Origin: Gelria sp. Kuro-4 | Lineage (GTDB): Bacteria > Bacillota > DTU030 > DUMP01 | Direction: 5' to 3' | DNA length: 64,000 nt | Assembly: GCF_019668485.1 (NCBI RefSeq) | Contig: NZ_AP024619.1 | Location: 1,549,001 to 1,613,000, forward strand | Shown here: positions 1 through 64,000 of the stretch, one piece after another | How the letters are laid out: the number at the start of each line of letters is the position of its first letter | How positions within the stretch are numbered: the first letter of the stretch is position 1 | Translations under genes and position numbers: made by a program | The notes under the pieces: model-generated | Database searches by the model: none | What the model was told of the DNA's origin: nothing | What the model saw: only the letters and a program-made list of their open reading frames with translations

Positions 1-2
1 CG

Positions 3-1046
3 GAGTGGCAGGAGCGCGCACAGGAGATTCCCGAGCTCAAGAACCTGGCGGCGCACAGCGGGGCCATGCAGTCGCTGCTTCGTTCCCTGGTGCAGGTGGC
101 CAAGGTGGATTCCACCGTCCTCCTTACCGGTGAGTCGGGAACCGGGAAAACTATGCTGGCGCGTCTTTTGCACTCCCTGAGTCCCCGCTCCGGGCGGGGC
201 CGTTTTCTCGCCATCAACTGTGCCGCGGTGCCGGCGACGCTCCTGGAATCGGAGCTTTTCGGCTATGAGGGCGGCGCTTTTACCGGGGCACGCAAAGAGG
301 GCAAAGTGGGGCTGGTGGAGGCGGCGCAGGGCGGGACGCTGCTCCTCGACGAAATCGCGGAGCTGCCGCTGGAGCTGCAACCGAAACTGCTCGAGGTGTT
401 GCAGTCGAAAACCTTCGTGCGGGTAGGATCAACGCGGCCGCGGTACAGCGACGTGCGCTTTATTTGTGCCACCAACCGGAACCTGGAGGCCATGGTGGCC
501 GCTGGTCGCTTCCGCGAGGACCTCTACTGGCGCATCAACGTGCTGCCGGTGTACGTGCCGGCGCTGCGGGAACGGCGCGAGGACATCCCCTTTTTGGCCC
601 GTCACTTCCTGGACCGCTTGAATGAACGTTATCACCTGGAAAAACAGCTGGCGCCCGATACCCTGTCCTGCCTCCAGGCTTACGCCTGGCCCGGTAATGT
701 GCGCGAGCTGGAGAACCTCTTGGAGCAGCTTACGGTACTCACCCCCGGCAACACCATTACCCGGGGTGACCTGCCGGCGCGGCTGAAACGGCTGGCCGGC
801 TGCGGTGAGAACCGCTGGCACGGGCAACCGCTGAAAGAGGCGGTGGCGGAGTTTGAGCGCGAAATCATCGAAGAAGTGCTGCAGGCCAGCCCGAGCTTGG
901 CCGCTGCGGCGGAAGCCTTGGGGATAGACGTCTCGACTTTGACGAGAAAACGACAACGTTACCGCCGGCAGCAGAGGCATTTGTGCAAGCTATGTGCAAA
1001 TATGCACAACACGCCCGCCGAGAAAACGCGGCGACAGGGCCTGTAA
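3..1046 (+). CDS. Sigma-54-dependent activator (enhancer-binding protein), 5' end outside window
   Basis: This is the C-terminal part of a bacterial enhancer-binding protein. The reading frame is open to the window edge, so the N-terminal sensor domain is missing here. The AAA+ core is complete: Walker A GESGTGKT, the sigma-54-contacting GAFTGA loop, Walker B (TLLLDEIAEL), the second-region ATNRNL, and the sensor motif FREDLYWRINV. A Fis-type helix-turn-helix follows near the end (EALGIDVSTLTRKRQRYRR). Such proteins use ATP to open sigma-54 promoters after binding upstream palindromes. Directly downstream are two matching palindromes and a -24/-12 promoter for the acyl-CoA dehydrogenase operon, so this gene is very probably its local activator. 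The signal it senses cannot be read from this window. Confidence 0.95.
   Translation, partial: EWQERAQEIPELKNLAAHSGAMQSLLRSLVQVAKVDSTVLLTGESGTGKTMLARLLHSLSPRSGRGRFLAINCAAVPATLLESELFGYEGGAFTGARKEGKVGLVEAAQGGTLLLDEIAELPLELQPKLLEVLQSKTFVRVGSTRPRYSDVRFICATNRNLEAMVAAGRFREDLYWRINVLPVYVPALRERREDIPFLARHFLDRLNERYHLEKQLAPDTLSCLQAYAWPGNVRELENLLEQLTVLTPGNTITRGDLPARLKRLAGCGENRWHGQPLKEAVAEFEREIIEEVLQASPSLAAAAEALGIDVSTLTRKRQRYRRQQRHLCKLCANMHNTPAEKTRRQGL
993..1008. promoter_or_regulatory. Candidate activator-binding site 1 (UAS)
   Basis: TGTGCA-AATA-TGCACA is a perfect 6-bp inverted repeat. It lies inside the 3' end of the activator gene and about 185 bp upstream of the -24/-12 promoter, a normal enhancer distance. 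It matches site 2 (1089-1104) at 13 of 16 positions. Assignment to the adjacent activator is inferred. Confidence 0.55.
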
Positions 1047-1088
1047 GTCCTGAATCCGCCGACGACACGCCTGCAGAGCAGCCTGAAC

Positions 1089-1104
1089 TATGCAAGAATG
1101 CACA
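1089..1104. promoter_or_regulatory. Candidate activator-binding site 2 (UAS)
   Basis: TATGCAAGAATGCACA repeats the core TGCA-N4-TGCA of site 1, in the same orientation. It is centred 96 bp downstream of site 1 and about 88 bp upstream of the promoter. Two similarly spaced copies are typical for sigma-54 activators. Confidence 0.5.
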
Positions 1105-1140
1105 TGCAGTGGACTCCAGCGCAGACGGCTTTGTTACGTT

Positions 1141-1176
1141 GCCGACCTGTCAATTAAGGCGGGTCGGCGTTTTTAT
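1141..1176 (+). terminator. Rho-independent terminator after the activator gene
   Basis: A GCCGACC stem pairs with GGTCGGC around a 15-base loop and is followed by GTTTTTATTT. It separates the activator transcript from the acyl-CoA dehydrogenase operon, which has its own promoter 16 bp further on. Confidence 0.7.
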
Positions 1177-1191
1177 TTCGGGGCCGAAACG

Positions 1192-1207
1192 TGGCATAAG
1201 AGTTGCA
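1192..1207 (+). promoter_or_regulatory. Sigma-54 (-24/-12) promoter of the acd-etfBA-ctfAB operon
   Basis: TGGCATAAGAGTTGCA fits the sigma-54 consensus TGGCAC-N5-TTGCA with exact 16-bp geometry: the GG and GC elements are separated by 10 bp. It lies 70 bp upstream of the acyl-CoA dehydrogenase start, downstream of the terminator and of the two enhancer-like palindromes. Confidence 0.85.
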
Positions 1208-1277
1208 ATAAAAAAGGGCGGTCCGCCGCTTGCCGGCCGGGAGCGGCGGCCCAAAAAGCGCTTAGGAGGTTAGACGT

Positions 1278-2423
1278 ATGGACTTCAAACTCAGTGAAGA
1301 GCTGGAAATGTGGCGCCGGACGGTGCGGGAGTTCACGGAGAAGGAAGTGGCGCCGCACGACGCTGAGATGGACCGGGCGAACGACCTCCCCTGGGACATC
1401 ATCCAGAAGATGAGCGCCAACGGGTTCTTTGGTATCCCTTATCCGGAAGAATACGGGGGCGCCGGCATGGGTTCACTGGCGGCGGTGATCACCATTGAGG
1501 AACTGGCCCGCGGTTCGGCCAGCGTGGCCTTAACCCTGGATGCGCACTGGCTGGCTGTCGACCCCATCTTCCTTTTCGGCACCGAGGAGCAGAAAAAGAA
1601 GTACCTGCCTGACTTGGTCGGCGGGAAAAAACTGGCGGCCTTTGCCCTGACGGAGCCCGTGGCCGGTTCGGATGCCGCCGGGATCATCAGCACGGCCGTG
1701 CGGGATGGCGACTATTGGGTGCTGAATGGCACCAAGGCCTTTATCACCAACGGGGGTGCGGCCGAAATCTATGTTATAGCCGTCAAGACTGATAAGACCA
1801 AGGGTGCCCGCGGTATTTCCACGTTCATCGTGGAAAAGGGTACCCCCGGCTTCAGCATCGGCAAGAAAGAGGACAAGATGGGCTGCCGGGGTTCGGTGAC
1901 GACGGAACTTGTCCTGGATAACTGCCGGGTGCCGGCGGCCAACCTGTTGGGTAAAGAGGGCGAAGGCTTCAAGGTAGCCATGACGACCCTGGACTTCGGC
2001 CGCATCTGTGTAGGTGCCATGGGTGTCGGCGGTGCCACAGCTGCCATGGAGGCGGCCGGACGCTACGCTAACCAGCGCCAGGCCTTTGGCGGCCCGCTGA
2101 GCAAGCTGCAGGCCATCCAGTTCAAGATGGCGGATATGGCCACGGGGATTGAGGCGGCACGCCTCCTGGCTTACCGGGCGGCCTGGCTGCGCGATCAGGG
2201 CCAGCGCTACTCCAAGGAAGCGGCCATGGCGAAGGTCTTCGGGGCCGAGGTCGCCATGGCGGCCTGCAAAGAAGGGATTCAGATTTTCGGCGGTTACGGG
2301 TACACCCGCGACTGCCCGGTGGAACGTTACCTGCGCGATGCGAAGCTGCTCGAGATCGGCGAGGGTACTTCGGAAGTTATGCGCATGATCATCGGCGGCG
2401 CTACCCTGAAAGAACTAGCGTAA
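1278..2423 (+). CDS. Acyl-CoA dehydrogenase (short-chain type)
   Basis: A 381-residue FAD-dependent acyl-CoA dehydrogenase, the usual length for butyryl/short-chain members. It oxidises an acyl-CoA to the 2-enoyl-CoA and passes electrons to electron-transfer flavoprotein. Visible family features are the FAD/substrate segment FALTEPVAGSDAAGI, the segment ITNGG, and the C-terminal region with QIFGGYGYTRDCPVERYLRDAK followed by EIGEGTSEV; the Glu of EGTSE is at the catalytic-base position of short-chain members. AGGAGG lies 8 bases before the ATG. It is first in the operon, directly followed by etfB and etfA, its electron acceptor. The exact chain length or branching of the substrate is not determinable from sequence alone. 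Confidence 0.95.
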   Translation: MDFKLSEELEMWRRTVREFTEKEVAPHDAEMDRANDLPWDIIQKMSANGFFGIPYPEEYGGAGMGSLAAVITIEELARGSASVALTLDAHWLAVDPIFLFGTEEQKKKYLPDLVGGKKLAAFALTEPVAGSDAAGIISTAVRDGDYWVLNGTKAFITNGGAAEIYVIAVKTDKTKGARGISTFIVEKGTPGFSIGKKEDKMGCRGSVTTELVLDNCRVPAANLLGKEGEGFKVAMTTLDFGRICVGAMGVGGATAAMEAAGRYANQRQAFGGPLSKLQAIQFKMADMATGIEAARLLAYRAAWLRDQGQRYSKEAAMAKVFGAEVAMAACKEGIQIFGGYGYTRDCPVERYLRDAKLLEIGEGTSEVMRMIIGGATLKELA

Positions 2424-2429
2424 CGAGAG

Positions 2430-3227
2430 GTGGCTCAGTTGCATATCGTTGTGTGCATCAAACAGGTCCCGGCTACGCTGGACGTGCGGGTGGACCCTGT
2501 TACCCACAACCTGATCCGGGAAGGCACCGAGAGCGTCATCAACAGCTTCGACGAAAACGCCCTGGAAGAAGCCCTGCGGCTCAAGGAGCAACTGGGCGGC
2601 AAGGTGAGCGTGATCAGCATGGGGCCGCCCCAGGTGAAGGAGGCCCTGCGCAAGGCACTGGCCATGGGTGCGGACGAGGCCTTCCTCCTCTGCGACCGGG
2701 CGCTGGGTGGTGCCGATACCCTGGCCACCGCCTATACGCTGGCCCAGGGGATCAGGCGGCTGGCTCCTTTTGATCTCGTCCTTTGCGGCCGGCATGCCGT
2801 CGATGCCGATACCGGGCAGGTGGGCCCAGAACTGGCCGAGCGCCTGAACCTGCCTCAGGCGACCCTGGTTAAGAAGCTGGAGTGCGACGGTAAGACCGTC
2901 GTTGCCTGGCGGGAGTGTGAAGAGGGTACCGCCGTCTGGGAGGTGCCGCTTCCGGCGGTGGTGACGGTGGACAAGGAAATAAACACCCCGCGGTATCCCA
3001 GCCCGCTCGGCATCATGCGGGCGGCGAAAAAGCCGCTGGCGGTGTGGACGGCCAAAGACCTGGCTGTGGAGGAGGACCAGATCGGCCTTAAAGGTTCGCC
3101 CACCCGCGTGCTCCGGCTGTTTTCGCCCCAGCGAACCTCCCATGTGGAAATACTGCCCGGCAAGCCGGAAGAGGCGGCAGCCACGCTGGTGGCCAAGCTT
3201 CGGGAGCTCAAAGTGTTGCAGGCATAG
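2430..3227 (+). CDS. etfB: Electron transfer flavoprotein beta subunit
   Basis: A 265-residue EtfB that accepts electrons from the acyl-CoA dehydrogenase encoded 6 bases upstream. Hallmarks are the N-terminal VVCIKQVPATLDVRVDP, NSFDENALEEAL, and the segment GRHAVDADTGQVGPELAE typical of the family's nucleotide-binding side. The start is GTG after GAGAGG. Length and motifs resemble clostridial EtfB proteins that partner with acyl-CoA dehydrogenases, some of which bifurcate electrons to ferredoxin. Whether this one bifurcates cannot be decided from sequence by eye. Confidence 0.95.
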   Translation: MAQLHIVVCIKQVPATLDVRVDPVTHNLIREGTESVINSFDENALEEALRLKEQLGGKVSVISMGPPQVKEALRKALAMGADEAFLLCDRALGGADTLATAYTLAQGIRRLAPFDLVLCGRHAVDADTGQVGPELAERLNLPQATLVKKLECDGKTVVAWRECEEGTAVWEVPLPAVVTVDKEINTPRYPSPLGIMRAAKKPLAVWTAKDLAVEEDQIGLKGSPTRVLRLFSPQRTSHVEILPGKPEEAAATLVAKLRELKVLQA

Positions 3228-3241
3228 GGAGGTTTGTGAGG

Positions 3242-4225
3242 ATGCAGGAGATTTGGGTTGTTGCAGAAACCAACCAGGGGCGTTTGGCGCCGGTGACCTT
3301 GGAGCTGGTGGGTAAGGCGCGGGCGTTGGCAGAGGCTGCGGGCGCTGCGGTGACGGTGGTCCTGGCCGGCCACCCGGTCGCAGGACTGGCCGCCGAGCTG
3401 ATAGCTTCCGGCGCTGACACCGTTCTTGTGGCCGATCACGCGGAGCTCGCTTCCTACCGGACCCTGCCTTACGCTGAGGTGCTGGCCGGCCTTATCCGGG
3501 CCCGCCGGCCGTCCATTGTGCTCTTTGGGGCCACCAGCCAGGGGCGTGACCTGGCACCCCGGCTGGCAGCCCGCCTGCGGACAGGGCTTACCGCCGACTG
3601 CCTGGACCTAAGCCTGGACAAGGACGGCCTCCTGGTGCAGACGAAGCCGTCTTACGGCGACAACGTAATGGTGGACATCGTGATCCCCGAGCACCGCCCG
3701 CAGATGGCTACGGTACGGCCGCACGTTTTTCCACAGCCGGAGAAGAATGCGGCGCGCCGGGGCCGTATCGAGGAGGTCGGCGTTTCCCTGGACAGCGCGG
3801 CTTTGTGTACCCGGGTGCGGGAAGTGCTGGCCGAAGTACAGCCTGCTTCTAAACTGGAAGAAGCCGAGGTGGTGGTGGCCGGCGGGCGCGGCATGGGTTC
3901 CAAAGAAAACTTCGCCCTCCTTTATCAGCTGGCCCGGGCCCTGGGCGGGGTCGTCGGCGCAACGCGGCCGCCGGTGGACGAAGGTTGGATCGATGCCGCC
4001 TACCAGATCGGTCAGAGCGGCAAGACCATCGCGCCCAAGCTGTACATTGCCTGCGGTATCTCGGGCGCGGTCCAGCACACGGTGGGCATGGAGAAGGCCA
4101 AATTGGTGGTGGCCATCAACAAAGACGCCGGTGCCCCCATCTTCAATTTTGCCACCTACGGCATCGTCGGCGATGTGCGCGAGGTTATCCCGGCCCTCTT
4201 GGCGCAGCTGAACGCCAGGAAGTAA
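3242..4225 (+). CDS. etfA: Electron transfer flavoprotein alpha subunit
   Basis: A 327-residue EtfA, the FAD-binding partner of EtfB. The C-terminal FAD domain shows VVVAGGRGMGSKENF, ATRPPVDEGWIDAAYQIGQSGKTIAPKLYIACGISGAVQH and the NKDAGAPIF segment. The N-terminus lacks the extra ferredoxin domain seen in some clostridial EtfA proteins. I chose ATG at 3242 because GGGAGG lies 9 bases upstream; a GTG at 3236 in the same frame is too close to it. It sits between etfB and the CoA-transferase genes in one transcription unit. Confidence 0.95.
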   Translation: MQEIWVVAETNQGRLAPVTLELVGKARALAEAAGAAVTVVLAGHPVAGLAAELIASGADTVLVADHAELASYRTLPYAEVLAGLIRARRPSIVLFGATSQGRDLAPRLAARLRTGLTADCLDLSLDKDGLLVQTKPSYGDNVMVDIVIPEHRPQMATVRPHVFPQPEKNAARRGRIEEVGVSLDSAALCTRVREVLAEVQPASKLEEAEVVVAGGRGMGSKENFALLYQLARALGGVVGATRPPVDEGWIDAAYQIGQSGKTIAPKLYIACGISGAVQHTVGMEKAKLVVAINKDAGAPIFNFATYGIVGDVREVIPALLAQLNARK

Positions 4226-4285
4226 GAGCGGCGCCGGCGGGGAAGAATAGCACTGCACTCTAAACGCCAGAAGGGAGTGGACCAC

Positions 4286-5002
4286 ATGAAGTCGAAAGAG
4301 GTTTCCCTGGATGCCGCCCTAAGCCACGTCAAGGACGGCATGACCATCATGATCGGCGGCTTTCTCGACCTCAACGCCCCCCTGGCCGCCATCGACCGCT
4401 TGGTGGAGTTGGGGGTGAAGGACCTTACCCTGATTGCCGCCGTCAATGCCTACCCGGGGGGCGGCTTTGGCATCGGCAAACTGATTGAGAACCACCAGGT
4501 GAAGAAGTACATCGGCTCTCACATCGGCACCTGCCCGGCCGCCGTCGAGCAGTACAAAAACGGCGAGCTTGAGGTGGAGTTCTACCCGCAGGGCACGGTG
4601 ATCGAGAAGATCCGGGCCGGCGGGGCCGGGCTGGGCGGCATCCTTACCCCCACCGGCGTCGGCACGCTTATGGAAGAGGGCAAACAGAAGGTTACGGTAG
4701 ACGGCCGGGTATATCTGGTGGAGACGCCGCTCAAGGCCGATGTGGCCATCATCCGCGGCTACAAAGCCGATAAGGTCGGCAACATCCTTTACCGTGGTAC
4801 GCCCAATTCCAACCCCATCATGGCCCTGGCGGCCGACTACGTCATCGCCGAGGTGGACTACGTGGTAGAGGCGGGGGAAATTGAACCGGATCGCGTCGGC
4901 ACGCCGGGTATTCTCGTCGACGCCGTGGTCAGGGGTTACGGCGAAGAGAAGACGCGGGAGATCTTCCGCGACCTCTGGACCAAGAACAAGAAACTGGCGT
5001 AA
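4286..5002 (+). CDS. CoA-transferase alpha subunit (AtoD/CtfA/ScoA type)
   Basis: A 238-residue subunit A of a type I 3-oxoacid/short-chain-acid CoA-transferase. It has the family start region (VKDGMTIMIGGFLDLNAPLAAIDRLVE) and the later ETPLKADVAIIRGYKADKVGN segment. Together with subunit B it moves CoA between an acyl-CoA (for example acetyl-CoA) and a free acid, activating or releasing the acid without ATP. AAGGGAG sits 8 bases before the chosen ATG; the in-frame GTG at 4277 overlaps that ribosome site. In this operon it probably activates the acid that the dehydrogenase then oxidises, or the reverse. Confidence 0.9.
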   Translation: MKSKEVSLDAALSHVKDGMTIMIGGFLDLNAPLAAIDRLVELGVKDLTLIAAVNAYPGGGFGIGKLIENHQVKKYIGSHIGTCPAAVEQYKNGELEVEFYPQGTVIEKIRAGGAGLGGILTPTGVGTLMEEGKQKVTVDGRVYLVETPLKADVAIIRGYKADKVGNILYRGTPNSNPIMALAADYVIAEVDYVVEAGEIEPDRVGTPGILVDAVVRGYGEEKTREIFRDLWTKNKKLA

Positions 5003-5016
5003 AGGGGGAAGGAACG

Positions 5017-5679
5017 ATGGACGCACGTGAGCTCATCGCCCGCCGGGCGGCGCAGGAATTCAGAGACGGGTACGTTGTGAACCTCGGTTTCGGTATCCCC
5101 GTAATGGCCGCCTCGTTTATTCCCGAGGGCGTGGAGGTGATCCTGCAGGCCGAAAACGGCATCTTGCGCTTTGAGACGGTGACCCGCCAGGGCGAAGAAG
5201 ACCCGTACATCGCCGACGCGGCCTGCCAACCGACCCGGGTGCTGCCGGGCGGCTCCACCTTCGACCTGGCGACCTCGTTTGCCATCATCCGCGGCGGCCA
5301 CGTGGACGCTACCATCCTGGGTGCACTGGAAGTGGACCAGGAGGGCAACATCGCCAACTGGGCGCTGCCCCTGGGGCCCGGCAAATGGACGCCGGGCATG
5401 GGCGGGGCCATGGACCTTTTGGTGGGTGCGAAAAAGGTCATCTGCACCCTGCAGCACACCGACAAGAAGGGCCGCTCGAAAATCCTCAAGAAATGCACGC
5501 TGCCCCTTTCGGCGGCCAAGGCGGTGGACATTATCATCACCGAGCTGGCCGTAATGGAAGTGACCCCCGAGGGCCTGGTGCTTAAAGAAGTGGCTCCAGG
5601 GGTGACGGTGGACCAGGTGAAGGCAGCTACTGCGGCCGACCTCATCATTAAGGAACCGGTACCGGAAATGAAGCTTTAG
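5017..5679 (+). CDS. CoA-transferase beta subunit (AtoA/CtfB/ScoB type)
   Basis: A 220-residue subunit B of the same heteromeric CoA-transferase. The catalytic glutamate that forms the glutamyl-CoA thioester lies in the (S/A)ENG motif, seen here as LQAENGILRFE. Other family segments are NLGFGIPVMAASFIPEGV near the start and GGHVDATILGALEVDQEGNIANW in the middle. It follows subunit A after 14 bases with its own GGGGGAAGG ribosome site and closes the operon before a strong hairpin. Confidence 0.93.
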   Translation: MDARELIARRAAQEFRDGYVVNLGFGIPVMAASFIPEGVEVILQAENGILRFETVTRQGEEDPYIADAACQPTRVLPGGSTFDLATSFAIIRGGHVDATILGALEVDQEGNIANWALPLGPGKWTPGMGGAMDLLVGAKKVICTLQHTDKKGRSKILKKCTLPLSAAKAVDIIITELAVMEVTPEGLVLKEVAPGVTVDQVKAATAADLIIKEPVPEMKL

Positions 5680-5692
5680 CCCTTCGCATCCG

Positions 5693-5730
5693 GGGGGCGC
5701 GATGAAGCAGCTGGGCGGCATCGCGCCCCC
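5693..5730 (+). terminator. Hairpin ending the CoA-transferase operon
   Basis: A perfect 12-bp stem, GGGGGCGCGATG pairing with CATCGCGCCCCC, starts 14 bases after the stop codon. There is no uridine tract, only AAATTATG, so it may act as a terminator or as a 3' stabilising structure. Confidence 0.55.
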
Positions 5731-5803
5731 AAATTATGTCGAATTGGTGGTTTTCCGAGGAAGCCTGTGGTAGAATAAAGGAAAGCCGGCGAGGGGTGAC
5801 ACC

Positions 5804-6388
5804 GTGCGCATCATCGCAGGAAGAGAGCGCGGCCGGCGCCTGCTCTGCCCGGCAGGGCGCCGCGTGCGACCGACTTCGGACCGCGTGCGCGAAGCGCTTT
5901 TTGATATTCTGCAGCACCGGGTACCGGGAGCCAAGGTGCTGGACCTTTTCGCCGGGACCGGCGCACTCGGTATTGAGGCGCTTAGCCGCGGGGCCCGCTG
6001 CGCTGTTTTTGTGGATAATCATCCGGCCAGCCTGGCTGTGGTACGCGCTAATTTGGAACGGTGCCGGCTCGCGGCCCGGGCCCAGGTGGTTAAAGCCGAT
6101 GCCCTGGCCTACGTGGCCCGCGCCGGCGGTCGGGATGAGCCTTACGAGATCATCTTTGCTGATCCCCCCTACCGCTCGGGTATGGGGGCGGCTTTGCTCC
6201 ATGCGATAAATCCTGCTCTCTTGGCCCGGGACGGGCTGGTGGTCTACGAGCATGCCCGCGGTGAAGAGTTGCCTGAAGCGGCGGGGGACCTTACGCGCCT
6301 CCGGCAGCAGCGCTACGGCGACACCATGCTGAGCTTCTACAGCCTTAAAACGGCAACCCTTCCCGGCCCGGCTACTTCCCCTACCTAG
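5804..6388 (+). CDS. rsmD: 16S rRNA (guanine966-N2)-methyltransferase RsmD
   Basis: A 194-residue SAM-dependent methyltransferase acting on G966 of 16S rRNA. The start MRIIAGRERGRRLLCPAGRRVRPTSDRVREALFDIL is diagnostic, followed by the SAM loop VLDLFAGTGALGIEALSRGA and the catalytic ADPPY motif. It uses a GTG start. It is followed by coaD, the usual Firmicute order. Confidence 0.95.
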   Translation: MRIIAGRERGRRLLCPAGRRVRPTSDRVREALFDILQHRVPGAKVLDLFAGTGALGIEALSRGARCAVFVDNHPASLAVVRANLERCRLAARAQVVKADALAYVARAGGRDEPYEIIFADPPYRSGMGAALLHAINPALLARDGLVVYEHARGEELPEAAGDLTRLRQQRYGDTMLSFYSLKTATLPGPATSPT

Positions 6389-6892
<504 letters not shown>

Positions 6893-6919
6893 GCCTGGAG
6901 GCGGGGGGAGGAGACGAGG

Positions 6920-7369
6920 ATGGACATTTTCGACCAACTGGATCAACTGGAAGCCATGCTGGAACAGGCACCGCGGATACCCTTGACAGGAAAGCTGGTA
7001 CTCAGCGAAGACGAGGTCATTGAGCTGATCGAACAGATCCGTCACAGCCTGCCGGAGGAAATCCGGCAGGCGCGCTGGCTGGTTAGGGAGCGCCAGCGGT
7101 ACCTGAAAGAGGCGGAGGAAGAAGCGCGCAAGCTGGCGGAGCAGGGCCAGAGTTACGCGCAGAAACTGGTGGAGGAACACGAGGTGCTGAAGCTGGCCCA
7201 GCAAAAGGCGCAGGAGATCACTGCCCAGGCGCAAAAGGCGGCCCGGGAGATCCGGGCCGGGGCCAACGAGTATGCCGAGGGCGTGCTGGGGCGGCTGGAG
7301 GAGTACTTGACGCAGGCGCTGAGCAGTATCCGCCAGGGCCGGGAAGCCTTAAAACCGAAGGAACAGTAA
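6920..7369 (+). CDS. Coiled-coil protein of unknown function (ATP synthase b-subunit-like)
   Basis: A 149-residue, highly charged, predominantly alpha-helical protein. An acidic N-terminal part (MDIFDQLDQLEAMLEQAPRIP) is followed by a long heptad-rich stretch, rich in Glu, Gln, Ala, Lys and Arg, from about residue 45 to 130. There is no transmembrane segment, so it is not a true F-type ATPase b subunit, although the helical part looks similar. Genes of this kind often sit between coaD and ylbJ in thermophilic clostridia. It has a GGGGGGAGGAG ribosome site and converges on ylbJ with one base between the two stop codons. Function unknown. Confidence 0.75.
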   Translation: MDIFDQLDQLEAMLEQAPRIPLTGKLVLSEDEVIELIEQIRHSLPEEIRQARWLVRERQRYLKEAEEEARKLAEQGQSYAQKLVEEHEVLKLAQQKAQEITAQAQKAAREIRAGANEYAEGVLGRLEEYLTQALSSIRQGREALKPKEQ

Positions 7370-7370
7370 A

Positions 7371-8645
7371 CTAGCGGCGCCAGAGAAAAGACACGATGCG
7401 CGCCTGGCGCACGGTGGCCGCGAGACCGTAAAGGAGCCCCAAGAAGAGGAGGGTCAGGAGCGGCAGGGCTCCCAGGTATAAAAGGTGCCAGCGCCACAGG
7501 ACTGCTGTACCGCCTGCGTCCAGGGGGGCGAAAACCGGGGCAGCCAGGGGGGCGCTGGCTTTCATAACATGTGGCATCAAGAAGTAAGCCACTACACCGG
7601 AGAAAAGGGCATGCAGGAGACGGGCGATTACATAAGGCGTCAGCCTGATGTCGGTTTCGTTGACCATGGCGGCCACCTGGAAGTGGACCGAGAGCCCGCT
7701 CCAGGCGATGATGGCCGCTGCGACCACTGCCCGCTGCAAGAGCGGCAGGGCGGTACCGCTGAGGTCTGTGGCCTTGGCCGCCAGGTCGCTGCCGATGGTG
7801 ATTTCGAAGAAGCCGCTGACGAGGGCCGGCGCGAGATTAGGATCAAGGCCGAAGAAGAGGAGGAGCCGGCCAAACGCCCCGGCCAGGGAGGAAGTAAGTT
7901 TTACCGCGGTGGCGATTTGAATGATCACCGAAAACAGCATGATGAACCCGCCGATCACAAGGAGCGTGTTCACGGACTGGCGGATGGCGTCCCCGAGGAG
8001 CCGGCCGAAGGGGCGGCCGTCTTCCACCCGTGCTCGGTAGAGGGCCTTCAGTGCCCGCACCAAGATGTTGCCTTGCCCGCTGTCCTGGGGGATGCGCTCC
8101 CGGTCGCCGGCGGCGTAAAAGCGAAGGACAAACCCCACTAGAATCGCACCGATGTAGTGCGCCAGGGAGATCACCACTCCGATCTGGACGATGCTGAACA
8201 TCCCCACCGCCACCGCTCCGATCATAAAGAGCGGGTCGGCGGTGTTGGTGAAACTGACCAGGCGCTCCGCTTCAACGCGGGTGCAGAGCTTCTCTTTACG
8301 CAGACGGGCGGTGAGAACGGCACCGATGGGATAACCGGACGCCAGACCCATGGCCATGACGAAAGAACCCGCACCGGGGACATTGAAAAGCGGGCGCATA
8401 AAAGGCTCCAAGAGAACGCCCATGCCGTGGACCACGCCCAGGCCCATGAGAATCTCTGAACCGATGAAAAAGGGGAGCAGGGCGGGGAAGACAATTTCAA
8501 ACCAGACGCCCAGGCCATGAACGGCCGCCTGGAAGGCCACGTCGGGGTAGCGCACCATGCAGACAGTAAGGACGACGGCTATGCCGGCGAGGGCGTACGT
8601 CCCAAGGTAGCTCTTGAAGCGGCGGCGGCTGGGAAGGCGGACCAT
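7371..8645 (-). CDS. ylbJ: Sporulation integral membrane protein YlbJ
   Basis: A 424-residue polytopic membrane protein of the nucleoside-recognition (Gate) family. YlbJ is needed for spore cortex formation in Bacillus and is made in the mother cell. Several hydrophobic segments are visible, with family signatures such as EIVFPALLPFFIGSEILMGLG, ASGYPIGAVLTARLRKEK, FTNTADPLFMIGAVAVGMF and GFFEITIGSDLAAKA. ATG is preceded by AGGGGG. A good sigma-E-type promoter lies 40-70 bp upstream, consistent with mother-cell expression. Confidence 0.92.
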   Translation of the reverse strand: MVRLPSRRRFKSYLGTYALAGIAVVLTVCMVRYPDVAFQAAVHGLGVWFEIVFPALLPFFIGSEILMGLGVVHGMGVLLEPFMRPLFNVPGAGSFVMAMGLASGYPIGAVLTARLRKEKLCTRVEAERLVSFTNTADPLFMIGAVAVGMFSIVQIGVVISLAHYIGAILVGFVLRFYAAGDRERIPQDSGQGNILVRALKALYRARVEDGRPFGRLLGDAIRQSVNTLLVIGGFIMLFSVIIQIATAVKLTSSLAGAFGRLLLFFGLDPNLAPALVSGFFEITIGSDLAAKATDLSGTALPLLQRAVVAAAIIAWSGLSVHFQVAAMVNETDIRLTPYVIARLLHALFSGVVAYFLMPHVMKASAPLAAPVFAPLDAGGTAVLWRWHLLYLGALPLLTLLFLGLLYGLAATVRQARIVSFLWRR

Positions 8646-8688
8646 GTGCGTGTTGCCCCCTTGTCTGGGCTGGAATGTTTCTCTTGAG

Positions 8689-8717
8689 ATTATATTGGCC
8701 GGGCTGCGGCAATATGC
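8689..8717 (-). promoter_or_regulatory. Candidate sigma-E promoter of ylbJ
   Basis: On the minus strand GCATATT (an exact match to the sigma-E -35 KMATATT) is followed after 14 bp by AATATAAT (7 of 8 to CATAYAHT). The predicted transcript would start about 37 bp before the ylbJ ATG. Confidence 0.55.
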
Positions 8718-8761
8718 CAGCGGCGCCGCGGCCCGCGACGGCGCTTGTGAGGGGGGAGAAC

Positions 8762-9580
8762 ATGAACCCAGCTGTTACGCTGGCCTTGGGCGCAGGCGCA
8801 GCCCGCGGCCTGGCCCACATCGGTGTACTGCAGGTGCTGGCGGAAACCGGCATAAACATCGGCTGGCTGGCCGGTACCAGCATCGGCGCTCTGGTGGGGG
8901 CCCTGTTTGCCGCCGGCGTTGACCTGTACGAACTGGAAAAGCTGGCCTGCCACCTGCGGCTGAAACACGTGGCCGATTTCGTTCTCCCGAAGGAAGGACT
9001 GGTGGGCGGCGAAAAGCTGCGCGGCCTGCTCAGCCTGCTTCTGCGAGGCAAAACCTTTGCCGATCTCTACCTGCCTTTTGCGGTGGTCGCTACCGACCTG
9101 CAAACGGGGGAAGAGGTGGTACTGAAGGAAGGACCGGTGGTGGATGCGGTCCTGGCCAGTTGCGCTATTCCCGGTGTTTTCCGGCCGGTACGGCACAGGG
9201 GGCGTCTCCTGGTGGACGGCGGTCTGGTGGACCGTGTTCCGGTACGGGTGGCCAGTGAGCTGGCCCCGGCTGCGGTGGTGGCCGTAGATGTGGGTCCCAG
9301 CCTTAAGGCCAGCCGGCTGCGTACCCTGCCGGAAATCACCATGCAGGCCATCGATATCATGCAGGAAGAGGTAATGCGGCTTAAAGCCTGCACCGCCGAT
9401 GTCTTTATCCGGCCGGCGGTGGGTGAGTTCAGCCCGCTGCGCTTGGACCGCGGGCCGGAACTTATCCGCCGGGGGCGGGCGGCTGCCGAGGCGGCTTTGC
9501 CGGCTATTAAAGAAGCTTTAGAAAAAAAGCCGGCGGGAAGGAAGAAAGCGGCAGGAACTGGTAAGAAAGAGCGCGAATAA
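8762..9580 (+). CDS. Patatin-like phospholipase / esterase (RssA family)
   Basis: A 272-residue patatin-family serine hydrolase predicted to cleave acyl esters of lipids. The catalytic dyad and oxyanion motifs are all present: glycine-rich GAGAARGLAHIG, nucleophile GTSIGA (G-x-S-x-G), and the Asp motif VDGG. I chose ATG at 8762, behind GAGGGGGGAG, because residues upstream of it do not look like the family. It is transcribed away from ylbJ. The C-terminal 20 residues are very Lys-rich. The physiological substrate is unknown. Confidence 0.9.
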   Translation: MNPAVTLALGAGAARGLAHIGVLQVLAETGINIGWLAGTSIGALVGALFAAGVDLYELEKLACHLRLKHVADFVLPKEGLVGGEKLRGLLSLLLRGKTFADLYLPFAVVATDLQTGEEVVLKEGPVVDAVLASCAIPGVFRPVRHRGRLLVDGGLVDRVPVRVASELAPAAVVAVDVGPSLKASRLRTLPEITMQAIDIMQEEVMRLKACTADVFIRPAVGEFSPLRLDRGPELIRRGRAAAEAALPAIKEALEKKPAGRKKAAGTGKKERE

Positions 9581-9632
9581 AAATAAAGTAAGGGTTGGCG
9601 GCAAACGGTAAGAAGGAGGGGAGGGGCAAGGC

Positions 9633-10514
9633 ATGCGGCGCGCAGGCCTTGTAACAGCAGCGGCGACACTAATCGTCTCCATCCTTCTGGCGGGCGCGCT
9701 GCCGGTGGGGGCAAGCCCCGCCGCAGCGCTCCAGCCAGGCAGCCGCGGCGAGGGCGTGCGGGTTCTCCAGGAACTTTTGAGCGCGCAGGCGCTCTTTGCC
9801 GTCACTCCGGACGGGGTTTACGGCCCCGTTACCGAACAGGCGGTGCGTTCCTTCCAGGCCGGACACGGTTTGCCGGTGGACGGTGTCGTCGGGCCGGACA
9901 CCTGGGCGGCGTTGCTGCGCGTACGTTACGCGGTCCAGCCGGGTGATACCCTGCCTGCTCTGGCCGCGCGGTTTGCTACCACGGTGGAGGCCCTGACGGA
10001 GGCCAACCCGGGGCTGCAGGAGCGGGGCCTGGTGGCGGGCGAGAAGCTGCGCCTGCCGCCGCTTGCTCTGCGCAGTGCACCTACCCCCGACCGCGGCCAG
10101 GCGGCCGGCACCGGGTCGGGTCGCCTGGTACGGTGGGAGGAGGCGGCGCGCGCCTTTCGCGATGGGACGACGGCGACCGTTACCGACGTGGAAACGGGCC
10201 TTACCTTCCGGGTGCGGCGGCGGGGCGGGCACTACCATGCCGACGTTGAGCCTGCCACCGCCGAGGACACCCAAAAACTGAGGAAGATATACGGCCGCTG
10301 GAGCTGGGAGCGGCGGGCCGTACTGGTGGACTACGGGGCGGGACCGGTGGCGGCGTCGATAAACGGCATGCCGCACGGGAGCGGCGACCTTTCCGGTAAC
10401 AACTTCCCGGGGCACATCTGCCTGCATTTTCTCGGCAGCAAGACCCATGGCAGCGCCAAAGTAGATCCGGAGCACCAGGCCATGGTGTACAAGGCCGCCG
10501 GCAAAAACAAATAG
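9633..10514 (+). CDS. Secreted peptidoglycan-binding protein (PG_binding_1 + LysM + unknown C-terminal domain)
   Basis: A 293-residue exported cell-wall protein. Residues 1-28 form a signal peptide (hydrophobic LVTAAATLIVSILLAGALPVGA). Residues about 32-87 are a PG_binding_1 repeat (GSRGEGVRVLQELL ... DGVYGPVTEQAVRSFQ ... GVVGPDTWAALL). Residues about 90-137 form a LysM module (YAVQPGDTLPALAARFATTVEALTEANP). The last 120 residues are a separate domain with NGMPHGSGDLSGNNFPGHICLHF, conserved-looking but not the HxxxSHGxxR motif of L,D-transpeptidases. A spore-coat or cortex role is possible but not shown. Confidence 0.85.
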   Translation: MRRAGLVTAAATLIVSILLAGALPVGASPAAALQPGSRGEGVRVLQELLSAQALFAVTPDGVYGPVTEQAVRSFQAGHGLPVDGVVGPDTWAALLRVRYAVQPGDTLPALAARFATTVEALTEANPGLQERGLVAGEKLRLPPLALRSAPTPDRGQAAGTGSGRLVRWEEAARAFRDGTTATVTDVETGLTFRVRRRGGHYHADVEPATAEDTQKLRKIYGRWSWERRAVLVDYGAGPVAASINGMPHGSGDLSGNNFPGHICLHFLGSKTHGSAKVDPEHQAMVYKAAGKNK

Positions 10515-10527
10515 CAATCCGGCACGC

Positions 10528-10550
10528 GCGGGGGGATGCCCCGCTTTTTT
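10528..10550 (+). terminator. Rho-independent terminator
   Basis: GCGGGG-GGATG-CCCCGC followed by six T residues, 13 bases after the stop of the peptidoglycan-binding gene. Confidence 0.85.
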
Positions 10551-10845
10551 ATTGCCTCACCTACGCGACGAACGGTATGCGAAAGAACCATGCACCAGGC
10601 CGGCGGGGAGGACAAGCAGGAGATTAACAAGCGGTGTCGAAGAGGAAGAAGGGTGCGGAAACATATTTTCTGCCTGGGGGCCAAGAATAGACGGTGAGCA
10701 CCGCAGCAAGGTTGGCCCACGGGCTTGAAAAAACGGCCTCCCACAACACGCCCTTCGGCAAGAAGGGCAACTATGGGTGAGAAAGGGGCGTAACTGGCAG
10801 CGGGAGGCGGCCCGGGATGTCCCGGGCGGTCGCCAGAGGATTTTT
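10551..10845 (+). other. Non-coding leader upstream of pta with nested inverted repeats
   Basis: About 295 bases with no convincing gene. It contains GGGCCAA (10678-10684) pairing with TTGGCCC about 25 bases later, enclosing the small hairpin CGGTG-AG-CACCG. A second stem, CCCTTC-GGCAA-GAAGGG, lies near 10752, and a CCCGGGATGTCCCGGG palindrome lies just before the pta ribosome site. It looks like a structured 5' leader. I could not match it to any riboswitch class I know. Confidence 0.35.
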
Positions 10846-11838
10846 ATGGATGTTATGAACCGTATTTATGCAGAAGCCCGGCGGCTGGGGAAGACCATTG
10901 CACTTCCGGAAGGTGCCGAAGAGCGGACGGTGCGTGCGGCGCTGATCGCCAAAGAAAAAGGGCTGGCACGGCCCATCCTGCTCGGCGGGGAGGATGAGGT
11001 GAGGGCCGCGCTGAAGAAAGCCGGCGGCGAGGCCGACGGCGTGGAGGTTCTTGACCCGACCCGCTCGCCCAAGGCGCCGGCCTATGCCGAGGCCCTCCAC
11101 GAACTGAGAAAGAACAAGGGCCTCAGCCTGGAGGATGCCCGAAAGCTGGTTGCCGATCCCATGTACTACGCCGCGATGATGGTAAAAGAGGGCGACGCCG
11201 ACGGCTACGTTTCGGGAGCGGTGAACACCACCGCCAACACCTTCCGCCCGGCGCTGCAGATCATTAAGACAGCGCCCGGCATCCCTCTGGTCTCGAGCGC
11301 CTTCGTCATGGTGGTGCCGGACTGCTCACTTGGGGAAGAGGGGGTCTTCGTTTTCGCCGACTGCGCCCTTAACCCCAACCCGAATCCCGAAGAACTGGCG
11401 GCCATCGCCCTGGCATCGGCCCAAACGGCCCGGTCGCTCGTCGGAATGGAGCCGCGGGTGGCGCTGCTTTCCTTCTCGACCAAAGGCAGTGCCGAGCACG
11501 AGCTGGTGGACAAGGTGGCCAAGGCGACGGCCATTGCGAAAGAAAAGGCGCCCGAGCTTCTTCTCGACGGCGAGCTGCAGCTGGATGCGGCCATCATTCC
11601 GGAGATTGGGCGGCGTAAAGCCCCGGGCAGCCCCGTGGCGGGGAGGGCGAACGTCCTCATTTTCCCCGACCTTGAGGCGGGCAACATCGGGTACAAGCTG
11701 GTGCAGCGGCTGGCCAAGGCGGAGGCCATCGGCCCGGTGTCCCAAGGCATGGCCAAACCGGTCAACGACCTCTCCCGCGGCGCCAGTGTCGAAGATATTG
11801 TCAACGTGATTGCCATCACCGCCGTGCAGGGCGCGTAG
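10846..11838 (+). CDS. pta: Phosphate acetyltransferase (phosphotransacetylase)
   Basis: A 330-residue single-domain Pta interconverting acetyl-CoA and acetyl phosphate. Family features are [17 protein letters not shown] near the start, the central [24 protein letters not shown], and the C-terminal [30 protein letters not shown]. The start ATG at 10846 has CAGAGGA ahead of it and begins at the normal family N-terminus; the longer reading frame is unsupported. It precedes ackA, with which it makes ATP from acetyl-CoA in acetogenic or fermentative metabolism. Confidence 0.95.
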
Positions 11839-11915
11839 GCGCAAGCCGTCCTCCGGCGTATAAGGAAAAGCTGCGCTGCCCGGGCGCAGCCCTGGGAAAA
11901 GGAGCTGGTGAAAAA

Positions 11916-13106
11916 GTGAAGGTCCTGGTGATCAACTGCGGCAGTTCATCTTTAAAGTACCAACTTATCGACATGGAAGGCGAACAGGTGCTGGCTAAGG
12001 GCCTGGTGGAGCGCATCGGTATTGCAGGTTCGTTGCTCACCCACCGTACCAACGGCCAAAAGACCGAAATCCAGCAGGCGATCCCCGACCACAAGGTTGC
12101 CATCCAGCTGGTAATCGACGCGCTCCTCAGTCCCCAGTACGGCGTGCTGAAAAACCTGAGCGAGATAAGCGCTGTCGGGCACCGCGTTGTGCACGGCGGC
12201 GAAAAATTCGCCCGCTCGGTGGTTGTCGATGCGGCGGTTATGGCGGCGCTCAGGGAGTGTTCCGAACTGGCTCCCCTGCACAACCCGGCCAACATCATCG
12301 GCATCGAGGCCTGCCGGGCACTTTTACCCGACGCACCCCAGGTGGCCGTTTTCGACACGGCTTTTCATCAGACCATGCCACGGGAAGCTTACATGTACGG
12401 CCTTCCCTACGAGTATTATCAAAAGTACGGCCTTAGGCGCTACGGCTTTCACGGGACCTCACACAAGTATGTCTCGCGGCGGGCGGCCAAGCTCCTGGGC
12501 CGGCCGCTCAGCGAGCTCAAGCTGGTCACCTGTCACCTGGGCAATGGGTCCAGCATCACCGCAGTGCAAGGCGGGGTCTCGGTAGACACTTCCCTGGGCT
12601 TCGGCACCATTTCCGGAACCATCATGGGCACGCGCTGCGGTGACGTGGATCCGGCCATCATTCCTTTCCTTATGGAGAAGGAGAACCTGACCCCGGCGGC
12701 GATGAACGACGTGCTCTACAAAAAGAGCGGCCTTTTGGGGCTGTCGGGCGTCTCCAGCGACGCGCGCGATATCGAGGCGGCAGCGGCAGAAGGTAACGAG
12801 CGGGCGGAGCTCGCTTTGAGCGTGCTGGCCTACCTGACCCGCAAATACATCGGTGCCTATGCCGCGGCCATGGGCGGCCTGGATGCCATCGTCTTTACGG
12901 CCGGGATTGGTGAAAACAGTATCACGATTCGGGAGCGTGTCTGCGCCGGCCTGGAATTCCTGGGGGCGAAGCTCGACCGGGAGAAAAACAAGGTACGCGG
13001 CCAAGAGGTTGACGTGGCCGTGGCGGGGGCAAAGGTGCGCATCCTGGTCGTGCCGACCAATGAGGAACTCATGATCGCCCAGGAAACGGCGGAGCTCGTC
13101 GGCTGA
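11916..13106 (+). CDS. ackA: Acetate kinase
   Basis: A 396-residue ASKHA-fold kinase that converts acetyl phosphate and ADP to acetate and ATP. It shows the signature start [37 protein letters not shown], the [12 protein letters not shown] segment, and the nucleotide-binding [11 protein letters not shown] near the end. It uses a GTG start behind AAAAGGAG. It sits 77 bases after pta, so the pair is likely one unit. Confidence 0.97.
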
Positions 13107-13113
13107 GGCTGCA

Positions 13114-13142
13114 TTGACAGCGGCGGGCGGGAAAAGTATAAT
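13114..13142 (+). promoter_or_regulatory. Sigma-A promoter for yceD-rpmF
   Basis: TTGACA, a 17-bp spacer and TATAAT: a perfect consensus. The predicted start lies only about 8 bases before the yceD start codon, giving a very short leader. Confidence 0.9.
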
Positions 13143-13156
13143 ACAAACGTTGGTGG

Positions 13157-13693
13157 GTGAGGCGCGTGGAGGTAGATGTCGGCTCGATTAAGTATTCTGC
13201 CGGCGCCGTCCTTAAGGTGGAACTCAAGGAGCGCTGGGGCTCGTTTGCCTGGGGCGGTACCGAGGTAAAGGTGCTCGACCCGGTTGCGGTCAAGCTGACG
13301 CTCACAAATACAGGCGAGATTATCCTGGCCGATGGATCGCTCAAGACCACGCTGCTGCTCACGTGTAGCCGTTGCCTGGAAGCTTTTCCTTACGCCCTGG
13401 AAGCGCCGTTCGTCATCGGCTACAAGGAACGAAAGAAACACCGCAGTGAAGAAGAACCGGAGAACGAGGATCTGGAGGTCAGAGGGTTCAGCGGCGACCG
13501 CATCGACATCACCGAGGATGTAAGGGATACGCTGTTTCTGGCACTGCCCATGAAACCTCTTTGCCGGCCGGATTGCCGGGGCCTGTGTCCGCATTGCGGG
13601 AAGAACCTCAACGAGGGACCCTGCAGCTGCCGGGGAGACGAGGTGGATCCGCGCCTGGCTGTTCTCCGCGACTTGTTCAAAGAAGGAAAATAA
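13157..13693 (+). CDS. YceD/DUF177 family protein
   Basis: A 178-residue DUF177 protein, the conserved partner upstream of ribosomal protein L32 in most bacteria. In plants and bacteria this family is linked to 23S rRNA accumulation. Visible features are the CSRC pair (LLTCSRCLEAF) in the middle and a CRPDCRGLCPHCGKNLNEGPCSC cluster near the end, which gives four to six cysteines able to bind zinc. GTG at 13157 was taken; GTG at 13166 is possible. It is co-transcribed with rpmF. Confidence 0.88.
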   Translation: MRRVEVDVGSIKYSAGAVLKVELKERWGSFAWGGTEVKVLDPVAVKLTLTNTGEIILADGSLKTTLLLTCSRCLEAFPYALEAPFVIGYKERKKHRSEEEPENEDLEVRGFSGDRIDITEDVRDTLFLALPMKPLCRPDCRGLCPHCGKNLNEGPCSCRGDEVDPRLAVLRDLFKEGK

Positions 13694-13711
13694 TGGATAG
13701 GGGGTGCCGGT

Positions 13712-13897
13712 ATGGCGCAACCAAAAAAGAAGATGTCCCGCGCCCGCACTCATAGGCGGCGTGCCCAGTGGAAGCTGGCCGTTCCGGGGCTTATCCGTTG
13801 CCCGCAGTGTCATGAACTGACCCTGCCGCACCGCGTATGCCCTGCCTGTGGCTATTACGGGGCTAAAGAAGTAGTAAAAGTAGAGAAAGCGGAGTAG
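13712..13897 (+). CDS. rpmF: 50S ribosomal protein L32
   Basis: A 61-residue L32 beginning MAQPKKKMSRARTHRRRAQW with the zinc-type cysteine pairs CPQC and CPAC. It lies 18 bases after the DUF177 gene and is followed by a strong terminator, so this is a two-gene unit. Confidence 0.97.
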   Translation: MAQPKKKMSRARTHRRRAQWKLAVPGLIRCPQCHELTLPHRVCPACGYYGAKEVVKVEKAE

Positions 13898-13906
13898 AAA
13901 AAGCCT

Positions 13907-13943
13907 GAGGCAGCCCTAGCGTAAGCTAGGGCTGCCTCTTTTT
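13907..13943 (+). terminator. Strong terminator after rpmF
   Basis: A 14-bp perfect stem (GAGGCAGCCCTAGC and its complement) closes a GTAA loop and is followed by TTTTT. Confidence 0.95.
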
Positions 13944-13965
13944 ACTTCCTGCCCCAGGTTTTGGC

Positions 13966-13994
13966 TTGCATACCCTCGGACGCTCCATTATACT
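13966..13994 (+). promoter_or_regulatory. Sigma-A promoter of the fap operon
   Basis: TTGCAT, a 17-bp spacer and TATACT. Transcription would start near 14001, just upstream of the palindromic operator candidate. Confidence 0.75.
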
Positions 13995-14011
13995 TTATTA
14001 CAAGCTGCATA

Positions 14012-14026
14012 TATGACCAGGTCATA
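14012..14026. promoter_or_regulatory. Candidate FapR operator
   Basis: TATGACC-A-GGTCATA is a perfect 7-bp inverted repeat lying between the promoter and the fapR start. Position and size fit autoregulation by FapR, whose Bacillus site is a similar-sized palindrome of different sequence. Confidence 0.55.
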
Positions 14027-14042
14027 AAGGCAGGTGCTAAAC

Positions 14043-14621
14043 ATGGGTACGCGCCGGTGGCCGAAGAGTGAGCGCCTGGCCGCCGTGCGGCGCGCGGTGG
14101 AGGAGGACCCCTTTCTCACCGATGAGGAACTGGCACGGCGCTTCGGCGTCAGCAGCCAGACCATCCGCCTGGACCGCCTGGAGCTTAGTATCCCCGAAGT
14201 GCGGGCACGCACCCGGCGCGTGGCCGAAGGGGCGTACCGCCAGCTGCGCGCCGTGCGCGGCCGGGAAATCGTCGGCGAGCTGTACGAGCTCCAGCGGGGT
14301 GTGAGCGCCCTTTCGGTTTTGACCACTACCCCGGACATGGTCTTTGAAAAGTCGGGAGTGGTGCGCGGGCACTTTATCTTTGCCCAGGCTGAGTCGCTGG
14401 CCCTGGCCGTGATCGATGCCGAGGTGGCGCTTACCGGCGTGGCCAATATCAAGTACAAGCTGCCGGTGTGCGTGGGCGATACCTTGGTGGCCCGCGCCGA
14501 GGTTACCCGGCGGCGGCAGAACAAGTACTTTGTAACCGTGCGCACGCAGAAAAAGGGACGTGAGGTTTTCCGCGCCAAGTTCATCATGGTGTCTCTGGAC
14601 GAAGGGAGCGGTGCCGTGTGA
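14043..14621 (+). CDS. fapR: Fatty acid biosynthesis transcriptional regulator FapR
   Basis: A 192-residue repressor of lipid-synthesis genes that is released by malonyl-CoA. The N-terminal helix-turn-helix reads FLTDEELARRFGVSSQTIRLDRLELSIPEVRAR. The C-terminal hotdog-fold effector domain includes the stretch starting at FIFAQAESLALAVIDAEVALTG and ends with KFIMVSLDEG. ATG at 14043 was chosen; an in-frame GTG lies 9 bases upstream. The gene leads the plsX-fab operon, and a palindrome in its own promoter suggests feedback control. Confidence 0.95.
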   Translation: MGTRRWPKSERLAAVRRAVEEDPFLTDEELARRFGVSSQTIRLDRLELSIPEVRARTRRVAEGAYRQLRAVRGREIVGELYELQRGVSALSVLTTTPDMVFEKSGVVRGHFIFAQAESLALAVIDAEVALTGVANIKYKLPVCVGDTLVARAEVTRRRQNKYFVTVRTQKKGREVFRAKFIMVSLDEGSGAV

Positions 14622-15631
14622 AGATTGCGGTGGACGCCATGGGCGGCGACTTTGCCCCGCTGGAGGTGGTGCGGGGGGCCGTGGCGGCGGCCCGTGCCGG
14701 CGAGGCGGAGATCCTCTTGGTGGGGGAGCCGGGTGCCATCGAAGCGGTGGGCGCCGAGGCCGGCCTGCCCTGCCCCGGCGTTGAGGTGGTTGCGGCCCGG
14801 GAGCGCGTGGCGATGGGCGAGCATCCGGCGGAGGCGCTGCGGCACAAGAAAGACAGTTCCCTCGCGGTGGGCGCGCGGCTGGTGAAGGAAGGGCGTGCGG
14901 GGGCCCTGGTTTCAGCGGGCAACACGGGTGCAGCTATGGCCTTTTCGCTCTTTACCCTGGGACGCCTGCCCGGCGTTGAGCGGCCGGCCATCGCCGCGCC
15001 CTTTCCCACCACACGGGGCTTTGCCGTTCTCATCGATGCCGGGGCCAACGTGGAGGTAAAGCCGCATTACCTGCTCCAGTTCGCCCAGATGGGCAGCCTG
15101 TATGCCGCGAGCGTACTTAAGCTGACGCGCCCGCGGGTGGGGCTGCTCAACGTGGGCGCGGAAAGCGGGAAGGGAACGCCGGTCTTGCAGGAAGCGTGCA
15201 GGCTGCTTACGGCCTCAGGCCTGAACTTCATCGGCAACATCGAGGGGCGGGACGTCCCGCTGGGGGCGGCCGATGTCATCGTTTGTGACGGCTTCAGCGG
15301 CAACGTCCTCCTTAAATTTGCCGAGGGCTTGGCAGAGGGCCTCTTCAGCCTGCTCAAGCAGGAACTTCTGGCCGGCTTCAGCACCCGGGCCGGCGCTTAT
15401 TTGGCCCGTCCCGCCTTGAAGCGCCTGAAAGCGAAAATGGACTACGCTGAATACGGCGGCGCACCACTTCTCGGCCTAAAGGGCCTGACCATCATCAGCC
15501 ACGGCTCTTCGGACGCGCGGGCCATTCATAACGCCATCCGGGCAGCGCGCGAATCCTTGGAACAAGATGTGGTGGGCAAAATAGCCGCCCTGGCGCAAGC
15601 TGCGCCTAATGATGCAGGAAGCGAGGCTTAA
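14618..15631 (+). CDS. plsX: Phosphate acyltransferase PlsX
   Basis: A 337-residue PlsX converting acyl-ACP to acyl phosphate for phosphatidic acid synthesis. It has the diagnostic start KIAVDAMGGDFAPLEVVRGA, SAGNTGAAMAFSLFTLGRLPGVERPAIA, and DVIVCDGFSGNVLLKFAEGLAEG. The GTG start overlaps the fapR stop by 4 bases, indicating translational coupling. Confidence 0.97.
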   Translation: MKIAVDAMGGDFAPLEVVRGAVAAARAGEAEILLVGEPGAIEAVGAEAGLPCPGVEVVAARERVAMGEHPAEALRHKKDSSLAVGARLVKEGRAGALVSAGNTGAAMAFSLFTLGRLPGVERPAIAAPFPTTRGFAVLIDAGANVEVKPHYLLQFAQMGSLYAASVLKLTRPRVGLLNVGAESGKGTPVLQEACRLLTASGLNFIGNIEGRDVPLGAADVIVCDGFSGNVLLKFAEGLAEGLFSLLKQELLAGFSTRAGAYLARPALKRLKAKMDYAEYGGAPLLGLKGLTIISHGSSDARAIHNAIRAARESLEQDVVGKIAALAQAAPNDAGSEA

Positions 15632-15633
15632 AC

Positions 15634-16623
15634 ATGAACGAGCAGCGCGGGGTCAAGATACTGGGTTGGGGTCAGGCGCTGCCTGAGCGGGTGCTTACCA
15701 ACCAGGACCTTGAAAGAATGGTAGAGACATCGGACGAGTGGATTGTGAGCCGTACGGGCATTCGGGAACGGCGCATCGCCGCAGCGGAGACGGCCGCCTC
15801 CGACCTGGCGGTGGTCGCTGCCCGGGAGGCGCTGCAGCGGGCTGAAGTGGCGCCGGCGCAAATCGACCTCATCATTGTTGCCACCGTGACGCCCGACATG
15901 GCCTTTCCGGCCACGGCCTGCCTGGTGCAGAGCGCTTTGGCTGCCGGCCGGGCCGCCGCTTTTGACCTGGAGGCCGGTTGTTCCGGCTTCCTGTACGCGC
16001 TGGCAACGGCCCGGGAGTTTATCGCCGGCGGAACTTACGATCATGTCCTTGTCGTCGGGGTGGATCTACTCTCGAAAATCACCGACTGGCAGGACCGCAA
16101 CACCTGCGTGCTCTTCGGCGACGGCGCCGGTGCGGTGGTGCTGGGCCCGGCGGCCCCGGGCCAGGGTATTCTCTCCACCTATCTCGGTTGCGACGGCGCG
16201 GGCGGCGAGCTCCTCTGCCTGCCGGCGGGGGGTTCGCGGCAGCCGCTCACGCCGGAGAACCTGGCGGCGGGCCGGCAGTACATTCACATGAACGGACCGG
16301 AGGTCTTTAAGTTTGCAGTGCGGATCATGGGTGAAGCGGCGGTTAAGGCCCTGGAGCGCGCCGGCCTGGAGCTTCAGGATGTGACGTACCTGGTGCCGCA
16401 CCAGGCCAACCTGCGCATCATCGACGCGGCCGCCCGCCGGCTGAAGCTACCGCCGGAACGGGTGCTGGTGAACCTGGACCGCTACGGCAACATGTCTTCG
16501 GCGTCTATCCCGGTGGCCCTGGCGGAGGCGGCCGACGCCGGGCGCTTTCACCCCGGCGATATCCTGGTGCTGGTCGGCTTTGGCGCCGGCCTTACCTGGG
16601 GCGCTGCTGCAGTACGCTGGTAA
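15634..16623 (+). CDS. fabH: 3-oxoacyl-ACP synthase III
   Basis: A 329-residue KAS III that condenses an acyl-CoA primer with malonyl-ACP. The catalytic triad is visible: Cys116 in LEAGCSGFLYAL, His in VPHQANLRII, and Asn in YGNMSSASIP. It starts 2 bases after plsX. Confidence 0.97.
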   Translation: MNEQRGVKILGWGQALPERVLTNQDLERMVETSDEWIVSRTGIRERRIAAAETAASDLAVVAAREALQRAEVAPAQIDLIIVATVTPDMAFPATACLVQSALAAGRAAAFDLEAGCSGFLYALATAREFIAGGTYDHVLVVGVDLLSKITDWQDRNTCVLFGDGAGAVVLGPAAPGQGILSTYLGCDGAGGELLCLPAGGSRQPLTPENLAAGRQYIHMNGPEVFKFAVRIMGEAAVKALERAGLELQDVTYLVPHQANLRIIDAAARRLKLPPERVLVNLDRYGNMSSASIPVALAEAADAGRFHPGDILVLVGFGAGLTWGAAAVRW

Positions 16624-16644
16624 ACCTATAAAGGAGTGAAGAGG

Positions 16645-17619
16645 ATGCGGACAGCTCTTTGCGACCTGCTCGGCATTGATTATCCCGTTCTGCAAGGCGG
16701 CATGGCCTGGGTGGCCACGGCGGAGCTGGCGGCGGCGGTGTCCAATGCCGGCGGCCTGGGCATCATCGGTGCCGGCAACATGACGGGCGAGCTCATCACC
16801 GCTGAGATCCGCAAGTGCCGGGCGCTCACGGACCGCCCGTTTGGCGTCAACGTCTACTATCTCTCGCCCTTTGTGGAAGAGGTGATGGCAGCGGTCATCG
16901 CCGAGCGCGTTCCGGTGGTGACCACGGGCGCGGGCAACCCGGGCAAGCACATCGAACGGCTGCATGCCGGCGGCACCAAGGTGATCCCGGTGGTGGCCTC
17001 GGTGGCCCTGGCCAAGCGCTTGGAACGCGTGGGAGCCGACGCCCTCATCGCCGAGGGCATGGAGTGCGGGGGGCACATCGGTGAGATCACCACCATGGCG
17101 TTGGTGCCCCAGGTGGTGGCGGCTGTGGACATACCTGTGATCGCCGCCGGCGGCATCGCCGACGGCCGCGGCCTGGCGGCGGCCCTGGCCCTGGGCGCCC
17201 AGGGCGTGCAGATGGGGACCCGGTTCGTCCTGAGCGAGGAGTGCACCGTACACCCGCGCTACAAGGAGGCCCTCCTCAAGGCCCGGGACCGCTCCACGGT
17301 GGTCACGGGGGCCAGTACCGGGCACCCGGTGCGGGTGCTGGAGAACAAACTGGCCCGCGAGTTCCTTGAGCGGGAGCGGGCCGGGGCGAGCCGGGAGGAA
17401 CTCGAAAAGCTGGGCACCGGTAAGCTGCGTGCGGCGGTGCGCGACGGTGACGTGGAGTACGGTTCGGTGATGTCCGGCCAGATCGCCGGGTACATCGCTA
17501 AAGTTTTACCGGTGCGGGACATCATCGCCACCATGGTGCAGGAAGCAGACGCGGTGCTGGCGGAACTGGCCCGGCGGGCTGCTTCGAACGCCCGAGACGT
17601 GCATATTCTGGAGGTGTGA
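16645..17619 (+). CDS. fabK: Enoyl-ACP reductase II, FMN type (FabK)
   Basis: A 324-residue FMN-dependent TIM-barrel protein of the nitronate monooxygenase/FabK family. Its place inside the fab operon, with no FabI-like gene, supports the enoyl-ACP reductase role. Motifs are YPVLQGGMAWVATAELAAAVSNAGGLGIIG, GMECGGHIGE and VIAAGGIADGRGLAAALALGAQGVQMGTRF. AAGGAG lies 8 bases before the chosen ATG; the GTG at 16636 overlaps it and is rejected as the start. Confidence 0.92.
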   Translation: MRTALCDLLGIDYPVLQGGMAWVATAELAAAVSNAGGLGIIGAGNMTGELITAEIRKCRALTDRPFGVNVYYLSPFVEEVMAAVIAERVPVVTTGAGNPGKHIERLHAGGTKVIPVVASVALAKRLERVGADALIAEGMECGGHIGEITTMALVPQVVAAVDIPVIAAGGIADGRGLAAALALGAQGVQMGTRFVLSEECTVHPRYKEALLKARDRSTVVTGASTGHPVRVLENKLAREFLERERAGASREELEKLGTGKLRAAVRDGDVEYGSVMSGQIAGYIAKVLPVRDIIATMVQEADAVLAELARRAASNARDVHILEV

Positions 17620-18563
17620 ACGTGGCAAAGATAGGGCTCCTGTTCCCCGGCCAGGGTGCGCAGTACGTGGGCATGGGCCAGGACCTGGCCCGCCGGTATC
17701 CCAAGGCACGGGCGCTCTTTGCCGAGGCCGATGCGGCGCTGGGCTTTCCCTTAAGCGAGCTCTGCTTTACAGGCCCGGAGGAGGAGCTGACCCTCACCGC
17801 CAATACCCAACCCGCCGTCCTGGCTACCAGTATAGCCTGCTGGGAGATTCTGAAGGATTACGGGGTCAAGCCGGCCGTTACCGCCGGCCTCAGCCTGGGC
17901 GAGTACTCGGCCCACGTGAGCGCCGGGACGCTGGACTTTGCGGAAGCGGTGCGGCTGGTGCGCAAGCGCGGCGAGTTTATGGAAAGCGCCGTGCCCAGCG
18001 GTCAGGGTACCATGGCGGCTGTCCTGGGGTTGAGCCGGGAAGAGGTGGAGGAGGTCTGCCGCGCGGCTGCCGGCATGGGGGTGGTGGAGCCGGCCAACTA
18101 CAACTGCCCGGGGCAGATCGTCATCGCGGGGGAGACCGCCGCGGTGACCGCGGCGGCGGAGCTCGCCCTGGCGCGCGGCGCCAAGAAGGTGATTCCCCTC
18201 AAGGTGAGCGGGCCGTTTCACTCCCGGCTGCTGGCGCCGGCCGGCGAGCGCCTGGCCGGGGAGCTGGCGCGGGTCAGCCTGAGCGACCCCGACCTGCCGG
18301 TGGTGGCCAACGTGACGGCCCAGTACGTGCGGGACAAGGAAGAGGTTAAAGACCTCTTGGTCAAGCAGGTGAGCCACCCGGTGCTCTGGGAGGACTCGGT
18401 GCAGCGGATGCTGGCCGACGGGGTGGATACCTTCATCGAGGTGGGACCAGGACGAGCCCTTTCGGGCTTCGTCAAAAAGATCGATCGCCGGGCCCGCTGC
18501 CTCCAGGTGGGCGACTTGAGCTCGCTCCAAAATACCCTTGCAGAGCTTGAGGGGGTTGGATAA
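17616..18563 (+). CDS. fabD: Malonyl-CoA:ACP acyltransferase
   Basis: A 315-residue FabD that loads malonyl groups onto ACP. The start GLLFPGQGAQYVGMGQDL is typical. The nucleophile Ser93 lies in GLSLGEYSAH, where most bacterial FabD proteins have GHSLGE, so the residue before the serine is Leu rather than His. The GPFHSRLL segment carries the catalytic His. The GTG start overlaps the fabK stop. A GTG 6 bases later is an alternative start. Confidence 0.96.
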   Translation: MNVAKIGLLFPGQGAQYVGMGQDLARRYPKARALFAEADAALGFPLSELCFTGPEEELTLTANTQPAVLATSIACWEILKDYGVKPAVTAGLSLGEYSAHVSAGTLDFAEAVRLVRKRGEFMESAVPSGQGTMAAVLGLSREEVEEVCRAAAGMGVVEPANYNCPGQIVIAGETAAVTAAAELALARGAKKVIPLKVSGPFHSRLLAPAGERLAGELARVSLSDPDLPVVANVTAQYVRDKEEVKDLLVKQVSHPVLWEDSVQRMLADGVDTFIEVGPGRALSGFVKKIDRRARCLQVGDLSSLQNTLAELEGVG

Positions 18564-18564
18564 A

Positions 18565-19308
18565 ATGGTATTGATTCCAGGGGCCGCCGTAGTCACCGGT
18601 GGTTCGCGCGGTATCGGCCGCGCGATCGCTCTAGAGCTGGCCCGCCTGGGGGCTCCAGTGGCGGTGAATTACGCCGGCCGGGCGGAAGCGGCCCGGGAGG
18701 TGGTCGAGCTTATCACGGCGGCAGGCGGCCGGGCCGTGGCCGTACAGGCCGACGTGGCCCAAGCGGCGGAGGCGGGGCGGCTGCTGGCAGAGGCCGAAGC
18801 AGCCCTGGGGCCGGTGGGGATCCTGGTCAATAACGCCGGCATCACCCGCGACGGGCTGCTGCTGCGCATGAAGGAAGAAGACTGGGACGCGGTTTTAAAT
18901 ACTAATTTAAGCGGCGTCTTTCACTGTACGCAGGCAGCGCTGCGGGGCATGCTGAAGCGGCGCCGGGGGCGCATTGTGAACACCGCCTCCATTGTGGGCC
19001 TGACCGGCAATGCCGGGCAGGCGAATTACGCGGCCGCCAAGGCCGGGATCATTGGTTTTACCAAGTCGGTGGCCAGGGAGGTTGCAGGACGGGGGATTAC
19101 GGTCAACGCCGTGGCGCCCGGCTTCATCGCCACCGAGATGACGACCAAGCTGCCCGCGGAGGTACGAGAAGCGTACCGGAGCCGTATCCCCCTGGGGCGC
19201 TTCGGGGAGCCGGAGGACGTAGCCCGGGCTGTGGCCTTTCTCGCCAGCGAAGCGGCCGCCTACATAACCGGCCAGGTGCTGGCCGTGGACGGCGGGCTGG
19301 CGATGTAG
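18565..19308 (+). CDS. fabG: 3-oxoacyl-ACP reductase
   Basis: A 247-residue short-chain dehydrogenase reducing 3-oxoacyl-ACP with NADPH. It shows TGGSRGIGRAIA for cofactor binding, NNAGITRDGLLLRMKEEDWD, the catalytic Ser (NTASIVG), YAAAKAG (Tyr-x3-Lys), and the C-terminal AAYITGQVLAVDGGLAM. ATG at 18565 follows fabD directly. Confidence 0.96.
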   Translation: MVLIPGAAVVTGGSRGIGRAIALELARLGAPVAVNYAGRAEAAREVVELITAAGGRAVAVQADVAQAAEAGRLLAEAEAALGPVGILVNNAGITRDGLLLRMKEEDWDAVLNTNLSGVFHCTQAALRGMLKRRRGRIVNTASIVGLTGNAGQANYAAAKAGIIGFTKSVAREVAGRGITVNAVAPGFIATEMTTKLPAEVREAYRSRIPLGRFGEPEDVARAVAFLASEAAAYITGQVLAVDGGLAM

Positions 19309-19373
19309 GGCATACTGCCTCCTGCTTCGGTTTACCCTAAGGTAGCGCGGGCACGCGAAAGGAGGTGAAGGTT

Positions 19374-19604
19374 GTGGCCATTTTCGACCGCGTCAAGGAG
19401 ATCATTGTTGACCAGTTGGGGGTAGATGAGGAGGCGGTGACGCCAGAGGCCTCTTTCGTCGAGGACCTGGGAGCCGACTCCCTCGATATCGTTGAACTGG
19501 TGATGGCGCTCGAAGAGGAGTTCGGGATCGAGATTCCCGATGAGGACGCTGAGAAGATCGCTACCGTAGGTGATGCGGTGGAATACATCAAGGCGAATTC
19601 GTAG
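19374..19604 (+). CDS. acpP: Acyl carrier protein
   Basis: A 76-residue ACP with the phosphopantetheine serine in [23 protein letters not shown] at 19374 lies 8 bases after AAAGGAGG; the upstream in-frame GTG at 19365 overlaps that ribosome site. The protein is strongly acidic, as usual. It sits between fabG and fabF and is followed by a short hairpin. Confidence 0.97.
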
Positions 19605-19622
19605 GGATTAGCTAAGGAAGGT

Positions 19623-19649
19623 TCCCGTAGTTTACGCTACGGGACTTTT
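19623..19649 (+). terminator. Intra-operon hairpin between acpP and fabF
   Basis: TCCCGTAG-TTTACG-CTACGGGA followed by CTTTTC. It may partially terminate or process the message, keeping acpP mRNA in excess over fabF and rnc. Confidence 0.6.
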
Positions 19650-19693
19650 CATAGAGCCTGCTTTTACGTTACAAAGTTAGGAGTGTGGAACCT

Positions 19694-20938
19694 GTGGGCA
19701 AGAGGGCGGTTATAACGGGTATCGGTGCCCTTACCCCGATCGGATGTGGCAAAGAAGGCTTCTTTGCAGGCCTGCGTGCAGCCCGCAACGGGATCGGCCG
19801 CATTACCCGGTTTGATCCCGCGCCCTTCGGCAGCCAGATGGCCGGTGAGATCCGTGACTTCGAGCCGGCGGACTACATGGATAAAAAAGAGAGCCGCCGG
19901 ATGGACCGCTTCTGCCAGCTGGGCGTGGCGGCGGCGCGCCTGGCGGTGGCGGACGGGCAGCTTAAGCTGGAGGAGGAAGACCCGTGCCGGGTGGGCCTGT
20001 CCATCGGCTCGGGCATCGGCGGGATTGAAACCTTTACCGAGCAGGTGCTGGTGCTCGATAAAAAGGGTCCGGGGCGGGTGAGCCCGTTTTTCATCCCGAT
20101 GATGATCCCCAACATGGCGGCCGGCCAGATTTCCATCTTCCTCGGAATCAAAGGGCCGAGCCTGACCACGGTGAGCGCCTGTGCCTCTAGCGCGGATGCC
20201 ATCGGCCACGCCCTGCGCCTCATTCAGCGGGGCGAAGTGGATGTGGTGGTGGCCGGGGGAACCGAAGCCCCCATCACGCCGGTCAGCCTGGCCGGTTTCG
20301 GCAGCATGAAGGCCCTCTCCACCCGCAATGACGACCCGGAACATGCCTGCCGGCCCTTCGACCGCGACCGCGACGGTTTTGTGATGGGCGAGGGGGCCGG
20401 GGTGGTCCTGGTGGAGGAACTGGAGCACGCCCGGGCGCGCGGCGCGCACATTTACGCTGAACTCTGCGGCTACGGGGCCAGCTCCGATGCCTATCACATA
20501 ACGGCCCCGGCGCCGGGAGGGGAAGGAGCGGCGCGGGCCATGGCCCTGGCCTTAGCCGATGCCGGGGTGACGCCGGTGGAGGTGGATTATGTAAACGCCC
20601 ACGGCACTTCCACCGGCTACAACGACCTTTATGAAACCCAGGCGATAAAGAGCGTCTTCGGCGAGCAGGCCCACCGGGTGGCGGTGAGTTCCACCAAATC
20701 GATGACGGGGCACCTCTTGGGAGCGGCTGGGGCGGTGGAGCTGATCGCCTGCCTCTTCGCCCTGGAAGAGGGGATTATTCCCCCGACCATCAACTACACC
20801 ACCCCCGATCCCGACTGCGACCTGGACTATGTGCCCAACACACCGCGGGAAGCACAGGTCCGAACCGCCCTGAGCAACTCCTTCGGCTTCGGCGGGCACA
20901 ACGCAGCTTTAGTGGTGAGAAGGTTGGACCGTGAGTGA
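19694..20938 (+). CDS. fabF: 3-oxoacyl-ACP synthase II
   Basis: A 414-residue KAS II elongation enzyme. The catalytic Cys lies in VSACASSADAIG, the two His in NAHGTSTGYND and TGHLLGAAGAVE, and the C-terminus ends with NSFGFGGHNAALVV. GTG at 19694 lies 10 bases after AGGAG; GTG at 19685 is nearly on top of it. The 3' end overlaps the rnc start by 8 bases. Confidence 0.96.
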   Translation: MGKRAVITGIGALTPIGCGKEGFFAGLRAARNGIGRITRFDPAPFGSQMAGEIRDFEPADYMDKKESRRMDRFCQLGVAAARLAVADGQLKLEEEDPCRVGLSIGSGIGGIETFTEQVLVLDKKGPGRVSPFFIPMMIPNMAAGQISIFLGIKGPSLTTVSACASSADAIGHALRLIQRGEVDVVVAGGTEAPITPVSLAGFGSMKALSTRNDDPEHACRPFDRDRDGFVMGEGAGVVLVEELEHARARGAHIYAELCGYGASSDAYHITAPAPGGEGAARAMALALADAGVTPVEVDYVNAHGTSTGYNDLYETQAIKSVFGEQAHRVAVSSTKSMTGHLLGAAGAVELIACLFALEEGIIPPTINYTTPDPDCDLDYVPNTPREAQVRTALSNSFGFGGHNAALVVRRLDRE

Positions 20939-21623
20939 AGGGCGCGGGTTGGAGAAACTAAAGGCCACGCTGGCGGCCTGGCAGGTGCCGGTGGAGCCGG
21001 CCCTGCTGGAGGAGGCCGTAACCCATTCCTCCTACGCTTATGAACACGGGACCCGTTCCAACGAGCGCCTGGAGTTTCTCGGCGATGCGGTGCTGGAGCT
21101 GGTGATCAGCGAAAAGCTCTTTAAGGACCGGGCGGCGGACCCGGAGGGTGTGCTGACGCGCCTTAGGGCCGCCCTGGTTTGTGAGTCCACCCTGGCCGTG
21201 TGGGCCGGCGAACTCGCTCTGGCGGAGGCCGTATACCTGGGGCGGGGTGAAGAGGCCCAGGGCGGGCGGCAGCGGCCGGCGCTGCTGGCGGATGCCGTGG
21301 AGGCCCTCCTGGGTGCGGTTTACTTAAGCGGCGGGCTGCCGGCGGCGCGGGCCCTGGTGGAGCGGCTGGCGGCTCCCTTTTGGAACGGAATAGAGGAGAT
21401 AAAGACGGACTGCAAGACAGAGCTGCAGGAACGGCTGCAACAAGGCGGGGAAGTGGCCATCGAATACCGGGTGCTCACCGCCAGCGGGCCGGACCACGCC
21501 CGCACCTTTACTGTGGGCCTTTTTGTCGACGGGACCGAACGGGCCCGGGGTACAGGCGCGAGCAAAAAGGAGGCCGAGCAGGAGGCGGCCTGCCGCCTGC
21601 TGCAGGAGCTCGGGGCGGGCTAG
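20931..21623 (+). CDS. rnc: Ribonuclease III
   Basis: A 230-residue double-strand-specific endoribonuclease that processes rRNA. The signature NERLEFLGDAVLELVISEKLF carries metal-binding residues, with a second acidic patch at LADAVEALLGAVYL. A C-terminal dsRNA-binding domain starts near residue 157 (DCKTELQERLQQ) and ends with GASKKEAEQEAACRLLQEL. It overlaps fabF, a common clostridial arrangement. Confidence 0.96.
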   Translation: MSEGRGLEKLKATLAAWQVPVEPALLEEAVTHSSYAYEHGTRSNERLEFLGDAVLELVISEKLFKDRAADPEGVLTRLRAALVCESTLAVWAGELALAEAVYLGRGEEAQGGRQRPALLADAVEALLGAVYLSGGLPAARALVERLAAPFWNGIEEIKTDCKTELQERLQQGGEVAIEYRVLTASGPDHARTFTVGLFVDGTERARGTGASKKEAEQEAACRLLQELGAG

Positions 21624-21707
21624 CCGCAGGCAGCGGCGGCGACCCGGTTGCTTGAGTACTTTATCAGCAGAAAAAGCGTACTTCATCCTTTTCTCTGCCA
21701 GGGAAAA

Positions 21708-21734
21708 GCAGGAATTTTTCGGCAGGAGGCGAAT
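21708..21734 (+). promoter_or_regulatory. Candidate sigma-H promoter of spoVS
   Basis: GCAGGAATT fits the sigma-H -35 (RnAGGAWWW). After 11 bp, GGCGAAT fits the -10 (RnnGAAT). It lies 47 bp before the spoVS start, and spoVS is a known sigma-H gene in Bacillus. Confidence 0.65.
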
Positions 21735-21780
21735 AGAATTAACGAGCCCTATGGTCGATCTAACTAAGGGAGGCAGAGAG

Positions 21781-22041
21781 GTGGAAGTACTCAAAGTTTC
21801 AGCTCAATCCAACCCTAAATCAGTAGCGGGTGCTCTGGCGGCTGTCCTCAGGGAACACGGCGCGGCAGAGGTTCAGGCGGTGGGCGCCGGTGCGGTGAAC
21901 CAGGCCGTCAAGGCGGTGGCCATTGCGCGCGGCTTCGTCGCCCCGAATGGCATGGACCTGGTTTGTGTTCCTGCCTTTGCCGAGATTGAGATCGATGGGG
22001 AGGAGCGCACGGCGATTAAGCTGCTCATCGGCCCGCGTTGA
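21781..22041 (+). CDS. spoVS: Stage V sporulation protein S
   Basis: An 86-residue SpoVS, an Alba-fold protein affecting septation and coat assembly during sporulation. The start EVLKVSAQSNPKSVAGALAAVLREHG and the segment AVGAGAVNQAVKAVAIARGFV are almost invariant in the family. GTG at 21781 gives the normal family length, and GGGAGG lies upstream. It has its own sporulation-type promoter and a terminator after it. Confidence 0.96.
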   Translation: MEVLKVSAQSNPKSVAGALAAVLREHGAAEVQAVGAGAVNQAVKAVAIARGFVAPNGMDLVCVPAFAEIEIDGEERTAIKLLIGPR

Positions 22042-22069
22042 GCGCGGCCGGCCGGGTGAGAGGGCTTTG

Positions 22070-22099
22070 AGGCCTGCCTGGGGAGGGTGGGCCTTTTTG
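22070..22099 (+). terminator. Terminator after spoVS
   Basis: AGGCCTGCC pairs with GGTGGGCCT (two G-T wobbles) and is followed by a T tract. Confidence 0.7.
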
Positions 22100-22162
22100 T
22101 TGTGGGGCTAGGCGGGACCGACGGCCTGTGATAAAATGGAAAGAGTGGGGAGGAGGGGCTGG

Positions 22163-25100
22163 ATGTACCTCGAACGGTTGGTGATACAGGGCTTTAAGTC
22201 CTTTGCCGAACGCCTGGAGCTTACCTTTGAGCCGGGCATAGCCGCCATCGTAGGCCCCAACGGGAGCGGCAAGAGCAACATCGTGGACGCCATCCGCTGG
22301 GCGCTGGGCGAACAAAGCCTGCACGCGCTGCGCGGCGAACGCCTGGAGGACATTATTTTCAGCGGGTCGGATCACCGGCGGGCGCACGGCCTGGCCGAGG
22401 TGACCCTGGTTTTTGCCAACGCCGACGGCAGGCTTCCCGTTCCCTATTCGGAGGTGAGCGTTACCCGCCGGGCCTACCGCTCGGGCAACAGCGAGTTTCT
22501 GCTGAACGGGGTTGCCTGCCGGCTGAAAGATATCCAGGAGCTTTTCTGGGATACCGGCCTGGGGCGGGAAGGGTACTCCTTTATCGGCCAGGGCCGCGTC
22601 GATGAAGTTTTGAACCTCAAACCGGAAGAGCGGCGGGTGTTCCTGGAACAGGCCGCCGGCGTATGGAAGTACCGGCAGCGCAAGAAAGAGGCGGCGGCGA
22701 AGCTGGCAGAGATTGACCAGGACCTGGTCCGCTTGAACGATGTGCAGGCGGAACTCGAGCGCCAGCGCGGCCCCCTGGAGGAGGAGGCCCGCCGCGCCGA
22801 GCGCTGTCTGGAAAAGAGCCGGCGGCTGAAAGACCTGGAGGTTTTTCTCGGACTAACCGAGATCAAGGAACTGGCGGCACGGCTCGATGCAGCCCGGGCC
22901 CAGGCCGAGGCAGACCGCCTGCGGCTGGCGACGCTCGCCGGAAGGCGCTCGCAGCTGGAGGCGCGCCTGGAGAAGGAAAAACTGGAGCTCGCCGGGAAGG
23001 AGGCCGCCTGGCAGGAGCAGGGGTGCGCGCTGCACCGGCTGGAGGAAAAGCTGGCGGCGATTGAGCGGAGCAGAACAGAGCTTACAGCGGCGGGGCGGGA
23101 ACGGGCGGCCCGGGTGGAAGCGCTGGCACGGCGCCGGGAGGAGATTGCCCGGGAACGGCAGGAGCTGGGCCGGCTCATGGCCCAGGAGAAGGACGAACAG
23201 GCGGCCGTGCAACAGGCCCTGGAAGAGAGGCAGGCCGCCCTGGCCGCGCTGGAGGATGCGGCGCGCCGGGCGGAGGCGGAACTGAGCGCAACCGGCCAAG
23301 CTCTTCGGGAGCGCCGGGAACGAACCATCGCCCTGCTCAGCGAACGGGCAGCCAAAGCCAACGCGCTCCAGGCCCTGGACCACGAGGAAAAGAAGCTCAA
23401 GGAGCGGCGGGAGCGCGTCCTGGCCACGGGTAAGGCTGCGGAGGCACGGGCGGAGGAGCTCGCGGCGGCCCGGGATAAAGAAAACACGCGCCTGGCGGCT
23501 CGCAAAAAAGACCTGGCTGCGCGCCAGGAGGAGCGGGCGGCGCTGGAAAAAGAGCTGGAGCGCCTGCAGGGGGTTTTGGAGGAGGAGCGGCGGCAAAGCC
23601 AGGACGCCTGGCGGGAGCTGGAGCGGGCCCGGGCGGAGCTCACCACCCAGAAGAACCTGCTGCAAAACCACGATGGTTACAGCCAGGGGCCGCGCGCCGT
23701 GCTCAAGGCGAAGCTTCCGGGCATTCACGGGGCCGTGGCGGACCTCCTGGAGGTGCCGGCGGGGCTCGAACTGGCTCTGGAAGCGGCCTTGGGCGGTGCT
23801 CAGGAGTACTTGGTGGCGGAGACAGATGAGGAAGCGGCGGCGGCCATTGCCTGGCTCAAAGAAAAAGGGCTGGGCCGGGCCACCTTTTTGCCCCTCAACA
23901 CCGTCCGTCCCTTTTCTCCCCGGCCGGAGGAAAGGAAGCTCGGCCAGCACCCGGATGTGCTGGGGTGGGCGGCGGAGCTGGTGGACTTTGCGCCCCGGCA
24001 CCGGGCGGCGGTGGAACACCTGCTCGGCCGGGTGTTGGTGGCGCAGACCCTGGCCGCCGCCCGGACGGTGGCGCGGGCGGCCGGTTACCGCCTGAAGATC
24101 GTCACGGTGGAGGGCGATGTTCTCAGCCCGGGAGGCAGCATGAGCGGCGGCAGCCGCCGGCGGGAGCAACGCTCGCTTTTTACGCGCGCCCGGCGGGTGC
24201 GCGAACTGGAGAAGGCAGTTGAGGCGGCCGGGGAGAGATTCGCCGCGGCTGAAGCGCGGACTGAACAGGCGAAGAAGCGTACCGCCGAGCTCCGGGAGGC
24301 CCTGGGCCGCCTGGAGCAGGAGCTGCGGGAGCTGGAGCAGGCGCACAGCGCCGGCGCCCGTGCCCTGGCCCAGTACGAGGCCCAGCTCGCTGAGCTTGGG
24401 CACGCCCGCTCCACCTGGGAGGAGGAGGCGGCGGCTCTGGCGGAGAGCTTGAGGGAACTGGCCGGCGAGCGCGCCCGGGCCGAGGACGAACGGGCCCAGC
24501 TGGCAGCTGCGATCGAGCGCTGGGAAGAGGAGACGCACAGCCTGGAAAACAGGGAGGCCGGGCTTAGGGCTGCGGCGGCTGCGGCCCAGGAGAAGGTCAC
24601 CCGGATGCGCCTTGACCTGGCGGCGCTGGAAGAGAAGGCGCGGAACCTGGCGCTGCGGGAAAAGGAACGGGAAGAGGCGCTGCTTCGCCTGGAGCGCGAG
24701 CTGGCGGAACAGGAAACCCGCGTCCGGGAAATGCAGGAGCTTGACCGGGCGGCCGCCGGCCAGCGGCGGCAGCTGGAGAAGGAGCAGGCGGTCCACCAGG
24801 CCGCCTGGGCGGCGCTGCGTGCCAAACTGGATAAGCTGGCGGCGCGGGTGGGGGACCTCAGGCGGGCGCTGGAGGAGGAGGAAAAGGCGGGCCGCGCTCT
24901 GCGCCGGCAGGAGGATGCCTTGCGCCAGACAGTGCACGAAGAGGAAGTGACCCTGGAGCGCTTGGCGGCAGAACACGCTGCGGCCGAGCGGCGGCTCTTT
25001 GAGACCCATGGTGTTCCTCAGGGCGCTCCGCTTCCGGCGCTGGAGCTCAGCGTAGAGGAAGCCCGGGCCCGGGTGGCGGAGCTTAAGGCCGAGCTCGCCG

Positions 25101-25705
25101 CCTTGGGCGAGGTTAACCTTAAGGCGCCGCAGATGCTGGCGGAACTTGAGGAGCGCTGCAGCTTCCTGGCGGAACAGGCAGGGGACCTCATGGCGGCGCG
25201 GGACTCACTGGAGAAGATGATGCGCGAGATCGACCGCACGGTGGCGCGCCGCCTGGAGGATACTTACGGAGAGCTGCGGGTAAACTTCCAGGAGGTTTTC
25301 CAGCGGCTCTTCGGCGGCGGGCGGGCAGATCTGGTGCTCACGGGCAGCGAAGACCCTTTGACGGCAGGTCTGGAGATATTTGCCCAGCTGCCGGGCAAAA
25401 AAATGCAGCCGCTCAGCCTTTTGTCCGGCGGGGAGCGCGCGCTCACCGGCATTGCTTTCCTTTTTGCTCTGCTCACGGCGCGCACATCCAGCCTCTGCGT
25501 CCTGGATGAGATTGACGCCGCCCTGGATGAGGCCAATGCCGCCCGCTTTCTGTCGTACCTGGAGGAGCTGGCCGTGAGCACGCAGTTCATCATGATCACC
25601 CACCGCAAGCAGGCCATGCTCCGGGCCAAGTCGCTTTACGGCCTGGCCATGGGGGCCAGCGGGGTTTCGCGCCTGGTGTCGATCCGGTTGGAGGAAGCAG
25701 TTTAG
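22163..25705 (+). CDS. smc: Chromosome segregation protein SMC
   Basis: A 1180-residue SMC ATPase, the core of bacterial condensin. The N-terminal ATPase half has Walker A GPNGSGKS at residues 31-38. Two long coiled coils, very rich in Glu, Arg and Ala, flank a hinge at roughly residues 510-660 ([26 protein letters not shown] onward). The C-terminal half carries the ABC signature [13 protein letters not shown] and Walker [19 protein letters not shown] at 22163 gives the family N-terminus [15 protein letters not shown]; a longer reading frame from 22136 has no support. It is followed by ftsY as in most Firmicutes. Confidence 0.97.
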
Positions 25706-25721
25706 GTAAGGAGGAACGGAG

Positions 25722-26648
25722 TTGGCGGGATTTTGGAGCCGTTTGAGCGCCGGGCTCGCGAAGACCCGGACCGCACTGACAGAACGCTTACAGGAGATCG
25801 TGCCCCTGGGGGGAAAGGTTAAGGAGGAAACGCTGACAGAGCTGGAGGAGATTCTGCTCGGTTCCGACGTGGGGGTGACCGTGGCCGAGGACCTTTTGGC
25901 GGCCGTCCGCCGCGAACGGGTGGGCTCGGCGGCGGGCCTCCGGGCAGCCCTGGCGAAGCGGCTGGAGGAACTGCTGGCCGAGGGGCACACCCCCCTGGCC
26001 GCCGCCGTAGAACCGCCGCTCACCATACTGGTGGTGGGGGTGAACGGCGCCGGGAAAACGACCAGCATTGCCAAACTGGCCGCCCGCTACCGGCGCGAGG
26101 GCAAAAAGGTCATCCTGGCCGCCTGCGACACCTTCCGGGCGGCGGCGGCGGACCAGCTGGCGGTCTGGGCGCAGCGCACCGGCGCGGAACTCATCCAGCA
26201 CCAGGAGGGTTCCGACCCGGCGGCGGTGGCGTACGACGCCCTGCAGGCGGCGCTGGCGCGCCGGGCCGACGTTTTGATCGTCGATACCGCCGGCCGGCTG
26301 CAGACCAAGAAGAACCTTATGGCGGAACTGGGCAAAATCCACCGGGTCTTAAACCGCGTGCGTCCCGACCTGCCCCAGGAGGTGCTTCTGGTCCTCGACG
26401 CCACCACCGGCCAGAATGCCCTCAGCCAGGCCCGGCTCTTCCGGGAGACGGTGCCGCTCACCGGTGTCATCTTAGCCAAGCTGGACGGGACGGCCAAAGG
26501 CGGCATCGCAGTGGCGGTGCAGCGCGACCTGGGGCTGCCCATTAAGCTGATCGGGGTCGGCGAGGGAATGGACGACCTGGCGGACTTTCAGCCGGCGGCC
26601 TTTGTGGCGGCCCTCCTCGGGGAGGCTTCCCCGGAAGCTGAGGCTTGA
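25722..26648 (+). CDS. ftsY: Signal recognition particle receptor FtsY
   Basis: A 308-residue SRP receptor GTPase with a short N-terminal A region. The N domain is about residues 20-90. The G domain starts with GVNGAGKTT at 106-114, followed by DTFRAAAADQL, DTAGR and TKLDGTAKGG-like LAKLDGTAKGG. It uses a TTG start behind TAAGGAGG, supported by the ribosome site and protein length. It docks ribosome-SRP complexes (see ffh below) at the membrane. Confidence 0.96.
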   Translation: MAGFWSRLSAGLAKTRTALTERLQEIVPLGGKVKEETLTELEEILLGSDVGVTVAEDLLAAVRRERVGSAAGLRAALAKRLEELLAEGHTPLAAAVEPPLTILVVGVNGAGKTTSIAKLAARYRREGKKVILAACDTFRAAAADQLAVWAQRTGAELIQHQEGSDPAAVAYDALQAALARRADVLIVDTAGRLQTKKNLMAELGKIHRVLNRVRPDLPQEVLLVLDATTGQNALSQARLFRETVPLTGVILAKLDGTAKGGIAVAVQRDLGLPIKLIGVGEGMDDLADFQPAAFVAALLGEASPEAEA

Positions 26649-26673
26649 CAGGGGCCGCCCTTTCTTTTAGAAT
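26645..26673 (+). promoter_or_regulatory. Sigma-A promoter for ylxM-ffh
   Basis: TTGACA, a 17-bp spacer and TAGAAT. It begins at the 3' end of ftsY and would start the ylxM-ffh-rpsP transcript. Confidence 0.8.
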
Positions 26674-26719
26674 GTCTTCTGTAGGTGTAAAGTAAAGGTG
26701 CTTAACAGGGGCGGGTAGA

Positions 26720-27079
26720 ATGGATGCTCGCGTGCGCACCAGTCTGCTGTACGACTTTTACGGCCCGCTGCTCACCGAACGGCAACAGCGCTTTATCGAA
26801 CTGTATTTCGGCGAGGATCTTTCCTTGGGCGAGATAGCGGCTGAGTTCCAAATCAGCCGCCAGGCGGTGCACGACATCCTGCACCGTTCGGAGGCGGCTC
26901 TGGAGGCCTTGGAGGCGAAACTGGGGCTGCTCAGGCAGTACCAAAGGCAAAAGCGGCGCTATGCAAGGCTGCGCGCGCTGCTCGAGGAGCTCAGGGAGCG
27001 AGGTTTGACCCCGCCGCAGGAGGCATTGGTGCAGGAAATGACGGCCCTACTCGAGGCCATGGGCCGGGAGGTGGATTAA
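26720..27079 (+). CDS. ylxM: YlxM family helix-turn-helix protein
   Basis: A 119-residue protein of the YlxM/sigma-like HTH family that always accompanies ffh. The region LLTERQQRFIELYFGEDLSLGEIAAEFQISRQAVHDILHRSEAALE resembles sigma region 4. In streptococci YlxM modulates the SRP pathway. It ends one base before the ffh start. Confidence 0.93.
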   Translation: MDARVRTSLLYDFYGPLLTERQQRFIELYFGEDLSLGEIAAEFQISRQAVHDILHRSEAALEALEAKLGLLRQYQRQKRRYARLRALLEELRERGLTPPQEALVQEMTALLEAMGREVD

Positions 27080-27080
27080 A

Positions 27081-28418
27081 GTGCTGGAGAACCTGGCGGA
27101 AAGGATTCAGGGAGCGCTGCGCAAACTGGGGAGCAAAGGCCGCCTGACCGAAAACGACGTTAAAGAGGCGCTCCGAGAGGTGCGCCTGGCCCTGCTGGAG
27201 GCGGACGTCAACTTCCGGGTGGTCAAGGATTTTATTGAAAAGGTGCGCCAGGCGGCGGTGGGCCAGGAGGTTCTGGCCAGCCTTACCCCGGCTCAGCAGG
27301 TGGTTAAGGTGGTCCATGAACAGCTGACGGCCCTCCTCGGTGGGGGAGCCAGCCGCCTGACCTTCGCGGCCGAGCCGCCCAGCGTCTTCGCGCTGGTGGG
27401 CCTGCAGGGTGCCGGTAAAACCACCACGGCGGCCAAGCTGGCCCACCTCCTGGTGAAGCAGGGTAAGCGACCCCTTCTGGTGGCGGCGGACGTCTACCGC
27501 CCCGCGGCCGTCAAACAACTGGAGGTCCTGGGGGCTAAGCTCAAGGTCCCGGTGTTCAGCCAAGGCGAGCGCGACCCGGTGCTGATCGCCCGCGCGGCGG
27601 TGGAAAAAGCGCGGCGCGAGGGCTTTGACGTGGTCCTCATTGACACGGCCGGCCGGCTGCACATCGACGACGAGATGATGGCCGAACTGGAGCGGCTGAA
27701 GGCGGAGGTAAAGCCGCAGGAAACGCTTCTGGTGGTGGACGCCATGACCGGCCAGGATGCCGTTACGGCTGCGGGGGCGTTCCAAGAAAAGCTGGGGCTG
27801 GATGGGGTTATCCTGACGAAACTCGATGGGGATGCCCGCGGCGGCGCCGCCTTGTCGGTGCGGGCGGTTACGGGCGTACCCATTAAGTTCGCCGGCACCG
27901 GCGAAGGAATCGACGGGCTGGAAGTTTTTCACCCGGAGCGCCTGGCGTCACGGATCCTCGGGATGGGCGACGTCCTCAGCCTCATCGAAAAGGCGCAGGA
28001 GACGTTAAACGAAGAGACGGCGAAAAAACTGGAGCAAAAGCTCCGGCGGGAAGAGTTTACGCTGGAGGACTTCCGGACGCAGTTGAAGGAAGTGCGTAAG
28101 CTGGGGCCGCTGGACCAGCTCTTAGCCCACCTCCCGGGTTGGTCGCAGGTGAAAAAGGTACCGGGTATTGAGGTGGATGAAAAGGAGCTTACCCGCGTGG
28201 AAGCCATCATCAGTTCCATGACGGTCGAAGAACGGGTGCATCCGGAAATAATCGATGGCAGCCGCCGGCGGCGTATCGCCCGGGGCAGCGGCACCACCAT
28301 CCAGGATGTGAACCGCCTCCTCAAACAGTTTAACGACATGAAAAAAGTCCTCAAGCAGTTTGGCCGCTTGGGTAAAAAGGGGAAAACAAGTTTAACGCTG
28401 GGCCCGTTTGCCCGCTGA
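27081..28418 (+). CDS. ffh: Signal recognition particle protein Ffh
   Basis: A 445-residue SRP54 GTPase. N domain residues about 1-90, G domain with GLQGAGKTT at 107-115, [23 protein letters not shown] and FAGTGEG. The methionine-containing M domain starts near 325 and binds signal peptides and 4.5S RNA. It uses a GTG start. It is the partner of ftsY upstream. Confidence 0.97.
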
Positions 28419-28447
28419 GGGCAGGGCAGCGAAAGGAGGTGAACGCT

Positions 28448-28738
28448 TTGGCTGTAAAAATTCGCCTGCGCCGCATGGGCGCTAAGAAAGCTCCCTTCTA
28501 CCGCCTGGTGGTGGCCGATTCCCGCATGCCTCGCGATGGCAGGTTTGTGGAGAGCATTGGCTATTACAACCCCACCCGTGAGCCGGCGGTGGTTAAGGTG
28601 GACGAGGAGAAGGCCCTGAACTGGCTCGCGCGCGGCGCCCAGCCTTCGGACACAGCGCTTAAGCTTTTAAAAAAGACCGGGGTATGGGAGAAATTCGCCG
28701 CACAGAAACAAAAGAGCCAGGGGGTTACCCGGAGCTAA
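28448..28738 (+). CDS. rpsP: 30S ribosomal protein S16
   Basis: A 96-residue S16 with the start [25 protein letters not shown] and [12 protein letters not shown]. The start is a TTG 8 bases after AAAGGAGG; the in-frame GTG at 28439 overlaps that ribosome site. It is the first of the rpsP-khpA-ylqD-rimM-trmD-rplS group. Confidence 0.96.
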
Positions 28739-28752
28739 AGGGGGTTGACCTG

Positions 28753-28989
28753 ATGCGGGAACTTCTCGAGGTTGTCGCCAGGGCGCTGGTGAATAACCCT
28801 GATGCCGTCCAGGTGAATGAGGTGCAGGGAGAAACCTCGGTAATCCTGGAGCTGAAAGTGGCCCCGGACGATATGGGCAAGGTAATCGGCAAGCAGGGGC
28901 GCATCGCTAAAGCCATCCGCACGGTAATCCGGGCGGCGGCGGCCCGCGACGGGCGCCGGGTGATGGTGGAGATTGTTGAGCACTCCTGA
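28753..28989 (+). CDS. khpA: KH-domain RNA-binding protein KhpA
   Basis: A 78-residue single KH-domain protein. The RNA-binding loop is GKVIGKQGRIAKAIRTVIRAAA. KhpA acts with KhpB in RNA binding and cell-shape control in streptococci. Its position between rpsP and rimM is standard in Firmicutes. Confidence 0.94.
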   Translation: MRELLEVVARALVNNPDAVQVNEVQGETSVILELKVAPDDMGKVIGKQGRIAKAIRTVIRAAAARDGRRVMVEIVEHS

Positions 28990-29050
28990 GGGCTTAAGGT
29001 GTCCTGGCTGGGGCCGCACAGGCCCGTGGGATCGAAGCGGGGTGCGAACG

Positions 29051-29452
29051 ATGTTGGTCAAGCGGACGATTACCTTGAAGGCAGTGGTTACCCCCGAATT
29101 CCAGCAGGAAATGCTTCTGGATCTTAAGACTGCCTTGCAACGGGCGGAACTGGAGCTGCAACAGATCGAATTCCAGGGGAAGCGGCTCTTGATCGAGGCC
29201 GAAAAACAAGGTCACCAGCAGGTGCTGGCGGCGAAACAACAGGTGGAGCAGGAAAAGGAGAAACGCCTGGAAATGCGCGCACGCCTGCGCCAAAAGATGG
29301 AAGAGGTCAAGGGCTGGGAGATCGGCAGTGAGATCGTCCAGGGAGTGCTGGAGGGTTGGGTGGAGATCAAGACCGGCGATAGCATCGCCCGCCTTTTGGG
29401 GGCTGAGATCGTGACCCAAAATGGCAAAGTCGTGGAGCTGCGCCATGAATAG
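29051..29452 (+). CDS. ylqD: YlqD family protein
   Basis: A 133-residue protein of the YlqD family, function unknown. It has a beta-rich start (VKRTITLKAVVTPEFQQEML), a long central coiled coil (about residues 25-90, rich in Glu, Gln, Lys, Arg), and a C-terminal segment WVEIKTGDSIARLLGAEIVTQNGKVVEL. It lies in its usual place between khpA and rimM. Confidence 0.88.
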   Translation: MLVKRTITLKAVVTPEFQQEMLLDLKTALQRAELELQQIEFQGKRLLIEAEKQGHQQVLAAKQQVEQEKEKRLEMRARLRQKMEEVKGWEIGSEIVQGVLEGWVEIKTGDSIARLLGAEIVTQNGKVVELRHE

Positions 29453-29462
29453 GAGGGACCTC

Positions 29463-29960
29463 GTGACCGTCGGTCAGGTGACGTCGGCGCACGGCGTCCG
29501 GGGGGAGCTGAACCTGGCCCTGCTCACGGATTTCCCGGAACGCGTGCGGCGCTTGAAGGAGGTCTATCTCCTGGCGGCGCAAAACGTCCAGGGACCGTAC
29601 GGGGTGGAGAGGGCCCGCCTGGCCGGCGGGAGGGCTATCCTGAAGCTGGGGACCATCGACACCCGCGAGGCCGCCCAGGCGCTGAAGGGCTGGGAAGTGG
29701 CGGTCCCCAAAGGGGAAGCGGTGGAGCTGCCGCCCGGCCACTACTACTACTTCCAAGTGGTAGGCCTGCCGGTCTACAGCACCGCCGGCGAATACCTGGG
29801 GCGGGTGAGCCGGATTATAGATCTTCCCAGCAACGACGTTTACGTGGTGGAAGATGAAACCGGCCGTGAGCTTCTTCTTCCCGCCACGCATGAGGTGGTT
29901 AAGAAGATCGACCTTCCGGGGCAGCGCATCGAGGTGGAACTCCTGCCCGGGCTGCGCTGA
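29463..29960 (+). CDS. rimM: Ribosome maturation factor RimM
   Basis: A 165-residue 16S rRNA processing factor that helps assemble the 30S head with S19. It shows [26 protein letters not shown] at the start and the PRC-barrel region [41 protein letters not shown] at 29463 is preceded by AGGAGG; an upstream ATG at 29445 is less well placed. Confidence 0.95.
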
Positions 29961-29973
29961 AGGAGGGAAAGAT

Positions 29974-30717
29974 GTGCGCCTGGATATTCTTACGCTCTTC
30001 CCGCGCATGTTCGCCGGTCCCTTTGACGAGAGCATCATCAAACGGGCGCGGGAAAAGGGACTGGTTGAGCTTAGGGTCGCCGACATCCGGGACTGGAGTA
30101 CCGACAAGCACCGCGCTGTCGATGACTATCCCTTCGGGGGCGGCGACGGTATGGTGCTCCAGGTAGAGCCCATTGCCCGCGCGGTGCGGGCGCTGGCTGC
30201 GACCGGCGGGGCCCGGGTGATCCTAACGAGTCCCCAGGGCCGGCTGTTCACGCAGGCCATGGCTTGGGAGTTGGCGCGCGAAGAGCACATCATCATCATC
30301 TGCGGCCATTATGAAGGCGTGGATGAGCGCGTGCGGGAAGCGCTGGTGACGGACGAGATTTCCGTGGGGGATTTTGTGCTCACCGGGGGCGAAATACCGG
30401 CGCTCCTCATCGCCGACGCGGTGATTCGTCTGCTCCCGGGAGCTTTAGGAGCGGAAGAGGGCGCGGTCGAAGACTCCTTCAGCAGCGGGCTCCTGGAGTA
30501 CCCGCAGTACACCCGGCCTGAGGTGTGGGAAGGACGGTGGGTGCCGCCGGTGCTGCTTTCCGGCAATCATGAAGATATTCGCCTGTGGCGGCGGCGCGAG
30601 GCCCTGGCGCGCACGCTCAAGCGGCGGCCTGATCTTCTGGCGCAGGCGAGGCTGAGCGACGAGGACCTGAGGTTGCTTGCCGAAATCGAGCGGGAGCGGG
30701 AGCGCGGCCGGGAATAG
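29974..30717 (+). CDS. trmD: tRNA (guanine37-N1)-methyltransferase
   Basis: A 247-residue SPOUT-class TrmD that methylates G37 of tRNAs. Motifs are [52 protein letters not shown], and the knot segment [26 protein letters not shown] at 29974 follows AGGAGGG. It lies immediately downstream of rimM. Confidence 0.97.
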
Positions 30718-30746
30718 TTGTTTTGGCCCGGCGGACATGGTATAAT
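30718..30746 (+). promoter_or_regulatory. Sigma-A promoter ahead of rplS
   Basis: TTGTTT, a 17-bp spacer and TATAAT immediately after trmD. It leaves an approximately 75-base leader before rplS. Confidence 0.75.
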
Positions 30747-30827
30747 AACCTTTGTTCTATGCTCAGAAGCGGCGGTGTATGGCTGGTCAAAGCCCGAGCC
30801 GAGGCGGAGAGAAAGGAGGCGGAAGGG

Positions 30828-31172
30828 ATGGACCTTTTACAATCGCTGGAACGAGAGCAGATGCGGACGGACATACCGGACTTCGGGCCTGGGGATACTG
30901 TTCGTGTGCACGTTAAGGTAGTCGAAGGCAACCGCGAACGCATTCAGGTGTTCGAGGGGACGGTCATCGGTCGCCGGGGGAAAGGGTCCCAGGAGACATT
31001 CACCGTACGGCGCGTTTCTTACGGCGTGGGGGTCGAGCGTATTTTTCCGGTCCACTCGCGGCGGGTCGAAAAGATCGAAGTGGTCCGCAAGGGCGAAGTG
31101 CGCAGGGCGAAGCTTTACTACCTGCGCAACCTGCGCGGTAAAGCAGCGCGAATCAAGGAGAAGCGAAGCTAA
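30828..31172 (+). CDS. rplS: 50S ribosomal protein L19
   Basis: A 114-residue L19 with [33 protein letters not shown] and [43 protein letters not shown] at 30828 follows AAAGGAGG. It has its own promoter and leader after trmD. Confidence 0.97.
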
Positions 31173-31234
31173 GCGGGGGACTGCAAAGTCCCTGCTTTCG
31201 TTATGCCGGCCCGCTGCGCGTCCAAGGCGGGCCG
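31169..31234 (+). terminator. Two hairpins between rplS and lepB
   Basis: The first is AGCGGGGGACT-GCAA-AGTCCCTGCT followed by TTTCGTT. The second, about 10 bases on, is the 9-bp stem CCGGCCCGC with GCGGGCCGG and no T tract. The first looks like the rplS terminator. Confidence 0.6.
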
Positions 31235-31276
31235 GTGGGCCGGCCGCGGCCGCACCGGGTTGGGGAGGGGTAAGGT

Positions 31277-31810
31277 GTGGAAAAAATGCACAAGGTGCTG
31301 TGGGAGTATATTCAGAGCATCCTCCTGGCATTTGCTTTGGCACTTTTTATCATAACCTTCGTGGTACAATCCTTCATTGTTACCGGTCCCTCGATGGAGC
31401 CGACCCTGCACAGCGGTGAACGCCTGCTGATCAATAAGTTCATCTACCGGTTCACCCAGCCTAAACCGGGCGATATTGTCGTATTTCACCCGGCAGTGCG
31501 CCCCCGTGACGATTACATCAAACGGGTCATCGCCGTGGCCGGCCAGACGGTGGAGATCAGGGACGGGCGCGTTTGGGTAGACGGCAAGCCCCTGGCAGAA
31601 CCCTACCTTAGCGAAGCTACCTATGGGCAGTTCGGACCGGTCCGCATTCCCCAGGGGCGCCTCTTCGTTTTAGGGGACAACCGCAACAACAGCCAGGATA
31701 GTCGTTATCCGGAGGTGGGCTTGGTGCCCTTAAAGAGCGTCATCGGCAAGGCAGCCCTCCGCTATTGGCCTTTGGGACGGCTAAGCTTGATCGGCGGCGC
31801 GGGGAGGTGA
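31277..31810 (+). CDS. lepB: Signal peptidase I
   Basis: A 177-residue type I signal peptidase with one N-terminal membrane anchor (about residues 12-32). Catalytic Ser39 lies in GPSMEPTL and Lys82 in DDYIKRVIAVAGQ. The later box LGDNRNNSQDSR is also present. It has a GTG start. It cleaves exported preproteins at the outer membrane face and follows rplS as in many clostridia. Confidence 0.96.
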   Translation: MEKMHKVLWEYIQSILLAFALALFIITFVVQSFIVTGPSMEPTLHSGERLLINKFIYRFTQPKPGDIVVFHPAVRPRDDYIKRVIAVAGQTVEIRDGRVWVDGKPLAEPYLSEATYGQFGPVRIPQGRLFVLGDNRNNSQDSRYPEVGLVPLKSVIGKAALRYWPLGRLSLIGGAGR

Positions 31811-31814
31811 GCCT

Positions 31815-32651
31815 GTGCCGGTTCAGTGGTTTCCCGGGCACATGGCCAGGGCGAAGCGCCGGTTGGCGGGACGCCTGCCGCTCGTCGACCTGGTGCTGGA
31901 GGTGGCCGATGCCAGGGTGCCGGCGGCCAGCCGCAACCCGGACCTGGGGTCGCTGGCTAAAGGCAGGCGGCACCTCTTGGTGCTGAATAAGTCCGACCTC
32001 GCCGACCCAGAACTTACCCGTGCCTGGCTGGAGGCATTCAAGGCACAGGGTACGGCCGCCGCGGCTTTTTCGGCCCTCAAGGAAGGGCGGAAGAAGCTGA
32101 TAAAGTACATAAGGGACGCAGCCCAACGCCCGGCGCCGCGCCGTGTGGGCCCCGTGCGGGTCCTGGTGGCGGGCATTCCTAATGTGGGCAAGTCGGCGCT
32201 CATCAACCGGCTGGTGGGGCGGCGCAGCGCCCGGGTAGGGGCGCGCCCGGGGATTACGCGCGGGGAGCAGTGGGTGCGGGTGACGGGAGACCTAGAGCTT
32301 TTGGACACGCCGGGCCTGCTCTGGCCGAAGTTGACCGGTGCAGAAGTGGGCTTTAAGCTGGCGGCGGTGGGCGCCATTCGCACGGAAGTGCTGCCGGTGG
32401 AGGAGGTGGCGGCGTGGCTGGCTGGTAAGCTCCAGGCGCTCCGACCGGAAAGCATGGCGGCGGCTTACGACGCCGGTGGTGCCGAGCCGGCGGCGGTGCT
32501 GGAGTGTGTGGCGCGGCGGCGCGGCCTGTACGTAAGCGGCGGCCGCCTGGACCTGGAAAGGGCGGCGATCATTATGCTCGCGGACTTCCAGCAGGGGAAG
32601 CTGGGCCGGATAACGCTGGAGGCGCCGGGTGAAGAAGGTGGCCCGGCTTGA
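31815..32651 (+). CDS. ylqF: Ribosome biogenesis GTPase YlqF/RbgA
   Basis: A 278-residue circularly permuted GTPase needed for late 50S assembly. It starts with QWFPGHMARAKRRLAGRLPLVDLVLEVADARVP. The G4 motif NKSD precedes G1 (GIPNVGKSALINRL) and G3 (DTPGLLWPK), the permuted order. It lies 4 bases after lepB. Confidence 0.96.
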   Translation: MPVQWFPGHMARAKRRLAGRLPLVDLVLEVADARVPAASRNPDLGSLAKGRRHLLVLNKSDLADPELTRAWLEAFKAQGTAAAAFSALKEGRKKLIKYIRDAAQRPAPRRVGPVRVLVAGIPNVGKSALINRLVGRRSARVGARPGITRGEQWVRVTGDLELLDTPGLLWPKLTGAEVGFKLAAVGAIRTEVLPVEEVAAWLAGKLQALRPESMAAAYDAGGAEPAAVLECVARRRGLYVSGGRLDLERAAIIMLADFQQGKLGRITLEAPGEEGGPA

Positions 32652-33280
32652 GAAAAGAGGCGTCCCTCTGGGTGTGGGAAGAACGCCTTTGGGGGCGGGG
32701 CTACCGCTACGTGGCCGGCATAGATGAAGCCGGGCGCGGGCCATTGGCCGGACCGGTGGTGGCGGCGGCGGTGATCCTGCCGGCGGGGGCCGACCTTCCC
32801 GGCGTGAACGACTCCAAGCAGCTCACGGCGGCACGGCGCGAGCAACTTTACCGCTTGATCAGCAAGAAAGCCGTGGCCCTGGGCGTGGGCGTGGCTGACG
32901 TGTACTACATAGAAAAGCACAACATCCTGGCGGCCGCGAAGCACGCCATGTGCTTGGCCGTGGCCAACCTGGCCGTGCGGCCGGATTACCTTATCCTCGA
33001 CGCTGTTCGGCTGGAGGCCCTGGAGTTGCCCCAGACGGCGATCGTAAAGGGCGACACCTTGAGCGCCAGCATCGCAGCGGCCTCCATCGTCGCCAAGGTG
33101 CGCCGGGATCACATCATGCAGGCGTGGGAGAAGGTTTATCCCGGCTACGGCTTCGCCCAGCACAAGGGCTACGGAACGCCCGCACACCTGGCCGCATTGC
33201 AGCGGCTCGGGCCCTGCCCCTTACACCGCACCAGCTTTCGCCCCATCCGCGAGCTACGGGAGGGTTTGCTTGGTGAATAA
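32648..33280 (+). CDS. rnhB: Ribonuclease HII
   Basis: A 210-residue RNase HII removing ribonucleotides from DNA. Active-site motif GIDEAGRGPLAGPVVAAAVIL, then VNDSKQLTAARRE, DYLILDAVRL and GDTLSASIAAASIVAKVRRD. The TTG start overlaps the ylqF stop (TTGA), which suggests coupling. Confidence 0.95.
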   Translation: MRKEASLWVWEERLWGRGYRYVAGIDEAGRGPLAGPVVAAAVILPAGADLPGVNDSKQLTAARREQLYRLISKKAVALGVGVADVYYIEKHNILAAAKHAMCLAVANLAVRPDYLILDAVRLEALELPQTAIVKGDTLSASIAAASIVAKVRRDHIMQAWEKVYPGYGFAQHKGYGTPAHLAALQRLGPCPLHRTSFRPIRELREGLLGE

Positions 33281-33626
33281 CAAGCTATTGGGAGCGCGGG
33301 GCGAGGATATTGCCGCGCGTTACCTGGCAGCGCGCGGGTACCGCATCCGGGAACGCAACTTCCGCTGCCGCCTGGGCGAGATCGACGTGGTGGCCGAGGA
33401 CGGGGGCGTGCTGGTTTTTGTGGAGGTTAAAGCGCGGCGTAGCGGCCGCTTTGGACTCCCGCAGGAGGCAGTGACCCCTCTGAAGCAGGCCCGGCTGCGG
33501 CGCCTCGCCCAGTACTACCTCCTTACGCACGGGGGCCTGGAGCGGCCCTGCCGCTTTGATGTCCTGGCCGTCACCTTCGGCCCCGGCGGGGAAGCAAAAG
33601 CCGAGCTCATCCGCGGCGCTTTTTAA
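33273..33626 (+). CDS. YraN family putative endonuclease (UPF0102)
   Basis: A 117-residue member of UPF0102, with a Holliday-junction-resolvase-like fold. The nuclease-type pattern is LGARGEDIAARYLAARGYRIRERNFRC, GEIDVVAEDGGVLVFVEVKAR (D-x-n-E-x-K). GTG at 33273 has GGGAGGG 8 bases upstream; a TTG directly before it is less likely. It overlaps rnhB by a few bases and ends the core gene run. Confidence 0.9.
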   Translation: MNNKLLGARGEDIAARYLAARGYRIRERNFRCRLGEIDVVAEDGGVLVFVEVKARRSGRFGLPQEAVTPLKQARLRRLAQYYLLTHGGLERPCRFDVLAVTFGPGGEAKAELIRGAF

Positions 33627-33720
33627 GCGGGCAGTAATCATCTTGTCATACGATCTTAACAATGTCCTGTTATCCTATAACCAAGCTATCCTATACCCCC
33701 CTTCTTCATATACTCTTTCC

Positions 33721-33749
33721 GCCCGGCGTTGCCCGGGCCATTTTTTTTT
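33721..33749 (+). terminator. Rho-independent terminator after the rplS-yraN group
   Basis: GCCCGG and CCGGGC close a six-base loop and are followed by CA and nine T residues. Confidence 0.9.
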
Positions 33750-33819
33750 GCCTGGAAGGCCGGGCATGGATATTTTGAGCCCCCGGCCTGTGCTTGCCGT
33801 GGTTAAGCCCTAAGCGGGC

Positions 33820-33849
33820 GCATCTCTAATGCGGAACCTTATCATACTA
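33820..33849 (+). promoter_or_regulatory. Candidate sigma-G (forespore) promoter of splB
   Basis: GCATC (sigma-G -35 type GNATR) is followed about 17-18 bp later by CATACTA, a good sigma-G -10. It lies 45 bp before the splB start, and splB is a forespore gene in Bacillus. Confidence 0.45.
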
Positions 33850-33893
33850 GCGTTGACGGGCTGATAGCGCTGGCTGCCTGAGGAGGTTTCTAC

Positions 33894-34913
33894 GTGGAAC
33901 AGTTTGTACCTCAACGGGTGTTCGTTCAGAAAGCCGCCCTCGCCTACGAAAAAGGAGAGCGCCTGGTTAGAAAGCTGAGCTCGCGCGGGATTCCCACCGA
34001 AGTCTACGAGCGCAAAGTGCCGGCACTTCGTTACCGGAGCGCCAAAGACAAGTTCCTGGCGCTTAAGAGGACTCTGGTGATTGGGGTCTGGGCACAGCGG
34101 GACTTTCAAACGTGCAGGCCGTCAGCTCACTACCAACTCCCCCTGGTGTCGGGTTGCCCGGGCTTGTGTGAGTACTGCTACCTGTCCACCAATCTGGGAG
34201 ATAGGCCGTATGTCCGGGTGTATGTTAACACTGAGGAAATCTTAGCTCAAGCTCAACGCTACACGGAGGCCAGGCGGCCGGAGACGACGATATTTGAGGG
34301 GTCCGCCACTTCCGATCCTGTCGCGGTGGAGGGCTGGACCGGCTCCGTGGCCGAAGCGATCGCTTTTTTCGCTCGACTAGAAAGTGCTGGTTTTCGTTTC
34401 GTCACCAAGTTCACCGCGGTTGATGGTTTGCTTGGTTTGGATCACCGGGGCAAGACGGAGATTCGTTTTAGTATCAACTCTGATTACGTGCTTTCCCACT
34501 TTGAAAAAGGGGTTCCCGGGCTGGAAAGGCGCATGGAGGCGGCCCGCAAAGTAGCCCGGGCCGGATATCCCCTGGGCCTTCTGATTGCGCCCATCCTGCT
34601 CTTTCCCGGCTGGAAAGACAACTACCTCAACCTTCTGCGAACAGCAAGGGAATACCTGGAGGCCGCTCTTGCCGGCCCGCCCACGTTTGAACTGATCACG
34701 CACCGCTTCACCTCACGGGCGAAGAGCGTAATTCGACAGGTATATCCGGACACGGAGTTGCCCCTGGAAGAAAGCGAGCGCCAGTTCAAGTACGGGCAGT
34801 TCGGTTACGGCAAGTTCGTATATCCTGCAGGCACAATGAGGGAAGTGGAAGAATGGTTTCGAGAGCAAATAAGCTCAACGTTTCCCCAGAGCCGTATACT
34901 ATACTTCGTGTGA
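33894..34913 (+). CDS. splB: Spore photoproduct lyase
   Basis: A 339-residue radical-SAM enzyme that reverses the UV spore photoproduct (5-thyminyl-5,6-dihydrothymine) during germination. The iron-sulfur motif CPGLCEYC (C-x3-C-x2-C) lies near residue 90. Other family segments are LPLVSGCPGLCEYCYLSTNL, TIFEGSATSDPVAVE and ELITHRFTSRAKSVI. It uses a GTG start after GAGGAGG. Its sporulation role fits the candidate sigma-G promoter upstream. Confidence 0.96.
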   Translation: MEQFVPQRVFVQKAALAYEKGERLVRKLSSRGIPTEVYERKVPALRYRSAKDKFLALKRTLVIGVWAQRDFQTCRPSAHYQLPLVSGCPGLCEYCYLSTNLGDRPYVRVYVNTEEILAQAQRYTEARRPETTIFEGSATSDPVAVEGWTGSVAEAIAFFARLESAGFRFVTKFTAVDGLLGLDHRGKTEIRFSINSDYVLSHFEKGVPGLERRMEAARKVARAGYPLGLLIAPILLFPGWKDNYLNLLRTAREYLEAALAGPPTFELITHRFTSRAKSVIRQVYPDTELPLEESERQFKYGQFGYGKFVYPAGTMREVEEWFREQISSTFPQSRILYFV

Positions 34914-35016
34914 TAAGGACGCCGTCAACCGCCCGACCTCTGACGGTCCTCGTCCTGGCTGAGGGCGGTGGGGTCTCTTCTACGTTCTTCCGCCCGCTTC
35001 CAAGTACCAGGCACTC

Positions 35017-35664
35017 TCATTTTGGCTCAAATGTGACCCTTACCACCTTGCCGATGATATGCACGTTCTTCCTATCTTCTCCTTGGAATAGCATGGGTTT
35101 TTGAGTCGAGTTCTTTGTTTCCGACTGCAGAATAAGCGTATCACCCTGAAAGTAGATGCGCCTTAAAGTGGCATTCTCTCCGTCCACAATCACCACCACG
35201 ATTTCACCGTCCTTTATGCAGTCCTGCTTTCTTACCAAGGCCAGGTCGCCAGGGTAAATCCGGGCACCGGTCATACTGTCAGTGCTCACCCGAAGGAAAA
35301 AGTATTCCGCTCCGTCAACCTCGGCTGCCGGTACGACTTCGTACTTTTCGACATGTTCGCAGGCGTAAATCGGCATGCCGGCCCGGATAATACCAAGCAC
35401 AGGAACTCGGACCATCGAACCGACAGGGCGCGTACCAGGCGGCACATAAGTGCCGTGAGGGTCGTTGGTGCGGCAAAGCAAGTAATCGGTTGATACCCCA
35501 AAGAAGTCGGCCAGGCGCTGCAACGTTTGGGGATCTGGATTAGTTCGATCCACTTCCCAGTTAGCCAGAGTACCACGGGCGACATTGAGATTATCGGCCA
35601 ATTCTTCCTGGGTCAACCGTTTTTCCTTCCGCAGCACACGGATCCGCTGCCCCAATGTGCTCAT
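35017..35664 (-). CDS. XRE-family repressor with S24 (LexA/CI-type) peptidase domain, catalytic Lys replaced
   Basis: A 215-residue phage-type repressor. Residues 1-60 are an XRE helix-turn-helix (RIRVLRKEKRLTQEELADNLNVARGTLANWE). Residues about 85-205 are a LexA/CI S24 domain. The self-cleavage Ala95-Gly96 (RAGMP) and the nucleophile Ser130 (TDSMTGARIYPGD) are present. The position of the catalytic lysine (TVKRL in LexA) reads TLRRI, with Arg168, encoded AGG. Self-cleavage may therefore be impaired. ATG at 35664 is preceded by GGAGGTG. It is divergent from another XRE gene. Confidence 0.9.
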   Translation of the reverse strand: MSTLGQRIRVLRKEKRLTQEELADNLNVARGTLANWEVDRTNPDPQTLQRLADFFGVSTDYLLCRTNDPHGTYVPPGTRPVGSMVRVPVLGIIRAGMPIYACEHVEKYEVVPAAEVDGAEYFFLRVSTDSMTGARIYPGDLALVRKQDCIKDGEIVVVIVDGENATLRRIYFQGDTLILQSETKNSTQKPMLFQGEDRKNVHIIGKVVRVTFEPK

Positions 35665-35750
35665 TTGCCACACCTCCATCCCTAGGTTAATGTGCCGGGT
35701 GCCGTATTACAACGAAGGTGCTAAATAAAAACAACATACGACAAAAAACA

Positions 35751-35779
35751 TTGACAGTGCGCAAAAAGCACGATATAAT
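35751..35779 (+). promoter_or_regulatory. Sigma-A promoter of the small XRE gene
   Basis: TTGACA, a 17-bp spacer and TATAAT. The spacer itself contains GTGC-GCAAAAA-GCAC, a possible repressor half-site pair. Confidence 0.9.
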
Positions 35780-35797
35780 TGTGCTAGCGCAGCACAA
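35779..35797. promoter_or_regulatory. Candidate repressor operator
   Basis: TTGTGCT-AGCGC-AGCACAA, a perfect 7-bp inverted repeat overlapping the end of the -10 box and the transcription start, where a bound repressor would block the promoter. Confidence 0.6.
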
Positions 35798-35816
35798 GTC
35801 ATCGGGAGTGGACCGC

Positions 35817-36053
35817 ATGCGCTACGAGCTAAGACGGGCCCGAAAGGAAGCCAAGCTGACGCAGAAACAGCTTGCGGAACTGGTAGGCATTGAACGTTCG
35901 ACATACGCCCATATCGAGTCGGGAAGACCTCCCTCTTTCAAAGTTGCCTTGGCTATCGCAGCTGCTCTCGGCGGGCGGGTGGAGGATCTCTTTTCCCCTT
36001 TAGTGTGCTCTGCACCAACAAAGAACCATCGCCAAGGGATGGATGGGGATTGA
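35817..36053 (+). CDS. Small XRE-family DNA-binding protein
   Basis: A 78-residue helix-turn-helix protein: RYELRRARKEAKLTQKQLAELVGIERSTYAHIESGRPPSFKVALAIAAALGGRVEDLF covers nearly all of it. The start ATG at 35817 has GGGAGTGG upstream. With the divergent S24 repressor and the operator between them it forms a lysogeny-type switch, but no phage genes are nearby. It is probably a remnant of, or regulator for, a lost mobile element. Confidence 0.85.
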   Translation: MRYELRRARKEAKLTQKQLAELVGIERSTYAHIESGRPPSFKVALAIAAALGGRVEDLFSPLVCSAPTKNHRQGMDGD

Positions 36054-36375
36054 CAGACTGGCGAGGACGGTACGGGCAGCTTATCAACGCCGGGGCGCAG
36101 GAATGGAGCACCTGCCTGAAGGCGAGCAGACCAGCGGTCTGCCTCCATCTCCCCGAAAAGCTCTTTGTCAGCCTGAGCTCACCGACATCATTGAGTGTGC
36201 TAATGACAAGGTCCGGGTGACTTGCCGCAACGTGAAGAGATGGCGGCATAGGGAACACATCCTCCGCTGGATGGCGGCGGCCTACCTGGAGGCTGAACCG
36301 GGCTTTCACCGCATCAAGGGATACCGAGGAGGCGATGCGGAGGAAAACTGTTCACAGAACTATCCAGTCGCCTAA
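36043..36375 (+). pseudogene. Small ORF ending in a transposase-like tail
   Basis: An open frame of 110 codons that starts within the end of the XRE gene. Its first half is unrecognised. Residues about 62-94 (NVKRWRHREHILRWMAAAYL followed by EAEPGFHRIKGYR) resemble the C-terminal tail of transposases that end N-V-x-R-W ... RW-A ... EA-x-x-F-R-R-I-x-G-Y. The family cannot be fixed by eye. It is most likely the 3' scrap of an insertion sequence joined to unrelated DNA. Confidence 0.4.
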
Positions 36376-36782
36376 GGACCCTAAAAATCACCAAAACGCC
36401 CGTCCCGAAAATCTACGACGAGCGTGACAACGCCAATAATGGAGCGAGGAGGCCGGAACATCTTAAGGCTGACATTATGTACCAAATAAATTGAAGTGGG
36501 GGTGTCGTAATTGACGTAGTGTTGGAATTACGAATTAGGGATTTGATTAGAGTTGGCATTTAGTAGAGGCCTGAGGCCAATTTGGCTAGTGTTCGGTTGG
36601 TAAGCTTCTGATGGTAAGCTGCTGAAGTAGTAAGTTCGATTTAGTAACGAGGCAACATGTCAGAAAACATGTTCGAGAAAGGTCGGTTGCGGCAAGAAGG
36701 CAACATTTAACTAAGCCCCAGGAATAAGTTAACTGGGAAAATAAGCATTAGCGATCAAGTTTTCGGTGACCCAGTTAAGAGA
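36376..36782. other. AT-richer intergenic stretch, no gene seen
   Basis: About 400 bases with clearly lower GC than the core region. There is no convincing reading frame. It contains a short inverted repeat, AACATGT-CAGAAA-ACATGTT, near 36652, and repeated GGTAAGCT words. It is probably decayed mobile-element DNA between two transposase fragments. Confidence 0.5.
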
Positions 36783-37290
36783 TCATCTTCCTTTCCGCGG
36801 CTTGTAGAGTCGGTTCTTGCGCAGCAAAGCATGAACCAGCCGCACGAGCTTCCGGGCTGTGAGGACCACGGCCCGGCGGTGGTGGTGTCGCGTGGCTTCC
36901 CGGTACTTCTTCTGGTAGTACGCCTGGTACTCAGCATTGTGCACCCGCATGCTGTTGGCACCTTCCACCAGGTAGTACCGGAGATAATGGTTGCCCGTTT
37001 TGGTAAGGGGGCGATCTTCACCTTCAAACTCACTCGACTGATTGCGACGCCAGGTCAGCCCGGCGTACTTGGCTAGAGCGGCCTCGGTGGCGAAACGGGA
37101 GATGTCGCCAATCTCAGCGATGATCCCGGCGGTAAAGACACGGCCCAGGCCGGGCACCGAAAGAAGCGGATTGCTGACCGCAGTAAGTTCCCGCTCGATT
37201 TGCTTGTCCACCGCCTTGATCTGCTTCTCTACGAAACGGATGCGGGCCAGGCTGGAAGGAGCGCTTGGACAACGCTTCGGCTCCGCCTCG
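36783..37290 (-). pseudogene. IS110-family transposase, C-terminal fragment
   Basis: The last 140-170 residues of an IS110/IS1111-type transposase. The Transposase_20 domain is clear (LLSVPGLGRVFTAGIIAEIGDISRF, ALAKYAGLTWRRNQSSEFEG, TKTGNHYLRYYLVEGANSMR, HHHRRAVVLTARKLVRLVHAL). In-frame homologous-looking sequence reaches about 37290 on this strand (LARIRFVEKQIKAVDKQIERELTAV). The N-terminal DEDD catalytic domain is absent, and tctC regulatory DNA begins where it should be. The element is therefore truncated and inactive. Confidence 0.85.
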
Positions 37291-37451
37291 CGTTGCCCAC
37301 ATCTCCACAGCCCCGGCGGCGGTGATCTAAACCCTCTTCTTATTGGGGCTTTAGGGAAGGAACGGGAAACAGCTCTTCTGCTCCAAGCTCCTAGTCCGCC
37401 GTAAAGCTGTTGGAGGTCGGTCCAAGAACTATATTACGAGGGGGTAAGAAC

Positions 37452-38447
37452 ATGTCTAGGAAGAGCTTTGCGGTGTCACTGCTGTTGGCTCTTGTTACAA
37501 TTGCAGCTGTCGGCTGTAATAGTCGGCAAGGATTCAAGGGGGAAACTGCTCCAGAGAAACAAGAAACAAAGTTTCCGGATAAACCAATCACCCTTATTGT
37601 ATCGTATGCAGCAGGTGGAGGAACAGATGTAGGAGCCCGCACCTTACAGCCTTATGTAGAAAAAGAACTTGGGCAGCCGTTAGTCGTTGTTAACAAGCCC
37701 GGTGGGGGAGGCTGGGTCGGCTGGACAGAACTCGCACATGCGAAGCCAGATGGCTATACTCTCGGCTACATCAACGTTCCTACTATTATTACCGGATACT
37801 TGGACCCTAAACTCAACCGAAAGGAGTCATTAGAAAGCTTCGTACCAATTATCAATCATGTAACAGACCCTAGCGCTGTGGCTGTAAAAGCCAATGGCAG
37901 GTTTAAAACATTGAAAGAAGTAGTTGATTATGCAAAGATGCACCCGGATGAACTAACAACGACATCTACAGGCGTTGGTAGCGATGACCACCTAGCAGCC
38001 GTGGCCTTTGGCAAGGCTATTGGAAGTTCATTTAAGGTTATTCAGAACAATGGCACATCTGAAGGTATTGCCCAAGTTTTAGGCGGCCATGTAGATCTAT
38101 TGGTAGCAAATCTTGGTGAGATGATTAGTTTGGAAAAAGAAGGGAAGATCAAAATCCTTGGAGTTATGAGCGAGAAAAGGAGTGATCTTGCCTCTCACGT
38201 CCCAACTTTCAAAGAACTCGGTTATAACGTCGTGGGAGGGGTAAGCCGGGGTATTGCAGCTCCTGCCGGGCTTGACCTAAAGGTTCGCAATGTATTGGAA
38301 AACGCCTTTAAGAAAGCGATAATGAACAGCGAGCATATTGAAAAGATGGCGAAACTGGGGCTGACTGTGGATCCGATGTCTGGCGACCAGTATGTGAAGT
38401 ACCTGAAAGATCAAGAGAAACTTGTTAAGGAGCTTATGGGCTGGTAA
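37452..38447 (+). CDS. tctC: Tripartite tricarboxylate transporter substrate-binding lipoprotein (TctC/Bug family)
   Basis: A 331-residue extracytoplasmic binding protein. The signal peptide ends in a lipobox (TIAAVGCNS), so it is anchored by lipidated Cys. Family signatures are PITLIVSYAAGGGTDVGARTL, PLVVVNKPGGGGWVGW, GSDDHLAAVAFGKAIG and GGVSRGIAAPAGL. Bug proteins bind carboxylates or related small acids; the ligand here is unknown. ATG at 37452 follows GAGGGGG. It heads the tctCBA operon. Confidence 0.94.
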   Translation: MSRKSFAVSLLLALVTIAAVGCNSRQGFKGETAPEKQETKFPDKPITLIVSYAAGGGTDVGARTLQPYVEKELGQPLVVVNKPGGGGWVGWTELAHAKPDGYTLGYINVPTIITGYLDPKLNRKESLESFVPIINHVTDPSAVAVKANGRFKTLKEVVDYAKMHPDELTTTSTGVGSDDHLAAVAFGKAIGSSFKVIQNNGTSEGIAQVLGGHVDLLVANLGEMISLEKEGKIKILGVMSEKRSDLASHVPTFKELGYNVVGGVSRGIAAPAGLDLKVRNVLENAFKKAIMNSEHIEKMAKLGLTVDPMSGDQYVKYLKDQEKLVKELMGW

Positions 38448-38523
38448 TAGCTAGTACCCTGATTCCGCAGGCCCTGGTCAAACCCTGCCAGGGCCTCCCT
38501 AACTCGAAGCGGGAGGAGTAATA

Positions 38524-38931
38524 ATGAAAGCCCGGTGGTATGCCCTCGCCTTTATCTTATGCTGCTTTTTTCTTTGGTATCAGTCTCTCCCTTACGTTCC
38601 AGAAGCTGCAATTTATCCTAGGACCCTTATGGTTATCATTGTTGCTCTTTCTGTCTTCCTATTCATAAGTGACCTGCGGCGACCCAAAGATGTTTCATGG
38701 AAGTGGGTACCCCTTATTACGTTTGCAGTTTGCCTGGGATATTTCTTTTTGCTTTACCTAGTCGGTTTTGGTATTGCAACAGCGATCTTTCTCCCTACGC
38801 TAATGTACATTCAGGGCGTCCGTAAGTGGCTCACAATTGCTTTGTGCACCCTAGGGGTTGAGCTATTCATTTATTTTGTGTTTGTGATAGAGTTACATGT
38901 TCCATTACCAAAAGGTATTTGGGGGATTTAG
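38524..38931 (+). CDS. tctB: Tripartite tricarboxylate transporter small membrane subunit TctB
   Basis: A 135-residue membrane protein with four hydrophobic segments (about residues 5-20, 35-50, 60-85, 95-130). It occupies the TctB position between tctC and tctA, and its size and topology fit the family. Sequence conservation in TctB is low, so the call rests mainly on context. Its 3' end is 22 bases before the tctA start. Confidence 0.88.
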   Translation: MKARWYALAFILCCFFLWYQSLPYVPEAAIYPRTLMVIIVALSVFLFISDLRRPKDVSWKWVPLITFAVCLGYFFLLYLVGFGIATAIFLPTLMYIQGVRKWLTIALCTLGVELFIYFVFVIELHVPLPKGIWGI

Positions 38932-38953
38932 AAGGGGGGTACTAAAAGTACTT

Positions 38954-40453
38954 ATGGGTACAGTTTTATTAGAGCTTGTTAAACCGGACACTATGTTTGC
39001 TATTCTAGTAGGCACAATTAGTGGACTAGTTATTGGAGCGTTGCCAGGTTTCAGTGCAACCATGGGCATTGCCTTGTTGATCCCCTTGACCTTCGGGATG
39101 AGACCTGCCCCGGCACTAATAATGCTGGCAACTATCTATACCGCTGCCACTTATGGTGGTTCTATCTCAGCGATTCTTCTTCACACCCCAGGTACGCCCT
39201 CCTCCTGCGCAACTACCTTGGACGGCTACCAGATGACCTTGAAAGGGGAAGCCGGAAAAGCTCTGGGAATGTCCATTACAGCTTCAACCATTGGAGGAGT
39301 TTTTGGCGCGGTAGCCCTTCTCCTTATTGCACCGCCTCTGTCACAAATTGCCCTAAAGTTCGGCCCCCCTGAGTATTTCCTCTTGGCTATCTTTGGGCTC
39401 TCTACCGTAGGTGGCTTGACCAGTGGGTCTGTCCTAAGAGGGTTGCTTTCAGGACTTGTCGGTCTCATGCTAGGTACGATTGGAGTAGACGTGCTCTCAG
39501 GTTTTCCCCGGTTCACCTTTGGCATTATTCCCCTGGAATCAGGTGTTAACTTTGTTCCGGCTATGATTGGACTATTTTCCCTGTCTGAAGTTATGGCTCT
39601 TAGCGAAAGCCGTTCGTCTATAGCCAGCCAAAGCGCAGGTCAGGTAGGAGACAAGCGCATTCTGCCAGCATGGGACGAGCTTAAGAGACTTTGGAAACTT
39701 ATCTTGCGCTCAGCAGTAATTGGGACAATCATCGGCATTCTCCCGGGTGCAGGCGGAGATATAGCGTCCTGGATCAGTTACAACGAGGCCAAACGGTTTT
39801 CCAAGAATCCCGAGAAGTTCGGTACCGGGACAATTGAAGGAGTAGCCGCTCCGGAGACCGCCAATAACGCAGTAACTGGTGGAACCCTGATACCTCTCTT
39901 AACGTTAGGTATTCCGGGAAGCGCTGCTACTGCTGTGATGCTTGGTGGACTGTTAATACATGGTCTTGTGCCGGGACACGAACTCTTCACCACATACGCC
40001 AACATAACATACACGTTAATCATTGGCTTCTTGATCGGAAATATCGTGATGTTCTTTGTTGGCTTAGCGTTTTCACGATATGCTGTCCTAGTAACGCGGG
40101 TATCAACGAATATCCTGGCGCCCATCATTGCCATTTTGTGTGTTGTTGGATCTTATGCAATCAATAATAGCCTTTTCGATGTCGGTGTTATGCTTGTGTT
40201 CGGAGCAGCAGGGTATTACCTTAAAGAGGCTGGTTTCCATCCAGCACCTATGGTGCTTGGCCTTATACTAGGCCCTATGGCAGAGCGAGGCTTTCGCCAA
40301 TCACTGCTATTAGCTAAAGGGAGTGTGCTGCTGTTCTACCTTACTCGGCCGCTTTCAGTGGTCTTGATTGTATTAATAGTTATGTCGCTCACCTGGCCTT
40401 TGGTTGCCGGAAGAGCGAGCAAGAACCCTCTGACAGCAGCAGGGAACCATTAG
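38954..40453 (+). CDS. tctA: Tripartite tricarboxylate transporter large membrane subunit TctA
   Basis: A 499-residue permease subunit with about 11-12 hydrophobic segments. TctA signatures are GLVIGALPGFSATMGIALLIPLTFGM near the start, YGGSISAILLHTPGTPSSCATTLDGYQM, and GTIIGILPGAGGDIASWISYNEAKRFSKNPEKFGTGTIEGVAAPETANNA. ATG at 38954 gives the usual family length. It completes the carboxylate uptake system with TctC and TctB. Confidence 0.95.
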   Translation: MGTVLLELVKPDTMFAILVGTISGLVIGALPGFSATMGIALLIPLTFGMRPAPALIMLATIYTAATYGGSISAILLHTPGTPSSCATTLDGYQMTLKGEAGKALGMSITASTIGGVFGAVALLLIAPPLSQIALKFGPPEYFLLAIFGLSTVGGLTSGSVLRGLLSGLVGLMLGTIGVDVLSGFPRFTFGIIPLESGVNFVPAMIGLFSLSEVMALSESRSSIASQSAGQVGDKRILPAWDELKRLWKLILRSAVIGTIIGILPGAGGDIASWISYNEAKRFSKNPEKFGTGTIEGVAAPETANNAVTGGTLIPLLTLGIPGSAATAVMLGGLLIHGLVPGHELFTTYANITYTLIIGFLIGNIVMFFVGLAFSRYAVLVTRVSTNILAPIIAILCVVGSYAINNSLFDVGVMLVFGAAGYYLKEAGFHPAPMVLGLILGPMAERGFRQSLLLAKGSVLLFYLTRPLSVVLIVLIVMSLTWPLVAGRASKNPLTAAGNH

Positions 40454-40479
40454 ATCACATTCTGGAAGGAGAAACCGTG

Positions 40480-41376
40480 ATGGAGAAACAAAACCTGGGA
40501 TTTGTTGGTGTAGGTCGTATGGGCAAAGCTATGGCTACGAACCTTGTGAAAGCAGGGTACAGAGTCCGCGTATTTGACTGCCACAGGCTGGCTATGGACG
40601 CGGTGGCCCAAGAAGGGGCCCTGCCGACAGCGTTACCTGAGCTAGTACGGGAAAGCAGTGTCATCTTACTCTCTCTCCCTAACCCCGCAATCGTGGAAGA
40701 GGTCGTTCTTGGACCGGAGGGGATCTTTGCTGCAGCCTGGCCTGGTCAACTGGTTATTGATCTTAGTTCATCTACCCCTCAGAGCGAACAGAAGATTGCC
40801 GCTCAAGGAAAGAAGATTGGAGTGGATTTCCTTGATGCTCCCGTGAGCGGTGGTGTAGCCGGAGCGGTGGCTGCTAACTTGACCATCATGGTGGGTGGAC
40901 CGACAGAGGTAGTATCCCGAGCTAAGCCAGTCCTAGAGGTCATAGGTAAGAAAATCGTGCATGTAGGAGCGATAGGTTCTGGACAGGCGGTTAAGCTGGT
41001 TAACCAGCTCCTTTTTGGGGTCAACATGGTAGCCCTGGCGGAAGGCCTGAACCTTGCTGAAGCTTTGGGATTGGACCAGAGCATAGTTTACGAGGTGGTC
41101 AGCGCCGGTTCTGGGAACAGTTATGCCGTGCAAACTAGGTGCCCCAAGTTTATCTTTGCTGATAACTTCGAACCGGGGTTCAGTCTGGAGCTAGCGGCCA
41201 AGGACTTGAAACTAGCCGTGTCGGCTGCCTTAGAAGCCGGACAACCGTTACTACTTGGAGCCTTAGGCCTGCAGCTTTTCGAGGCGGCAAAACACCAAGG
41301 CTATGGGGCTAAAGACATCTCTAGCATTTACAAATACCTATCCGAACATTTAAGTCCGGTTATTAAGGAGGGTTAA
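40480..41376 (+). CDS. NAD(P)-dependent beta-hydroxyacid dehydrogenase (3-hydroxyisobutyrate dehydrogenase family)
   Basis: A 298-residue member of the 3-hydroxyisobutyrate / tartronate-semialdehyde reductase family. It has the nucleotide fold GFVGVGRMGKAMATNLVKAGY, the substrate motif DAPVSGGVAGA, and the catalytic lysine helix GSGQAVKLVNQLLFGVN. It oxidises a 3-hydroxy acid to a semialdehyde, or reduces the semialdehyde. It follows the carboxylate transporter and precedes the AOR modules, so a semialdehyde could pass to AOR. The substrate is not determinable here. GTG at 40477 is an alternative start. Confidence 0.88.
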   Translation: MEKQNLGFVGVGRMGKAMATNLVKAGYRVRVFDCHRLAMDAVAQEGALPTALPELVRESSVILLSLPNPAIVEEVVLGPEGIFAAAWPGQLVIDLSSSTPQSEQKIAAQGKKIGVDFLDAPVSGGVAGAVAANLTIMVGGPTEVVSRAKPVLEVIGKKIVHVGAIGSGQAVKLVNQLLFGVNMVALAEGLNLAEALGLDQSIVYEVVSAGSGNSYAVQTRCPKFIFADNFEPGFSLELAAKDLKLAVSAALEAGQPLLLGALGLQLFEAAKHQGYGAKDISSIYKYLSEHLSPVIKEG

Positions 41377-41377
41377 C

Positions 41378-42090
41378 GTGCAGATTGATGAGGCTAAATG
41401 TATACGCTGCGGGGTGTGTGTGCCCTACTCCCCGCCGGAGCCATTAGTGTCTAGAACAAGAAAGCGCAGGTTAATCAGGACAAGTGCCTTGAGTGCGGAA
41501 CCTGTGGCCGTGCGCAGGTTGTGCGGTGCCCTGCCGAAGCCATTCACGAGGAGGAGAACGTTTACCAGCGGCCGCGCTCATTCGGAAATACTTCAGTGAT
41601 CCTACGGCCTACCATGTGGAGACAAATGTTGCAGCCCGCGGCACAGAAGAGGTAAAAACCAACGATGTTACTGGGCGGGTGAAAAAGGGGCAGTTCGGTA
41701 TCGCCATTGAGATGGGGCGTCCGTGCCTCGGGCCTTCGTTTGCTGACATCGGAGAAAGTCACAATGGCCCTAGCCCGGGAAGGCATAACCTGTTTCGAGC
41801 AGAATAACCCGCTAACGCACTCATGGCCCGCGAAGGGTATCTTTACCGACGAAGCTAAACATTGCCGGGTGGTGTCTGCAATGATTGAATTGACAATTCC
41901 CGATAAAATGCTGGAGCGTACTCTAACTACCATCGAAGAGGTTGCACAGCAGATAGACACCGTCTTCTCCTTGGATCTCATTTCGCGCCTGAGGCGCCGA
42001 ACCCATCGACAGGAGGTAGAGGAGATGCGCGGCCTTGCGTGTACGGCCGTCTTTAACCCTGATCGGGCTGCCCAACTGTTGCAATAGTAT
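41378..42090 (+). pseudogene. Decayed copy of the ferredoxin-domain protein, fused to the tail of the 208-residue protein
   Basis: This is a broken paralogue of the gene at 42648. Frame 1 reads MQIDEAKCIRCGVCVPY and then shifts. The next frame gives the second cluster motif (KCLECGTCGR) with an in-frame TAG where the intact gene has Glu. Further frameshifts carry it through KYFSDPTAYHVET, GTEEVKTNDVTGRV and IEMGRP to EKVTMALAREGIT and CRVVSAMIELTIP. The end, EVEEMRGLACTAVFNPDRAAQLLQ, matches the C-terminus of the 43382 gene, so the junction lost about 50 residues of one gene and most of the other. Confidence 0.85.
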
Positions 42091-42120
42091 GAGCGACAGT
42101 AAGCAAGGGATCTTTCTCAG

Positions 42121-42512
42121 GAGAGGAGAGAGAACACGAAAACTAGCGTATGATCAACCCAACTGCAGCGGGCTGTGTGATGTGTGCTAGCATCTGTTCT
42201 TTTAGCCTAAAAGGGTTAGTGCACCCCGGCGGCGCCCCGATCAAGCTCGCTTACGTTAGCCCAACAGATAGCCATGTAATCTACTGCCGTGACAAAACAC
42301 CCCTTGTGCTCAGGCTTATCCCCAAGGGGCCATCCCAAAGGACGATAAAATAAGACTGGCGCCTAGGTGGCAGAAGCTTCGTGGCTTTTGGATGGAGGCT
42401 TATCCCTGTGGCGTCCTTCCACTGAATACTGAATTAGGTAAAGCCGGACACGACCTGTGCCAGGGTGATCCGGCTTATATGAAGCACTGCCCAGCCCAGG
42501 CCCTGACGGTGC
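42121..42512 (+). pseudogene. Decayed copy of the four-cluster ferredoxin gene
   Basis: Matches the intact ferredoxin at 44045 in several frames: KLAYDQPNCSG at the start, then CASICSFSLKGLV, IKLAYVSPTDSHVIYC, and near 42405-42510 MEAYPCG, GKAGHDLCQGDPAYMKHCPAQALTV. Frameshifts, an early stop and an internal deletion of the middle cysteine clusters make it non-functional. It is the third gene of the duplicated module, in the same order as the intact copy. Confidence 0.8.
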
Positions 42513-42518
42513 AAGAAA

Positions 42519-42612
42519 AGTTGGTTTCTTTACCAAGTCTCCCCTCACGGGTGGTTTCATGATTCTTATGCCGGTGGGGCACTTAGGGGCAGAGCTCAAG
42601 TGCTATATGTCT
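42519..42612 (+). pseudogene. Short AOR fragment, last remnant of the decayed module
   Basis: KSPLTGGFM then, after a one-base shift, the equivalent of DSYAGGHFGAELK: this matches residues about 80-105 of the intact AOR at 44476. The rest of the gene is gone. The fragment ends about 35 bases before the intact module begins. Confidence 0.75.
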
Positions 42613-42647
42613 GAGCATCTTAGTAGGCGTCTTGAGGAGGTAAAATA

Positions 42648-43379
42648 ATGCACATAGACCAAGAAAAGTGCATCGGCTGCGGGATTTGTGTTTCGTACTG
42701 CCCAGCTAACGCGATAACTGTTGAGAACAGAAAAGCGCGCATTGACGCTGGAAAGTGCCTAGAGTGTGGGACGTGCGGACGTACCAGGGTCGTACGCTGT
42801 CCAAGAGGGGCTATAACCGAGGAGGAAACAGTATATCAGCGGCCACGGTCGATAAGAAAGTACTTTAGTGACCCTATGGCCTACCACGTCGAAACCAAAG
42901 TGCCGGGGCGGGGAACGGAAGAAGTCAAGACCAATGACGTAACCGGCCGCGTCAGAAGAGGCCAGGTCGGAATTGCCATTGAAATGGGTCGGCCGGTACT
43001 TGGGGCCTCCTTTGTCGACATCGAGAAAGTAACTATGGCTCTGGCCAGAGAGGGAATCACGACTTTCGAACGCGATAACCCCCTGACACACCTGATGGCC
43101 GATCCTGCGCGAGGCATTTTTACCGAGGAAGCCAAACAGTGCCGGGTTGTATCGGCCATCATAGAATTTACCATTCCCGTAGAGATGCTCGAGCGTACGG
43201 TCGCCACTCTAAAAGAGGTAGCGAAGGAAATTGATACTGTGTTTTCACTGGACCTGATTTGTCGGTTGGATGAGAACGGATCTATCCCAGTTATGGCCCA
43301 ATTAGAGTCTCTAGGAATTAAACCCAGGCTGAACGCCAAGATCAATCTAGGTTTAGGTAAGCCACTTAAGGAGGTTTAA
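42648..43379 (+). CDS. Ferredoxin-domain protein of the AOR module, C-terminal domain of unknown function
   Basis: A 243-residue two-part protein. Residues 1-60 form a 2[4Fe-4S]-type ferredoxin domain (CIGCGICVSYCP and CLECGTCGRTRVVRCP). Residues about 65-243 form an unrecognised domain with GTEEVKTNDVTGRVRRGQVG, IAIEMGRPVLGASFVDIEKV and a beta-alpha-beta-like stretch CRVVSAIIEFTIPVEMLERTVATLK. It probably passes electrons or acts with the neighbouring AOR, which is an inference from gene order and from co-duplication. ATG follows GAGGAGG. It is tightly coupled to the next gene (2 bases). Confidence 0.8.
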   Translation: MHIDQEKCIGCGICVSYCPANAITVENRKARIDAGKCLECGTCGRTRVVRCPRGAITEEETVYQRPRSIRKYFSDPMAYHVETKVPGRGTEEVKTNDVTGRVRRGQVGIAIEMGRPVLGASFVDIEKVTMALAREGITTFERDNPLTHLMADPARGIFTEEAKQCRVVSAIIEFTIPVEMLERTVATLKEVAKEIDTVFSLDLICRLDENGSIPVMAQLESLGIKPRLNAKINLGLGKPLKEV

Positions 43380-43381
43380 CA

Positions 43382-44008
43382 ATGACACATTCCCTGCACA
43401 GAACTGGAACTCCGGAAAGCCTGCGGGAGGACTACGTAGTACTGGTCACGCCTGCGGTTGGTATTAACAACCAAGGCAGCCAGGACAAGCTGCGCGAGAT
43501 TCTCGATTTTATCTTCGATCTGGGGCCGACGAACATTGGCTCTTACGAAACGGGTACCATCTTTTCCGGAGCTACAATCGAAGAAATCAAGGCTAAGCTC
43601 AGCGAAACGCCAAGGGTAAGAGTGTGTTTTTCCAGCAAAGAGAAAGTAAAACACCTGATTCAGTTTATTAAGGAGCGTGACTACGGTCTATCGGTAACGG
43701 TCAGTGGGCTGATCGATGAAGTCCAAGGCATGGCCCGTGAACTTGGGATTAAGCCGCACTCAGTTAACCTGTCATTGGGAGTGCACGGCAAGGTAGAAGA
43801 CCTACCCTCTCCCGAGGTCCTGGAGTTCATCACCATGTGCGGCCACGGCATGATCTCTGCCAGCCTGGTGAAAAAGTTGATCGAAGGTGTAAAGGAGGGC
43901 CGTTACACGCCGGAAAAGGCGGCTGAAGAAATGGCTCGCCCGTGTGTGTGCGGGATCTTTAATACCGAGCGCGCTGCTAAGCTATTGGCCAAGTATGTTC
44001 AAAAGTAG
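43382..44008 (+). CDS. Conserved cysteine-motif protein of the AOR module, function unknown
   Basis: A 208-residue soluble protein I cannot assign to a named family. The first half is alpha/beta (VVLVTPAVGINNQGSQDKLREILDFI, GSYETGTIFSGATIEEIKAKL). The second half has FITMCGHGMISASLVKKLIEGV and a terminal ARPCVCGIFNTERAAKLL. The Cys and His residues in MCGHG and PCVCG suggest metal or cofactor binding. It sits between the ferredoxin-domain gene and the ferredoxin gene, and its tail is conserved in the decayed duplicate, so it belongs to the module. Confidence 0.75.
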   Translation: MTHSLHRTGTPESLREDYVVLVTPAVGINNQGSQDKLREILDFIFDLGPTNIGSYETGTIFSGATIEEIKAKLSETPRVRVCFSSKEKVKHLIQFIKERDYGLSVTVSGLIDEVQGMARELGIKPHSVNLSLGVHGKVEDLPSPEVLEFITMCGHGMISASLVKKLIEGVKEGRYTPEKAAEEMARPCVCGIFNTERAAKLLAKYVQK

Positions 44009-44044
44009 TCGAAAGTAGAAGATACCTGGAAAGGAGAAACGGCG

Positions 44045-44455
44045 ATGAAGTTGGTTTATGACCAGGCTAAGTGCTCCGGCTGCGCCGTATGCGTGAGCGT
44101 TTGCTCGTTCTGCCGGAAGGGTTATGTGCGGCCGGTCAATGAAAGCAACGGAAGGATTAAATTCGTTTACGTTAACCCCACGGACAGCTACGTTGTAGTG
44201 TGCCATCAGTGCGAGGATGCCGCTTGTGCCAAGGCCTGCCTCCAAGAGGCCATTACCCGCCACAGCGCAACCGGCACCTGGATGGTGCATGTCGAAAAAT
44301 GCATAGGCTGCGGGTTGTGCGTTGATGCTTGCCCCTACGGTGCCATCTACATTGATGCAGAGAACGGCAAAGCCGACAAGTGCGACTTGTGCCAAGGGGA
44401 ACCGGCCTGCGTGAAATACTGCGCGGCCCAGGCTCTCAAGTTGGCCGACGAATAA
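44045..44455 (+). CDS. Four-[4Fe-4S] ferredoxin, AOR electron-transfer subunit
   Basis: A 136-residue polyferredoxin resembling HycB/DmsB-type subunits. Four cysteine sets are visible: CSGCAVCVSVC, CHQCEDAACAKAC, CIGCGLCVDACP and CDLCQGEPACVKYC. It lies 21 bases ahead of the AOR gene and most likely carries electrons between AOR and soluble ferredoxin or another acceptor. Such AorB-type subunits are known for some bacterial AORs. Confidence 0.9.
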   Translation: MKLVYDQAKCSGCAVCVSVCSFCRKGYVRPVNESNGRIKFVYVNPTDSYVVVCHQCEDAACAKACLQEAITRHSATGTWMVHVEKCIGCGLCVDACPYGAIYIDAENGKADKCDLCQGEPACVKYCAAQALKLADE

Positions 44456-44475
44456 GAAAAAGGGAGGAGCGAACA

Positions 44476-46338
44476 ATGGTAAGCTACGGCGGTTACTGCG
44501 GACGTTTGCTGCGCGTTGATCTTACCACGAAAAAAATAAGCACAGAAGTGCTGACCGACGACTTCATCAGGAAGTATGTTGGTTGCAACGGCTTCGGTGC
44601 TGCTATACTGTTCAAAGAATTGCCGGCACGAATCGATCCTTTTTCGCCGGCAAATAAGGTTGTGCTGGCCACCGGTCCTCTGACAGGCACGATAGTACCA
44701 TGTACTCCCAAAGTGGGCATTTTCACCAAGTCACCGCTGACGGGGGGCTTTATGGATTCCTATGCTGGCGGACATTTCGGAGCAGAGCTTAAGTTTGCCG
44801 GCTTCGACGGTGTGATTATTGAAGGCGTCAGCGAAAACCCAGTTTGGTTGTACATCCACGACGGTCAGGCAGAACTCCGAGATGCTGGCAAACTGTGGGG
44901 CCTTTCGGTTCCTGAGACGGAGGCGGCTGTTCGAGCCGAGCTGAACAACAACGCGGTTCACGTAGCTTCTATTGGACCGGCCGGGGAACGTCTGGTACGT
45001 TTCGGCTGCGTCATGGTGGATATGTCGCACGCTGCCGGAAGAGGGGGGGTAGGCGCGGTCCTGGGTAGCAAAAAGCTCAAGGCCATTGTCGTTCATGGCA
45101 CAAAATACTCAGTGCCGGTGGCCAATGTTGAGGCAACGAAGGCTGTAGCGGATCGTATCTACCAACACATTTCTGAAACGCCCGCGTTACGCGACGGGAT
45201 GCCCAAATACGGGACCACCGGGGCGCTTAAGGCAAACCAGGCCTCCGGCATTCTTGGAACGCGCAACTGGCAGAGCGAAACGTTCGAGCATGCTTCCAAT
45301 ATCGACGGTGATGCGTGCCTTAAAGAACTCTTTGAGAAAAATCTTGCCTGCTTCCAATGCCCGCTGCGCTGCGTTCACTTTTCCCGGATTAAGGAAGGAA
45401 AGTACGCTGGAACAGAAACCATCGGGCCGCAGTACGAAACTATGTACAGCTTAGGCTCGGTGTGCGGAATTGCGGACATCAAAGCCGTGGCCAAGGCTAA
45501 CGAATACTGCAACGCAATGGGGATGGATACCATTTCGGCCGGTGTTACGGTAGCCTTTGCAATGGAGCTTTATGAACGGGGCATTTTGACGGCGGAAGAT
45601 TTGGGTGGGCTACAACTTACCTTCGGTAATGATGACGCCCTGCTTGCAGCGCTGGAAAGAATAGTGACTCGTAGCGGCGTGTACCGCACGCTGGGAGAAG
45701 GGACTAAGCGTGCCGCTGAAATATTCGGTGGGGAAACTTACAAGTATGCCGTCCACGTCAAAGGCCTTGAGCTGGCGGGTCATAGCGGTCGTGGCTACAA
45801 GGGTATGAGCCTTGGCTATGCCACCAGCCCACGCGGAGGAAGCCATCAGGACATGAGGCATCTTCCGGAACGAGCTGGGCAATTCGACAGAAGAGATCCC
45901 AACGGGAAGGCGCAGCTCAACTACGATATCACCTCCACAACCACAATCCGCGATACCCTAAACTACTGTGCCATGATAGAAGATGTGATTGGAAGAGTCG
46001 GCCTGAACGAACGGCATGCTGAGTTACTGAATACTGTTACCGGACTGAATTTCTCAGTTCAAGACGTACAGCGACTCGCAGATAGGATCTGGAACCTCGA
46101 GCGGGCCTTTAACGTCCGCGAGGGTATGAGCCGCAAGGACGACGTTCTTCCTTACCGCTTCATGAACGAGCCCATTCCGGAAGGGCCGTCGCAGGGCATG
46201 CACTGTCCGCCCGAAGAACTGGAGAGGATGAAGGACGAGCTCTACAAACTTCGCCGTTGGACACCGGAAGGCATACCGTCTAAGGAATTGCTCCTAGATC
46301 TTGGACTCGATGACGTGGCGGCGGAGTTGTGGCCGTAA
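44476..46338 (+). CDS. Aldehyde:ferredoxin oxidoreductase, tungsten type (copy 1)
   Basis: A 620-residue AOR that interconverts aldehydes and carboxylic acids using a tungsten-bis(pterin) centre. N-terminal AOR_N features are LLRVDLTTKKI, YVGCNGFGAAIL, TGPLTGT and KSPLTGGFMDSYAGGHFGAELK. The [4Fe-4S] ligands are ACFQCPLRC (C-x2-C-x3-C) and a distal Cys near LNYCAMIEDV. The pterin-binding GLELAGHSGRGYKGMSLGYATSPRGG is present. ATG at 44476 follows GGGAGGAG. Ferredoxin and MoaD-like genes flank it. Confidence 0.95.
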   Translation: MVSYGGYCGRLLRVDLTTKKISTEVLTDDFIRKYVGCNGFGAAILFKELPARIDPFSPANKVVLATGPLTGTIVPCTPKVGIFTKSPLTGGFMDSYAGGHFGAELKFAGFDGVIIEGVSENPVWLYIHDGQAELRDAGKLWGLSVPETEAAVRAELNNNAVHVASIGPAGERLVRFGCVMVDMSHAAGRGGVGAVLGSKKLKAIVVHGTKYSVPVANVEATKAVADRIYQHISETPALRDGMPKYGTTGALKANQASGILGTRNWQSETFEHASNIDGDACLKELFEKNLACFQCPLRCVHFSRIKEGKYAGTETIGPQYETMYSLGSVCGIADIKAVAKANEYCNAMGMDTISAGVTVAFAMELYERGILTAEDLGGLQLTFGNDDALLAALERIVTRSGVYRTLGEGTKRAAEIFGGETYKYAVHVKGLELAGHSGRGYKGMSLGYATSPRGGSHQDMRHLPERAGQFDRRDPNGKAQLNYDITSTTTIRDTLNYCAMIEDVIGRVGLNERHAELLNTVTGLNFSVQDVQRLADRIWNLERAFNVREGMSRKDDVLPYRFMNEPIPEGPSQGMHCPPEELERMKDELYKLRRWTPEGIPSKELLLDLGLDDVAAELWP

Positions 46339-46368
46339 TAGGTCTGCCCGCATGGAGGCGTTTAGGCT

Positions 46369-46659
46369 ATGGATAAACGCTCGGTTAACGTTAAGTTTCT
46401 CGGTGAGTTTCGCGACTTAGCTGGCACAGAGCAAATGATGGTCGTATTGGAAAGCAGGCATACCCTGAGAGATCTCATTCACCAATTGTGCAAGTGTGTA
46501 CCAATGCTGCAGACCCTCCTCTTGAAACCCCGAGAAGAGGGCCTTGCGCCATTCTCCATGATCTTAAATGGAAAAGAGGTGTACTCGCTGGGAGATCTTT
46601 CCCAAATAGTTCCGGATGGTAGTGAGGTGACCTTTTTCTTCTGGGGTGTCGGCGGATGA
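46369..46659 (+). CDS. MoaD/ThiS-family sulfur carrier protein
   Basis: A 96-residue beta-grasp protein ending in Gly-Gly (FFFWGVGG), the site that is adenylated and thiocarboxylated. MoaD gives sulfur to molybdopterin, which AOR needs as tungstopterin. Lying 30 bases after AOR, it may serve pterin synthesis for this enzyme. The central LNGKEVYSLGDLSQIVPDGSEVTFF matches the family. A terminator follows. Confidence 0.85.
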   Translation: MDKRSVNVKFLGEFRDLAGTEQMMVVLESRHTLRDLIHQLCKCVPMLQTLLLKPREEGLAPFSMILNGKEVYSLGDLSQIVPDGSEVTFFFWGVGG

Positions 46660-46737
46660 TGATGATGGTACTATGAGCTGCGATTTGATGATCACAGGCG
46701 TATCGTGCGCATAAGGCATAGACCATACGATCCGAAA

Positions 46738-46772
46738 GGGCCACCCTTTCACTGAGGGATGGCCTTTTTTCT
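46738..46772 (+). terminator. Terminator of the AOR operon
   Basis: GGCCA plus CCCT pair with AGGG (one bulged A) plus TGGCC, followed by six T residues. Confidence 0.8.
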
Positions 46773-47119
46773 TCTTCGACAGGCAGGCCCTGCAACCATG
46801 CCTCCCCGAAGCCTAACAAATCAAGAAACATGCAGCGCGAAGCGCGGAAAGTGGGACCCGCATAAATCACCGATGTTCTTAACCCGGGCCCTAGTCCAGC
46901 CTATAATTGAGGCGAGAACGGGCCGTATAAAAACGAAGGGTGTAGAGTGTAAGTAACTGCCAATAGCACCAAAGATGTAAGCTACTGAAACGTTGTCTTC
47001 GGGGTTAATAGTTCCAGGCCCTGGTGTGGCCGAGTTACAGGTACCAAAGCGGCTAGGGTAATACCATGGCAGTGGTTAATAAGTGACGTGGTCAAAGCAA
47101 GTTACGCATCGAAGTTGCG
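46773..47119. other. Intergenic stretch, no gene recognised
   Basis: About 350 bases between the AOR terminator and the IS21 remnant. Only short frames are present and none resembles a protein I know. It probably contains the distal, degenerate end of the IS21-type element. Confidence 0.4.
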
Positions 47120-47525
47120 AAGGGTAGAGTGAAAAACATCACCTCACAGAGTCATTACTAACGTCAAAACCGCGTACCTTAAGGCCTTGGCAGCAAGCAC
47201 AGATACCAAGAGCGATGGCCAGATGGGTTTACCAGTTTTACCAGAACTTACATTGGCTTAGAAGGAGCACCTTGCTCTTGTTGAGCAACGGGATGGCGGC
47301 AAAGAGTGAGAGTTTTCGTAAGCGGAAAACGGGCGGCCTTAACACGCCGGCGGAGGCTGCTTTTCTCATGCCCTATGATTTCTCGTTCCGTAAGTGCAGC
47401 CAGGTAGTCGACGTGCTTCTCATTTCTCTCTACAGCCTCTCTGGCCAGGGATATAGATACAGGCGGGCCATGGCCGGGAGCCTTAGGCGCTTCAAGTTCG
47501 CCTCAAGTAAGATATTGCGGTCCAT
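47120..47525 (-). pseudogene. istB: IS21-family helper ATPase IstB, remnant
   Basis: On the minus strand a start MDRNILLEANLKRLRLPAMA is followed by a frameshift and stops, then REAVERNEKHVDYLAALTER, KSSLRRRVKAARFPLTKTL and, further on, THLAIALGICACCQGLKV (the Walker A region of IstB without its GPPGTGK). At least two frameshifts and several stop codons make it inactive. Confidence 0.75.
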
Positions 47526-47531
47526 TTACTG

Positions 47532-47945
47532 TTACTCCCCCAAGAGTACGTTAAAGCGGGCCACGTTAGGTTTTTGCACCGTAGGTGAATGGGGTATGCC
47601 TGCCGATCTCTCTGTAGGGCCCACGCGAGCCATTTGGGATAGGACCTCGTGGATGGTGGCAAAGGAGTAACTGCCGGTAGCCAGAGCCTGCTCAATTGCT
47701 GTCTTGAGCGTCGGCTCACCGAAGAAGCATTCAAGACAGAAGATATGGACGAACTCACGTGTAGGAACGCGGTAACGAACGAAACCGTGCAGAGCCGCAT
47801 GCAGAAGAGATTGATCCGCCTGGGCTTACCGTCTTCCGCGAGTGGCCCAGCTTACGGGCGATCTGGTGGATCGACTTTCCTCGCCGCTCATGTAGCCACC
47901 GGATATAATCTTCTAGCACCTCTTCTTCCTCCTGTTGCCAAGATT
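47532..47945 (-). pseudogene. istA: IS21-family transposase IstA, remnant with internal deletion
   Basis: The minus strand starts with a helix-turn-helix, EDYIRWLHERRGKSIHQIARKLGHSRKTV. After a frameshift it jumps to a C-terminal piece (PTREFVHIFCLECFF, AIEQALATGSYSFATIHEVL, VQKPNVARFNVLLGE). The catalytic DDE core is missing. It lies upstream of the istB remnant in the normal IS21 order. Confidence 0.65.
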
Positions 47946-47978
47946 AGTGATCTTAAGCAACAGGATTCGACGTGTTAG

Positions 47979-48136
47979 GGTGGTCCCCTTTAGCGTTGGC
48001 GAAAGGCCGCTAAGTGGTCTTTTTTACATTATCGAAAACAATCCAGCACCCTGTGAACTTCTCCTTTCACAACGCATTTGAGCATTGGTGGCCCACACTT
48101 TGGGCCTGTTTTGAAGTGAATGGGTGGTCACTTTAA
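47979..48136. repeat. Terminal repeats of the IS21-type remnant
   Basis: Three related words, GGTGGTCCCCTTTA (47979), GGTGGCCCACACTTT (48087) and GGTGGTCACTTTAA (48123), lie in the same orientation upstream of the istA remnant. Multiple terminal repeats of this kind are typical of IS21 ends. Confidence 0.5.
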
Positions 48137-48236
48137 TCAGAATGCACAGTTTTGCATCTAATACCGCTTATAAGAGCTATGAGAAAAAATATTGGCAGAA
48201 CAAGAGGAATATGAGGAGGCGTGTCGAACACTATGA

Positions 48237-48247
48237 TTGTCGGACAA
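48237..48247. promoter_or_regulatory. Candidate FadR/GntR-family operator
   Basis: TTGTC-G-GACAA, a perfect palindrome that fits the FadR-subfamily pattern TnGTnnnACnA. It is 73 bp before the start of a FadR-type regulator gene, so autoregulation is likely. Confidence 0.5.
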
Positions 48248-48282
48248 GGCTACAACCAGACATGTTTTTCCAAAAAGACAAT

Positions 48283-48300
48283 TGTTCTCTAGAATGAACA
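48283..48300. promoter_or_regulatory. Second inverted repeat before the FadR-type gene
   Basis: TGTTC-TCTAGAAT-GAACA, a 5-bp inverted repeat with an 8-bp centre, ending 19 bases before the start codon. It could be a second operator. Confidence 0.35.
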
Positions 48301-48319
48301 TATGTTTGGAGGAATCTTT

Positions 48320-49057
48320 TTGGATGTAATTAAAAGGATAACCGTACGCGACTCGTTAATTGGCTACTTTCAAAACCAACTCCTGCGGGGGAAACTGAGT
48401 CCGGGAGATAAGTTGCCGACAGAAAAAGAACTGTCTGAGTCCCTACGTGTTGGACGTGCTTCTATTAGAGAAGCATTGTCAGCTCTTACCTTTATGGGCA
48501 TTTTGAAAAAAACACCGGAAGGAACTTTTGTAAATGACAAACCTGGGAAACTTCCCGCGTTGACCGTCTTAAGTGCCTCGCTTATCTACGGGAGTAGTGA
48601 TTACCAGCTTTATGAGGCCCGCAAGATTATAGAGGTGGGAATCGCTGGGTTGGCAGCGGAGCGTGCAACAAGGGAGAAAGTTGCCAGGTTGGAACAGAGT
48701 ATCGAGACGTTACGCACTCTTATCGGGCAGGGCAAAGAATTTTTCGACGAGGACGTTAGATTCCATCTTGGCATAGTCGAGATGACCGGTAACAAGATCC
48801 TTTACAGCTTGATGGAAACGATGAGCGAACTCATTGCGGCGCAAATGAGCGAGAAGATAGCAATTATCGCCAAGGAGAAAGGGCTTTCCTACGCGATGGC
48901 TATAGAATACCACCATACCGAAGCTATTAAAGAACATTCAAGAATATTAGACGACCTTAAGCGAGGTGATTGTGAGGCGGCTCAGAGGAGCATGTTTTTT
49001 CACTTGCACCATTGGCAGAAGTACTGCCGGCCCGTTGGGCACCAATGTACAAAGTGA
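48320..49057 (+). CDS. FadR-subfamily GntR transcriptional regulator
   Basis: A 245-residue regulator. The N-terminal winged helix reads LSPGDKLPTEKELSESLRVGRASIREALSALTFMGILKK. The C-terminal FCD domain (about residues 85-235) is all-helical and has the metal-binding Asp/His pattern in DVRFHLGIVEMTGN and later EYHHTEAIKEHSRILDDLKRGD. Such FCD domains bind carboxylic acids. TTG at 48320 lies 9 bases after GGAGG; ATG at 48302 lacks a ribosome site. It probably controls the catabolic genes around it. Confidence 0.9.
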   Translation: MDVIKRITVRDSLIGYFQNQLLRGKLSPGDKLPTEKELSESLRVGRASIREALSALTFMGILKKTPEGTFVNDKPGKLPALTVLSASLIYGSSDYQLYEARKIIEVGIAGLAAERATREKVARLEQSIETLRTLIGQGKEFFDEDVRFHLGIVEMTGNKILYSLMETMSELIAAQMSEKIAIIAKEKGLSYAMAIEYHHTEAIKEHSRILDDLKRGDCEAAQRSMFFHLHHWQKYCRPVGHQCTK

Positions 49058-49130
49058 GTTGGGGGGTGGGGAAAAAGAGCCAAGTGGCATGAGCTACTGT
49101 CTTTACGCAGTAAGAGGAGGGTATAGGCTT

Positions 49131-50297
49131 ATGACCGGTATCCGCGAGTTTACCGTACCCACCAAGGTTAGGTATGGTTTCGGAGCTGCGAAGACAATCG
49201 GTGCATTGTCAAAAGAGGTCGGCAGCAGGAGTGCCCTCATAGTTACCGATCCCGGCTTAGTCAAGGCCGGTTTGTTGAGAACTATTAGCTCCATGCTGGA
49301 AGAAGAAGGTATTACGTTCAGCTGCTATGATCAGGTAGAACCAAACCCTTCCATAGAAAACGTTGAGGCCTGCTTTGCTATCTATCAGCAGTATAAGCCT
49401 GACGTGGTAATTGGCCTGGGAGGCGGGAGCTCCATTGACACGGCGAAGGCCGTTGCCGTGCTTGCCACCAACGGTGGTCACATTGTCGACTACGAGGGCT
49501 ATAACAAAGTAACGAGGCCGAAGAAGACGGTCATAGCCATTCCCACGACCGCCGGGACCGGTAGTGAAGTCACGGCGTCGTCTGTGATTACAGACCGGCA
49601 GCGGCAGATCAAGATGGCAGTCATTAGTTTCAACGTTATACCTGAGTACGCGCTGGTCGATCCAGAACTGACTCTATCCGTTCCCCCGGCTCTTACGGCA
49701 TCTACTGGAATGGATGCCCTAACCCACGCCATAGAGTCTTATGTTTCCAAGGAAGCTATTCCGCAGTCAGAAGCTTTTGCCCTGCACGCCATCAGGCTCA
49801 TCAGCCGCAGCCTTCGCCGCGCCGTCTTCGACGGTGACAGCCGGGAGGCCCGCGGCGACATGATGATGGGTAGTCTTCTTGCAGGCATGGCTTTCGCTGT
49901 CTCTAAACTTGGAAACGTACATGCCATGGCGCACCCGTTGGGTGGCGTTTTCAACATACCTCACGGCATTGCCAATGCTGTCCTCCTTCCGTACGTCATG
50001 AAGTTTAATGCCCTGGCTTGCCCGGAGAAATTTGCCGACATCGCGGCCGCTATGGGAGCCGATGTGACAGGGCTGACACCGCGGGAGGCGGCGCTCAAAG
50101 CGGTGGCGCTTGTCCGTGAGCTGAACGCGGATATCGGTATCCCGGATAACCTTGGTTGCCTTGGCGTGACGACAGCGGCTCTGGACAAGCTCTGCGAGGA
50201 CACCATGCGCAGCGGAAACGTTTTGATTAACCCTCGCAAGACTACGGTTCAGGACATCCGTAAACTGTATCAGGACGCGATAGCCGGGGCTTTCTAA
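49131..50297 (+). CDS. Iron-containing alcohol dehydrogenase
   Basis: A 388-residue type III (iron) alcohol dehydrogenase that interconverts alcohols and aldehydes with NAD(P)H. It shows FTVPTKVRYGFGA, the nucleotide motif GLGGGSSIDTAKA, TTAGTGSEVTASSVI, and the metal ligands in SKLGNVHAMAHPLGGVFNIPHGIANAVLLP. ATG at 49131 follows GAGGAGGG. It may make or remove the aldehyde handled by the AORs. It lies between the regulator and a TRAP transporter. Confidence 0.93.
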   Translation: MTGIREFTVPTKVRYGFGAAKTIGALSKEVGSRSALIVTDPGLVKAGLLRTISSMLEEEGITFSCYDQVEPNPSIENVEACFAIYQQYKPDVVIGLGGGSSIDTAKAVAVLATNGGHIVDYEGYNKVTRPKKTVIAIPTTAGTGSEVTASSVITDRQRQIKMAVISFNVIPEYALVDPELTLSVPPALTASTGMDALTHAIESYVSKEAIPQSEAFALHAIRLISRSLRRAVFDGDSREARGDMMMGSLLAGMAFAVSKLGNVHAMAHPLGGVFNIPHGIANAVLLPYVMKFNALACPEKFADIAAAMGADVTGLTPREAALKAVALVRELNADIGIPDNLGCLGVTTAALDKLCEDTMRSGNVLINPRKTTVQDIRKLYQDAIAGAF

Positions 50298-50379
50298 GCA
50301 GAAACGTTGGCAAGCTGCGCTAAGCTGGTTTTTACGAGTAAGAAGCTTAAGTTTTAGAACACATGAAGGAGGGTTTAGG

Positions 50380-51435
50380 GTGAAAAAATTCTGCGCTTTC
50401 ATAGTAGTGGCTGTGCTCATCATATCGTTGCTTTCCGGTTGCGGTGGGGGGCGGCAAGCTCAACCGCAAGGAGGCTCCGGTACGGCACCATCCCAGGATA
50501 CGATTACCATTAAGCTAGCCCACGCTTCTCCAGCTACCAACGACCGTCTTGAGGCTTCGTGCCAGGAATTTGCTAAAGCGGTAAAGGAAAAGACAAACGG
50601 TAAAATCATCGTACAGACGTACCCGGCTTCCCAGCTGGGTGGAGAGCGGGAAGAGCTCGAAGGCGTGCAGATGGGTACGATCGAGATGGCGGCCCTGAGC
50701 AGCGGCCCCTTCCCGGGCATTTTCCCGGACATCATGGTATTTGACATGCCTTACCTGTTCTTCTCACGCGAAGCGGCCTTTAAAGTGCTGGACGGCCCGG
50801 TGGGGCAGGAGATCCTCGACCGCCTGCTGCAAAAGACCGGCATCCGGGCTCTCGCTTGGGGCGAGAACGGCTTCCGCCACTTTACCAATAACGTCCGCCC
50901 CATACTTAAGCCAGAAGACCTAAAGGGCCTCAAGATCCGCACTATGGAAAACCCGGCGCACATGGCTATCGTCCGCACTCTGGGCGGCGACCCCACGCCC
51001 ATGGCGTTTGGCGAGGTTTACACGGCCCTGGCCCAAAAGACTGTGGATGGCCAGGAAAACCCGGTTTCGCTGATAACCTCGATGAAGTTCCACGAAGTGC
51101 AGAAGTACTGCACGTTGGACGGTCACGTGTATAACCCCTACCTCCTAATCATCAATGACAAGTTTTTCCAGTCACTAGATGCGGATTCCCAGAAGGCGTT
51201 GCAGGAAGCAGCGGCGCTCTGGAGGGACGTCGAGCGGAAGCTGAACGAAGAGCAGGTACAGGCCGGTGTGAAACTGATGAAGGACGCCGGCGTGCAGGTT
51301 GATGAATTGACAACGGAACAGAAGGAAGTATTCCGCAAAGCGACTCAGCCCGTGTACGACGAGTTTGCCAAACAGCTTGACCCCGCCTTGATGGAGAAAG
51401 TACTGAAAGCGGCTCAGGAGGCTAACGGAATTTAG
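50380..51435 (+). CDS. dctP: TRAP transporter substrate-binding lipoprotein DctP
   Basis: A 351-residue extracytoplasmic solute receptor. The signal peptide ends in the lipobox SLLSGCGGG. The DctP family start TIKLAHASPATNDRLEASCQEFAKAVKEKTNGKI, the segment FDMPYLF, and the ligand region NGFRHFTNNVRPILKPEDLKGLKIRTMENP are present. The Arg in KIRTME usually binds the ligand carboxylate. It uses a GTG start after GAAGGAGGG. It is separated from its dctQM partners by an insertion sequence. Confidence 0.95.
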   Translation: MKKFCAFIVVAVLIISLLSGCGGGRQAQPQGGSGTAPSQDTITIKLAHASPATNDRLEASCQEFAKAVKEKTNGKIIVQTYPASQLGGEREELEGVQMGTIEMAALSSGPFPGIFPDIMVFDMPYLFFSREAAFKVLDGPVGQEILDRLLQKTGIRALAWGENGFRHFTNNVRPILKPEDLKGLKIRTMENPAHMAIVRTLGGDPTPMAFGEVYTALAQKTVDGQENPVSLITSMKFHEVQKYCTLDGHVYNPYLLIINDKFFQSLDADSQKALQEAAALWRDVERKLNEEQVQAGVKLMKDAGVQVDELTTEQKEVFRKATQPVYDEFAKQLDPALMEKVLKAAQEANGI

Positions 51436-51455
51436 TCTTCAGCTTTCAACCGGGA

Positions 51456-51476
51456 GGGAGGAGATACCTCCTCCCT
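51456..51476. repeat. Left flank of the IS1182-type insertion: 20-21 bp hairpin direct repeat
   Basis: GGGAGGAGATACCTCCTCCC plus T: an 8-bp perfect stem around ATAC. It is identical to 53041-53061, so the two copies look like a target duplication of a whole intergenic hairpin. Confidence 0.85.
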
Positions 51477-51488
51477 GAGATTGCTGAC

Positions 51489-51521
51489 AAACCCCTGCAA
51501 CGTCAAGCGGTGCAGGGGTTT
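51489..51521 (+). terminator. Hairpin inside the left end of the insertion sequence
   Basis: AAACCCCTGCA pairs with TGCAGGGGTTT across a 11-base loop and is followed by AATCTTAAT. On the plus strand it could reduce read-through from dctP into the element. Confidence 0.5.
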
Positions 51522-52951
51522 AATCTTAATATCGGGCTTATGAAGGAGAAGAGATGCTGTAAAAGTTGATGTAGGCGAGAACTAGGAGATGGTCCTTGTC
51601 CCTGTTTCCACAAGAAGAGGGCCATCTTTTTCATGTTCTGGCAAGCGGCCGTAAGGAGGCACTGCTCTGTGACTTTGCTGCGCCCCCGCATACGGCAATA
51701 TCTTAGACCATGCAGTTCTTTAGAATCTGCGAAGCTTCTTTCAATGGTTAGCTTCCTTCGCCGGTATAGTTCTTTCCCGCGCACGCTAAGACGATTTTCC
51801 CTTATCCATTCCTTATCGTCTTCCCAAACATGTCTGGTTAAAACTTTAGTATGGTTTTTGGAATGTGTACAACGGCTTAGCATTGGGCACTTTTTACATA
51901 CTTCGGGGTCAGATTTATACTCCCGGTACCCTTCACGATTGGTTGTGCGATAGGTGAGGACGCTACCGGCAGGACAGGTGTAGTGATCCTGTTCAGGATC
52001 ATATTTGTACTGCCACTTGTGAAAGACCCCTTTCTTAGGACGGAACCTCCTATGAGCGATGACAGCATAAATTCCTTTTTGCCTTAGACCATGGGCAATA
52101 GGATTAGTGAGATAGCCTGCATCAAGCGCCACAGCCTCGACTTTAAAACCAAAGCGATGGATTTGCCTGTCAAGTCGACTGAGATAGGGAACAGAATCAT
52201 GGACATTCCCAGCGGTTACATAAGAGTCTGTGATTAGGTTCAACTTCCCGTCTACAGTTCTATGTTCCAGGTAAAAGAATCCCCGTGGCTTACCTTCCCG
52301 TACCATATGCCCGCTTTCGGGGTCAGTTGTACTGATTCGGGTTTGCCTTGTTTCGGGAGGTTCTTTTCCCTTATCCTTTAACGGCTTCTTCCCATGTTCT
52401 AAACGGTCATCCTCTACTGCTTTGTCCAGTTCCTCTACGTAGTCCTTTGTTGACTTGGCTACTTTTTCAATGGTGAATTTGCTTTTGCTGGCGTTTGCTT
52501 TTAGGAACGTAGAGTCGGAAAACAATTCTTTCCCGTCGATCAGCCCTTTGGACATTGCCTGAAATACTATCTCGTCAAATATCTGCTGGAATACATCTGT
52601 TCCATTGAACCGCCGACGTCGATTCTGGCTTATGGTGGAGTGATGGGGTACTAGATCTGAAAGAGAAAGCCCTAGGAACCAGCGATAGGCCACGTTAACT
52701 TTGATCTCTTCAACCAAACGACGCTCTGAACGTATCCCATAAATGTAACCAATGAACAACATCTTAAAGAGAATCACCGGATCAATACACGGCCGACCGT
52801 TATCCTCACAATATAAGTTCTTGGTCTTCTCTGTGATAAACCCAAAATCTATGTACTTGGTGATCTTTCGAAGTAGATGGTCCTTGGGAACCAGGTCTTC
52901 TATGTTAACGAATTCATAGCTCAGTTGTTGGGTTTTACGAGTTCTAAACAT
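51503..52951 (-). CDS. IS1182-family transposase
   Basis: A 482-residue full-length transposase with no frameshift. The N-terminal DUF772-like part has YIDFGFITEKTKNLYCEDNGRPCIDPVILFKMLFIGYIYGIRSERRL. The DDE part has SDSTFLKANASKSKF, ALDAGYLTN, and the C-terminal YRRRKLTIERSFADSKELHGLRYCRMRG. A small zinc-like cluster (CPAGS, CKKCPMLSRC) lies between. Its last codons overlap an 11-bp hairpin (51489-51521) that could stop transcription entering from dctP. The element looks recent. Confidence 0.93.
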   Translation of the reverse strand: MFRTRKTQQLSYEFVNIEDLVPKDHLLRKITKYIDFGFITEKTKNLYCEDNGRPCIDPVILFKMLFIGYIYGIRSERRLVEEIKVNVAYRWFLGLSLSDLVPHHSTISQNRRRRFNGTDVFQQIFDEIVFQAMSKGLIDGKELFSDSTFLKANASKSKFTIEKVAKSTKDYVEELDKAVEDDRLEHGKKPLKDKGKEPPETRQTRISTTDPESGHMVREGKPRGFFYLEHRTVDGKLNLITDSYVTAGNVHDSVPYLSRLDRQIHRFGFKVEAVALDAGYLTNPIAHGLRQKGIYAVIAHRRFRPKKGVFHKWQYKYDPEQDHYTCPAGSVLTYRTTNREGYREYKSDPEVCKKCPMLSRCTHSKNHTKVLTRHVWEDDKEWIRENRLSVRGKELYRRRKLTIERSFADSKELHGLRYCRMRGRSKVTEQCLLTAACQNMKKMALFLWKQGQGPSPSSRLHQLLQHLFSFISPILRLNPCTA

Positions 52952-53040
52952 CTATCTTGCTTTCACTCCTTTTTCTATTGACTACATTAATATAGTATTC
53001 GACAAAAAGAGGCTGCTGACCTTCTTTGTCAACAGCCTCA

Positions 53041-53061
53041 GGGAGGAGATACCTCCTCCCT
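53041..53061. repeat. Right flank of the IS1182-type insertion: second copy of the hairpin repeat
   Basis: Exact 21-base repeat of 51456-51476. In the uninterrupted operon a single copy would have stood between dctP and dctQ. Confidence 0.85.
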
Positions 53062-53088
53062 CTTATGTTCAAGGAGGAAAAAGAGACC

Positions 53089-53619
53089 ATGTCATTCGCT
53101 GATCGGGTAGACAAAGTGATGACCGTCGTGGAAAAATCTGTGGTGGCCATCTGCCTTGCGCTCATGATGTGTATCGTTTTTTACGGGGTTGTCAACCGGT
53201 TTATTGTCAAACGCTCCCTGCAGTGGTCCGAAGAATTGTCGCGGTACCTGACCATTTGGGCCACGTACGTCGGCGCGAGCCTCGGGGTGCGCTGGGGGTC
53301 TCATATCGGCGTAGAGGCTTTTGTCAATCTCCTACCGAAAAAGGCCCGCAGCTGTGTTAACCTGGTCACTTACCTTGCCTGCCTGGCCTTTGTCGCCTTT
53401 GTAACGGTGACCGGTTTTCAGTTTACCGAGAAGCTCCTGACCACCCAACAGCTCTCCCCGGCCATGCGGATTCCGATGGCGTGGGCTTATGCCGGGGTTC
53501 CTGTCGGTGCGCTTTTCATGGGCGTGCGTTACTTGATGCTTGTTGTCCAGGATGTCGGCGTAATTTTCAAAGGGAAGGAAGAGTCAACCGATGGCGAATG
53601 CCCTACTCTTAACGTTTAG
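53089..53619 (+). CDS. dctQ: TRAP transporter small membrane subunit DctQ
   Basis: A 176-residue membrane protein with four hydrophobic helices. The DctQ motif SLQWSEELSRYLTIWATYVGASLGVRWGSHIGVEAF follows the first helix. ATG at 53089 lies about 12 bases after AAGGAGG. The original promoter is cut off from it by the insertion sequence, so expression would need read-through or a promoter in the element end. Its 3' end overlaps dctM by 29 bases. Confidence 0.92.
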   Translation: MSFADRVDKVMTVVEKSVVAICLALMMCIVFYGVVNRFIVKRSLQWSEELSRYLTIWATYVGASLGVRWGSHIGVEAFVNLLPKKARSCVNLVTYLACLAFVAFVTVTGFQFTEKLLTTQQLSPAMRIPMAWAYAGVPVGALFMGVRYLMLVVQDVGVIFKGKEESTDGECPTLNV

Positions 53620-54868
53620 CCTTCTCGTTATCGCCAACGTCCCGATTGGTATTTGCCTTGGCTTGGCCACCACGGTGGCGTTGCTTTCAGCAGGCGGCAA
53701 GGTACCCCTAATTCTGGTGGCGCAAAGGATGTTTACCGGGCTCGACTCCTTCCCTCTTCTGGCAATTCCCCTCTTCATGATAGCCGGCAAGGTAATGGAG
53801 CGAGGCGGAATCTCGCGCCGTCTCGTCGACCTGGCTGCTCAGGTCGTCGGGTGGTTACCCGGAGGTTTTGCCATGGTTTCAGTCCTGGCGTGCATGTTCT
53901 TTGCCGCCATCTCCGGCTCGGCCCCGGCGACCGTGGCCGCCATCGGTAGCATCATGGTTCCCGCAATGGTTGAAGCAGGTTACGACCGCGCTTTTGCAGC
54001 AGGCCTGTTGGCTTCCGCTGGGACCATCGGTGTCATCATTCCCCCAAGCATTCCCTTTGTCACGTACGGCATCACCATGAACACCTCGATTGGAGATCTT
54101 TTTTTGGCGGGATTCATCCCGGGCACCATCATGGGGCTTTCCCTCATGATTTACTCTTACTACGTTGCCAAGAAGCGCGGTTACCAGGCTTCGATAAAAC
54201 CTACCTTCAAAGGTTTTCTTACCGCTTTCAAGGACGCGATCTGGGGACTCCTTATGCCGATCATCATCCTAGGCGGTATCTACGGCGGGGTGTTTACGCC
54301 GACAGAGGCAGCCGGCATCGCGTGCGTTTATGGTTTAATCGTTGGTCTTTTCGTTTACAGGGTCCTCAAGTTCAATGAGCTACCTAGAGTCTTTTACGAG
54401 GCTGGGGTCACTTCCGCAATGGTGATGCTCATCATTGCTACGGCTACTGCCATGGGGTGGGTGATGACCACCGAGCAGGTTCCGACGAAACTGGCCCAAA
54501 GCATGGCTCCTTTGGCGACCAACCCGGTAATTCTCTTGCTCGTTATTAACATCATCCTGCTCATTACTGGTTGCTTAATGGAGCTGAACGCGGCCATCGT
54601 GATTCTGGGCCCGATCTTCCTTCCGCTTGTGACGAAAGCAAACATTGATCTTATTCACTTTGGGATAATCATGGTCGTTAACATGACCATCGGCCTCTTG
54701 ACGCCGCCGCTCGGGGTCAACCTGTTTGTGGCCTGCGGACTCGACCGCTTGGTGACCTTCAACAAGCTCGTCAAAGCCGTTCTGCCGATGTTGACCATTC
54801 TTATCATCAACCTTATGCTCTTCACCTATTTGCCGCAGCTCTCCCTGTTGCTACCCAAGCTTTTGTAG
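53591..54868 (+). CDS. dctM: TRAP transporter large membrane subunit DctM
   Basis: A 425-residue permease subunit with about 12 hydrophobic segments. DctM signatures are FPLLAIPLFMIAGKVMERGGISRRLVDLA, AAISGSAPATVAAIGSIMVPAMVEAGYD, LASAGTIGVIIPPSIPFVTYG and GGIYGGVFTPTEAAGIACVYGL. It completes the TRAP carboxylate importer with DctP and DctQ, driven by an ion gradient. Confidence 0.95.
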   Translation: MANALLLTFSLLVIANVPIGICLGLATTVALLSAGGKVPLILVAQRMFTGLDSFPLLAIPLFMIAGKVMERGGISRRLVDLAAQVVGWLPGGFAMVSVLACMFFAAISGSAPATVAAIGSIMVPAMVEAGYDRAFAAGLLASAGTIGVIIPPSIPFVTYGITMNTSIGDLFLAGFIPGTIMGLSLMIYSYYVAKKRGYQASIKPTFKGFLTAFKDAIWGLLMPIIILGGIYGGVFTPTEAAGIACVYGLIVGLFVYRVLKFNELPRVFYEAGVTSAMVMLIIATATAMGWVMTTEQVPTKLAQSMAPLATNPVILLLVINIILLITGCLMELNAAIVILGPIFLPLVTKANIDLIHFGIIMVVNMTIGLLTPPLGVNLFVACGLDRLVTFNKLVKAVLPMLTILIINLMLFTYLPQLSLLLPKLL

Positions 54869-54902
54869 TGAGAAAATTGGCTCGGGAAAGGGAAATTAGG
54901 AC

Positions 54903-55889
54903 ATGGCAATGCTATTTGAACCGATAACTATAAAGGGAATTCACCTGCGGAATCGACTTGTCTTTCCTCCCATGGGCACTTATCTGGCGACGGCTGATGG
55001 AGGAGTAACGCAAGAGCACCGAGAGCATTATCTGGCTCGGGCTCAGGCCGGGGTAGGCCTCATAGTTCTTGAGCATGCCTTCATCACACCGCAGGGGAAG
55101 GCCCGATCAAACCAGCTGGGGATTGACAGCGACGCCAAGATTCCAGGACTGGCTGCACTGGTCGGGGTTTTGCACCAGGCCGGGGCCAAGGTGGTGGCAC
55201 AGCTAAATCATGCAGGAAGCAACACTAGAGCTGAGCTTATCGGGGCGCAACCTTTGGGCGCGTCTGCGGTTGAGCATCCAAAAAGCCACACGGTACCCAG
55301 GGAAATGGAAATGCAGGATATAGAGAGCGTCATTAATTCCTTTGCTAAGGCGGCTCTCCGAGCGCAGGCTGCTGGCTGCGATGGAGTGGAAATTCACTGT
55401 TGCCACGGTTACCTCCTGAACCAATTTCTGTCACCCATAACGAATCGAAGGCAAGATAGGTATGGGAGAGATTTGGAGGGGCGCATGCGCCTTCCCTTAG
55501 AAATAGTGAAGGCAGTCCGCCGTGTAGTGGGCCCCGACTACCTACTCCTTTTTCGCTTAGCAGGCGATGATATGTTGCCGGGCGGGGTTACCCTTGCCGA
55601 GTCCAAGCTTGTCGCTAGAGAAGCAGTTGCTGCCGGTGTCGATGTTCTTGACATCTCGGGAGGACTGGGGGGGTATAGCCCAGAAGGTGCCGGGCCAGCT
55701 TACTTTTTGCCCCTGGCGAGTGCGATCAAGCAGGTAGTCTCTGTTCCAGTGATCTGTACTGGTGGTATCAGAGAACCGCACCTGGCCGATGGCATTGTGC
55801 GCGATGGTAAAGCGGACCTCATCGGTGTTGGAAGGGCTCAGTTTGCTGATCCGCAGTGGGCGGTCAAGGCCAGGAAGATTCTTGAATAG
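54903..55889 (+). CDS. NADH:flavin oxidoreductase, old yellow enzyme family (single domain)
   Basis: A 328-residue FMN TIM-barrel protein. Features are LFEPITIKGIHLRNRLVFPPMGTYLAT, QLNHAGSNTRAE, the active-site pair in GVEIHCCHGYLLNQFLSPITNRRQDRYG, and the phosphate-binding CTGGIREP ... DLIGVGRAQFADP. It lacks the C-terminal iron-sulfur and FAD domains of 2,4-dienoyl-CoA reductases. It probably reduces a C=C bond of an activated carbonyl compound. It follows the TRAP genes by 34 bases and may share their transcript. Confidence 0.9.
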   Translation: MAMLFEPITIKGIHLRNRLVFPPMGTYLATADGGVTQEHREHYLARAQAGVGLIVLEHAFITPQGKARSNQLGIDSDAKIPGLAALVGVLHQAGAKVVAQLNHAGSNTRAELIGAQPLGASAVEHPKSHTVPREMEMQDIESVINSFAKAALRAQAAGCDGVEIHCCHGYLLNQFLSPITNRRQDRYGRDLEGRMRLPLEIVKAVRRVVGPDYLLLFRLAGDDMLPGGVTLAESKLVAREAVAAGVDVLDISGGLGGYSPEGAGPAYFLPLASAIKQVVSVPVICTGGIREPHLADGIVRDGKADLIGVGRAQFADPQWAVKARKILE

Positions 55890-56120
55890 TAAAGCGAACG
55901 TACAGTATCACATTCCTGATAGGCTCGTCAGCTTGTTTGACCCTGAGGCTGAAAGAGAACGAGCCTTAGGAACGCAGAGTTAGCAGTATCCACAGACCGT
56001 GAGTTTTACAGCAAAGACAAGGAGTGGCTGGAGTCTTCGCTCTGGTTCAAGACCGCCTACAGAAACGCGTGTTGGTTATAAGGTTCCAGCAAGCAGTTTT
56101 TCAGGGGAGGGGTCTTGCGA
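55890..56120. other. Intergenic stretch before the second AOR, possible transposase scrap
   Basis: About 230 bases. A short frame near 55908 reads HIPDRLVSLFDPEAERERAL, which recalls a segment of some transposases, and a following frame reads DREFYSKDKEWLESSLWF. Neither is long enough for a firm call. GGGGAGGGG before 56121 is the AOR ribosome site. Confidence 0.25.
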
Positions 56121-57971
56121 ATGCCTTATGGGTACATGGGAAAACTTTTGCGTGTTGATCTTACGCAAAAGAAAACATGCGTAGAGGACCTGGACTCGGC
56201 GGTTGCGCGCAAATACATTGGAGGGAGCGGGCTTGCGGCCAAGTATCTGTACGAGGAGACGGACGGCAGCACTGACCCGCTCGGGCCGGATAACCTACTT
56301 GTTTTCATGACGGGACCATTCACCGGCACTGTGGTGCCGAACTCGGGCAGGCACGCTGTGGCGGCTAAGTCGCCTCTTACCGGAATTTGGGCTGAAGGGG
56401 ATGCCGGCGGAACTTGGGGAGTAATGCTGAAGCGGGCTGGTTTTGACGGTATTCTGATTAGAGGCAAGGCCACAGAACCCGTGTACCTTTGGGTTCACGA
56501 ACAGGGCGTCGAGATCCGTCCGGCTGAGCACCTTTGGGGTAAGGACACTTTTGAGGTGGCGGACTTGATTAAAGCCGAAACGCATCCCAAGGCAGTTGTA
56601 AGCTCCATCGGCCAGGCAGGGGAAAACCTCGTCAGGATTGCTGTAATTATGAGTGATGGACGTGAGGGCCGTACAGCCGGGCGGGGCGGTTTAGGGGCTG
56701 TCATGGGATCCAAGAACCTCAAGGCAGTCGCAGTGTACGGCACTAAACGCCCAATGGCGGCAAAAGAAGAAGACCTCAAAACGTTTACCAAAGAGATGGT
56801 CACTGCCATACGAGACCGGACTCAGGGAATGAGCCGTTTTGGAACAGCCGGCGGCCTCCAGGCCATGGAGGAGCTGGGCGACCTGCCCATCCGCAACTGG
56901 TGTCAGGGCAGTTGGCCGGAAGGAGCAGCTAAGATTGGCGGCCAGCGTATGGCCGAGAGCATTCTGACGCGGAATTACCACTGTGGAGCCTGTGTTATCG
57001 GTTGCGGCCGGGTAGTCAAGCTAGGCCGCGGGGAGTACGCCGGAGTCGAACAGGGTGGACCGGAGTACGAAACCCTGGCTTCACTTGGCGCCCTCTGCCT
57101 GGTGGATGACCTGGAAGCTGTAGCCCTGGCCAATGAATACTGCAACCGTTCCGGGCTGGACACCATCTCCACCGGCTCCGCCATCGCTTTTGCCATGGAG
57201 TGCTGGGAGCATGGCCTGATAACTGCGAAAGATACCGACGGGCTCAAGCTCGAGTGGGGAAGCGCTGAGGCAATGCTGACGCTGGTGCAGGCCATTGCCC
57301 GGCGCGAGGGGCTCGGCCGGCTGTTGGCGGACGGAGTCCGAGCGGCCGCCCAGGCTTTGGGTCCCCGGGCGGAGGAATACGCCATTCATGTCAAGGGCCT
57401 GGAATTTCCCGCGCATGACCCGCGTGCCTATAACAGCGTGGCGGTCGGGTATGCTACCTCGAACAGGGGAGCATGCCACCTGCAGGGCTTCACCCATATG
57501 TTCGAAAAGAGCGTCACCATGCCCGAGCTCGGCTACGACGAGATCCAGGATCGGTTCGGCGTTGAGGGCAAGGGTGAGCTGACGGCCAAGTGCCAAGACC
57601 TTATGTGCCTGATGGACGCACTAAAAATGTGCAAGTTCTCTTTGTCGGGCGGGGTGAAGGTCACCCACATGATCAAATGGCTCAATTACGTAACTGGTTG
57701 GGATGTTTCGCTACAGGAATTCCTCAAGACAGGGGAGCGCATCTTTAACCTAAAGCGCCTGTATAACGTGCGCTGCGGCATAAGCCGTAAGGACGACATC
57801 TTGCCGCCCCGCATTCTGACCCACAAACGCGGCAGTGGTGGTGCAGCCGATAATCTGCCGCCTTTAGGCAAGATGTTGAGCGAGTACTACACGTGGCGAG
57901 GCTGGAGCGAAGAGGGCATCCCAACACATGCCAAGCTGCGCGAGCTCGGTTTGGAGGAGTATATCAGTTAG
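56121..57971 (+). CDS. Aldehyde:ferredoxin oxidoreductase, tungsten type (copy 2)
   Basis: A 616-residue AOR, clearly diverged from copy 1. It has LLRVDLTQKK, YIGGSGLAAKYLYEE, TGPFTGTVVPNSGRHAVAAKSPLTGIW, cluster ligands YHCGACVIGC (C-x2-C-x3-C), GGPEYETLASLGALC, GLEFPAHDPRAYNSVAVGYATSNRGACH, and a distal Cys-rich segment CQDLMCLMDALKMC. ATG at 56121 was chosen over TTG at 56115 on ribosome-site spacing. No ferredoxin gene is adjacent, so it may use free ferredoxin or the copy 1 subunit. Confidence 0.95.
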   Translation: MPYGYMGKLLRVDLTQKKTCVEDLDSAVARKYIGGSGLAAKYLYEETDGSTDPLGPDNLLVFMTGPFTGTVVPNSGRHAVAAKSPLTGIWAEGDAGGTWGVMLKRAGFDGILIRGKATEPVYLWVHEQGVEIRPAEHLWGKDTFEVADLIKAETHPKAVVSSIGQAGENLVRIAVIMSDGREGRTAGRGGLGAVMGSKNLKAVAVYGTKRPMAAKEEDLKTFTKEMVTAIRDRTQGMSRFGTAGGLQAMEELGDLPIRNWCQGSWPEGAAKIGGQRMAESILTRNYHCGACVIGCGRVVKLGRGEYAGVEQGGPEYETLASLGALCLVDDLEAVALANEYCNRSGLDTISTGSAIAFAMECWEHGLITAKDTDGLKLEWGSAEAMLTLVQAIARREGLGRLLADGVRAAAQALGPRAEEYAIHVKGLEFPAHDPRAYNSVAVGYATSNRGACHLQGFTHMFEKSVTMPELGYDEIQDRFGVEGKGELTAKCQDLMCLMDALKMCKFSLSGGVKVTHMIKWLNYVTGWDVSLQEFLKTGERIFNLKRLYNVRCGISRKDDILPPRILTHKRGSGGAADNLPPLGKMLSEYYTWRGWSEEGIPTHAKLRELGLEEYIS

Positions 57972-57975
57972 CTAC

Positions 57976-58018
57976 AAGGAGCCGCTCCTGCGCTGTTTGT
58001 GCGGGGGCGGCTCCTTGA
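57976..58018 (+). terminator. Hairpin after AOR copy 2
   Basis: CAAGGAGCCGC pairs with GCGGCTCCTTG (11 bp) starting 4 bases after the stop codon. No T tract follows. Confidence 0.6.
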
Positions 58019-58077
58019 TTCGCGGTAGCATACATATGGAGCTTCTTGACAAAAGGTTTCATGAAGCGCTCGTCGTC

Positions 58078-58122
58078 GGGGCTGGTCTTCACCAGGGTCG
58101 GAGCTTGGCGAAGACCAGCCCC
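58078..58122. other. Perfect 13-bp inverted repeat upstream of the PTS regulator
   Basis: GGGGCTGGTCTTC and GAAGACCAGCCCC enclose 19 bases and are followed by the AT-rich ATATTAGTATAATATTG. It could be a terminator, an antiterminator target or an operator next to a TATAAT box at 58130. Confidence 0.4.
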
Positions 58123-58272
58123 ATATTAGTATAATATTGCCACATTTAGATAGCAATAGAATAGTCCGTCAGCGGCTCCCGGATATGCTAAAATGACATT
58201 AAGAACAGAGCTCCGACTGGATGCAGAGGCGACATAGAAAGACTAGATTTGCCACATTGCGAGGTGGCAGTG

Positions 58273-60348
58273 TTGAGCCTGAATGAAAGACAGCGGAAAC
58301 TGGCAGGGGTTCTTCTGCAATCTCCAGAACGTGTAACGATTCGTGCGTTGGCCGAACGACTTCGGGTTAGTCAAAGGACCGTCCGCTATGACCTCGATTC
58401 CTTGGAGTCCTGGCTTGAGAAACGTAATGTTAACCTTATCCGTAAACCAAACCAAGGTATCTGGCTTGAAGGCGACCCGGAGCTATTGTGTGCGCTGCAA
58501 CACGAATTGGGACCGACTGTTTCCTATGACTGTTCGCTGTCACCGAAAGAGCGGCAGGAGCTGCTGGCTGCCTTGCTCTTGCGATCCGACAGGCCTTTAA
58601 CCGCGGAAGAGCTCGCGGACAGACTCATGGTCAGCCGTGCGACTGTCGTATCGGACCTTCAGAAAGTCCGCAGCTGGTTTGCCGACCGGGGTATTTCCCT
58701 TCACAGTAAGCCCAACGTAGGATACTACCAAGAAAGCTCGGAAAAAGACTGGCGGCGGGCTGTCAGCGATCTTCTCACAGGATCCGCCGGGGAAGAGCAT
58801 TTGATTCGTTACCTTACAGAGATGAGTTCAGGGTCCGGACCATGGCGACGAGAAGGTCCGGACGGCGGTATCATGCTTGTTCTGACTCTTTTTCGTGAAG
58901 TGAACTTGACCGAGCTTGAGAAAATCGTAACGGAGGTGTGCGGACGCAACGGGCTTGCCTTAAACGACAGTTCAATGGTCGGCCTTGTGATCCATCTCGC
59001 GCTTGCCATTACGCGTCTCAAGCAAGGTAAGGATATCGTGATGCTTTCCCCGGACCTGGACGAGATCAAGGAAAGTCCTGAGTTTGGCATAGCCGGCGAA
59101 GTGGCATTGGCTGTGCGCGAGCAGTACAAGGTAGAGATGCCACCGGCGGAGATAGGGTACATTAGTTTGCATCTTATGGGGGCCAAGCTGTGCTCTTACA
59201 GGAAAAAAGCTTATAAGGGACATGACGGTAAAGCAGATGGAATAAAGGTCTTGGCAACCCAATTCATACGTCGTGCGGAGACATTGTTGGGTGTGGAACT
59301 CTCAACAGATACGCAACTTTTGGATGGGCTGACAATCCATCTGCAACCTGTCCAAGCGCGAGTGAAGTTTGGCCTTCCCTTTCGCAATCCACTCCTCGAT
59401 GAAATCAAGCAGAAGTTCTCCTTCCTGTTCTTCGTCGCTAAACAGGCGTCAAGGACACTTGAAGACACTTGGGGCAATAACCTCCCCGAAGAAGAGATCG
59501 GCTACCTCACCCTGCACCTGGGGGCAGCCGTGGAGCGACTGAAAACCAGGTATCGTATCCGGCCAAGAGCTCTTGTGGTGTGCGGCAGTGGAGTGGGTAC
59601 ATCACAACTCATTGCAAGCGTTTTGGAGTCCGAAATCCCGGAGATCGAGCTTGTCGGTTTTAGCTCGGCATTTTGCGTTGCCCAGCAGATAAAGAGCCTT
59701 CAACCCGATTTAGTCCTTTCGACCGTTCCTATTAAGAATTGTGGGGTTCAGACAATTGTCTTGTCCGGCATTCCAACTTCCCAAGAAATCAAGGAACTCC
59801 GGGCCGCACTTGGTTTTGGCTCAAGTGAGCCCGGGGTGAAGCAAAAAGAAGGTTTAGAAAGCAAACATGGCTTTTCGGGAGGGACAAAACCGGTGCTTTC
59901 TGACGTGCTGGTGGCAGAAACCATAGCTCTAGATGTAGAGGCAAAAGACTGGGAAGAGGGCGTTCGCCTTGCCGGGGGATTGTTGGTGCGAAGTGGTTCC
60001 ATCGAAGAACGCTACGTGGACAGTATGATCAAGGCGGTCCAGGAACTGGGACCCTACATTGTAATAGCGCCGGGTATCGCCATGCCGCATGCCCGCCCGG
60101 AAGACGGGGCACGAAAGATCGGGCTGAGTCTGGTTCGGCTCAAGAACCCGGTTTCATTTGGTAACCCAACAAACGATCCTGTTGATTTGATCATCGGCTT
60201 GAGCGCCGTTGACAGTGACTCTCATCTGAAGCTTCTCGCCCAGCTTTCTAAACTTGTTAATAACCCAAATCGCCTGAAAGTCATTAGAGAAGCCGGCAGC
60301 AAGGAGGGGATTCTGGCGCTGGTTTCTCAGGTCTCCGAAGAAAACTGA
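58273..60348 (+). CDS. PRD-containing transcriptional regulator with PTS EIIB and EIIA domains (MtlR type)
   Basis: A 691-residue multi-domain regulator. HTH_11 comes first (IRALAERLRVSQRTVRYDLDSLE), then an Mga-type HTH (LTAEELADRLMVSRATVVSDLQKV). Two PRD domains follow, with histidines in VGLVIHLALAITRL and GYISLHLMGAKL, then LTIHLQPVQARVKF and IGYLTLHLGAAVERL. An EIIB domain carries VVCGSGVGTSQ, and a C-terminal EIIA of the mannitol/fructose/ascorbate type carries the His in GIAMPHARPEDGA. Phosphorylation at these sites would report sugar flux. TTG at 58273 follows GAGGTGG; starts 3-24 bases earlier are possible. It leads the PTS operon. Confidence 0.92.
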   Translation: MSLNERQRKLAGVLLQSPERVTIRALAERLRVSQRTVRYDLDSLESWLEKRNVNLIRKPNQGIWLEGDPELLCALQHELGPTVSYDCSLSPKERQELLAALLLRSDRPLTAEELADRLMVSRATVVSDLQKVRSWFADRGISLHSKPNVGYYQESSEKDWRRAVSDLLTGSAGEEHLIRYLTEMSSGSGPWRREGPDGGIMLVLTLFREVNLTELEKIVTEVCGRNGLALNDSSMVGLVIHLALAITRLKQGKDIVMLSPDLDEIKESPEFGIAGEVALAVREQYKVEMPPAEIGYISLHLMGAKLCSYRKKAYKGHDGKADGIKVLATQFIRRAETLLGVELSTDTQLLDGLTIHLQPVQARVKFGLPFRNPLLDEIKQKFSFLFFVAKQASRTLEDTWGNNLPEEEIGYLTLHLGAAVERLKTRYRIRPRALVVCGSGVGTSQLIASVLESEIPEIELVGFSSAFCVAQQIKSLQPDLVLSTVPIKNCGVQTIVLSGIPTSQEIKELRAALGFGSSEPGVKQKEGLESKHGFSGGTKPVLSDVLVAETIALDVEAKDWEEGVRLAGGLLVRSGSIEERYVDSMIKAVQELGPYIVIAPGIAMPHARPEDGARKIGLSLVRLKNPVSFGNPTNDPVDLIIGLSAVDSDSHLKLLAQLSKLVNNPNRLKVIREAGSKEGILALVSQVSEEN

Positions 60349-60372
60349 ATCCAAGAAGAAAGGATGTTCACC

Positions 60373-61419
60373 ATGACTCAGACTGCTGGCTACAAAACCC
60401 TTAAAGAAATCCTGGATCAACCGGCGACTTGGAAGCGCACGGTTGAACGGTTCAATGGGGATCTCGGCAATTCGGTGGAGTGGATTAGGGAAAAAGCTCC
60501 GGCAACAATTCTCTTTACAGGCTGCGGAACCTCGTACTATCTCTCCTTGGCGGCGGCAGCGGCCTTTCGGGCCATGGCTGGGCAGCCAGCTCAAGGTGTT
60601 CCGGGATCGGAAGTATTCCTGCAACCGGAAACAACACTTCCCGCAGGGAACGACTCGCTGGTCATCGGTGTTTCCAGGTCGGGGGAGAGCAGCGAGACAG
60701 TCATGGCACTCTCCTACGTAAAGGAGAACCGCCGTGGAACGAGTGCCGCGCTTTCGTGTTATCCCGGTAGCAGCATCACCCGGCAGGCAGAAAAGGTCTG
60801 GACGATTCCGGAAGCGCAAGAAGAAAGCGTGGTCATGACGAAATCGTTTTCCAGCCTGCTGTTGTTCCTTGATCTGGTTGCAGCCGCGCTTGGACAGCAA
60901 AGGGGTATCCTTGACGAATTGGCATCGCTCCCGCAAATCGGTCAACAAGTTATTGCGGGGTATGAGCAAATGATGGCAACCCTTGCCTCTGACCCGAAGA
61001 CCGGCCGCTTTGTTTTCCTGGGCTCGGGCTCTTTTTACGGCCTGGCTTTGGAAGCAATGCTGAAAGTCAAGGAACAGGCTGTCGCCTGGTCAGAAGCTTA
61101 CCATTCACTCGAGGTGCGCCACGGCCCTAAATCCATCGTCGACGATAACACTTTGGTGGTAGCTTTTGTTTCACCTAGTGCGTGGCGCTTCGAGGCGGAT
61201 GTCCTGAAAGAGATGATGGACTACGGTGCTAAAGTACTTACACTTGGTGCGGAGGATGCCGTCAGCGAGTGGAACGTTGTTCTGCCCCAAGGGGTGAATG
61301 CTTTTGCACGGGGTTTGGCGGCCATGCCGCTTGTGCAGTTGCTCGGCTATTACCATGCCATTGCGAAAAAACTCGACCCCGATGTGCCGCAGCACCTAAC
61401 CCAAGTTGTGAGACTTTAG
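60373..61419 (+). CDS. SIS-domain aldose/ketose isomerase or deaminase (GlmS C-terminal-like)
   Basis: A 348-residue protein with two SIS domains like the isomerase half of GlmS, without the glutaminase part. Sugar-phosphate motifs are FTGCGTSYYLSLAAAAAF, GVSRSGESSETVMAL, MTKSFSSLLLF, and EVRHGPKS near residue 245. Members include AgaS, FrlB and other sugar-6-phosphate deaminases or deglycases. With the neighbouring NagA-like gene, a deaminase role on an amino-sugar phosphate is likely. ATG at 60373 is favoured over 60364 by spacing from GAAAGG. Confidence 0.88.
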   Translation: MTQTAGYKTLKEILDQPATWKRTVERFNGDLGNSVEWIREKAPATILFTGCGTSYYLSLAAAAAFRAMAGQPAQGVPGSEVFLQPETTLPAGNDSLVIGVSRSGESSETVMALSYVKENRRGTSAALSCYPGSSITRQAEKVWTIPEAQEESVVMTKSFSSLLLFLDLVAAALGQQRGILDELASLPQIGQQVIAGYEQMMATLASDPKTGRFVFLGSGSFYGLALEAMLKVKEQAVAWSEAYHSLEVRHGPKSIVDDNTLVVAFVSPSAWRFEADVLKEMMDYGAKVLTLGAEDAVSEWNVVLPQGVNAFARGLAAMPLVQLLGYYHAIAKKLDPDVPQHLTQVVRL

Positions 61420-61442
61420 CTCAGGAGGTGAAACGGAAAACC

Positions 61443-61712
61443 ATGAAGATCGTTACCGTGTGTGGCATGGGCTTTGGTACGAGTTTGATGCTCAAGATGA
61501 CGATTGATGATATTTTGAAGGAGGAGGGGATAAAGGCCAGTACAGAAGCGTGTGATGTAGGTTCCGCTAAGGGCAAGCAGGCGGACATTGTTGTGGCTTC
61601 AAGAGACATCGGTAAGCATCTTGCCAATAGTTTCCCGAAGGTTGTGCTTATCAACAATTTGACCGACAAGGCTGAGATCAGGGCTAAGCTCCTTGGGGAA
61701 CTACCAAGATAA
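61443..61712 (+). CDS. PTS EIIB component, ascorbate (Ula/Sga) family
   Basis: An 89-residue small EIIB. The phosphorylated Cys lies in VTVCGMGFGTSLMLKM near residue 7, typical for the lactose/ascorbate-type EIIB fold. It would pass phosphate to the sugar entering through the EIIC encoded 20 bases downstream. No separate EIIA gene is present between these genes. Confidence 0.92.
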   Translation: MKIVTVCGMGFGTSLMLKMTIDDILKEEGIKASTEACDVGSAKGKQADIVVASRDIGKHLANSFPKVVLINNLTDKAEIRAKLLGELPR

Positions 61713-61731
61713 CAATCAAGGGGGGATTTGG

Positions 61732-63000
61732 ATGGTTAAGGCATTGGTGGAAGTATTCACGACGCCGGCGATTATGCTCGGGTTCGTTGCCCTACTTGGC
61801 TTGCTGTTGCAGCGCAAATCTGCATCGGAGTGTATAACTGGGACCTTTAAGACTATCCTTGGGGTTCTTATCTTAAGCAGCGGGGCGGGCGTCATCGTGC
61901 AATCGCTTGGCCCCTTCAGCGACCTTTTCACAAAAGCCTTCAACCTCACAGGTATAGTCCCGTTTGACGAAGCAGTGACAGGCGCCGTCATACAGAAGAT
62001 CGCGGTCGTGGCGAAAACATCTTCGTTGATTATTGCCTTTGGGTTCCTGGTAAACCTGCTTGTCGCGCGAATTACTCCTTTCAAGTACATTTTCCTCACA
62101 GGCCACATGATCTGGATCATGGCAGGGTTCTTGGCATTTGCCCTCTTCGATCTGGGCTTTTCTGAAACCGGCATCGTGGTAATTGGATCCCTTGTGCAAG
62201 GCGTAGTCTTGACTCTGCTTCCAGCTATTGCCCAACCGATCATGCGGCGGGTGACCGGATCCGACCAGTTTGCCTACGGGCACCTCACGACCTTAGGGGT
62301 GGTGGCTGGAGCCCTGGTCGGAAAAGTCTTCGGCGATCCTGAGCAAAGCAGTGAGGACGTAAAGGTGCCGGAAAGCCTTGAGTTCTTCAGGGACACCGCG
62401 ATCTCGATTTCCGTGGTGATGCTTGTTATATACGTGGTTACAGTACTTGTTGCTGGCCCTGCCGCTGTGGCAAAGGCATCGGGTGGTCAGTCACCGCTGA
62501 CCTACGCTGTTGTCCAGGCCCTGACTTTCACGGCGGGAGTGCTCATCCTCCTGCAAGGCGTAAGAATGTTCCTGGGCGAGATTATCCCCTCTTTTCGTGG
62601 TATTGCGCTGAAGGTGGTTCCTGGTGCGATCCCTGCGCTGGACTGCCCGGTGGTTTTTCCTTATGCCCCTACAGCTCTAATGCTGGGGTTTGTTAGTTCT
62701 GTGATGGGCATGATCGTCGGCATGTTTGTCTCCCGGCTGCTCGGAACCGTAATACCTCTTCCCTCGATCATCGGGGGCTTCTTTACGGGTGGTACCTCGG
62801 GTATCTTTGGTAATGCTGTAGGAGGAAGGCGAGGCGCTGTCATCGCAGGCTTTGTCTACGGCTTAATCCTTACAATTCCAGTCGCACTTTTCTACCCACT
62901 GTACGATCTCCCCAAGTATGGGATCACCGGGGTTGCCATGCTTGTCCCGGATGGGCTGGCTGTTTTAGCAATTATCAAAGCTATTGCCAGCATTTTCTAG
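61732..63000 (+). CDS. PTS EIIC component, ascorbate (UlaA/SgaT) family
   Basis: A 422-residue permease with about 10-11 hydrophobic segments. UlaA family signatures are TPAIMLGFVALLGLLLQRKS, TFKTILGVLILSSGAGVIV, FKYIFLTGHMIWIMAGFLAF and the C-terminal IIGGFFTGGTSGIFGNAVGGRRGAVIAGFVYGL. Despite the family name, the neighbours (SIS proteins, NagA-like deacetylase) suggest an amino sugar rather than ascorbate as substrate. Confidence 0.93.
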   Translation: MVKALVEVFTTPAIMLGFVALLGLLLQRKSASECITGTFKTILGVLILSSGAGVIVQSLGPFSDLFTKAFNLTGIVPFDEAVTGAVIQKIAVVAKTSSLIIAFGFLVNLLVARITPFKYIFLTGHMIWIMAGFLAFALFDLGFSETGIVVIGSLVQGVVLTLLPAIAQPIMRRVTGSDQFAYGHLTTLGVVAGALVGKVFGDPEQSSEDVKVPESLEFFRDTAISISVVMLVIYVVTVLVAGPAAVAKASGGQSPLTYAVVQALTFTAGVLILLQGVRMFLGEIIPSFRGIALKVVPGAIPALDCPVVFPYAPTALMLGFVSSVMGMIVGMFVSRLLGTVIPLPSIIGGFFTGGTSGIFGNAVGGRRGAVIAGFVYGLILTIPVALFYPLYDLPKYGITGVAMLVPDGLAVLAIIKAIASIF

Positions 63001-63071
63001 TGTTGCAGGCGACGGGGAAACTGGCACACCGGTTTCCCCCTATTATATCTATCTGGAGGTTGAATTGAAAA

Positions 63072-63806
63072 ATGAAAGCTTTAGAATACCTGAATAAGGT
63101 AGAGACAATCTTGAAGGAGGTCAAAGGAAGCCAGCTTCAAGCCATCCAGCAGGCTGCGGAGCTTGTGGCCCATACCATTGAGGGCAGCGGTTTACTTCAT
63201 GTATTCGGCTGCGGTCACTCCCAGATGTACGCCGAGGAGCTCTTCTACCGTGCAGGCGGCCTGGTTCCTGTAAACGCCATACTGGAGCCCGCCCTTTCGC
63301 TTCGGCCGGAGGCACCCAAAAGCACTTGGTTCGAGCGCTGCCCAGATTACGGTAAAGAAATCTTGAAGAACGAACCTGCGCAACCCGGCGATACGCTGAT
63401 TATCGCTTCTACGTCGGGGAGGAATGCAGTGCCAATCGACGCCGCCCTCCAAGCCAAGGATATGGGCCTCAAGGTGATTGCCTTGACCTCCATGGCTTTC
63501 ACGCGAAGCGTTAAGTCCCGTCACGCAAGCGGCAAGTTGCTGTATGAGCTGGCGGATGTAGTGTTGGACAATTGCGGTGTCAGCGGTGACGCGGTAATAG
63601 GGTTTGAGGGCATACCGTTTAAGGCCGGGCCGACATCGACAGTCGTTGGGTGTGCTATTCTCCAGGCTGTAATTGTGGAGGCCATAGAAAAGCTTTTGGC
63701 TCGAGGCATAACACCACCTGTATGGGTCAGCTCCAACCTGGACCAAGGTGATCAAATCAATTCCCGCTATATTAAAGAGTACAGAGGGAGGGTCAAATGT
63801 CTGTAA
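63072..63806 (+). CDS. SIS-domain protein, UPF0309 family
   Basis: A 244-residue single-SIS protein. Motifs are GLLHVFGCGHSQMYAEELFYRAGGLVPVNAIL, IIASTSGRNAVPIDAAL and GGVSGDAV-like NCGVSGDAVIGFEG. UPF0309 members are often found beside amino-sugar PTS genes and are presumed sugar-phosphate isomerases or etherases. ATG lies about 15 bases after TGGAGG. Its stop codon directly abuts the start of the next gene. Confidence 0.88.
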   Translation: MKALEYLNKVETILKEVKGSQLQAIQQAAELVAHTIEGSGLLHVFGCGHSQMYAEELFYRAGGLVPVNAILEPALSLRPEAPKSTWFERCPDYGKEILKNEPAQPGDTLIIASTSGRNAVPIDAALQAKDMGLKVIALTSMAFTRSVKSRHASGKLLYELADVVLDNCGVSGDAVIGFEGIPFKAGPTSTVVGCAILQAVIVEAIEKLLARGITPPVWVSSNLDQGDQINSRYIKEYRGRVKCL

Positions 63807-64000
63807 ATGCGGCCGGCGGGGAATGAATCTGACACGTTAACCGTTCTGACAAACGGGCGTATTCTCACACCTTATGTTGAAATAAAGACTGGAACGGCTG
63901 TTATCCAAGGACGGCAAATAGTGGAAGCGAAACCTGCTGCACTGAATGACTTTCCCTCAAGTGCACGAGTGCTGAATCTGAGAGGACTGACTGTAGTTCC
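63807..64000 (+). CDS. NagA-like amidohydrolase, N-terminus only (runs off window)
   Basis: An open frame of 64 codons to the window edge, starting ATG directly after the UPF0309 stop. It reads LTVLTNGRILTPYVEIKTGT, then AVIQGRQIVEA, and ends ARVLNLRGLTVVP. This is the usual beginning of N-acetylglucosamine-6-phosphate deacetylase and related amidohydrolases, whose metal-binding GFID-x-H would come next. It is predicted to remove an N-acetyl group from the imported phosphorylated sugar. Confidence 0.7.
   Translation, partial: MRPAGNESDTLTVLTNGRILTPYVEIKTGTAVIQGRQIVEAKPAALNDFPSSARVLNLRGLTVV

Follow-up and report, generated by a model that had tools for sequence, protein, structure and literature searches.

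A conserved two-gene iron-sulfur module beside a predicted Class II tungsten oxidoreductase in Gelria sp. Kuro-4

Introduction

How much of an operon that contains a tungsten aldehyde oxidoreductase (AOR) is accounted for by the tungsten oxidoreductases (WORs) already described? The known Class II WORs are composed of WorL and WorS, with WorX, and only WorL and WorS are needed (PMC13328260). The Class III WOR of Aromatoleum aromaticum, AorABC (PDB 8c0z), has a homologous AOR large subunit, an Fe-S subunit and an FAD/NAD subunit. Another described group is that of the HgcB-type and other 2x[4Fe-4S] ferredoxins, which resemble part of one protein considered below.

An earlier note dealt with a window of 64,000 nucleotides from Gelria sp. 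Kuro-4 (NZ_AP024619.1, positions 1,549,001 to 1,613,000), which is the whole stretch of DNA analysed here. It pointed to an AOR co-encoded with a polyferredoxin, a MoaD-like protein and two unassigned proteins of 243 and 208 residues, and proposed a multi-subunit complex beyond AorAB as a candidate for an undescribed system. Here, we compare this locus with the described systems and follow the 243/208 pair across genomes. The features, in positions of the window, are as follows.

37410-38447, 38524-38931 and 38897-40453 (span 37410-40453), + strand: TctC-TctB-TctA tripartite tricarboxylate transporter (TTT), the commonest neighbour of the 243/208 pair
40477-41376, + strand: 3-hydroxyisobutyrate dehydrogenase (HIBDH)-family beta-hydroxyacid dehydrogenase (Pfam/NCBIfam), a recurring neighbour of the pair
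41378-42600, + strand: decayed second cassette, with a frameshifted 243 gene, a 208 stub (mostly deleted) and remnants of polyferredoxin and AOR fragments
42648-43379, + strand: subunit A, 243-aa protein, in which a 2x[4Fe-4S] ferredoxin domain (8 Cys) at the N-terminus is joined to an undescribed domain
43382-44008, + strand: subunit B, 208-aa protein, predicted to have an alpha/beta domain at the N-terminus and a C-terminal part made of helices
44045-44455, + strand: polyferredoxin, 136 aa, WorS/AorA-type small subunit of AOR with 17 Cys and four [4Fe-4S] sites
44476-46338, + strand: AOR large subunit (WorL), 620 aa, identified by its 1aor match, Pfam AFOR_N/AFOR_C and a residue check; the coordinates are those of the ATG start, the ORF as listed opening at an upstream GTG
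46369-46659, + strand: ThiS/MoaD-like protein, 96 aa, with C-terminal GG, WorX-type cofactor-synthesis protein

Results and Discussion

All five ORFs of 42648-46659 were found where the earlier note had placed them, and the close spacing that it described is confirmed by intergenic gaps of 2, 36, 20 and 30 nt from the 243 gene to the ThiS-like gene. Each gene is preceded by a good ribosome-binding site; a promoter scan found nothing, and a terminator scan found little above chance. Upstream, TctA was confirmed by PF01970 (G000:C1:1587996-1589258).

Judged by sequence, the three genes of 44045-46659 encode an ordinary Class II WOR, that is, a large subunit, a polyferredoxin small subunit and a ThiS-like cofactor protein. 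The AOR matches Pfam AFOR_N (8e-77) and AFOR_C (1.7e-123) as well as 1aor (E=1.5e-137); it retains Thr247, Glu321, His457 and Cys292/295/299/498, and its His436 stands where P. furiosus AOR has Tyr427. With E=8.6e-25, the Fe-S subunit of the Aromatoleum AOR (8c0z_C) is the best solved match of the polyferredoxin. The 96-aa protein matches ThiS (E=0.0013), SAMP1 (4e-8) and MoaD_arch (2e-7), none of the three reaching its curated cut-off. With its large subunit, adjoining four-cluster polyferredoxin and ThiS-like WorX-type protein, the module resembles the Class II WORs, from which it differs in the His for Tyr427 (P. furiosus numbering) and in the pair ahead of it, without constituting a new class (PMC13328260). 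The three genes fit the published Class II layout with no further subunits (PMC13328260). Unlike AorABC, the locus is without an FAD/NAD subunit gene, and the 243- and 208-aa proteins are unlike any AorABC subunit in sequence searches. Neither the FAD/NAD subunit of Class III nor the bifurcating or membrane subunits of Classes IV and V occur among the ORFs of 42648-46659.

At a distance of 40 kb, near 1.632 Mb of G000:C1, lies an intact sister cassette (L033) with the same gene order. The decayed cassette shares 85%, 79% and 91% DNA identity with it in three stretches, compared with only about 70-76% for the intact neighbour at 42648-46659. Co-duplication, as had been suggested, therefore did occur, but not as a simple tandem copy, the decayed cassette being nearer in DNA to the more distant sister.

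The 243-aa protein begins with two CxxCxxC...C motifs for [4Fe-4S] clusters (C8/C11/C14/C18 and C37/C40/C43/C51), where Pfam Fer4 scores 46.6 bits against a cut-off of 21.1, and all eight Cys are about 97% conserved in the family. Residues 2-62 are common to HgcB-type and other 2x[4Fe-4S] ferredoxins (43.9 bits with the HgcB model, whose cut-off is 99), but the likeness is confined to this domain, and the other 180 residues are unmatched. The fusion of a ferredoxin to an unknown domain is thus as earlier described: the C-terminal domain, with its invariant loop GRGTEExKTN..T....G..G...GRP, has no relative in Pfam, NCBIfam or the PDB, nor any homology to the 208-aa protein by hhalign.

In the 208-aa protein, the MCGHG and PCVCG motifs previously pointed out are located at 152-156 and 187-191. 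Invariant in the family are M1, H3, R7, G9, H126, C153-G-H155, C188-x-C190-G and N194, with H6 in 99%; the invariance of Cys153, Cys188 and Cys190 was established on 102 aligned sequences. These three Cys most likely form a metal site, holding a [4Fe-4S] cluster with one iron open to substrate. In a five-locus variant, a second 208 copy in Desulfosporosinus and Gracilibacter is without the whole Cys region, so the site is dispensable in some pairs. If the site binds zinc instead, the pair would be a tautomerase, decarboxylase or similar enzyme that depends on this metal, its ferredoxin clusters being accessory. In keeping with zinc, the site has only three Cys plus His, and XPA is the best sub-threshold PDB profile match in the CGH region, though at E=0.035 it is probably due to chance. 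However, it is hard to see why a redox-neutral zinc enzyme should carry a ferredoxin domain that is both fused to it and conserved, and we regard this reading as improbable.

The structures of both proteins were predicted with confidence, yet they are without a solved relative: fold searches against the PDB returned nothing but ferredoxins and alpha/beta folds of a generic kind, each with an E-value above 0.001, and the 208-aa protein has no Pfam, NCBIfam or PDB relative, with no fold match at E<=0.001. A viral library gave nothing, and a literature search, in which subscription journals were thinly covered, found no paper on the pair. Neither the 208-aa protein nor the 243 C-domain could be placed in a described family; the reaction itself may be a known one.

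6-Hydroxynicotinate reductase (Hnr), an Fe-S enzyme that reduces a carboxylate in a nicotinate pathway, was considered as a possible relative of the GRGTEExKTN domain and rejected. Neither protein was found similar to an annotated alphaproteobacterial Hnr or to its UPF0280 neighbour (BLASTP, hhalign).

How closely, then, are the two genes tied to each other? Among 398 genomes, the 208 family occurs in 25 and the 243 C-domain in 24, these being the same genomes; in the sole genome with 208 only, the gene sits at a contig edge. The two genes adjoin in 28 of 29 loci, and in all 75 loci of a wide search covering Bacillota, Synergistota, Chloroflexota, Deltaproteobacteria, Bacteroidota and one archaeon, with gaps mostly of -4 to +22 nt. 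The conserved two-gene unit amounts to at least 575 loci (nearly 600), from gut, sediment and thermophilic anaerobes, for which neither a name of the family nor a relative of solved structure nor an assigned reaction was found, and the window's genome has nine intact, paralogous pairs. A read-through chain of the two proteins was modelled with a pTM of 0.84 and about 400 residues above pLDDT 90, which suggests that they form one structure. An obligate two-gene iron-sulfur module is well supported, and conservation over hundreds of genomes excludes chance as the source of the observation. An apparent natural fusion of 490 aa (L083) has its central part out of frame and was taken as a frameshift. 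On plasmids, tblastn gave three weak matches to 243, mostly to the ferredoxin part, and none to 208.

Does the pair belong to AOR? The neighbourhood survey, set beforehand as the refuting test, found it mostly away from AOR. When 398 genomes were drawn evenly, they held 42 pairs, and AOR lies near 2 of these, counting same-strand genes within 5 kb as neighbours; where the sampling favoured pairs like the window's, it lies near 12 of 102. Moreover, 10 of 37 genomes carrying the pair have no AOR match, and several of the nine intact pairs in the window's genome have none nearby. The culturable Anaerospora hongkongensis DSM 15969 is one carrier of the pair that is free of AOR. AOR adjacency switches 8 times on the tree of the pair, and gene order is shuffled within the window's subclade. 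Together with the sufficiency of WorL and WorS in known Class II WORs (PMC13328260), these observations make it very improbable that 243 and 208 are extra AOR subunits in a larger complex, as the earlier note had it, and as a general claim such a complex is refuted. What speaks for that view is local: the operon is tight, L033 keeps the same order, a decayed third copy exists, and all five AORs at least 56% identical to the window's adjoin a pair. AOR also occurs in 24 of 25 pair genomes compared with 203 of 373 others in the even draw, a difference confounded by anaerobic lifestyle and kinship. The AOR link holds only in the window's own subclade, and there the 5/5 linkage is better explained by partners in a pathway that have ferredoxin in common than by a fixed complex. 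Of the proposed undescribed system, what stands is that two uncharacterised proteins belong together and merit attention; their membership in AOR falls away.

The neighbours suggest another setting. TctA lies near 30 of the 42 pairs in the even draw (same strand, 5 kb), where roughly 1% would be expected by our estimate, given 1-10 TctA genes per genome. A same-strand HIBDH-family gene lies near 28 of 102 pairs (5 kb), and Ldh2, LarA, DHDPS and RraA also recur, hydroxyacid dehydrogenases and racemases among them. Taken together, these neighbours point to a carboxylate role. The pair also recurs with an electron module of polyferredoxin, CODH-like protein and NAD(P)/FAD reductase, and in one locus (L067) with a NuoE-like gene plus an adjoining long ORF; such modules, AOR included, and the conserved ferredoxin Cys suggest a redox role. 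The neighbouring enzymes are varied, so that no single substrate is implied.

Based on these features, we tentatively favour, at somewhat below an even chance, a ferredoxin-linked two-subunit Fe-S oxidoreductase or reductive dehydratase for imported (hydroxy)carboxylates, independent of AOR, where cluster type, catalysis, substrate class and electron direction are all inferred. The 243-aa subunit would carry electrons on its two [4Fe-4S] clusters and supply the charged invariant loop GRGTEExKTN, while the cluster on Cys153/188/190 of the 208-aa subunit would be aided by the invariant His3, His126, His155 and Asn194 and the near-invariant His6. Substrates would be carboxylates or hydroxycarboxylates imported via TTT or TRAP transporters. 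The locus would then be an organic-acid uptake and breakdown cluster of two separable modules, the Class II AOR (44045-46659) and the pair (42648-44008). In the window's operon, the product or substrate of the pair may pass through the HIBDH-family dehydrogenase to a semialdehyde oxidised by AOR, the two modules sharing ferredoxin.

Two other readings have to be weighed. Fe-S hydro-lyases show a 3-Cys cluster pattern, which the three invariant Cys of 208 resemble, and the setting with dehydrogenases, racemases and aldolases is one of carboxylates; the pair could thus be a non-redox carboxylate hydro-lyase or isomerase, with the 208 cluster as Lewis acid (aconitase/fumarase-type) and a structural or protective ferredoxin domain. 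However, the conservation of the eight ferredoxin Cys and the recurring electron-transfer neighbours argue for electron flow, and no hydro-lyase was matched by sequence or fold, which leaves this reading unlikely, if worth keeping in mind. Quite unlikely, in our view, is an electron-transfer adaptor or sensor that has no active site and serves whichever acid-oxidising enzyme adjoins. The ferredoxin domain, the diversity of neighbouring enzymes and the up to 9 paralogous pairs in one genome would suit it, but most of the invariant residues carry a charge and look catalytic (R88, E92, K94, H3, H126, H155, N194), and many loci consist of transporter and pair alone, where no other oxidoreductase was found.

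Against the oxidoreductase reading, it should be noted that no relative of known function is available for reaction transfer, and that three Cys plus His would suit zinc as well.

The pair may possibly, though with clearly less than an even chance, represent a new class of two-subunit, ferredoxin-fused Fe-S enzyme with new folds. Hundreds of anaerobes, gut bacteria among them, would then use it for a key redox step on hydroxycarboxylates that they import, e.g., reductive dehydroxylation, and it would be central to many TTT operons with unknown substrates. Most surveyed pairs adjoin tripartite tricarboxylate transporters, many of them without a known substrate, and the reaction of the pair would probably explain those operons.

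Gene cassette and AOR

The earlier note proposed the 243-aa and 208-aa proteins as extra subunits of the tungsten aldehyde oxidoreductase (AOR). The five genes on which this idea was built are confirmed by the ORF calls:

42648-43379, 243-aa protein, two [4Fe-4S] motifs of ferredoxin type and, after them, ~180 further residues (C-domain)
43382-44008, 208-aa protein
44045-44455, polyferredoxin
44476-46338, AOR, ATG start
46369-46659, ThiS/MoaD-like protein

The intergenic gaps are 2, 36, 20 and 30 nt, and a strong ribosome-binding site lies ahead of every gene. Upstream, at 41378-42600, is a decayed copy, which shows 79-91% DNA identity to the intact sister cassette at ~1.632 Mb (L033) and only ~70-76% to its intact neighbour; it is a relic of the whole cassette, closer to the 1.63 Mb cassette than to the adjoining one. 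By eye, transposase-like reading frames flank the cluster (36755-37211, IS110-like remnant; 51503-52951, IS1182-like gene), and 58249-63806 carries genes for a PRD-type regulator, SIS-domain sugar-phosphate proteins and ascorbate-type PTS IIB/IIC.

The AOR large subunit matches the Pyrococcus furiosus AOR (E=1.5e-137) and conserves the counterparts of its Thr243, Glu313 and His448 as well as the four cluster Cys, but has His where the latter has Tyr427. The closest solved match of the polyferredoxin is the Aromatoleum AOR Fe-S subunit (8c0z_C, E=8.6e-25), while the 46369-46659 product has a GG terminus and a weak ThiS/MoaD/SAMP likeness under the curated cut-offs. The Class II layout consists of WorL and WorS plus a WorX-type protein, whose role is thought to be cofactor synthesis, not that of a subunit (PMC13328260). 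The AOR, polyferredoxin and ThiS-like genes are thus an ordinary Class II layout with a WorX-type protein.

The window's genome contains ten full AOR genes and one fragment. A second, different AOR (56115-57971) is 41% identical to that of the cassette, with no polyferredoxin adjoining. In Chloroflexota, AOR-like large subunits adjoin double pairs of the 243/208 genes (L137 1544-3391, L139 1-1854); they have Glu or Gln instead of the His aligned to His448, and one cluster Cys is replaced by His. An apparent fusion of a ThiF domain and a MobB-like GTPase, seen by eye near pairs or AOR genes (L133 1049-2491, also L031, L111, L125), is perhaps a pterin-cofactor synthesis protein.

An obligate pair

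Nine intact 243/208 pairs are present in the window's genome, adjacent in 9/9, and several have no AOR nearby; these AOR-free pairs adjoin TTT (tripartite tricarboxylate transporter) or TRAP transporters, M20 peptidase, FAH-like, LarA and OYE-like genes. Three near-identical pairs stand in differing contexts (G000:C1 312730, 327498 and 2263109; L030, L031, L035), which suggests that they were copied recently inside this genome. Among 398 genomes in an even draw from the phylum, 25/398 carry the 208 family and 24/398 the 243 C-domain; these are the same genomes, and the sole mismatch is a 208 gene that lies at the edge of a contig. A wide scan across bacterial and archaeal genomes yielded at least 575 relatives, and both genes are together in 75/75 loci that it returned, from Bacillota, Synergistota, Chloroflexota, Deltaproteobacteria, Bacteroidota and one Desulfurococcales archaeon. 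The gap between them is mostly within -4 to +22 nt. Such constant adjacency, co-occurrence and tight spacing are those of an obligate two-subunit protein. A 490-aa candidate 243-208 fusion (L083 8270-9739) was rejected, since its out-of-frame middle part reflects a frameshift or sequencing error.

Neighbours of the pair

A gene was counted as a neighbour if it lay on the same strand as the pair and no more than 5 kb away. Among 102 pairs of a wide set, biased towards window-like pairs, an AOR was found beside 12/102, TctA of the TTT beside 58/102 and a 3-hydroxyisobutyrate dehydrogenase (HIBDH)-family gene beside 28/102. In a less biased set, the 42 pairs of the draw with the window's genome left out, the counts are 2/42 for AOR and 30/42 for TctA. 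Since the pair-carrying genomes of the draw hold only 1-10 TctA genes each, chance TctA adjacency is estimated at ~1%. Consequently, the neighbourhood survey that the earlier note had called for speaks against the two proteins as AOR subunits, TctA being the commoner neighbour.

AOR adjacency requires 8 changes on the tree of the pair, and an AOR match is absent in 10/37 pair genomes (of unstated completeness), including the isolates Anaerospora hongkongensis and a Pseudoflavonifractor. AOR is present in 24/25 pair-carrying genomes versus 203/373 others (Fisher p ~1e-5), a difference confounded by lifestyle and kinship. The local link is real in the subclade of the window: where an AOR shares 56% identity or more with the cassette AOR, it is beside a pair in 5/5 cases seen, with shuffled gene order, although 2/5 were found via a search with the pair itself and are non-independent.

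Two apparently new families

The C-terminal ~180 residues of the 243-aa protein have no match in Pfam or NCBIfam, and the 208-aa protein has none of any kind in Pfam, NCBIfam and further profile searches. When both proteins were searched as profiles against Pfam and PDB sequences, nothing beyond chance came up, the ferredoxin part aside, and no description of either family was found in Pfam, NCBIfam, PDB or the open literature searched. A possible likeness of the pair to 6-hydroxynicotinate reductase (Hnr) was rejected after a failed comparison, for which the reference was an annotated Hnr, not the original E. barkeri enzyme. As far as the tests reach, both families are new, which refers to the families and not to the chemistry.

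Across 102 aligned pairs, the ferredoxin Cys of the 243-aa protein are ~97% conserved, and G87 R88 G89 T90, E92, K94, G114 R115 P116, S169, E173, K231, G235 and G237 are invariant in its C-domain. In the 208-aa protein M1, H3, R7, G9, H126, C153 G154 H155, C188, C190 G191 and N194 are invariant, and H6 is conserved at 99%. Gracilibacter and Desulfosporosinus have a second, ~139-aa 208 copy that retains H3, H6, R7 and H126 and lacks the whole C-terminal Cys region, always with a full pair in the same locus:

L067 13928-14350, ~139-aa 208 copy
L068 7965-8381, ~139-aa 208 copy
L069 13920-14339, ~139-aa 208 copy
L070 17563-17982, ~139-aa 208 copy
L072 17566-17985, ~139-aa 208 copy

A model of the L085 chain of both subunits, with the stop codon read through (pLDDT 85, pTM 0.84), suggests a defined relative placement of the two; the 208-aa protein alone was modelled with pLDDT 93.9. 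Neither model had a PDB fold match at E<=0.001, and the top sub-threshold matches were ferredoxins (N-terminus) and generic alpha/beta folds.

Proposed chemistry

A recurring cluster brings the pair together with a polyferredoxin, a PadH/NirB-like NAD(P)/FAD reductase and a diverged Prismane/CO-dehydrogenase-like protein of ~400-570 aa (L106 copy: TIGR01702 145 bits, cut-off 478):

L106 6546-11119, Prismane/CODH-like cluster
L126 6626-11130, Prismane/CODH-like cluster
L130 2868-7512, Prismane/CODH-like cluster
L179, L183, L188 and L191, Prismane/CODH-like cluster

At L067, the pair lies near a NuoE-like gene that has a long ORF next to it. Such recurrent electron-transfer neighbours, with the AOR here, and the fused, conserved ferredoxin domain suggest that the pair may be a redox enzyme. 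Catalytic clusters with an open iron occur in Fe-S hydro-lyases and reductive dehydroxylases, and the three invariant Cys, together with the His and Asn residues that are likewise invariant, suggest that the 208-aa protein could hold one. The steady presence of the transporter, of HIBDH-family/Ldh2/GlcD-type dehydrogenases, malate-racemase-like LarA proteins and aldolases suggests hydroxycarboxylates as substrates. For the window's operon, a plausible order is that Tct would take up the substrate, the pair would transform it, the HIBDH-family enzyme would oxidise the product to a semialdehyde and the AOR would oxidise the latter, with a ferredoxin common to pair and AOR.
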